The position numbers and the translations under genes are program-made. A DNA stretch of 26,947 nt, taken from positions 1 to 26,947 of the IMG/VR virus record IMGVR_UViG_3300009151_000311. One strand, written 5' to 3'. Within the stretch, counting starts at the first letter, position 1. Every line of letters begins with the position of its first letter. This document shows, one piece after another, positions 1 to 26,947 of this stretch. Under the pieces are notes generated by a model. That model saw only the letters and a list, made by a program, of their open reading frames with translations. It did no database searches and was not told the DNA's origin. Source of the stretch: a virus.

Positions 1-954
1 CTGAAGCACCCCACGTTTGGTGCCGCGGCACCCGATGTGATGCGAAACGCCAAGAACCGCGACACGTTTTTGTATCGCCATGCCGACAAGGCACACCGCG
101 CCGTCTACGGCAAGCCATTTGAGACTTGGAACCAGGGAAACATCGGCACCTGCGTCAGCTTCGGTTGGGGCATGGGGAGCTATATCGGCCAGTGCGTCGA
201 CTGGACGCAAGGCGAGCGAAACGATCCGCCGAAGCTCGTCAGCCCGGAAGCCATCTACGGCGGAAGTCGCACGGCCGGCAGGCTCCCTCCGATTGACTTC
301 GCTGGCTACTCCGATGGATCGTATGGCGCGGCTGCCGCCCGGTGGATCGTCGGCACAAAGGCTGGCGTCGGCGGGATTCTGTTCCGCGAGAAGTACGGCG
401 ACATCGACCTGACCAACTACGACATCGCACGGGCGAAAGAGTGGGGGGCGCGGGGCGTTCCCCTGGCTCTTGGCAAGGAAGCCACCAAGCACACCGCCCA
501 AGGCGTGGCCCTCTGCGACTCCTACGAAGCTCTTTGCGCTGCGATCGAGAACGGGCTGTGTGTTCCGATCTGCTCCAACGTTGGCTACGCCGCGACCAAC
601 GTCAGGGATGCTGACGGCTTTCTCCCCCGCGGCGGGCAGTGGGGGCATTGCCTTGTGGCGATCTCGGTGCGATACGCCGCTGGCCCCGGTAAGCGCGACG
701 GAGTCCTGATCCTCAACTCGTGGGGGCCGAATTGGGTCAAGGGTCCGAAGTGGCCGGAAGACCAGCCAGACGGATCGTTCTGGGCCGCCCGCCGCGATGT
801 CGAAGCCATGCTCGCCCAGGGCGATTCGTTCGTGATCGCCGGGGCCAACGGCTTCGAGGCCCGCGATCTCGACAACGGCGCGTGGCTCGAGCCTGCCGTC
901 GCCCGCCCGCAACCCGCCCGCATCATCGCCAGCGTCTACTCTCTCGCCCCGTGA
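1..954 (+). CDS. Papain-like (C1A family) cysteine peptidase, probably 5' truncated
   Basis: The protein carries the full papain catalytic set with correct spacing. Numbered from a GTG at base 37, these are Gln33 and Cys39 in NQGNIGTCVSF (six residues apart, as in papain), His204 in QWGHCL and Asn227 in LNSWG. No signal peptide or obvious propeptide is present. The frame is open back to base 1 and neither the GTG at 37 nor the ATG at 40 has a ribosome binding site, so the true start is probably outside the window. It is followed after 8 nt by a small membrane protein gene, with the capsid gene two genes further on. The family hydrolyses peptide bonds. In this phage it could process the capsid, attack host wall or surface proteins, or form part of a lysis cassette; the sequence does not decide. 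Family call sure, role unknown. Confidence 0.85.
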   Translation: MKHPTFGAAAPDVMRNAKNRDTFLYRHADKAHRAVYGKPFETWNQGNIGTCVSFGWGMGSYIGQCVDWTQGERNDPPKLVSPEAIYGGSRTAGRLPPIDFAGYSDGSYGAAAARWIVGTKAGVGGILFREKYGDIDLTNYDIARAKEWGARGVPLALGKEATKHTAQGVALCDSYEALCAAIENGLCVPICSNVGYAATNVRDADGFLPRGGQWGHCLVAISVRYAAGPGKRDGVLILNSWGPNWVKGPKWPEDQPDGSFWAARRDVEAMLAQGDSFVIAGANGFEARDLDNGAWLEPAVARPQPARIIASVYSLAP

Positions 955-962
955 GGCCCGCC

Positions 963-1235
963 ATGATCCTCGACCGCCGCCTTGTCGCCATCGTCATTGT
1001 CTGCCTCGCCGTCGGCTGGTGGCTGGGAAGCTCCCCGGCCAGCCCGATCAATCCGACGCCGCAGCGGCCGGTCCTCGCCGCCGTCGGCCGGCTGGCCCGG
1101 ATCGCCGCGCGCCTCGGGCTGTGGGTGGCGATGGCTGCCGAGCCGGCCCCGCAGCTCGAGCGGCAGCAGATCGTCAGAAGCCCGGCGGTCGACGCCGCCG
1201 GGAATCGAGTGGTAGATCACGGGGAGGGCTGGTGA
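963..1235 (+). CDS. Small single-pass membrane protein (holin-like candidate)
   Basis: This 90-residue protein has one hydrophobic segment at about residues 7-23 (LVAIVIVCLAVGWWLG) after a short basic N-terminus, then a Pro/Ala-rich and polar tail that probably lies on one face of the membrane. It starts 8 nt after the peptidase gene and its stop overlaps the next start (TGATG), so the three genes look co-translated. A one-segment protein next to a peptidase could be a holin, spanin-like or anchor protein. No family is recognised, so the lysis reading is inference. The start was chosen as the first ATG after the upstream stop. Confidence 0.65.
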   Translation: MILDRRLVAIVIVCLAVGWWLGSSPASPINPTPQRPVLAAVGRLARIAARLGLWVAMAAEPAPQLERQQIVRSPAVDAAGNRVVDHGEGW

Positions 1236-1495
1236 TGACGCTGTTACGCTCCGTTACGGCCTGGCTCGCCTCACTCTCAGCCGATCCTGCGGAGATCGAC
1301 CGCGAGCCGCCGCGCGCCGCCGCGGCCGTGGCTGCGGCGTATGCAAGTTTCGCCCCCGAAACTTCACCAGCGCCGCCGCCTATTCAAGTTTGCGGCTGCG
1401 GCGGGAAGTGCGTGGACGGACGCTACAAGCCGGACGGCAAGATCGTCATGAGCTGCGAGAAGGATTGCCCCTGCGGCTGCCGCAAGCCGCGGTGA
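1235..1495 (+). CDS. Small cysteine-rich protein of unknown function
   Basis: This 86-residue protein has an Ala/Pro-rich N-terminal half and a C-terminal cluster of eight cysteines spaced in pairs (CGCGGKC, then SCEKDCPCGC). Such spacing suggests zinc binding or a disulfide-knotted module. The start overlaps the stop of the membrane protein gene by one base. The gene sits directly before the capsid gene, so it may be a minor virion or assembly component, but no family is recognised. Its stop is followed at once by a perfect palindrome (1496-1510). Confidence 0.6.
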   Translation: MTLLRSVTAWLASLSADPAEIDREPPRAAAAVAAAYASFAPETSPAPPPIQVCGCGGKCVDGRYKPDGKIVMSCEKDCPCGCRKPR

Positions 1496-1510
1496 GTTGT
1501 ACGGTACAAC
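1496..1510. promoter_or_regulatory. Perfect palindrome upstream of the capsid gene, operator-like
   Basis: The arms GTTGTAC and GTACAAC flank a single G, giving a 15-nt perfect dyad that begins on the base after the stop of the Cys-rich gene. It lies in the 95-nt gap before the capsid gene. A dyad of this size suits a dimeric regulator, but no binding protein is known and no clear -35/-10 pair was found beside it. Confidence 0.4.
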
Positions 1511-1544
1511 CGGCAACTTCACCGGCGTGTCGATCTCCGGGATC

Positions 1545-1568
1545 GTGCGTGTGTCAATCACACCGCAC
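1545..1568 (+). other. Hairpin in the capsid gene leader
   Basis: GTGCGTGTG pairs with CACACCGCAC around a TCAAT loop, with one bulged base. It ends about 10 nt before the GGAG ribosome binding site of the capsid gene. There is no T-run, so it is not a standard terminator. It could stabilise the capsid mRNA 5' end or affect translation. Confidence 0.4.
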
Positions 1569-1590
1569 ACCGATCCTTGGAGACCACCAG

Positions 1591-2811
1591 ATGAATCCCG
1601 TCAGCACCCGCCGGCGTCTCCAGGACGAGGCCGCGAAGATCCACGCCGACATCGAGGCGCTCCGCTCCGCTGCTCCCGAGTCCGACCAGGAGCAGGCCGA
1701 CAACCTCGGCCGCCTCGGTGAGCTCGAAGCCCGGGCCGACTCGATCGCTGTCGACCTCGAGCGTGAGAACGCCACCGACGCGCGACTCTCCAGGCTCCGC
1801 ACCGCAGCCAGCAACGTCGCCGAGCATCGCTCGACCGATGCCGCCGAAAAGCCGCAGGCGCAGCAGCTGGCATCGTTCGGCCGTCAGGTCTACTCCGACG
1901 AGGCCCGTCTGCTCCGGGTCTCCCAGTATCTCCGCGGTCTCCGCGATGGCACGATCAACGCCCGGGCCCTGTCCGAGACCGGCTCCGCCGGGGCTGGGAT
2001 CGAGTTCAATCCGCCGGTCGATCTTTACAACGAGATCGTCAACGTAATCAACCGGCAGTCGATCGGTGCGCAACTCGCGCTCACGATCAACACCAACAGC
2101 CGGACGGTCGATGTGCCGAAGCTCGGCCTTGTAACGGCCGACTTTGTCGCCGAGAACACCGCGCCGACGGCGCAGGATCCGACCACCTCGAAGGTCACGC
2201 TCACCATCTACGACGCGAAGTCGGAAGTCGATGTGTCGAACAACCTGCTGAACGACTCGCCGCTGGATGTCGCCAGCTACGTCACCCAGTTTTTTGGCAA
2301 CGCCTTCGCAAAGTTCTACGACACCACCTGGCTCGCGGGCCATTCCGGCAACTCGATCGCCGGGCTCTACGCCGGGATCACTTCCGGCCGCAAGGCAACC
2401 GTGGCTGTCGGTGGAACGATCTCCGCGGCCAACGTCGGCACGGTCATCGGCTCCATCGATCCGATGGTGATGGGGGACTTCGCGTGGGTTGTCTCGGCTG
2501 CCGGGTGGGGCCAGCTGCTCGCCCTCGAGGGGACGCGCTACGTTCAGCCGATGGTCGGCGGTGGAGCTCCTGGACTGAGCGTGTGGGGAGTGCCGGTCTA
2601 CAAGACCGACACCCTGCCCGCCAACGTCCTGGCCGTCTACGGGGCTTACCGCATGACGACCGCGCTGGCCATGCGGAAGGATCTCACTGTCACGCCGCTC
2701 CGCGAGCTGAAGGCCCGCGAGAACCAGACCGTGTTCCTCGCTCACGGCCGTTTCGGTCTGAGCAACCACGGCCCCGAGTACGCCGGAGCGATCGTCCAGG
2801 CCACCTCCTGA
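1591..2811 (+). CDS. HK97-fold major capsid protein with N-terminal delta domain
   Basis: This 406-residue protein has the layout of HK97-family major capsid proteins. A charged helical coiled-coil scaffold (delta) region spans about residues 1-100. It is followed by a short linker near the ALSETGSAGAG stretch, where proteolytic maturation is usual, and then the capsid fold with its beta-rich core and conserved C-terminal part (VYGAYRMTTALAMRKDL, then GRFGLSNHGPEYAG). The frame runs open upstream to 1390, but the ATG at 1591 is preceded by GGAG at a good distance and is the natural start. The protein builds the icosahedral shell. A perfect terminator directly follows, so the gene is probably transcribed as its own strong unit. 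Confidence 0.93.
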   Translation: MNPVSTRRRLQDEAAKIHADIEALRSAAPESDQEQADNLGRLGELEARADSIAVDLERENATDARLSRLRTAASNVAEHRSTDAAEKPQAQQLASFGRQVYSDEARLLRVSQYLRGLRDGTINARALSETGSAGAGIEFNPPVDLYNEIVNVINRQSIGAQLALTINTNSRTVDVPKLGLVTADFVAENTAPTAQDPTTSKVTLTIYDAKSEVDVSNNLLNDSPLDVASYVTQFFGNAFAKFYDTTWLAGHSGNSIAGLYAGITSGRKATVAVGGTISAANVGTVIGSIDPMVMGDFAWVVSAAGWGQLLALEGTRYVQPMVGGGAPGLSVWGVPVYKTDTLPANVLAVYGAYRMTTALAMRKDLTVTPLRELKARENQTVFLAHGRFGLSNHGPEYAGAIVQATS

Positions 2812-2838
2812 TCCGCTTCCATCATCCGCCCGTCTCAG

Positions 2839-2879
2839 CGGCCGGGCGAGGCTCCAACCTCGCCCGGCCGTTTTTCTTT
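2839..2879 (+). terminator. Intrinsic terminator after the capsid gene
   Basis: A 13-bp perfect stem (2839-2851 with 2858-2870), a 6-nt loop and a TTTTTCTTT tract form a textbook Rho-independent terminator. It lies 27 nt after the capsid stop and 12 nt before the next start, so it probably lowers expression of the connector genes relative to the capsid. Confidence 0.9.
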
Positions 2880-2891
2880 GAGGAGCCCCCG

Positions 2892-3107
2892 ATGTCGATG
2901 CCCTCGCTCTCGATCAAGTTCCGCTCCGAGTACGGCAACCATCAGGCCGGTGCCGTGGTGTCGTTCCCCGAGGGGATGGCCAGGCATCTCGTCGACAGCG
3001 GCCTGGCCACATTCCTCCCGGCCGAGCCCGTCGTCGAGCCCACCGAGCCTGTCGTCGAGCGGGCCGACGCCCGCGCCGCAAAGAACGTTCAGCGCGCCGT
3101 CAAGTAA
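2892..3107 (+). CDS. Small post-capsid protein, possible head-completion or decoration factor
   Basis: This 71-residue protein starts at an ATG with a strong GAGGAG site 6 nt upstream. The first 45 residues show the pattern IKF...YGNHQAGAVVSF...LVDSGLATF, commonly seen in small proteins encoded just after phage capsid genes. The C-terminus is acidic with a repeated EPVVE motif, then basic. A related 46-residue protein is encoded at 4634-4774. The exact function is not known. Confidence 0.75.
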   Translation: MSMPSLSIKFRSEYGNHQAGAVVSFPEGMARHLVDSGLATFLPAEPVVEPTEPVVERADARAAKNVQRAVK

Positions 3108-3118
3108 CTGGGGGGCCC

Positions 3119-3757
3119 GTGATCAAGCTTCGCTCCCTCAAGCAACTCTCCGAGGCCGAGGTCGAGCCGGTCTCTTTGGCTGCGGCCAAGGGGCAGGTAG
3201 GACGACTCCCGGAGCAGTCGGACGACGACGCTCTCCTGATCCGGCTGATCTCCACCGGCCGCCGGCTGGTCGAGCAACGGCTCGGGACGACGCTGGCGAC
3301 CCGCCAGTTCCGGGCGACGTTCGAGCGTGACCTGTATCGACACGGCCACGGCCACGATCACTGCCACCACGACCACGCCTACTACCAGGGCTACGGCCGC
3401 CTCGGGCTGCGGATCCCTGTCCCGCCGCTCCTGGTGGACGGGACGCACCCGCTGGTGATCACGGTCGGCGGAGTGGTGATCTCGTCGACGACCTACACGG
3501 TCGACTCCGACTCCACCCCCGCGGTGATCCGGTTCTCCACCTGGCCGACGTTCGATGACGACAACCCCCTGGTCGTGACCTTCTGGGCCGGGCCCGCGTT
3601 GGGCGGCCGGATCGAGCCGGCAGCAGAATCGGTGATCCTGCTTTACGTCGCCCACGGTTTCAAGCACCGGGAGGGCGTGGTGATGGGCAGCGCGAACCCG
3701 CTGCCGATGGCGATTGAGACGCTCCTGGCGTCGATCTCGATCACGGGAGCCTACTGA
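3119..3757 (+). CDS. Head-tail connector (gp6/adaptor family) with histidine-rich insertion
   Basis: The N-terminus (PVSLAAAKGQV, then DDDALLIRLISTGRRLVEQRLG) is the helical pattern of gp6-like connectors, which form a ring under the portal. At about residues 77-88 the protein has the run HGHGHDHCHHDH followed by a Tyr/Gly stretch, not a usual part of the family and possibly metal binding. The start is a GTG 12 nt after the previous stop with a G-rich site upstream. The order connector, head closure, gp10-like, tail terminator that follows is typical of siphoviruses. Confidence 0.8.
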   Translation: MIKLRSLKQLSEAEVEPVSLAAAKGQVGRLPEQSDDDALLIRLISTGRRLVEQRLGTTLATRQFRATFERDLYRHGHGHDHCHHDHAYYQGYGRLGLRIPVPPLLVDGTHPLVITVGGVVISSTTYTVDSDSTPAVIRFSTWPTFDDDNPLVVTFWAGPALGGRIEPAAESVILLYVAHGFKHREGVVMGSANPLPMAIETLLASISITGAY

Positions 3758-3758
3758 C

Positions 3759-4100
3759 ATGGGCGACCGCACCGCCGCCGGGCTGAAGACCCATACCTTC
3801 CGTTTCGAGCGCCCCGTCGAGACACGCAACTCCGTCGGTGAGATCTCCTCGATCTCCTGGGTGACGATGTGCCGACGGCGGGGATCGATCGAGCAGGTCG
3901 GTTACTCCGAGTCCCGCGACCAGGGCCAGACGTCCGGCAATGCGTCCTACCTGATCGTGGTCCCCTCGGTCCCCGGGCTCGACGGTTCCTCCCGGATCAT
4001 CTGGGAAAGCCGGCTCGGCCGGATCCTGGCCGTGTCGTCGGTCGTCGGTGACGACGCCGATCCCGAGCAGACGATCCAGGCTGGGGAGAAAAAGACATGA
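3759..4100 (+). CDS. Head closure / head-tail joining protein (gp16-like)
   Basis: This 113-residue protein contains the FERPVETRNSVGEISSISW segment characteristic of the small beta-barrel head-tail joining proteins that plug the connector after packaging. It lies between the gp6-like connector and the gp10-like protein, the expected position. The ATG at 3759 follows the previous stop by one base. The end overlaps the next start by four bases (ATGA). Confidence 0.8.
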   Translation: MGDRTAAGLKTHTFRFERPVETRNSVGEISSISWVTMCRRRGSIEQVGYSESRDQGQTSGNASYLIVVPSVPGLDGSSRIIWESRLGRILAVSSVVGDDADPEQTIQAGEKKT

Positions 4101-4621
4101 GCGCCCCGGGCCTGTTTTTCAGCGCCTTCTTCTCTGACAAGAGCAACCGCGACATCGACGATCTGATCCGCGCCTATGCCAAGTTGCCCGGTTCGCTCGC
4201 CAGGAAGCACCTCAAGGCCGCGATCCGGCGATCGATCAAGCCGTTTGTCCCGTCCCTCAAGGCCGCGACACCTCGAGGGGCCACCGGCAACCTGCGGCGA
4301 TCAGTGACGACCATCGTTCGGTTCGGCACCAAGGTCTCCCGCGGCGGTGGTGACAGTTTCCGAGGCACTGCCATCGGGGTCGTCGGGTTCTCCCGCAAGG
4401 GGAAGAAGAAAAACCAGAAGGGCGACCACTCCGTTTTGGTCGAGGCTGGCAGCAAGCCCCGCAAGCGGAAGCGCGGTGGCTCCACCGGCACCATGCCCCC
4501 GAAGCACATGCTCCGCGACACGCTCGCCTCGAAGAGGTCCGGCATCCTGTCGAACATGGAAATTGAAATGGGCGTAAGCCTCGAACGGGCCGTCCGCGAA
4601 AACGCTACCCGCCCCCGCTGA
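4097..4621 (+). CDS. HK97 gp10-like neck / tail-completion protein
   Basis: This 174-residue protein has the gp10-family pattern: a helical N-terminus, a basic patch ending in TPRGATGNLRRSV, a central loop, VLVEAGSKPRKRKRGGS and a terminal MPPKHMLRDTL...A segment. These proteins bridge the head connector and the tail. It is very basic in the middle. Translation is coupled to the head closure gene by an ATGA overlap. Confidence 0.75.
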   Translation: MSAPGLFFSAFFSDKSNRDIDDLIRAYAKLPGSLARKHLKAAIRRSIKPFVPSLKAATPRGATGNLRRSVTTIVRFGTKVSRGGGDSFRGTAIGVVGFSRKGKKKNQKGDHSVLVEAGSKPRKRKRGGSTGTMPPKHMLRDTLASKRSGILSNMEIEMGVSLERAVRENATRPR

Positions 4622-4633
4622 AGGAGCCCCGCC

Positions 4634-4774
4634 ATGGACACCGTCCTCATCCGATTCACCGCCCCCCACGGCCCGTACAAGCCGGGGGATGTTCTCTTCG
4701 TCAACCACGCCGAGCTGGCCGCGCTGCTGGCCGAGGGCGTGATCGAGGCCGATCCCGCCGGGGGTGGCGAATGA
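4634..4774 (+). CDS. 46-residue protein related to the post-capsid small protein
   Basis: A short ORF with a good AAGGAG site (4621-4626) starts 12 nt after the gp10-like gene and overlaps the next gene by ATGA. Its pattern IRF..PHGPYKPGDVLFV...LAALLAEGVIEADP resembles the first half of the protein at 2892-3107. Both may be small barrel-like structural proteins. Function unknown. Confidence 0.65.
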   Translation: MDTVLIRFTAPHGPYKPGDVLFVNHAELAALLAEGVIEADPAGGGE

Positions 4775-5163
4775 GCAGCCCCGAAGCCTGGCTCAAGGCC
4801 ACGATCGAGACGGCCGGCGCTACCGCTTTCCCGGTGGCCGTCTCGGAGTCTGCACCCCTGCCCTTTGCCGTCTACGCCCGGGAGTCAACCGAGCGGCCAC
4901 TCCAGACCAGCGGGCTCACCGGATTCGCCGACGGGGAGTTCTCCGTTGAGGTCTGCGGGGCCAGTTGGACATCGGCCAGGACGGTGGCGGATGCGATCGT
5001 GGCGGCCGTCCAAAACTTCACCGGCACCGCCAATGGGGCCATCATCGATCACGTTCATGTCGCGGCTGACCGCGACGGAACCGCGGTCTACCTGACCGAC
5101 GGGCAGGATCTGCCGTCCTACTTCGTGATCGAGCTCCAAATCTTTATTCGCTGGAGAGAATAG
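4771..5163 (+). CDS. Tail terminator / tail-completion protein
   Basis: This 130-residue protein has the pattern of small tail-terminator proteins, with a helical N-terminus, a central FSVEVCGASWTSARTVADAI helix and a final beta strand (FVIELQIFIRW). The position between the gp10-like gene and the tail tube genes is where the tail terminator, which caps the tube and joins it to the head, is expected. The call rests on length, pattern and gene order. Confidence 0.65.
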   Translation: MSSPEAWLKATIETAGATAFPVAVSESAPLPFAVYARESTERPLQTSGLTGFADGEFSVEVCGASWTSARTVADAIVAAVQNFTGTANGAIIDHVHVAADRDGTAVYLTDGQDLPSYFVIELQIFIRWRE

Positions 5164-5165
5164 CC

Positions 5166-5519
5166 ATGGCCGTCGCGCCCGCCACAATCGACACGATGCA
5201 GGGCTTGACGTTCTCCTTCAATGCGATCGAGTTTCGGGCGACGAACATCAAGCGGAAAGAGTCACGACCGCTCATCGAGGTTTCGGACTGCTCTCAAGCG
5301 GTCGACTCGCTGCGGATTTATCAGTCCGAGCCACTGAAACAAGGCGATGAAATCTCCCTTGAGTATTTCGGAAAGAATGCCCCGGTGAAGGGCACAAAGT
5401 ACGCGATCAGCTGCTCCGGACTGGGCATCACCGGCAATGCCTTTTGTACCGATGTCGAAGAGGGCGGAGCCGTCGGCGAGTACGTCAAGGGTACGGCCAC
5501 GTTCAAGATCACTGGCTGA
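5166..5519 (+). CDS. Tail tube-like protein, copy 1
   Basis: This 117-residue protein is beta-rich, starts with QGLTFSFN and ends in VKGTATFKITG. It resembles its neighbour at 5532-5912 (QGATVSFN near the start, IQGSYQFQFTG at the end), so the two look like diverged tandem paralogues. Both sit between the tail terminator and the tail assembly chaperone, where the major tail tube gene belongs. Which copy builds the tube cannot be told. The start is an ATG 2 nt after the previous stop. Confidence 0.65.
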   Translation: MAVAPATIDTMQGLTFSFNAIEFRATNIKRKESRPLIEVSDCSQAVDSLRIYQSEPLKQGDEISLEYFGKNAPVKGTKYAISCSGLGITGNAFCTDVEEGGAVGEYVKGTATFKITG

Positions 5520-5531
5520 TCTGGGGGCGTC

Positions 5532-5912
5532 ATGGCAGACATCCCATCCGCACAAGGCGCTACCGTTTCTTTTAACGGGACTGCGCTCGGTGGCCTGATC
5601 GGCTTCGACGAGTCTTACGCCGCAGCGTCCCCGACTGACACGACAGGGGCCTCGGCCACGATCGTCGGCAGCGGGGGGAACACGCGGGTGATCCGCCAAG
5701 TCGAGATCACCATGATCGAGCCGGGCTCGATCTCTTTCCGCTGCTGGGGGAATCCCCCATTCGGCCGCGCCGATATCGGCCTGTCCGCAACGCTCGCCTT
5801 CACTATCGGCGGGGTGGCCACCAGCTGGCCGGCGCAACTGGCAAGCGTCCAGCGTGTCGGCTCCGCCGGTGAACTGATCCAAGGTTCGTACCAGTTTCAA
5901 TTCACGGGGTAA
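5532..5912 (+). CDS. Tail tube-like protein, copy 2
   Basis: This 126-residue Gly/Ser/Thr-rich beta protein is the second of the tandem pair. It may be the main tail tube subunit or a partner that alternates with, caps or decorates the first. It lies 12 nt after copy 1, with a GGGGG site upstream, and 2 nt before the chaperone gene. Confidence 0.65.
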   Translation: MADIPSAQGATVSFNGTALGGLIGFDESYAAASPTDTTGASATIVGSGGNTRVIRQVEITMIEPGSISFRCWGNPPFGRADIGLSATLAFTIGGVATSWPAQLASVQRVGSAGELIQGSYQFQFTG

Positions 5913-5914
5913 CC

Positions 5915-6277
5915 ATGCTCTCCCGCGACGATCTGTTGACCCTCGAAGCCAACAAGCCGGCCCCCCCAAAGCGGCTCCATGTGGCAGCGTGGGGCGGGGA
6001 TGTGTTCGTCCTCGACCCGACGGCTCAGACCTACGACGAGTGGTCGATCTTTTGCGAGACCTACAAGGGCACCGCGGCCCCGTGGCGGGCGAAGCTGGCA
6101 TCACTCCTCCTGTGCGACGAGGCGGGGAAGCGGCTCTTCACCGAGGCCGATGTCCCGACGCTGGCCGGCTGGCGGCCCGACGGTCTCCTTGAGGTATGGC
6201 AGGTCGGCATCGAGCTCCTCAAGGTCGACGACAAGGAGATCGAGGCCGAGGCGGAAAAATCCGTGGCCAGCCCCTGA
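5915..6277 (+). CDS. Tail assembly chaperone, G-like short form
   Basis: This 120-residue acidic, helical protein lies between the tube genes and the tape measure gene, the usual position of the lambda G-type chaperone. The C-terminus (EAEAEKSVASP) is charged. A slippery run at 6253-6259 and a hairpin just after it allow a fraction of ribosomes to slip -1 and make the longer G-T product. The short form ends at the TGA at 6275-6277, inside the hairpin region. Confidence 0.75.
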   Translation: MLSRDDLLTLEANKPAPPKRLHVAAWGGDVFVLDPTAQTYDEWSIFCETYKGTAAPWRAKLASLLLCDEAGKRLFTEADVPTLAGWRPDGLLEVWQVGIELLKVDDKEIEAEAEKSVASP

Positions 6278-6588
6278 CGCTGTTCCTCGGGAGGCTGGCC
6301 CTGGCGTGTGGCGAGTGGGATGTGGAGACGCTGTCGGAGCAAATCTCGCTGCGGCAGCTGAAGTGGTGGGCGGCTTACTGGATGGTCGAGCCGTTTGGGG
6401 ATGACTGGTCGAGGTCCGGGAAGTTGGCCGCGGTGATGGCTGCGGCCCAGGGGGCCAAGGTCGAACCGGACTTTGAGGAGAAGTTTTTGCCGTCCTACCG
6501 GGCCCCGGTCCAGACGGAAGAGCAACTCAAAGAACAGCTGCGGCGGATCCCATTCTTCGCGGCGCAGATGGAGGCGAAAGGAATCTGA
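5915..6588 (+). CDS. Tail assembly chaperone, G-T frameshift product
   Basis: The -1 frame after the slip site (about 6256 to 6588) encodes roughly 110 residues beginning KIRGQPLTLFLGRLALACGEWD. It contains LSEQISLRQLKWWAAYWMVEPFGD in two parts, a pattern like lambda T / minor tail T proteins. This frame has no convincing start of its own, so it is most likely read only as a fusion. G and GT chaperones keep the tape measure soluble while tube subunits assemble around it. The T end lies 1 nt before the tape measure start. Confidence 0.7.
6253..6300 (+). promoter_or_regulatory. Programmed -1 ribosomal frameshift signal
   Basis: In the chaperone frame the codons are GAA AAA preceded by G and followed by T. 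Slipping back one base lets the lysine tRNA re-pair perfectly. Five bases later an 8-bp perfect stem, GGCCAGCC (6265-6272) with GGCTGGCC (6293-6300), encloses a 20-nt loop. A slippery run, short spacer and stable stem are the standard parts of bacterial -1 signals. Confidence 0.7.
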
Positions 6589-6589
6589 C

Positions 6590-8053
6590 ATGGCAGGCAT
6601 CGGCAAAGTCTCCGCGATCTTCACGGCCTCGAGCTCGGGGCTGACTGCTGGCGTGTCGAAGGCGAGCTCGTCGCTCAAGAGCCTCGGCAATGACGTTGCC
6701 GGGCTTCGCTCGGGGATGCGCCTGCTGAACGCGATCTCCGGGGCGCAGCTGTTCGGCCAGATCGCGTCGAGCGCCATGGGCGCAGCCCGGTCTCTGGTGG
6801 GCCTCGGCCAGGCCCAGGCCAACGTCATCGACGACACCAGCAAACTCTCGGCCCGGCTCGGGATGACCTACGGCGAGCTCGCCGGCTTGTCTCACGCTGG
6901 CGATCTGGCTGGCGTCAGCATGGAGTTGATCGGCAAAGCCGCGACGAAGGCCGACATTGCGTTCGTCAGGGCGGCTCAGGGCTCTGACGTTGCCAAGGCG
7001 GGATTCGCTGCCGTCGGGCTCTCTCTGGCCGATCTCCAGGGCAAATCGTCTGCGGAGCGATTCTCCGCGATCACCGATGCCATCGCGGGGCTGCCGACCG
7101 AGGCGGAGCGGGCCGCCGCCGCGGTGAAGCTCTTCGGCAAGGCCGGGGCCGAGCTGCTGCCGCTGTTCGCCGGCGGGGCTGGATCGATCAAGGAAGCCAC
7201 CGACGAGGCCCAGCGGTTCGGGATGGCCCTCACCGGCGCGCAGGGCCGAGACGTTGAGGCCATGAACGATTCGTTCCAGAAGGTGTCCGCGGCCATCAGC
7301 GGGATCGTCAAACAGATCACCGCCTACCTCGCCCCCTCGATCACCGCAATCGCCACGACGTTCACCGACTTCGTCGGCTCTATGGGCGGGGCCAACATCG
7401 GCCAGGCCATCGGCGCGGGGATCCTGGCTGCGGCCCGATACATGGCCGGCGTCGGGGACTTTATCATCGGTGGGCTGACCACGGTGGGTGAATACCTGAC
7501 GTTCGTCGGCGGCAATTGGTCTGCCGTATTCGACTCCGTTGGCCGGCTCGGCTCGCTGCTGGCTGGCGTCGCCAGGGTGTGGGCAGGATCGATTCTGACT
7601 GTGCTGGGCACCGCCGCGAAGGTTATCGGGCTGGTGTCGAAGACGGCACAGGATGCGTCGAAGGGAATCACAGCCGCGGCAAAGGCCAACTTCGCCGCGG
7701 CCGGCCAGAACTTTGACGGGGCCTTCGGGGACAAGGCCAATGCCGGCGCGGGCCCGCTATCAGTGGCTCTTGGAATTGCTCTCGAAAAGTCGCGCCTCGC
7801 TGCCGGCCAACTCGACCAGGCGAAGAAGACCACGATTGCCGGCATGGCTCCAGCCGGTGGGGTGATCGCCGCACGCAACCAGGAGGTCAAGGCAATCGAC
7901 TCCCGGTCGAAGGAGGGCATCGCCGAGATGTTTCGTTTGATGCGTGGCGATGCCAACGATCCAGCCGAGCGGACGGCAAAGGCCACCGAGCGGATCGCCG
8001 ACAACACCGACGACATGGGCCTCGACATCGAAGAGCTATCTTTTGCAGGGTGA
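6590..8053 (+). CDS. Tail tape measure protein
   Basis: This 487-residue protein is Ala/Gly/Ser-rich and largely helical. It contains hydrophobic segments in the middle (around residues 240-400) and a typical tape-measure N-terminus (VSAIFTASSSGLTAGVSKA) and ends in a charged helix. It sits directly after the G/T chaperone. If the usual rule of about 1.5 angstrom per residue holds, the tail would be short, around 70 nm. The ATG at 6590 is preceded by AAAGGA; the frame runs open further upstream but that part overlaps the T region. Confidence 0.88.
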   Translation: MAGIGKVSAIFTASSSGLTAGVSKASSSLKSLGNDVAGLRSGMRLLNAISGAQLFGQIASSAMGAARSLVGLGQAQANVIDDTSKLSARLGMTYGELAGLSHAGDLAGVSMELIGKAATKADIAFVRAAQGSDVAKAGFAAVGLSLADLQGKSSAERFSAITDAIAGLPTEAERAAAAVKLFGKAGAELLPLFAGGAGSIKEATDEAQRFGMALTGAQGRDVEAMNDSFQKVSAAISGIVKQITAYLAPSITAIATTFTDFVGSMGGANIGQAIGAGILAAARYMAGVGDFIIGGLTTVGEYLTFVGGNWSAVFDSVGRLGSLLAGVARVWAGSILTVLGTAAKVIGLVSKTAQDASKGITAAAKANFAAAGQNFDGAFGDKANAGAGPLSVALGIALEKSRLAAGQLDQAKKTTIAGMAPAGGVIAARNQEVKAIDSRSKEGIAEMFRLMRGDANDPAERTAKATERIADNTDDMGLDIEELSFAG

Positions 8054-8056
8054 ACC

Positions 8057-8956
8057 ATGGCCGTCATCGCAACCAAGTACCTTCCGAATAAGGCCACCGG
8101 CAGCGGGGCTTTCCGGGAATCCCATGTCCTGAATGAATCGTGGATGGTGCGTGTCGATGCACCGCCACCGACGACCAGCGTGGCCGCGATCCTGACGGCT
8201 CCCGGTGTGGCCTACGGAGACGCTCATGCGTCGTTCACTTCATGTAAGGCCATGAAGTGGACCTACTCCGCGGCCGATGGCTCTGGGTTGATGTGGACCG
8301 TTGGCGTCGAATACTTCGTGCCGATCATCGAGATCAACCCCGCCAACGGTCTGCCGCTCGATGTGTGGGCTGGGCGTGGCACCAACGTAATGCTGCCATT
8401 TTTCAAGGATAAAGACGGAGACGTTCTCAAAAACTCCGCTGGAGATCCGATTGAAGGCATGGAGCGCGAGCTATGCTTCCGCGCCTATACGCTGGTCCGC
8501 TCCTACTCTTCGCTGTCTGCGGCAGACGCAGAGATGAACGCCGTCAACAATAAGACCAACTCCGACACATGGCCCACGCTGGGATCGTATGGGCTTGCCG
8601 ATACATGGAAGTGTTCAATCTCTAACTTTTCCAAGAAGGTAATTATCACCAGTTCCGGCGCAACCCAGACGGCGGCACGCTACTGGGAAGTGACTTATGA
8701 GATGGAATACAAATCAGACACATGGCGATGTAAGCCGTGGGATATGGGCTTTAATGAGCGTGTCGACGGAACCGGAACGCCCACAAGCAGTGGCACTAAC
8801 AGACGATCAATCGTCGGCTTCGACAAGAAGCCAGTCCGGCAACCTTGTGCGCTATCCAGTGGTGTAGCTCTCCCGCCTGGTACTCCGCCGGTTGCGCTGG
8901 ACTTCGACCCATACGACAAGGTCAGCTACATTACAAAGTTCGGAAACCCAGCATGA
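8057..8956 (+). CDS. Tail-tip or baseplate candidate of unknown family
   Basis: This 299-residue protein follows the tape measure by 3 nt, where distal tail proteins are normally encoded. It is rich in aromatic and polar residues, with predicted beta strands and no signal peptide or membrane segment. It is less GC-rich in its second half than the tape measure gene. No family is recognised; the tail role is inferred from position. It overlaps the next gene by ATGA. Confidence 0.6.
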   Translation: MAVIATKYLPNKATGSGAFRESHVLNESWMVRVDAPPPTTSVAAILTAPGVAYGDAHASFTSCKAMKWTYSAADGSGLMWTVGVEYFVPIIEINPANGLPLDVWAGRGTNVMLPFFKDKDGDVLKNSAGDPIEGMERELCFRAYTLVRSYSSLSAADAEMNAVNNKTNSDTWPTLGSYGLADTWKCSISNFSKKVIITSSGATQTAARYWEVTYEMEYKSDTWRCKPWDMGFNERVDGTGTPTSSGTNRRSIVGFDKKPVRQPCALSSGVALPPGTPPVALDFDPYDKVSYITKFGNPA

Positions 8957-9456
8957 AGCGGAAAGTTACAGTTACGTCCCGCGAATCGCTGGCGCGGATC
9001 GGTAACGCTGTGCGCTCCATCGAGAACGGTGGCCGCAACGCTTCGCACCACTCGCCACGGTACATGGCATGGGATGGCGGTGGGACTGTCAGCCTCGGCA
9101 AGACTGCGGCCGACTGGCTGAAAGACACATCGGCGTCGATCGCCCTCTATGCCGGCACGCCCGGATCGGAGGCCGCCACTGGCGAGTCCGTCCCTGTCTG
9201 GAATCACTTCGGGAAAGTGCTGTCCGGTAAGTGGGTGATGATCGGCGAAAACTCGGATGGGAACCGATACCTGATCGCCCCGGAATCAGACCAGCAGGAT
9301 GTCGTCTACAACGCCGCAATTGTTGCCACGACTGTCTCTGGAGTTACGACTTCCAAGCTGGTGTTCTACCGGAAGAAAGTATGGGTCCACTCCGTCGAGG
9401 AAAGCACCACGGTTGAACTGGGATTGGCGGAATGCGTCCCTGGCTACAGTGGGTAA
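8953..9456 (+). CDS. Tail-region protein of unknown function
   Basis: This 167-residue protein starts in an ATGA overlap with the upstream gene. It has a basic N-terminus and a beta-rich body (GKWVMIGENSDGNRYLIAPE). The N-terminal part looks flexible. It is probably part of the tail tip, by position only. Confidence 0.55.
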   Translation: MKRKVTVTSRESLARIGNAVRSIENGGRNASHHSPRYMAWDGGGTVSLGKTAADWLKDTSASIALYAGTPGSEAATGESVPVWNHFGKVLSGKWVMIGENSDGNRYLIAPESDQQDVVYNAAIVATTVSGVTTSKLVFYRKKVWVHSVEESTTVELGLAECVPGYSG

Positions 9457-9459
9457 CCA

Positions 9460-9843
9460 ATGGGCCTCATCACTTACAACGGCCAACTGCTGCTAGCGGC
9501 TGGCGGTCTGGCAAATACGATCGACTGCTGCTGTGGTCATCGTTACTGCTACTGCTTCACGCATTCGATCAACTATGTGATTGTGGCCCGCTGGCGTCGA
9601 TGCTACCGCGATCCTGTTTATGTTACCGCCATTGGAGCGTTTGTGTTCCCAGACGGCCAGCCTTGTGACGGAACTGCAAATGGAATGATCTGCCCGCCCG
9701 GCTCAACTGGCCGCTCAGTTCAATACGGCGGGCTGATGGTCAGTGTTTGTAGTTGCGGAAGCGGAAACGAAAGTTACAACGCTTCGGTCATTCAAAACCA
9801 AACGGCGTTTGATAACTGTACAGCCCTCGGGAGTCCTCCCTGA
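9460..9843 (+). CDS. Cysteine-rich tail-region protein
   Basis: This 127-residue protein has eleven cysteines, including a CCC run at residues 23-25 and the pattern CYC shortly after. It starts MGLITYNGQLLLAAGGLA. Such density in a virion-region protein suggests metal sites or disulfides in an extracellular structure. The start is an ATG 3 nt after the previous stop; the end overlaps the next ATG. Function unknown. Confidence 0.6.
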   Translation: MGLITYNGQLLLAAGGLANTIDCCCGHRYCYCFTHSINYVIVARWRRCYRDPVYVTAIGAFVFPDGQPCDGTANGMICPPGSTGRSVQYGGLMVSVCSCGSGNESYNASVIQNQTAFDNCTALGSPP

Positions 9844-10349
9844 TGCTCGTCGTGATGGACGCACTAAGGGCCGTCGAACACATGAAACCGGACGGCTATA
9901 TGGATGCCGTCATGGGGAGTGGTGTCGTCCGCATGGAGCCCGGCGTCGGTGAGGTCGTCGACATCCCCGACGCCGTCTACTGGTCGATGGTCCGCACCTA
10001 CTCACCGACGGAGTTGCATCAGCGGTATGCCATCTATGGATGTGGCCCAGGCTGCCAACTGAAAAAGACTCTTGCGTGGTGGGGCCTGCGGGATGACGGG
10101 CAGTGTGGCTGTTCCGACTTCGCCGCGCAGATGGACCGATGGGGCCCGGACGAAAGCTTCCGCCGGATCGAGGAGATCGTCGAACACCTCCGGGAAGCAG
10201 CCGCGAAGAAGGCTCTGCCTTTCCTGGCGACGGCGGCCCGCATGATGACCGCCCGGGCGATTGAGGCCGCACGAAAGGAGCTCGACCATGCCACGGAAGA
10301 GGCCAATCCCACCGCCTGGACAAACTTGGTCCGGGCTCGACGAGCCTGA
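9843..10349 (+). CDS. Unknown protein with Cys motif and helical C-terminus
   Basis: This 168-residue protein has a central Cys pattern (YGCGPGCQL, then GQCGCSDF) followed by a conserved-looking segment MDRWGPDESFRRIEEIVEHL and a long charged helix. It is read from an ATG overlapping the previous stop. Its last 62 bases overlap the next small gene in another frame. No family is recognised. Confidence 0.6.
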   Translation: MLVVMDALRAVEHMKPDGYMDAVMGSGVVRMEPGVGEVVDIPDAVYWSMVRTYSPTELHQRYAIYGCGPGCQLKKTLAWWGLRDDGQCGCSDFAAQMDRWGPDESFRRIEEIVEHLREAAAKKALPFLATAARMMTARAIEAARKELDHATEEANPTAWTNLVRARRA

Positions 10350-10464
10350 CATCACCGGGGCCGAGGAGGCCGAGGCCGAGCAGCTGATTGAGTTCGGCCG
10401 AAGGTCGAAGAAGCCGAAGCCACCCGAGGAGGAAAAGCCGTGCCCCCAAAAAAGCCCTCGCTGA
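10288..10464 (+). CDS. Small acidic/basic protein, unknown, overlapping both neighbours
   Basis: This 58-residue ORF has a strong AAAGGAG site 7 nt before its ATG. The protein has a Pro-rich start and mixed charge (EEAEAEQLIEFGRR, then KKPKPPEEEKPC). It overlaps the upstream gene by 62 nt and the downstream gene by 25 nt. The good ribosome site supports it being real; function unknown. Confidence 0.55.
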   Translation: MPRKRPIPPPGQTWSGLDEPDITGAEEAEAEQLIEFGRRSKKPKPPEEEKPCPQKSPR

Positions 10465-10700
10465 CCGACGACATCCGCCGTGGCGTGGCCGCCGCGAAGA
10501 AGGGGCCGGCCTCCTGGCTGTCCAAGCTCACGCCCGACGTCCAGCAAGAGCTGACGCAGGTTCGGGCCGAGTTCCTCGCTGGCCAGATCGAGGGCACACG
10601 AACCGCGCTGGCCCGGTCCATTCATGCGGCGCTCTCCGCTCGCGGTCTGATCACCGTTACCCGCTCTGAGGTGATGCGATGGATCAACGCCGCCGATTGA
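10440..10700 (+). CDS. Small helical, probably DNA-associated protein
   Basis: This 86-residue protein starts at a GTG after a GAGGAGG-rich site. It is helical and basic, with the pattern WLSKLTPDVQQELTQVR and a C-terminal RGLITVTRSEVMRWINAAD that could be a helix-turn-helix-like unit. Its end overlaps the metallophosphoesterase start by 22 nt, which suggests that they act together. Function unknown. Confidence 0.6.
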   Translation: MPPKKPSLTDDIRRGVAAAKKGPASWLSKLTPDVQQELTQVRAEFLAGQIEGTRTALARSIHAALSARGLITVTRSEVMRWINAAD

Positions 10701-11785
10701 CCGCAGACATCCGCGAGGGCGTCGACCAGGCCGACCGGCTGCGCGCCGACGCCGAGCTGGCCAAGCTCCGCGCCGAGCTCGCCGCCACGAAGACCCGCTA
10801 TGGGACGGCGCTTCGGCAGATCGACCTTGAGCGGGAGCGGGCCGACTCGCTGGCGGGGCTGGCCGGACTCCAGGCCAAGGCCATGCCGCGGCCTGCCAAG
10901 CCAGCCCGGCCAAACGCGGCCACCGCCCTGGTCGTCCTGTCCGACTGGCACTGCGAGGAGACCGTCACCCGGGAGCAGACGGCGGGGCTCAATGCTTTCG
11001 ACCTTGAGGTGGCCGACCTGCGGATCTCCGAGTTGGCCCGGCGGATCGGCGTCCTCGTCGAGCACGAGCGCCAGTTGGTGAAGATCGACAGAATCGTGAT
11101 TGCGGCCCTCGGCGACTTCATCAGCGGCCACATCCATGAAGAGCTGGTCGAGACCTGCTCCCTGGCCCCCATGGCTGCCACCAGGTGGGCCGCGGCCCGG
11201 CTCCGGGGGATCATCGATATGGCGGCCGACATGGCCAGGGAGGTCATCGTCGTCACCCAGCCGGGGAACCACGGGCGGAGCAACCACGGGAAGCCCCGCA
11301 AGGCCACCGAGCACGACCACTCCTTCGAGCAGAACGCCTATCTCATGATGGCCGGCGGCGAGACCCGGCCCAACGTCCGATGGGAGATCGCGGCCGGTTA
11401 CCTCGGCTACCTCGATCTCGACGGGTTCGTGGTCCGCTACCACCACGGCCACGAGATCCGCTACCAGGGTGGCATCGGTGGGATCGCCGTGCCGGTAAAC
11501 AAGGCGATCTCCGCGTGGAACCGATCGAGGCCCGCCCATCTGGACGTTTTCGGGCACTGGCACCAGTGGGGGTGGCTCCGGGGGAAGTACGTTTCCAACG
11601 GCAGCCTGATCGGGATGTCGGCTTTCGCGCTGCGGATCAAGGCGGAGTTCGAGGCCCCGTGCCAATCGCTGGTGATCGTCGACCACGGCCGGCGGGAGGT
11701 CTCCCGGGCGGTCCCGATCTGGTGCGATGCCGATCTCCGCGCGGGGGTTGCCCACGCCCCCGGGCGCGGGAAGGTGGGTGCATGA
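10679..11785 (+). CDS. Calcineurin-like metallophosphoesterase
   Basis: The 368-residue protein has all the family metal-binding motifs in order: Asp89 and His91 in SDWHC, Asp146 in GDF, Asn197-His198 in GNHG, His255, His256 and His258 in HHGHE, and His293 and His295 in GHWH. The N-terminal 60 residues are a charged coiled-coil-like helix not part of the fold. Such enzymes cleave phosphoesters, including nucleic acids, with two metal ions. The substrate is unknown. It overlaps the small gene upstream and the DUF6378-like gene downstream (ATGA). Confidence 0.85.
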   Translation: MDQRRRLTADIREGVDQADRLRADAELAKLRAELAATKTRYGTALRQIDLERERADSLAGLAGLQAKAMPRPAKPARPNAATALVVLSDWHCEETVTREQTAGLNAFDLEVADLRISELARRIGVLVEHERQLVKIDRIVIAALGDFISGHIHEELVETCSLAPMAATRWAAARLRGIIDMAADMAREVIVVTQPGNHGRSNHGKPRKATEHDHSFEQNAYLMMAGGETRPNVRWEIAAGYLGYLDLDGFVVRYHHGHEIRYQGGIGGIAVPVNKAISAWNRSRPAHLDVFGHWHQWGWLRGKYVSNGSLIGMSAFALRIKAEFEAPCQSLVIVDHGRREVSRAVPIWCDADLRAGVAHAPGRGKVGA

Positions 11786-12120
11786 GCAACCACACCTCCG
11801 CCCCCTGTGCCGCCGTCGAGCTCCTCGAGCAGGCCCGCGCCGCGGTCATCGACCGCCACGGCAAGTACGGCCCGCCCGTCGAGCATTTTTCCAGGACGGT
11901 CGGCATGGTCAACGCCGCGTTCGCCGGCATCCTGACGAGGCCCCTGACGCCGTCCGACTGGGCGCTCATCATGCTCATCGACAAGGTGGCCCGGCACATG
12001 GGCACCGCCCGCACCACCGACACGCCGATCGATCTGGCCGGCTACGCCGCCTGTTTGGCGGAGTGCGAAGCGGCGGAGGGCTCGCCGCCCCCGGCTGTGG
12101 TCATGGGGCCTCCTCAATGA
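11782..12120 (+). CDS. DUF6378-like phage protein
   Basis: This 112-residue protein has the pattern HGKYGPPVEHFSRTVGMVN, DWALIMLIDKVAR and IDLAGYAACLAEC that marks the DUF6378 group, small phage proteins with an all-helical, nucleotide-hydrolase-like look. The precise activity is not known. The start overlaps the metallophosphoesterase stop. The 3' end overlaps the convergent integrase gene by 20 nt. Confidence 0.75.
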   Translation: MSNHTSAPCAAVELLEQARAAVIDRHGKYGPPVEHFSRTVGMVNAAFAGILTRPLTPSDWALIMLIDKVARHMGTARTTDTPIDLAGYAACLAECEAAEGSPPPAVVMGPPQ

Positions 12121-13003
12121 AATGGGCATCGCCCAGATCCAGCGCCGGGAGGAAGTCTATCCCCTCGGTTTTCCCCACCACGCGCTCGTCGAGGTAGTGG
12201 TTGCGGGTGATGTTCGCGTCACTGTGGTCGAGGTGCGACACGGCATCGCCACCCCCCGCCTGAACGTAGCTCGCGCTGGCCTTGCGGATCGCGTGGAACC
12301 GCCGCTGAGGCACCTCGGCTTTCGCGCACAGGATCGCCATCGAGGCGTAGATCGACGCGGGCTTCCCGGGCCACGGCCAGACCAGATCGCCAGGGCACCG
12401 CCGGTAAAGCTCAAGCTCGGCCGACAGGTCGGGCGTGATCCGTCTGGCGATGTCCCTGGTGTGCCCCTTCCTGGTGCCAGCCAGGAAGACGATCTCCGTC
12501 CCCTGGACGTTGAACCACCGGAGGGCCATCAACTCCCCGACCCTCGCTCCCGAGCACCACGCAGCGTAGATCAGCGTCGACCACCACCACCCCGCCGGCA
12601 GGCCGGCAATCGTCCGCTGCCGCCCCCGGGCCGCGACGATCAGCCGGGCCACCTCGGCCGAGGTGAAGCCGCGCGGCAGCCTCTTCTCCCCCCGGACCTG
12701 TCGGACGATGGGAAACTCCTCGATCAGCCGCTTGCGGAAGGCGTAGAGCGCGAGGGCGAGCAGCTGTGTGCGGTCTTTCCTCACCGTCCCCGCCGATGGA
12801 ATCCCCCGGCGCGCGGAGTGGATCGTTCGCCCTCGCCACGCCAGGAAGGCCGCGATCGTGTCTTCTTCGAGGTCTGCGACCATGGCTGGCCGCCCAAGGT
12901 ATTCGGAGAACCGATCGATCGAGTGACCGTAGATCTCGACCGTTCTTGGACAGATGCCCTTTACGGGGACGTACCGCTCAAGCAACAATTTCCGTAGCGT
13001 CAT
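12101..13003 (-). CDS. int: Tyrosine recombinase (phage integrase)
   Basis: This 300-residue protein contains a SAM-like DNA-binding N-terminus and the full catalytic set: Arg154 in GARVGEL, Lys179 in GTRKGH, His237 and Arg240 in FHAIRK, His260 in LDHSDANIT and Tyr270 in NHYLD. It cuts and joins DNA at att sites for integration and excision. The start at 13003 has a GGAGG site 8 nt upstream; a longer form from 13033 adds ten residues but lacks a comparable site. Upstream lies the attP-like sequence and a divergent HTH gene. Confidence 0.92.
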   Translation of the reverse strand: MTLRKLLLERYVPVKGICPRTVEIYGHSIDRFSEYLGRPAMVADLEEDTIAAFLAWRGRTIHSARRGIPSAGTVRKDRTQLLALALYAFRKRLIEEFPIVRQVRGEKRLPRGFTSAEVARLIVAARGRQRTIAGLPAGWWWSTLIYAAWCSGARVGELMALRWFNVQGTEIVFLAGTRKGHTRDIARRITPDLSAELELYRRCPGDLVWPWPGKPASIYASMAILCAKAEVPQRRFHAIRKASASYVQAGGGDAVSHLDHSDANITRNHYLDERVVGKTEGIDFLPALDLGDAHFIEEAP

Positions 13004-13014
13004 GGCTCCAACCT

Positions 13015-13060
13015 CCAGGTGGGTGGCATCCATGCCTTGCGTCTAAGGTAGGTCACCTGG
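13015..13060. repeat. Inverted 7-bp repeat beside the attP-like core
   Basis: CCAGGTG (13015-13021) and its complement CACCTGG (13054-13060) lie between the integrase start and the attP-like core. They could be integrase binding sites. The match is short and unproven. Confidence 0.3.
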
Positions 13061-13066
13061 ACGCCT

Positions 13067-13087
13067 GTTCAACTCCCCTCACTTCCA
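13067..13087 (+). other. attP: attP-like sequence: 3' end of a tRNA gene
   Basis: From 13068 the bases fit a tRNA 3' end: a TTCAACT T-loop, a CCCCT T-stem strand (13075-13079), a 7-base acceptor strand CACTTCC (13080-13086) and the discriminator A (13087). The 5' side cannot form the T-stem, so this is only the tail of a tRNA. Many integrases use such a tail so that the host tRNA is restored after insertion. It sits 64 nt upstream of the integrase start. Confidence 0.55.
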
Positions 13088-13092
13088 ATCCC

Positions 13093-13128
13093 CCAACCTC
13101 AACCGGAGCCCTCTCCGGTCGAAGTTGG
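13093..13128. other. Two-part hairpin beside the attP-like core
   Basis: CCAAC (13093-13097) pairs with GTTGG (13124-13128) outside ACCGGAG (13102-13108) and CTCCGGT (13113-13119), with a 4-nt internal loop on each side and a 4-nt terminal loop. There is no T-run. It could be a recombination or control element. Confidence 0.45.
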
Positions 13129-13220
13129 TCCGTCATCTCACCCTACGCGGGTGAAGGGCGGCGGTGAATTGTCGGATCGCGCGTGTTGCCCACGCTCGAT
13201 CATGTGGCAATGCTTGGGGA

Positions 13221-13466
13221 ATGAAGCGCGTGGGACTGCCAGCACCCGTCGGGAATTGGATCACCGTCAACGAGGCCGCCAAGCGGCTCGGGATGACCAC
13301 GGGCGGGGTCTATTCGCTGGTAAAGCGGAAGCAGTTGAAGCAGTACCGCTTCGGCCGTTCCGCTGCGTTCCTCGATGCCGATGTCGAGAAGGCGGTGAAT
13401 CACCCGCCGACGACCGGAAGACCTCGGAACGGATACGTTCCGCGAGTGTCCAGCCCCGCATCTTGA
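13221..13466 (+). CDS. Small HTH DNA-binding protein, excisionase-like
   Basis: This protein of about 81 residues contains WITVNEAAKRLGMTTGGVYSL and then VKRKQLKQYRFGRSAAFLDADVEKAV in sequence, the winged HTH pattern of the HTH_17/excisionase group. Divergent from the integrase, it suits a role as recombination directionality factor or transcription regulator. The start is uncertain: the frame opens at a GTG at 13164 with a GAAGGG site, and an ATG at 13221 gives the family-typical length but has a poorly spaced site. An intrinsic terminator follows directly. Confidence 0.8.
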   Translation: MKRVGLPAPVGNWITVNEAAKRLGMTTGGVYSLVKRKQLKQYRFGRSAAFLDADVEKAVNHPPTTGRPRNGYVPRVSSPAS

Positions 13467-13468
13467 TT

Positions 13469-13496
13469 GCGTTTTCACGCTGAGAACGCAGTTTTT
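13469..13496 (+). terminator. Intrinsic terminator after the HTH gene
   Basis: GCGTTTTC pairs with GAGAACGC (one G-T pair) around ACGCT, followed by AGTTTTT. It starts 3 nt after the HTH stop and precedes the rightward promoter. Confidence 0.7.
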
Positions 13497-13508
13497 CGCA
13501 TTCGCGAA
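13495..13508. promoter_or_regulatory. Inverted repeat just upstream of the early promoter
   Basis: TTCGC and GCGAA flank ATTC, ending 9 nt before the -35 box at 13518. The position suits an operator, although the repeat overlaps the terminator T-run. Confidence 0.35.
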
Positions 13509-13517
13509 GAACACCTC

Positions 13518-13547
13518 TTGACTGATCGTAGGCCAAGTTCCTATGTT
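13518..13547 (+). promoter_or_regulatory. Sigma-70-like promoter of the early operon
   Basis: TTGACT (13518-13523) and TATGTT (13542-13547) are 18 bp apart. The site lies at the start of the 273-nt non-coding stretch 13467-13739 and points at the replication operon. Besides the terminator, inverted repeats and this promoter, the stretch holds a weak CCCGG/CCGGG hairpin (13671-13686) and no convincing gene. Confidence 0.5.
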
Positions 13548-13711
13548 CGCCCTCGTTGTTTGCAGCCGCGAATAACTTGAGTGGGTCGCCAGACCATTCC
13601 GGTCAACTGTCCCTCTCGATTCTCCCTCGATTTTTAGCCTGGACACTTAGGCGGTCTGGGGTGGGTTGTTCCCGGTTTGTGCCGGGGTACGCTCCCTCAA
13701 ACAACTGAACG

Positions 13712-13721
13712 AGTGATCACT
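13712..13721. promoter_or_regulatory. 10-bp palindrome before the first early gene
   Basis: AGTGATCACT is a perfect palindrome 18 nt upstream of the ATG at 13740. It may be a binding site for a regulator. Confidence 0.3.
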
Positions 13722-13739
13722 AAACGGGGGCGACAGGGG

Positions 13740-14186
13740 ATGGCTGACACGGGGGTAAGGGCGACGGCGAGACGGCAGGCGAAGAGGCTGGCAGCGGGGA
13801 AGTCGATGGGGGTGGTGATCGGAGTGGCGAAGCCATTCCCAATCTCCCTGGCTCACCTGTGTTGGCAGATTGGCCTGAGTCACGAATCGACGGCATGGGT
13901 GGTGGGGCGATCGGTGAGCGAGGTTCGACACCAGTGGTCAATCCTCACGGGGCTTCCCCTTGAGGAAGACCCCACACCGGAAGCGATCGAGACCGGGACA
14001 GCGGAGATCCGGTCTGAGTGGTCACCCGAGACGTATCGGCTGGCCGAATCGGGGACCAGACACGACAGCAGCACGAAGCACAGGGGAGATCAACGATGCG
14101 CGACGACGAACAGCCTGGCGACCGGGAAGCGGAAGGGGCGATTGCCGGAATGGTCGAGCTCTACGGGGCTCATCGGGAGCCGGTGA
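13740..14186 (+). CDS. First gene of early operon, possible regulator
   Basis: This 148-residue protein has a very basic start (ARRQAKRLAAGKS) and a helical segment LAHLCWQIGLSHES followed by VGRSVSEVRHQW that could be a helix-turn-helix. A later EIRSEWSPETYRLA segment resembles EIRSGWTEQQQIAAARG in the small protein at 14343. The last 30 codons overlap the next gene and show less GC-rich third positions, so the natural end may have been lost. Family not recognised. Confidence 0.6.
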   Translation: MADTGVRATARRQAKRLAAGKSMGVVIGVAKPFPISLAHLCWQIGLSHESTAWVVGRSVSEVRHQWSILTGLPLEEDPTPEAIETGTAEIRSEWSPETYRLAESGTRHDSSTKHRGDQRCATTNSLATGKRKGRLPEWSSSTGLIGSR

Positions 14187-14239
14187 CCGATGGCATCCCC
14201 CTCGATCTCCTGGCCGTCGACCCGACGGACCTGGACTGA
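14096..14239 (+). CDS. Small acidic protein, unknown
   Basis: This 47-residue ORF has a GGGGAG site upstream and GC-rich third codon positions typical of the phage. It is acidic (MRDDEQPGDREAEG) and ends DLLAVDPTDLD. It overlaps the 3' end of the gene before it by 91 nt in another frame, and seems the more gene-like of the two there. The 103 nt after it hold no clear gene. Confidence 0.5.
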   Translation: MRDDEQPGDREAEGAIAGMVELYGAHREPVTDGIPLDLLAVDPTDLD

Positions 14240-14342
14240 AGGACGGGCCGGGGCTGGAAGCCCAGGCATGGAGCCCGCGGAGCGGGATGGCATGGATGGG
14301 GCCGTCGGTGGTGGAACCGCCGGCGGATCACGGAGGGGACTG

Positions 14343-14504
14343 ATGGCCACGATCACGATCTCCCGGAAGCTGCGGAAAGCCCTTCGAGAGATCCGGTCTG
14401 GCTGGACGGAGCAGCAGCAGATAGCAGCGGCGCGCGGGGTGAAGCGGTCGAGCAGTTCGATCGTGCCACCGCGCAAGGGGCGAGAGCGAAAAGGGGGCGA
14501 GTGA
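14343..14504 (+). CDS. Small basic protein, unknown
   Basis: This 53-residue protein has the EIRSGWTEQQQIAAARG motif shared with the gene at 13740 and a strongly basic tail (PPRKGRERKGGE). A GGAGGGG site lies before the ATG, and the stop overlaps the ATPase start (TGATG). Possibly a DNA-binding helper. Confidence 0.6.
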   Translation: MATITISRKLRKALREIRSGWTEQQQIAAARGVKRSSSSIVPPRKGRERKGGE

Positions 14505-15400
14505 TGGCAGGTTTTCGCAAGGCAACGAAGGCACAGGCGAAATTGAGGGCCGCCGGGTTTGGTCCATCCGGCAGCGGCAAGACGTTCTCAATGCTGCGGA
14601 TCGGACGCGGGCTGGCAGGCCCCACGGGGACCGTGGCGGTGATCGACACCGAGAGAGGATCGGCGTCGAAGTATTCCGACCGCTTCGACTTCGAGGTTCT
14701 CGACCTCAAGGACTACACCGTTCAGGGCTACGTCGACGCGATCAAGCAGGCCCATGGCTTCGATGTCCTCATCATCGACAGCCTGTCCCACGGCTGGCAG
14801 TCGCTCCTCGAGGAGGTCGAGAAGCTCGCCAAGGCCAAGTACCGCGGCAACACATGGTCGGCATGGTCCGAGGGGACGCCGCTCCAAAAGAAGTTGGTCA
14901 ACGCAATCCTCGACTTCCCCGGCCATGTGCTGGCGACGATCCGCAGCAAGACCGAATGGACGACGGTGGAAGACGGCCGCGGGAAGAAGGTTCCCCAGCG
15001 GATCGGCATGGCCCCGGAGCAGGGCAAGGGAATCGAATACGAGTTCGATCTGCTCTTGGAGATTTCGACCGAGCATTTCGCCAACGTGATCAAGGACCGG
15101 ACGGGCCGGTTCCAGGATCGGATCATCGACAAGCCGGACGAAGAGTTCGGCCGCCAGCTCGCTCTCTGGCTGGCCGATGGCGAGCCGGTGGCGGATTCCC
15201 CCCCGCCACCGGCCGCCCCTTCTCTGGATCCGCGGGTCGTCGAGCTCGGTGAGTTCCCAGACTCGGTCAAGAACGGCTGCCGCGCCGTCATGCGGGCCGC
15301 GATCAGCAGCGGCATCTCGAAGTCCGAGGCCATCGACCTGGCGGTCGAGCACGGCCGGGAGCTGGTGGCCGAGATGGCTCACGAAGAGGAGCCCGTCTGA
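14504..15400 (+). CDS. AAA/RecA-like ATPase, Sak4 / AAA_24 type
   Basis: This 298-residue protein has a Walker A loop GPSGSGKT (residues 20-27), a Walker B strand FDVLIIDS (86-93) and a RecA-like core, followed by an acidic/Pro linker and a helical C-terminus. It resembles phage nucleotide-binding proteins used in recombination (Sak4-like). These act with a single-strand DNA-binding partner; the DUF669-like gene two genes on is a good candidate. The start overlaps the previous stop. Confidence 0.8.
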   Translation: MAGFRKATKAQAKLRAAGFGPSGSGKTFSMLRIGRGLAGPTGTVAVIDTERGSASKYSDRFDFEVLDLKDYTVQGYVDAIKQAHGFDVLIIDSLSHGWQSLLEEVEKLAKAKYRGNTWSAWSEGTPLQKKLVNAILDFPGHVLATIRSKTEWTTVEDGRGKKVPQRIGMAPEQGKGIEYEFDLLLEISTEHFANVIKDRTGRFQDRIIDKPDEEFGRQLALWLADGEPVADSPPPPAAPSLDPRVVELGEFPDSVKNGCRAVMRAAISSGISKSEAIDLAVEHGRELVAEMAHEEEPV

Positions 15401-15756
15401 TGGACGGCCCTCCGAAGACATGGCGTGAGGTCTGGGACCGCGAGGCCGAGGATCCCGTCCCCGACTCGCTGGTCGAGATGGCCAAGCGGCAGCGTCGGCG
15501 GATCGACGGGGCCACGGACGCCGCGGACTTCGCGGCTCGTCACTCGGCCACGCCGCTCCCGTCTGCGGTCGGGGCTGGCCGGGAAGAGCTCGAGGAGATC
15601 GCGGAGCGGGCCCGGGAGGTTCTGGAGGAGTGGCGGGCATCGCGGGTCTTCGGGCCGATGACGCTGGCCCGGTCGCTGATCAGTCTGCGGGAGTCAATCA
15701 AACACGCGGCGCGTGGCATGGAGCCGGTCGAACCGGACGCCGACGCCGAGGGATGA
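15400..15756 (+). CDS. Helical charged protein, unknown
   Basis: This 118-residue protein is made of charged helices (REELEEIAERAREVLEEW) with an acidic tail. It lies between the ATPase and DUF669-like genes with a TGATG overlap upstream, so it is probably part of the recombination module. No family is recognised. Confidence 0.6.
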   Translation: MDGPPKTWREVWDREAEDPVPDSLVEMAKRQRRRIDGATDAADFAARHSATPLPSAVGAGREELEEIAERAREVLEEWRASRVFGPMTLARSLISLRESIKHAARGMEPVEPDADAEG

Positions 15757-15770
15757 GGGAGGGATCAGAG

Positions 15771-16286
15771 ATGGAGTTCACCAGTTACACGCCCGGCCAG
15801 CCGATCGAGGGCACCGAGCCGCTCGAAGACGGGCGTCACGAATGCGTGATCGTCTCGGCCGAGGACAAGTATGACAACGATGGGAGCGCCAACCTGCGGG
15901 TGGTTTTTCAGCCCGTGAAGGGTGGCGAGGTCTACGCCTGGCCGGTGCTAAAGATCGGCGACACGGCCCGGGGGATCCGCTTCGGCGCGGCCCTGGCCGA
16001 CGCTCTCCAGATCAACCGCGACAACGGGCTCTCGCTGGTCCCCCGGGAGATCCTCGGGAAGCGGGTGCTGGTGTCGACTCGCCGTTGGGTGGACGACCAG
16101 AGCCGGACCAACGTCGGCATCGACACGATCCGGGGGACATGGACCGTCCGCGGTGGTGCCGTCGCTGCTGCACCGGCCCCGGCCGCAGAGCCGGCCCCGG
16201 CCAAGCCGAAGCCACGGACGCCCGCGGCGGCTGTCGCCACGGCTCGAGGCGATGAGGCCGGTGGTTCCGACGACGTTCCTTTCTGA
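15771..16286 (+). CDS. DUF669-like single-strand-DNA-binding candidate
   Basis: This 171-residue protein has the DUF669 pattern at about residues 1-125 (FTSYTPGQPIEGTEPLEDGR, VVFQPVKGGEVYAW), a flexible Ala/Pro-rich linker and the C-terminal tip DDVPF, which matches the SSB tip (DDIPF) that recruits repair partners. DUF669 proteins often sit with Sak4-like ATPases. The tip suggests an SSB role. A GGAGGG site precedes the ATG. Confidence 0.8.
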   Translation: MEFTSYTPGQPIEGTEPLEDGRHECVIVSAEDKYDNDGSANLRVVFQPVKGGEVYAWPVLKIGDTARGIRFGAALADALQINRDNGLSLVPREILGKRVLVSTRRWVDDQSRTNVGIDTIRGTWTVRGGAVAAAPAPAAEPAPAKPKPRTPAAAVATARGDEAGGSDDVPF

Positions 16287-16294
16287 GGTGACCC

Positions 16295-16525
16295 ATGCTC
16301 AATCGTGGCTCCCGCGTCGGAACGATGGCCCACATGGATCGTGAGAAGCGGCACAAGGAAGAGGCGGTCCTGGATGGCCGGCTGGCCAAGCTCCGAGACG
16401 CCCTCAATGCGTGGTGGATTGTCAGTGAGGGTGGCCAGGAGATCGCCAACCGGCTGTTTGTCATGGCGAGGTTCGACGAGGCCGCGGAGCAGATGGCGAG
16501 GATCAAGAGGCTACGAAGGAAGTGA
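16295..16525 (+). CDS. Small helical basic protein, unknown
   Basis: This 76-residue protein starts after a GAGGTG site. It is helical and ends in basic residues (MARIKRLRRK). It may bind nucleic acid. The 198 nt after it (16526-16723) hold no convincing gene; an upstream extension of the next ORF there lacks support. Confidence 0.55.
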   Translation: MLNRGSRVGTMAHMDREKRHKEEAVLDGRLAKLRDALNAWWIVSEGGQEIANRLFVMARFDEAAEQMARIKRLRRK

Positions 16526-16723
16526 TTCATAGACCCGTCCTGGTCCCGCTTCGTTTACGGCGGAATGGGCGCAGCCGCCGGCGGTCTGCTTTACACCGGC
16601 AGTCATGGCGCTGGGTTTCTCCTGTTTCCCCAGCGGCCACGAATAACCACTCCCGGTATAGGGCCGGAGGCCGATCGACGCGGCCGGGGTGGGATGGGAT
16701 TTAGTCACAAGGAGATAACATCG

Positions 16724-17089
16724 ATGGCTACCGAAGAATTGCCGGATGGATGGGGATGGCTTGCTGCTTTGGACACTCGTACAAAAGGGCAGCACAAAAA
16801 TTGCGGGCCATTTGGCGACTACGGCAGGTTGATGAAAGCCGCTGATGCCAAAAAGATTCGGGCTTACAAGCATGATGGGGCATGGGCAATTCACCTCGGT
16901 GATGCGCAGGCGTTCCTTGACGCTGCTAAGAGTGTTGCGTTAGCGAATCAACCGGCAAAGGCTCCAGTTTCTGTCGATCAAACAGGCCTTGCGGAAGCGG
17001 TTAAGAGTCTGGAGGTGGCTGTGGCGTTTTGGGGAGAGTTAATCGTGAGCCGTCTCGAAGAGATCGAATCGAACACTTCGCCGAAGTAG
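16724..17089 (+). CDS. Lower-GC protein, unknown, possible moron
   Basis: This 121-residue protein starts at an ATG with a perfect AAGGAG site; an upstream extension of the frame has no site. It contains KAADAKKIRAYKHDGAWAIH, a possible small fold, and a charged helix at the end. Base composition is lower in GC than neighbours. It may be an acquired accessory gene; the function is unknown. Confidence 0.6.
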   Translation: MATEELPDGWGWLAALDTRTKGQHKNCGPFGDYGRLMKAADAKKIRAYKHDGAWAIHLGDAQAFLDAAKSVALANQPAKAPVSVDQTGLAEAVKSLEVAVAFWGELIVSRLEEIESNTSPK

Positions 17090-17102
17090 GCAACACAACA
17101 CT

Positions 17103-17184
17103 CCCGGCGGCGGGCGGGGATCTTACCAACACCAGACTCGCGTCTGGCTCGGGAAGGCCACGGAAAAAACCGCCCGCCGTCGGG
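17103..17184. ncRNA. Large nested hairpin, structured RNA candidate
   Basis: A 15-bp stem (17103-17117 with 17170-17184, one mismatch) encloses a perfect CCAGAC/GTCTGG hairpin with a TCGC loop and an AAAAAA stretch. The 82-nt fold fills most of the gap between two genes. GGGATCTT recurs in direct orientation near both arms. No T-run follows, so it is not a standard terminator. It may be a small RNA, mRNA processing site or recombination element. Confidence 0.45.
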
Positions 17185-17207
17185 ATCTTTCGCACAAGGG
17201 GGGGCAG

Positions 17208-17591
17208 ATGGGGGGAGCTACTACGGTCGATCAACTGGCCAAGCATTGCAAGGGCTGCGACCAGACCAAACCGCTGGAGATGTTCTATGCGACCAGCGGC
17301 AACAAGGACGGCCGGCAAAGCCGTTGTAAGGCGTGCGCGAACGAGTATCAGAGGTCGGTTCGTAGGGACCAAAAGGCTTTTGGCCTGCTCCGTAATCGCC
17401 AGACGGGCGGCAACGGCGATATGGAGGCCGAGACGCTGGCCATCCGGCGGGATGAATACATCGTCCTTCTGGCCGCGGCAGTCGATCGGTGGCGATCCGC
17501 CGACGACAAGTCCGACCGGGGCGGGGCTAGGGAAACGGTCCTGCTGCGCGCGGCACAACTCCTCGAGGCGGAAAGGCTGGTGGTCACATGA
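17208..17591 (+). CDS. Zinc-finger protein, HNH/endonuclease VII-like
   Basis: This 127-residue protein begins with CKGCDQTKPLEMFY and, after a KDG turn, CKACANEYQRS, the paired-Cys pattern of the recombination endonuclease VII-like/HNH zinc region. The C-terminal half is helical. An AAGGGGG site lies just before the ATG. It may cut or bind DNA during recombination, but a complete active site is not clear. Confidence 0.65.
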   Translation: MGGATTVDQLAKHCKGCDQTKPLEMFYATSGNKDGRQSRCKACANEYQRSVRRDQKAFGLLRNRQTGGNGDMEAETLAIRRDEYIVLLAAAVDRWRSADDKSDRGGARETVLLRAAQLLEAERLVVT

Positions 17592-17869
17592 GCGAATGCA
17601 CGGAAGCCGGTTGCGTCGAGGCCGGAAGGTGGGCTGTCGGCGAGCGTCGATATTGCTCGACGCATGGAATTCAGCAGTCGATCCGAGGATCGGTCGCCAT
17701 GCGGCTGGTCTGCCCGGTCGTCGAGCCTGACGGCCCGGCGGTCAGTGTGTGGGACGAGCTCCAGGCCGAGCTCGAGGCGGTGGACTTCGACGAGCCCACC
17801 GACCGCGAGCAGCTGCTCCGCGACATCGCGTGGGCCGCAATCGAGAACGGGAGGATCGGTTCCCTATGA
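17588..17869 (+). CDS. Small Cys/His protein, unknown
   Basis: This 93-residue protein has an N-terminal Cys/His cluster (SECTEAGCVEAG, then RYCSTHG) that could hold one zinc, followed by an acidic helical half. It is coupled by ATGA to both neighbours, placing it in the replication operon. Function unknown. Confidence 0.6.
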   Translation: MSECTEAGCVEAGRWAVGERRYCSTHGIQQSIRGSVAMRLVCPVVEPDGPAVSVWDELQAELEAVDFDEPTDREQLLRDIAWAAIENGRIGSL

Positions 17870-18198
17870 GGACGCGCCTTGACGACTACCGACCGGCCCC
17901 CGACGACAGCGGGCTCCCGCTGTTCGCCTCGGCCAGGCGGAGTGATCCGCCGACGAGCGTGGCCGCGGCTCAGTCGATGACGGCTTCGGCTGTTGACGAA
18001 CACGAACGGCTGATCCTGGTGGCGCTGGAGTGTGGCCCGGCGGGGAAGACGGAGCTGGCGGCCAGGATCGGGAGCCTGACGGAGCAGCAGGTCATCCGCA
18101 GGATGAAGCGGCTGGAGCGGCTCGGGAAGGTTCTCAGGACCGGGAGAGAGGTTCTCTCGGCGGCACGGCGTGGTGAGACTGAATGGGGGGTGAAGTGA
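17866..18198 (+). CDS. Winged-helix DNA-binding protein
   Basis: This 110-residue protein has the phage motif RRSDPPTSVAAA followed by a winged-helix region (HERLILVALECGPAGKTELA, then EQQVIRRMKRLERLGKVLRTG). Proteins of this kind are common in phage replication operons. The role is regulation or replication by inference. ATGA couplings join it to both neighbours. Confidence 0.7.
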   Translation: MRTRLDDYRPAPDDSGLPLFASARRSDPPTSVAAAQSMTASAVDEHERLILVALECGPAGKTELAARIGSLTEQQVIRRMKRLERLGKVLRTGREVLSAARRGETEWGVK

Positions 18199-18968
18199 TG
18201 GCCTATTCAAAAAATGCAAGGTTTGAGGAATCGAATTGGACTGACCCTAGATGGCAGAGGCTTCGTCTTGAGGTGATGCAGCGAGACAACTTCTTGTGCT
18301 GCTGCTGCAAGGACGGAACGACAATGCTCAATGTGCATCACAAAAAATACAACGGAGCGCCATGGGAGGTTTCGGCTGAAGACCTCCAGACGCTCTGTAG
18401 ACCTTGCCATGAAGCGTTAGGCGAGCACCCGAAGGCCGGAGTTTGGTGGGAAATGGACGCATTGGGAGAACCCGTTGCGTGTGTTAAGTGGTGTCCACAA
18501 TGCGGAGACGAGGAGTTCGTCGTAGACATTGACGAAGATGATGATGGGCAAACATTTAAGTGCCAAAAATGCTGGTGGAAGTCGACCGAGATCAAGGTAC
18601 CGAAAGGAATGAGTTATTACTGGCTGTCTTGTCGGTCTTCTCTTGCGATGACGGTCGCAGACAAAGAGAGGATCGATGAAATGGAAAAGCACTTCAAAAA
18701 ACAAGAAGCAACAATGAAGAGGATATCCAAAGACTCTGCCTTGCTGCGATCTGACTTTGGGTTTCCTGACAGCATGATATGGGATCTTGCATTCCCTGAG
18801 ATGGCTTCGCCGTTCGGGGTTAAAGTGTGCGGAAAGGGAGGTTACGTCGAAAGTTTGCGTGATGTGGGTGTTGGAGTGAGATTCCTGAACATAGTCAGGG
18901 CTGGAATGTCAAACGAAGAGCTTCATGAAGCACTGATAGAGCTTGCCGGATCGCTCAAAGATGCCTGA
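18198..18968 (+). CDS. HNH endonuclease with extra zinc ribbon
   Basis: This 256-residue protein has the HNH core RDNFLCCCCKDG (Cys34-37), His47-His48 and LQTLCRPCHEA (Cys67, Cys70, His71). A second Cys4 site (Cys99, Cys102, Cys122, Cys125) is a zinc ribbon. The C-terminal half is helical. The gene is clearly richer in A and T than its neighbours, a sign of transfer, as in homing nucleases. The start chosen overlaps the previous stop; an ATG at 18183 is an alternative. Confidence 0.8.
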   Translation: MAYSKNARFEESNWTDPRWQRLRLEVMQRDNFLCCCCKDGTTMLNVHHKKYNGAPWEVSAEDLQTLCRPCHEALGEHPKAGVWWEMDALGEPVACVKWCPQCGDEEFVVDIDEDDDGQTFKCQKCWWKSTEIKVPKGMSYYWLSCRSSLAMTVADKERIDEMEKHFKKQEATMKRISKDSALLRSDFGFPDSMIWDLAFPEMASPFGVKVCGKGGYVESLRDVGVGVRFLNIVRAGMSNEELHEALIELAGSLKDA

Positions 18969-19383
18969 CTCCTTCGAGCTCCTCGCCGATTCTCTCCTCG
19001 GCGACTTGGCCGACGGCTGCGGCCGTCGCCACTGGAAGAGCGAGGCCCCGATCTGTGCATCGACGCATTACGTCCAGCGCAGCCGGGTAGAGAACTGGCG
19101 GGTGGTGTCGGGGCTGATCCGGGATCGTTCGGATGTGCTCGACGACGAGCGGACACGGAAGGCGGTCTGGGCTTCGGTGTGCCAGGCGGTGGACGCTCAC
19201 CTCGGGGAACCCGGCTGCGGAGATGCGGTCTCAAGGACGCTGGCTGGCCTGTCGCTGGCAGACAGGCCAGACGCCGAGGAGCAGTTGACGAAGTTCGCGG
19301 TCCATCGGATGGGCGGGGGAACGAAGAGCTGGCAGCAGTGGATGGGGCTTGACGCCCCGTGGGAGGCAACGGATGGCCGGTGA
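18961..19383 (+). CDS. Unknown replication-operon protein
   Basis: This 140-residue protein is helical, with two conserved-looking stretches (ICASTHYVQRSRVENWRVVSG and DAVSRTLAGLSLADRPDAEE, each split by turns). It overlaps the HNH gene by 8 nt and ends in an 11-nt overlap with the replication initiator. No family is recognised. Before the HNH gene arrived it may have followed the winged-helix gene directly. Confidence 0.55.
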   Translation: MPDSFELLADSLLGDLADGCGRRHWKSEAPICASTHYVQRSRVENWRVVSGLIRDRSDVLDDERTRKAVWASVCQAVDAHLGEPGCGDAVSRTLAGLSLADRPDAEEQLTKFAVHRMGGGTKSWQQWMGLDAPWEATDGR

Positions 19384-20182
19384 CTGGCTGAAGATGCGAC
19401 ACGACCTGGCGGACGACCCGTCGGTGATCCGTGTTGCCTCGGATCTGGCGATCGACGAAGACTTGGTCCTCGGGAAGCTGTTCCGTCTGTGGTCATGGGC
19501 AGACCGCCACACGACCGACGGAGAGGCCGAGGGGATTGGGCATTCTTGGGTAGATAGGCTGACTAGGTGTGAGGGATTCGGTGCCGCTCTTGAGAGGGCG
19601 GGCTGGCTGGAGAAAAAGACCGGGGGACTGTGTTTTCCCCGTTTTCACCGGCATTGCAGCGACACCGCGAAGGCCCGAGCACTGTCGTCAGACCGGATGA
19701 AACGCTCCCGTTGCGCGCGCACCGCAACAGAAGCGCAACCAGAGAAGAGAAGAGGAGAGGAGAGGAGAGAAGAAGTTCCACCACCACCACGCGAGGCTCC
19801 GCCGGGAGAGGCAGGGCAGGGAGACCCGTGGCCCGAGTTCCGGGAGATCTGGAACCGCGGGGCAGGCACGCCCTGGACTCCCCCGACGCCCCCAGACGCC
19901 TGGGCAGACCGAATTGCGGTTCCGGGGTGGCTGGACGACGCAAGGGCGTCAGTCGAGCGCCTGGCGCGTTGCAAGTTCTTCGTCAAGCCGGTCGGGCTCC
20001 CCCAGTTCCTCGGGCCGAAGTTCGTGCCGCTTTGCGTGGCCGGACAGTACGACCCCCCGAAGCCAGATCGGTCAGGAGCTCGAGGCGGGGACGACCGGGC
20101 CCCCGTCCGGGAGTTCACCGGCGATGTCGCCGACGCCTTCCGCCGGACCCGCGAAGCGCTCGCCAGGAAGGGGCAAGGCTGA
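19373..20182 (+). CDS. Replication initiator-like protein
   Basis: This 269-residue protein begins with the DWLKMRHDLADDPSVIRVA pattern and KLFRLWSWADRHT typical of phage replisome-organiser/DnaT-like N-terminal domains. A charged linker (EKRRGEERREE) at about residues 124-134 is encoded by a pure purine tract. The C-terminal part (WPEFREIWN, then LARCKFF) is less clear. It probably recruits the host helicase to the phage origin. A GGGAGG site precedes the ATG. Confidence 0.7.
   Translation: MAGDWLKMRHDLADDPSVIRVASDLAIDEDLVLGKLFRLWSWADRHTTDGEAEGIGHSWVDRLTRCEGFGAALERAGWLEKKTGGLCFPRFHRHCSDTAKARALSSDRMKRSRCARTATEAQPEKRRGEERREEVPPPPREAPPGEAGQGDPWPEFREIWNRGAGTPWTPPTPPDAWADRIAVPGWLDDARASVERLARCKFFVKPVGLPQFLGPKFVPLCVAGQYDPPKPDRSGARGGDDRAPVREFTGDVADAFRRTREALARKGQG
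19710..19775. other. Candidate replication origin inside the initiator gene
   Basis: A GTTGCG/CGCAAC inverted repeat at 19710-19728, a further GCGCAAC copy at about 19733-19739 and a 35-nt all-purine tract (19741-19775) lie in the linker region of the initiator gene. Phages such as lambda put their origin inside the initiator gene. Inference only. Confidence 0.35.
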
Positions 20183-20246
20183 GTTGCCCACCGCACCACG
20201 CCCGATACCCTCGACCCCAGTTCAGTTCACCCACGGAGGATTTCTC

Positions 20247-20612
20247 ATGCGACGGATCGTATTCACCCTGGCCCTGTCCCTGCTCGCCACCACGGCCCAC
20301 GCCGGCCCCTGGAAGCGATCGGTGACCACCGCCAGGTCGTCGACCTGCACCGGCAGCAGCTGCTCGACGTCGAGCTCGAGGACGGTGACCCGCGGCGGAG
20401 GGGCTCAGGCCCACGCCGAGGCGATGGCCTCGGCCGGTTCGATGGTCCACGCCTCCAGCCACGGCAACACCTACGAGGGCGTCGGGGTCGGCGGCAGTCC
20501 GGCCGCGGCGCTGGCTTCGTGCTGCAACAACGGCCGAGCCGTGCTCGAGGAGGGAACCGCTCAGGGCCGTGATGGTCGCTGGTATGGGTGTCGGCGTTAC
20601 AGCCTGCGGTGA
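20247..20612 (+). CDS. Small secreted protein with C-terminal Cys region
   Basis: This 121-residue protein has a clear signal peptide (MRRIVFTLALSLLATTAHAG) and a Ser/Cys/Gly-rich mature part with a C-terminal SCCNNGRAV...RDGRWYGCRRY pattern like small secreted planctomycete proteins. A strong GGAGGA site precedes the ATG. The role may be surface change or superinfection exclusion; unknown. Confidence 0.65.
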   Translation: MRRIVFTLALSLLATTAHAGPWKRSVTTARSSTCTGSSCSTSSSRTVTRGGGAQAHAEAMASAGSMVHASSHGNTYEGVGVGGSPAAALASCCNNGRAVLEEGTAQGRDGRWYGCRRYSLR

Positions 20613-20620
20613 TTCATTCG

Positions 20621-20686
20621 GCGCGATTCGTCCAGTGGCAGGATCCCGCCATGCGGGAGACGAGGGTTCGATTCCCTCATCGCGCC
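20621..20686 (+). pseudogene. Degenerate tRNA with a 3-nt anticodon loop
   Basis: The acceptor arm (GCGCGAT with ATCGCGC) and the T arm (GAGGG, TTCGATT, CCCTC) are perfect, and the D arm GTCC/GGAT is good. The anticodon arm, however, is CCCGC-CAT-GCGGG, whose loop has only 3 nt instead of 7. Total length is about 66 nt. A loss of four bases from a glycine CCC loop (CTCCCAT) would give exactly this. It cannot read codons in the usual way. No CCA is encoded. Confidence 0.75.
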
Positions 20687-20747
20687 TTTGTTCGTGTGGC
20701 TCGTCACGACGGCGGCCACGGTTCGATGCTCATGGAGGGATTCTCAG

Positions 20748-21077
20748 ATGCGTTGCGTGTCGACGTTGATCGCGGTGGCGGCTCTGGTGTGCATGGGTGC
20801 GGCTCAGGCCCCGGCCGCGGTGGTAAAGGTCGCCGCCGACAAGACGCGGCTGAATGACACCGGCAATTGGCGCGTCGAGGTCCGCGTAATATTTCTTGAC
20901 GGCTCATGGACGCTCGGTTTCCTGAATTGGACGGGCGTTCAGTCGCAAATTAATTGGGCCAACGCGGTCGTCACCTGCCTCCAAGGCAATGGCGGAGGAT
21001 TTCAGCCGGAACCGCGCATTAATCTCGTCGGTAGTCGGATCGAGATCGTCGGACAGCCAACGTGGGGAAATCCGTGA
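20748..21077 (+). CDS. Small secreted protein, unknown
   Basis: This 109-residue protein has a signal peptide (residues 1-20 or so, ending near AQAPA) and a beta-rich mature domain with many aromatic residues (FLDGSWTLGFLNWTG). A GGAGGG site precedes the ATG, and the leader is similar to that of the secreted protein at 20247. The end overlaps the next gene (GTGA). Confidence 0.65.
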   Translation: MRCVSTLIAVAALVCMGAAQAPAAVVKVAADKTRLNDTGNWRVEVRVIFLDGSWTLGFLNWTGVQSQINWANAVVTCLQGNGGGFQPEPRINLVGSRIEIVGQPTWGNP

Positions 21078-21280
21078 GACGACCGCGCGACCGGATGCAC
21101 CGAGGGCGGCTGTGCGCCGCGGTCGATCCGATGGATCTGTTTTTCCTATTGCCGGTGGCCGACAGGATCGACAAGCAGCCGCGCGAGTGGCGGCGGGCTG
21201 CGGCGTGGTTGCGGCAGGTGGCGGATTGGTGGGATTACCTGGCTGAAAAACAAGAGCGGCGCGGCCGCGGGGAGGGGTGA
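21074..21280 (+). CDS. Small basic protein, unknown
   Basis: This 68-residue protein is read from a GTG overlapping the stop before it. It has a basic start, a short hydrophobic stretch MDLFFLLPV and a Trp-rich helix (WRRAAAWLRQVADWWDYLAEK) that could be amphipathic. The start is uncertain. Function unknown. Confidence 0.5.
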   Translation: MRRPRDRMHRGRLCAAVDPMDLFFLLPVADRIDKQPREWRRAAAWLRQVADWWDYLAEKQERRGRGEG

Positions 21281-21282
21281 GG

Positions 21283-21465
21283 ATGGGCGACGAACCGGAC
21301 TGGGACGAAAGCGACAGCGAGCAAGTTCAGTGCGATCATTGCGGAAAGACGAAACGCTGCACGCTGACCGTTGATCCCTACGTTCGTGAGATTTTCCCGG
21401 ACGACGAGAATAATGAAGCATGGTGGTGCTACGAGTGTTATACCGACAGGGCCGCAGACATTTAA
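21283..21465 (+). CDS. Small zinc-ribbon protein
   Basis: This 60-residue acidic protein has two CxxC pairs (CDHC, CYEC) 27 residues apart, as in single zinc ribbons. The ATG at 21283 has a GGAGGGG site. It is probably a small regulator or accessory protein. Confidence 0.6.
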   Translation: MGDEPDWDESDSEQVQCDHCGKTKRCTLTVDPYVREIFPDDENNEAWWCYECYTDRAADI

Positions 21466-21478
21466 CGAGGGGTAAGAC

Positions 21479-21509
21479 TTGACACAGCAACAGCGGTCGA
21501 TGTTATACG
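21479..21509 (+). promoter_or_regulatory. Promoter-like site TTGACA and TATACG
   Basis: TTGACA (21479-21484) is a perfect -35 box, with TATACG or TTATAC 18-19 bp later. It would drive the gene at 21589 and those after it. It overlaps the TTG-start ORF, so at most one reading may matter. Confidence 0.45.
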
Positions 21510-21592
21510 CGTTGGCTTTCTACGTCTTCTTTGACGCACTGGGGAAGTTTCTTGATCTCATAGAGCGATTCATTTCGGAGGCCAGCCGATGA
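21479..21592 (+). CDS. 37-residue hydrophobic ORF starting at TTG
   Basis: This short ORF starts at a TTG after a GAGGGG site and ends in an ATGA overlap with the next gene. It encodes a hydrophobic stretch (YALAFYVFFDALGKFLDLI) that could sit in a membrane. The same bases also form a promoter-like site, so the protein is not certain. Confidence 0.4.
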   Translation: MTQQQRSMLYALAFYVFFDALGKFLDLIERFISEASR

Positions 21593-22416
21593 CTCACGCA
21601 TGGTGTTCCGACCCGTCCCGCGACGCCGCCGTGCGAGCGGCCGAGGACGGCCGGACGGGGCCGCTGCCGACGCTGGAGGAGTGCATTGGGATGTTGCCGA
21701 AAAGTGATTCGCCATCATCGGCACCGGAACACGAAAACAAAGGTGAGAGCATGGGGACGAAACGAGACAAGCAGGCCGCGGACTACCGGGCCGAGGCAAG
21801 CGAGCGTGCGGCACCGTCCGGCCTGCGGACGGAGCGGGTGACGCTGGAGGTGACGTGCCGCAGCAAGCCAGCCGAGTGGTGTTGGCCTGAGATTCTTCGG
21901 AAGTGGGGAATCAGCGAGCAGGTCTCCGAATCCGTCCGCGTTGTCGATGAGCCGTCGTCCGAAGCAGACGCTGAGGTGCTGCGGCGTGCGCTGGCAACGT
22001 CGGATATCAGGCGGCTGAAGGCCGAAGCCGTGCTGCGGCGTGCGCTGGCAACGTCGGATATCAGGCGGCTGAAGGCCGAAGCCGAGCGTGACGCTCTCCG
22101 TGCCTGCTTTGCCGAGGGGCCGAAACTCGCACCACACGCGAACGCGGTCGGCGGATCGAATCACGCCGCGCAGGCCGCGAGCGGCGGCGGGGAACCGCAA
22201 TGCGTCAGTTCTGGATCTTGTGGTGCGACAACGGGCGATAGTGGCCAGGACTGGCACTTAGCGAGCATCGGCCGTGAGCCAGTGGCGTGGCTGTGCGAAT
22301 GGACCGACCACACCTCGCTGCACCAGTCAAAGTGCGAGGCCGAGCGCGCTGCCGATGGAGACGTTGTGCCGCAGCCCCTCTACCGCTCGACAAAACCAGA
22401 GTTGCCCACCGGCTGA
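21589..22416 (+). CDS. Accessory protein with internal duplication and phage PVAW/PLYR domain
   Basis: This 275-residue protein has a variable N-terminus, a helical middle with an exact double copy of an 18-residue unit (VLRRALATSDIRRLKAEA), and a C-terminal domain beginning EPVAWLCEWTD and ending VVPQPLYRS, a module seen in many phage proteins of unknown role. An internal ATG at 21751 has a good AAAGGTGAG site and could give a shorter product. The 5' start overlaps the small ORF at 21479. Confidence 0.6.
   Translation: MTHAWCSDPSRDAAVRAAEDGRTGPLPTLEECIGMLPKSDSPSSAPEHENKGESMGTKRDKQAADYRAEASERAAPSGLRTERVTLEVTCRSKPAEWCWPEILRKWGISEQVSESVRVVDEPSSEADAEVLRRALATSDIRRLKAEAVLRRALATSDIRRLKAEAERDALRACFAEGPKLAPHANAVGGSNHAAQAASGGGEPQCVSSGSCGATTGDSGQDWHLASIGREPVAWLCEWTDHTSLHQSKCEAERAADGDVVPQPLYRSTKPELPTG
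21976..22083 (+). repeat. Exact 54-bp tandem duplication
   Basis: Bases 21976-22029 are repeated without change at 22030-22083. Both copies are in frame and encode the same 18 residues. Zero divergence suggests a recent event or active expansion and contraction. Confidence 0.9.
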
Positions 22417-22437
22417 TCGTCCGTAGCTTCGAGGTCC

Positions 22438-22863
22438 ATGGCATGGATCACGCTGCAAATCGACGGCAGACCAACCCCGCAGCCGCGCCACCGCGCGACC
22501 CGCGGCGGTCGAATGTACCTCCCCAGCAGCGCCCCGATCCGAGCGTTCAAGGCCGCCGTCATCGCCGCTGCCGGCAAGCGGTTCGCCAAACCCATCACCG
22601 GCCCGGTGGTCGTCGAGATCACGGCCCTGTTCCTTCGGCCCCCGTCCCACCTGACAGGCCGCGGTGAGCTGCGGAAGGGAGCCCCGGGGTATCCCGGCCG
22701 CAACCTCGGGGATGTCGACAACCTCGCCAAGGGGGTCATGGACGCTCTGACCGACTCCGGGATCGTATGGCTCGACGACAGCCAGGTCGTCGACCTGCGG
22801 GTGGCCAAGCGCTGGGCCGACAAGGATCGAACGGTGGTGGCGATCTCACCCTGGGAGGGATGA
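22438..22863 (+). CDS. rusA: RusA-like Holliday junction resolvase
   Basis: This 141-residue protein has the RusA motifs: a PTPQPRHR start and acidic Asp92 and Asp94 in GDVDN with Lys98 and Asp102, then Asp113-Asp114 in DDSQV and Lys124. RusA enzymes cut four-way DNA junctions during recombination. The ATG has a GAGG site and the gene ends 1 nt before the next start. Confidence 0.88.
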   Translation: MAWITLQIDGRPTPQPRHRATRGGRMYLPSSAPIRAFKAAVIAAAGKRFAKPITGPVVVEITALFLRPPSHLTGRGELRKGAPGYPGRNLGDVDNLAKGVMDALTDSGIVWLDDSQVVDLRVAKRWADKDRTVVAISPWEG

Positions 22864-22864
22864 C

Positions 22865-23158
22865 ATGGCCGCTCGAGGAGACCGGCTCGCCCTGACGCCA
22901 GATCAGCTGAAAATCATTCGCGATGCCCACGCGCGCGGGCTCACGCAAGACGATGCCGCCTGGCTGGCTGGCGTCTCCCGCCGGCGGCTCCAGATCCGCT
23001 TGGCTGACCAGCTGGCCGACGTCCACTGGGGGCAGGGTAAAGGCCCGAAGCGCCGGGGCGACTGCGACCCGACCGACGAGGAGATCGAGGCGCTCAAAGC
23101 CGCGATCCGGTCCCGCAAAGGCCACCTGCCCTCGGCAGACTTCACCGGCACCGGCTGA
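22865..23158 (+). CDS. Helix-turn-helix protein
   Basis: This 97-residue protein has an N-terminal helix-turn-helix (LTPDQLKIIRDAHARG, then LTQDDAAWLAGVSRRRLQIRL) and a charged tail. It may regulate late genes because it lies at the junction between RusA and the fibre genes. A GAGGG site precedes the ATG. Target unknown. Confidence 0.65.
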   Translation: MAARGDRLALTPDQLKIIRDAHARGLTQDDAAWLAGVSRRRLQIRLADQLADVHWGQGKGPKRRGDCDPTDEEIEALKAAIRSRKGHLPSADFTGTG

Positions 23159-23175
23159 CGGGGAACGATGGGGAC

Positions 23176-23493
23176 ATGGCAGACGCATCACAAACACCCG
23201 GCATTGTCTTCCTGGGCTTCCGCCGAGGGGACGAGTTCCGTCGCACTCTGACCGTCAACGTCAACCTAACGGGCTACACGCTGACTTTCGAGATCTACGG
23301 ACTTCGAGATGACGCCGTGAAGCTCTCGGGCTCGCTGTCGTTCACGACCGCACCCTACGCCGTCGGGATGGTTCTCTCCGAGGCCCAGACCGGGACGCTC
23401 CTCCCGGGCACCTACGGGTGGCGGGCGATCTGGGTGGACACGGGCTCGATCCAGAGGACATTCCTTGAGGGGCTTTGCGAGGTGACGCGATGA
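23176..23493 (+). CDS. Fibre-module beta protein, unknown
   Basis: This 105-residue beta-rich protein has the pattern FRRGDEFRRTLTV, GYTLTFEIYG and LLPGTYGWRAIWVD, as in small immunoglobulin-like domains near phage fibres or baseplates. It is coupled to the fibre gene by ATGA. Role inferred. Confidence 0.65.
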   Translation: MADASQTPGIVFLGFRRGDEFRRTLTVNVNLTGYTLTFEIYGLRDDAVKLSGSLSFTTAPYAVGMVLSEAQTGTLLPGTYGWRAIWVDTGSIQRTFLEGLCEVTR

Positions 23494-24488
23494 CCGATAT
23501 CTCCGTCACGATCAGCGAGGAGCCCGTTGCCGTCTTGATCGGCAGCGGGACAGGCCCCGCCGGGGCCGCCGGATCATCGGGCGTGATCACCGTCGGCGCG
23601 CCGCTGACGAACAGCGGGACCAGCTCCTCCGCAATACTTGGCCTGTCAGTCGGCTCGGGCCTCAGCATCGTAGGCGGAGCCCTGACGGCGGTGGCGGGGG
23701 GCTACACGCTCCCCGCCGCTTCCGTATCGGTCTTGGGGGGAGTGAAACAGGGATCAAACGTCACCATCGACGGGACGGGCGTCCTGTCCGTCGCGGCCCC
23801 GGTGACCTGGTCGACGATCTCCGGGAAGCCGACATTCGCCACCGTGGCGACCAGCGGAGCCTACGCCGATCTGTCGGGCACACCGGCCGCCTATTCGCTC
23901 CCCACGGCAACGTCGTCGATTCTGGGAGGGATCAAGATCGGTAGTGGCCTGTCGATTGACGGCTCCGGCGTGGTGACAGCCGCGGGCACCTACACGCTCC
24001 CGGCCGCGACCGTTTCGGTCCTCGGGGGCGTGATCGTCGGCACCGGCCTGGCGGTGACGAGCGGGACGATCTCGGTGAGCTACGGCACGAGCTCGAGCAC
24101 GGCCTGCGTCGGAAATGACGCGAGGCTCTCCGATGCGAGGACGCCGACGGCACACAACCAGGCGTGGTCGACGATCACCGCCACGCCGACAACGCTCACC
24201 GGCTACGGGATCACGGACGCGGCAACATCGACGCACGTTCACGGCAACATCACCAACGCTGGGGCGATCGGATCGACCAGCGGCCAGATTGTCGTCACGA
24301 CGACGAGCGGAGTTTTGACGACCGCCGCGACGATTGCGGCTTCGGCGGTAAGCGGGCTCGCAAGTGTTGCCACCAGCGGCGCGTATGCAGACCTGAGCGG
24401 CAAGCCGACAATTCCGACGATCACCAGCGGCACCGCCGCCCCGTCCGGCGGGACTTCCGGGGATATCTACCTGAGGTACTCCGCATGA
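23490..24488 (+). CDS. Repeat-containing tail fibre protein
   Basis: This 332-residue protein is rich in Gly/Ser/Thr/Ala. It has three copies of a unit based on LPAASVSVLGGV (about 73-100, 137-165, 169-196) and two of VATSGAYADLSG (about 119-133 and 293-306). An NDARLSDARTPTAHNQ stretch at about 209-224 is found in many phage fibres. It is probably a trimeric fibre that contacts the host surface. The C-terminal half is Ser/Thr-rich. Confidence 0.8.
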   Translation: MTDISVTISEEPVAVLIGSGTGPAGAAGSSGVITVGAPLTNSGTSSSAILGLSVGSGLSIVGGALTAVAGGYTLPAASVSVLGGVKQGSNVTIDGTGVLSVAAPVTWSTISGKPTFATVATSGAYADLSGTPAAYSLPTATSSILGGIKIGSGLSIDGSGVVTAAGTYTLPAATVSVLGGVIVGTGLAVTSGTISVSYGTSSSTACVGNDARLSDARTPTAHNQAWSTITATPTTLTGYGITDAATSTHVHGNITNAGAIGSTSGQIVVTTTSGVLTTAATIAASAVSGLASVATSGAYADLSGKPTIPTITSGTAAPSGGTSGDIYLRYSA

Positions 24489-24934
24489 GTCTTTCCGCTC
24501 TCGCCGCGAAGATTACAGAACCGCAGTACGTCGGTATGCCAGACCAACTTTTGGCCGACGCCGTCAACGCTCTCCGCGTCAGCGTCCGTCGCCCGGTGCC
24601 GACATGGCAGGTTCGTCAGGCGGCAATCGAGAGCGGCTATTGGCCCGCGCTGATTGAGTCGCGCGAATCGACCACGCCGTCCGTTCGCGCTCTGGCGATC
24701 ACAGTTCTCGCGTGGATTGATGACCAGTCGGGGACGATCCAGAGCGTCGACATGGACCGGGCCGCGGTGGTCGGAATGCGGGCCGCACTCGTCCAAGCGG
24801 GCATCTGTTCGCAGCCGCAGGCCGATGCGCTGACGGCGCTGGCCGATTTGTCGATCCCGTGGACTGAATCGGTTGGGCTGCCGGAGATCGGCGTGGGCTT
24901 GATTATCAACGCTCGGAGGCTGACGAATGGCTGA
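24485..24934 (+). CDS. Helical fibre-module protein, unknown
   Basis: This 149-residue protein is helical, with a LADAVNALRVSVRRPVPTWQ start and a PWTESVGLPEIGVG end. Similar-looking proteins occur near phage fibres, but no function is known. It overlaps both neighbours (ATGA before; 8 nt after). Confidence 0.6.
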   Translation: MSLSALAAKITEPQYVGMPDQLLADAVNALRVSVRRPVPTWQVRQAAIESGYWPALIESRESTTPSVRALAITVLAWIDDQSGTIQSVDMDRAAVVGMRAALVQAGICSQPQADALTALADLSIPWTESVGLPEIGVGLIINARRLTNG

Positions 24935-25427
24935 TCTGAAACTCTCCTACGGCACAGCGAGCGATCTGACGATCACGCTGGCAAGCCTTGCAACCGACGC
25001 CAATCTGCTGACGGGCCGAGAGTCAACCGCCATCGACAACAATTCGGCGTTGGTCCTCGACTACCTGGTGTCAGGGAAGATCACGACCGGCACCACGCCG
25101 ACGACGGCAAAGAGTATCGAAGTGTGGGCCGTCGGATCATGGGACGGCACCAACTGGCCGGACGTTTTCGACGGCACCGAATCCGCCGAGACGATTACGA
25201 GCGCCGACATCAAGGCGAGCGTCTGCCGCTACCTTGCCGCGATGGCAACGAGCGCCACCAGCAACGTGGCCTATCACTTCGGCCCCGTGTCGCTCGCCGC
25301 TGCGTTCGGGGGCGTGCTGCCGCCGAAGATCGTGTTGTTTGTGACGCACTCGACCGCCGTGGCGCTCAACGCAACGGCAGGCAATCACCAGATTCGGCTC
25401 CAGCCCGTTTATCAGACCATCAACTAA
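24927..25427 (+). CDS. Virion-associated beta protein, unknown
   Basis: This 166-residue protein has a regular beta pattern (DLTITLASLATD, KITTGTTPTTAKSIEVW, IVLFVTHSTAVAL). It resembles small virion surface proteins and lies between fibre genes. Its last base is shared with the next gene (TAATG). Confidence 0.6.
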   Translation: MADLKLSYGTASDLTITLASLATDANLLTGRESTAIDNNSALVLDYLVSGKITTGTTPTTAKSIEVWAVGSWDGTNWPDVFDGTESAETITSADIKASVCRYLAAMATSATSNVAYHFGPVSLAAAFGGVLPPKIVLFVTHSTAVALNATAGNHQIRLQPVYQTIN

Positions 25428-26251
25428 TGCCGCGCCAAGAATACCCATCGTTGCGTCAGGGCCTCGTCGGCGCGTGGTGCCCGTCGCTGGGGGCCAGCGG
25501 CTATCGTCTGCTTGACAGGAGCGTGAAGAACGCTCACGGCACGCTGACGAACATGGACGGCCAGGATAACTGGCGTGCGAGCGGCAGCGCCGTTGCGCTG
25601 AACTTCGACGGCGTCAACGATTACGTTACTGCGCCTGACAGGATCGGTATATCCGGCAACTCGCCATTTACTGTGTCCGCGTGGGTCAAAACATCGCTAG
25701 ACGGCACAATAATTGATGCTGGCGGCGCGGCGCTTCCATGCCTTGTTCGCACTCGCGCTGCTGGCACTTTGGTTTTTTGCGGCGGAGGGCCAATCGTCTC
25801 TAAAGCAAATGGTTTTGCTCCAAACGTGTTCTCCCACGTTGCCATTGCGTACCCTGGTACAGTGGTTCGGGACGCAATGTTTTTTGGGGGAGGTGTTTAT
25901 CTTGGGACCGGAGTAGAAGAAAACGGAGCAGGGAGTGCTAACACTGCAAATAATTACAGCGCGCAGTCCGCATTATCAATAGGAGTCAGATCGAGCTTCA
26001 GTGGATACCTTAGCGGTCAGTTAGACGACATCCGCCTCTACAACCGCGCCCTGACGCCCGCCGAAATCCGCCTCCTCGCCTCCCGTCGCTGGATCGGCCT
26101 GTCGCCGCTGCCGGATCGCGGCGGCGGGTTGCCGCGGAAGTTGTCAGTCAACGTCGGCGGAACGTGGCGGGCGGCGGATGCGTATGTCAACGTCGGCGGG
26201 GCGTGGAAGCTGGGGCAGGCGTCAGTGAACATCGCGGGTACTTGGAGGTGA
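25427..26251 (+). CDS. LamG/concanavalin-like receptor-binding candidate
   Basis: This 274-residue protein has a LamG-type jelly roll: LVGAWCPS, NFDGVNDYV, FTVSAWVKTS, FSHVAIAY and GQLDDIRLYNRALTPAEI in order. A C-terminal triple repeat of about eight residues (VNVGGTWR, VNVGGAWK, VNIAGTWR) is common at the ends of phage fibre proteins. The fold binds carbohydrates and probably the host surface. The middle (about 25700-26000) has lower GC, a sign of exchange. The start overlaps the previous stop. Confidence 0.75.
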   Translation: MPRQEYPSLRQGLVGAWCPSLGASGYRLLDRSVKNAHGTLTNMDGQDNWRASGSAVALNFDGVNDYVTAPDRIGISGNSPFTVSAWVKTSLDGTIIDAGGAALPCLVRTRAAGTLVFCGGGPIVSKANGFAPNVFSHVAIAYPGTVVRDAMFFGGGVYLGTGVEENGAGSANTANNYSAQSALSIGVRSSFSGYLSGQLDDIRLYNRALTPAEIRLLASRRWIGLSPLPDRGGGLPRKLSVNVGGTWRAADAYVNVGGAWKLGQASVNIAGTWR

Positions 26252-26253
26252 CT

Positions 26254-26595
26254 ATGTTCGGCCTGTTCAAGAAACCCGATCCCGGCCTTGTCGCCGCTGG
26301 CGTGCCGCGGTCGCCGAAGTGGGCAAAGGTTCGCGCCGCCCATCTTCTGGCTCACCCTGCTTGCGAAGCCTGCGGCCAGCGAGACGCCCTTGAGGTCCAC
26401 CACGTTCAGCCGTTCCACCTTCAGCCTGACCTTGAGCTCGACCCGGCCAACCTCATGACGCTGTGCGGTGACCCGTGCCACATCGTCCACGGCCACCTGA
26501 TGGCGTGGGCCCGCTACTCGCCAACCGCAAGGACCGACGTCCGCACCTATCGGGCCAACCTTGAGGCGGCGCGGATCGCGGCGAAGGGAGCGTGA
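26254..26595 (+). CDS. HNH endonuclease, copy 1
   Basis: This 113-residue protein has Cys37/Cys40, His49-His50 in LEVHHV, Asn66 and Cys71/Cys75 with His76. HNH proteins near terminase assist DNA packaging in many cos phages. A GGAGGTG site precedes the ATG. Confidence 0.8.
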   Translation: MFGLFKKPDPGLVAAGVPRSPKWAKVRAAHLLAHPACEACGQRDALEVHHVQPFHLQPDLELDPANLMTLCGDPCHIVHGHLMAWARYSPTARTDVRTYRANLEAARIAAKGA

Positions 26596-26600
26596 CCACC

Positions 26601-26897
26601 ATGCCGCGAGCGATCCCATCCTGGCGACCCAAGCGGATGACGACGACCAGGCCGACGAAGGAAGTCGCCCATTACCACACCGCCGATTGGCGAGCCCGAC
26701 GGACGCGGATCCTGTTGCGTGATGCGATGCGATGTGGTGAGTGTCGTCGAGCCGTGAGCGGACGCGAGGCCCATGTGGATCACTTGATCCCCCTCGAGGA
26801 AGGCGGGACGGATGACGACGCCAACTTGCGGACGATGTGCGAACGGTGCCACGGGAGGAAGACCCGGGCGGAGCAGCGGCGGCGCGGTTTTTCGTGA
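26601..26897 (+). CDS. HNH endonuclease, copy 2
   Basis: This 98-residue protein has Cys45/Cys48, His58-Val-Asp-His61, Asn75, and Cys80/Cys83 with His84, the classic HNH nuclease set. It is basic and ends RRRGFS. The ATG at 26601 fits an AAGGGAG site better than the GTG at 26592. Such HNH genes usually come just before the small terminase gene, which would lie outside this window. Confidence 0.82.
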   Translation: MPRAIPSWRPKRMTTTRPTKEVAHYHTADWRARRTRILLRDAMRCGECRRAVSGREAHVDHLIPLEEGGTDDDANLRTMCERCHGRKTRAEQRRRGFS

Positions 26898-26908
26898 GAA
26901 AAATAACG

Positions 26909-26942
26909 GGGGTGGGTCTGCAAAAAAGGCAGACACCGCCCC
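26909..26942. other. Strong hairpin at the window edge, cos/terminator candidate
   Basis: A stem of 6 + 7 bp with one bulged A (26909-26921 with 26929-26942) closes an AAAAAAG loop. A-rich sequence precedes it, so read on the minus strand it would resemble an intrinsic terminator. Position after two HNH genes also suits a packaging (cos) region. Confidence 0.45.
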
Positions 26943-26947
26943 GAAAC

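Follow-up and report, generated by a model that had tools for sequence, protein, structure and literature searches.

A candidate papain-like peptidase in a five-gene cassette of Planctomycetota phages: a probable envelope-breaching role

The virus contig analysed here carries, a short distance upstream of its major capsid gene, a gene for a putative papain-like cysteine peptidase, and the question raised by this locus is what such an enzyme does there. The window covers an IMG/VR record of 26,947 bases in full and begins within this open reading frame (gene C, 1-954, plus strand), which is open to the contig end at base 1, so that its 5' end is cut off. It is followed on the plus strand by gene D (963-1235), whose product has a single hydrophobic segment, by gene E (1235-1495), whose product is Cys-rich and whose ATG overlaps the stop codon of gene D, and by the gene for an HK97-type major capsid protein (1591-2811; PF05065, Phage_capsid, 3.9e-25; phrog_10, 1.2e-31). 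The first-pass annotation had described, after the papain gene, a membrane protein with one segment, then a Cys-rich protein and the capsid gene, and all three are found there; it had proposed that the peptidase is either a new type of maturation protease or, together with the membrane protein, a lysis pair.

The residues Gln33, Cys39, His204 and Asn227 (translation from base 37) are present in papain order and spacing exactly as had been reported. Base 37 is not the start of the gene: the open frame continues back to base 1, and contig L002 (IMGVR_UViG_3300028392_000502; positions 1-11247), which is 100% identical over window 1-10951, reaches 296 bases further left and contains a full-length copy with about 56 additional codons, which encode an N-terminal hydrophobic helix, a predicted membrane anchor. 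Judged by this identity, L002 and the window are one virus population in two records. In relatives, the full-length protein has about 370 amino acids and an N-terminal membrane anchor; a membrane segment was predicted in 82 of 87 papain reading frames, the exceptions including 5'-truncated copies, and the charge bias favoring an N-in topology was modest (56 of 80 papains). The residues Gln102, Cys108, His273, Asn296 and Trp298 (numbering of related contig L004) are invariant in 23 diverse homologues that are about 60% identical, the catalytic Asn being located in an NSW motif of which the Trp is also invariant. The papain proteins of L004 and the window are about 96% identical, and comparison of the two genes gave a dN of 0.024 and a dS of 0.305, indicating that the gene is under purifying selection.

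The proposed C1A assignment was borne out by structure prediction. An AlphaFold model of the papain protein (pLDDT 81) matched C1A enzymes in Foldseek, the best match being xylellain (3ois, E 6.4e-9), followed by cathepsins and papain (probability 1.00), and as modelled the gene C product has the papain (C1A) fold. Together with the invariant residues in 23 homologues and the dN/dS values, this structural match indicates that the papain pattern is more than chance, and with catalytic residue order, NSW motif and fold all fitting, the gene C product is a candidate C1A peptidase. It shares with the C1A papain family (xylellain, cathepsins, papain; PF00112) the predicted fold and the order and spacing of Gln, Cys, His and Asn-Ser-Trp, but differs by long insertions, the N-terminal membrane anchor and its context in a phage cassette; in Pfam, neither the window protein nor the 23 aligned members matched PF00112 above the curated cut-off. 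A relative from Gemmatales (L107), which is about 33% identical and aligns to the family at an hhalign probability of 99.9, does pass the PF00112 threshold (26.2 versus 20.7 bits). Three BFVD proteins from uncultured Caudovirales that are annotated as C1A peptidases (A0A6J7XQB9, A0A6J5QDM8, and A0A6J5TCZ4) share the C1A fold in tailed phages, but are only 14-16% identical to the L004 papain protein. A papain alignment search of IMG/VR detected 162 encoding stretches, and a protein search against 50,697 annotated phage records gave no match.

In related contigs, five genes of one orientation form a set, A-B-papain-D-E, with the papain gene in third place. This order on one strand is kept in the 87 loci examined (about 85 viral contigs), a sample that includes truncated loci and counts a few contigs twice. 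Genes A, B, and D were each found in 77-82 of these loci and gene E in 72, and a homologue of gene D lies directly 3' of the papain gene in 78-80. Of the cassette, the window holds only the right half, and A and B lie upstream, beyond the contig edge; the capsid gene is a neighbour of the cassette, outside the cassette proper. Gene A encodes about 120 amino acids with 0-3 predicted hydrophobic segments and matched no known family, including holin families, in Pfam and PHROG. The gene B product combines one or more membrane segments with a helical domain and gave nothing significant in Foldseek against PDB. The gene D product (about 90 amino acids) has one N-terminal hydrophobic segment, a Pro-rich linker and a conserved C-terminal GW, and the gene E product (86 amino acids) has a conserved region, LSADPxxIDxEPPRAAAAVAAAYA, and a Cys-rich C-terminus. 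In planctomycete prophages, the gene E product includes a thioredoxin domain and is secreted (L189, L190, and L191 exceed the PF13899 cut-off), and in L193 it is lipoprotein-like, its Cys-rich stretch preceding a thioredoxin domain that exceeds the PF00085 cut-off. Two contigs carry an additional Pro-rich lipoprotein-like gene with an SGLALFGC lipobox between D and E (L008, 9465-9737; L007, 11134-11574), which is possibly an outer-membrane spanin, its match to an Rz-like spanin PHROG being very weak (E 0.084).

The cassette is co-oriented with the structural genes in 24 of 24 loci in which structural genes are in view, and its place among them varies. It lies between the Peptidase_S78 and capsid genes in phages of the window type, upstream of TerL in L023, L054, L060, and L067, after a different capsid gene and before a different TerL in L007 and L008, and between tail genes and an integrase in L003. 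As it occurs in several positions beside different TerL, portal and capsid types, its job appears to be tied to the host and not to the capsid. The phages of this group are called temperate because of the integrase encoded at window 12101-13033. A first pattern scan of host genome contigs, with patterns that were too narrow, gave no match; a second scan gave only two among GTDB species contigs, both from Planctomycetota. When the papain profile was run on this phylum only, 12 of 392 genomes matched. Two of the loci (G145 and G357) show the order A-B-papain-E followed by a terminase-like gene, suggesting that they are prophages. By these genomic matches, the hosts are Planctomycetota, prophages included.

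Seven endolysin families were searched for in 18-32 related virus contigs, with positive controls that gave matches: Amidase_2, Phage_lysozyme, SLT, M15_3, M23, and NLPC_P60 (PF00877) gave no match, and CHAP (PF05257) gave none over cut-off, the searches for the last two including the record of the window. Within the window, a Pfam and PHROG scan of the main unannotated genes likewise yielded no endolysin, in agreement with the first-pass annotation. Absence of these families is not proof: every virus record here is linear and possibly a fragment, and the unannotated genes may include a lysozyme that has diverged strongly. Two candidates were discarded: a CHAP fragment in G007 reached 17 bits, below cut-off, over 35 positions, and for the reading frame at window 20244-20609 the phrog_1904 'endolysin' match (E 0.0043) is limited to residues 2-50, a stretch that includes the signal peptide. 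This small reading frame, of which the C-terminal stretch is Cys/Trp-rich ('ALASCCNNGRAVLEEGTAQGRDGRWYGCRRY'), and another at 20688-21077 both have apparent signal peptides and belong to no known family.

In sister phages the papain gene can be replaced. Of the TerL-anchored contigs, 34, not all of them independent, extend 2.5 kb or more past gene A; 29 of these contain papain C, and the other five (L120, L127, L128, L130, and L137) encode in the same slot a 293-amino-acid protein with papain-like Gln-Cys spacing. Four of these five add a trypsin-like protease with a signal peptide in that slot (PF13365, 5e-21 in L128), and this exchange of a protease for a protease at the same locus suggests protein substrates. 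Homology of the 293-residue protein (L128, 11593-12474) to papain found no support in hhalign; its likeness to papain is limited to the spacing of Gln and Cys and to a His. The trypsin-like protease of L128 (12471-13253) has an N-terminal Cys-rich, zinc-ribbon-like stretch that resembles gene E in style.

Since the cassette moves as a unit and its products include membrane proteins and secreted ones, and since the searches gave no other endolysin, the best available reading is that A-B-papain-D-E is a lysis set, which would breach the envelope of the hosts of temperate HK97-capsid Planctomycetota phages. The conserved gene order, the predicted C1A fold, the protease replacement, the thioredoxin domains in prophages and the host prophages in which A-B-papain precedes TerL also favor it, and we give it a probability of roughly 60%, a figure that covers envelope breaching with either protein or peptidoglycan as target and therefore overlaps with that of the peptidoglycan alternative discussed below. 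The lysis half of the earlier proposal thus stands, with a set of five genes in place of a pair, and the maturation half does not. Most likely, the cassette helps the virus to leave the unusual, protein-rich envelope of its host. In such a scheme, gene A would provide a holin-like membrane component, the gene B product, with its anchor and helical domain, and the singly anchored gene D product would reside in the cytoplasmic membrane, and the gene C product, tethered by its N-terminal helix with the catalytic domain presumably exported from the cytoplasm, would cleave envelope proteins or peptide cross-links at a time presumed to be that of lysis. The Cys-rich gene E product, which in prophages is replaced by or fused to a thioredoxin domain, might reduce envelope disulfides or keep the catalytic Cys reduced. 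SAR (signal-anchor-release) endolysins with pinholins resemble this arrangement in having an N-terminal membrane helix on the lytic enzyme, which for gene C is predicted, and small membrane proteins nearby; the enzyme class differs, and the cassette adds B, D, and E including a redox-type partner.

The envelopes of some planctomycetes have been described as consisting of protein with a high content of proline and cysteine and stabilised by disulfides (PMC3035269). A more speculative reading, which we hold to be less likely than not, is that secreted proteolysis (papain- or trypsin-like) and disulfide reduction (thioredoxin or Cys-rich partner) form a previously undescribed lysis module of Planctomycetota phages that is matched to a disulfide-linked protein envelope and replaces an endolysin that cuts peptidoglycan. 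The literature searched contained no account of how planctomycete phages lyse their hosts. If the cassette is a lysis module, a membrane-tethered C1A protease would be used for lysis, and the trypsin-like swap and the thioredoxin partner would allow the cohesion of planctomycete envelopes, long disputed between protein wall and peptidoglycan, to be tested directly. Lytic enzymes would also become available for a phylum in which genetic tools are scarce.

Endolysins with a papain fold, of the CHAP and NlpC/P60 types, are well known, and gene C might likewise encode a conventional peptidoglycan endopeptidase with a C1A-type fold, in which case the cassette would still serve lysis but the target would be the peptide stem. 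One structural match (A0A6J5MXS7) carries the annotation 'Peptidoglycan binding-like', and peptidoglycan is now accepted for planctomycetes (PMC5394234), so that one would expect an ordinary endolysin to be of use, a point against the proposed lysis set. However, beyond the general papain-like fold class and the proposed lysis role, gene C differs from these endolysins by its membrane anchor and by lacking a family match over cut-off and a recognised wall-binding domain; the enzymes that it matches best in structure (xylellain, cathepsins) are protein proteases, and the trypsin-like replacement of papain C points to protein substrates. A peptidoglycan target is possible, at odds clearly below even.

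An improbable alternative is that the cassette remodels the host envelope for superinfection exclusion, the anchored protease clipping surface receptors of the lysogen with no part in lysis. This would suit temperate phages, a membrane-anchored protease and presence in prophages, but the cassette is embedded in and co-oriented with the structural operon and is kept across many phages in which no other lysis gene was found. An entry or virion-associated protease acting during infection would explain why the gene lies among head genes in many relatives, but is very unlikely given its N-terminal membrane helix, the several membrane proteins of the set and the varying location.

Relatives that reach further left also decide on a papain-type maturation protease that replaces the serine enzyme and cleaves the capsid delta domain. 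In L004, the order is TerL, portal (PF04860, 1.5e-68), Peptidase_S78 (PF04586, Pfam 2.7e-32), A, B, papain, D, E and capsid, and this order recurs in a set of 80 TerL-anchored contigs, nearly all with Peptidase_S78, which is absent only from nine short ones without a capsid gene in view. The S78 prohead protease shares with gene C a neighbouring map position but is unrelated to it in sequence and catalytic class, and the papain protein gave no S78 match in Pfam and PHROG. Although in the window and many relatives the papain gene lies a short way before the capsid gene, the maturation reading is refuted by this normal prohead protease, encoded in the same genomes between portal and cassette, a finding named beforehand as decisive against it, and it is further contradicted by the predicted membrane anchor of the papain protein and by a cassette that is not bound to the capsid gene and often lies far from it (L003, L023, L054, L060, L067, and host prophages). 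In L128 (9322-10374), L130 (12727-14340), and L137 (4452-5423), the S78 reading frame has a C-terminal extension that looks HAD-type phosphatase-like by eye ('SLDFDGTFTAAPGLWR...'), an odd fusion.

At the right contig end (23475-26897, plus strand), the window carries genes of tail-fibre, LamG and HNH type, and parts of this region align upstream of TerL in L111: window 23836-26251 matches L111 6623-8855 with 78-82% identity in aligned pieces (blastn), and in L111 TerL starts near 10058 and the cassette is located at 14024-16835. The TerL-portal-S78-A-B block is therefore expected between the right and left ends of the window. Two adjoining HNH-like endonuclease reading frames are present at 26164-26897, a region that is expected to lie directly before the terminase genes.
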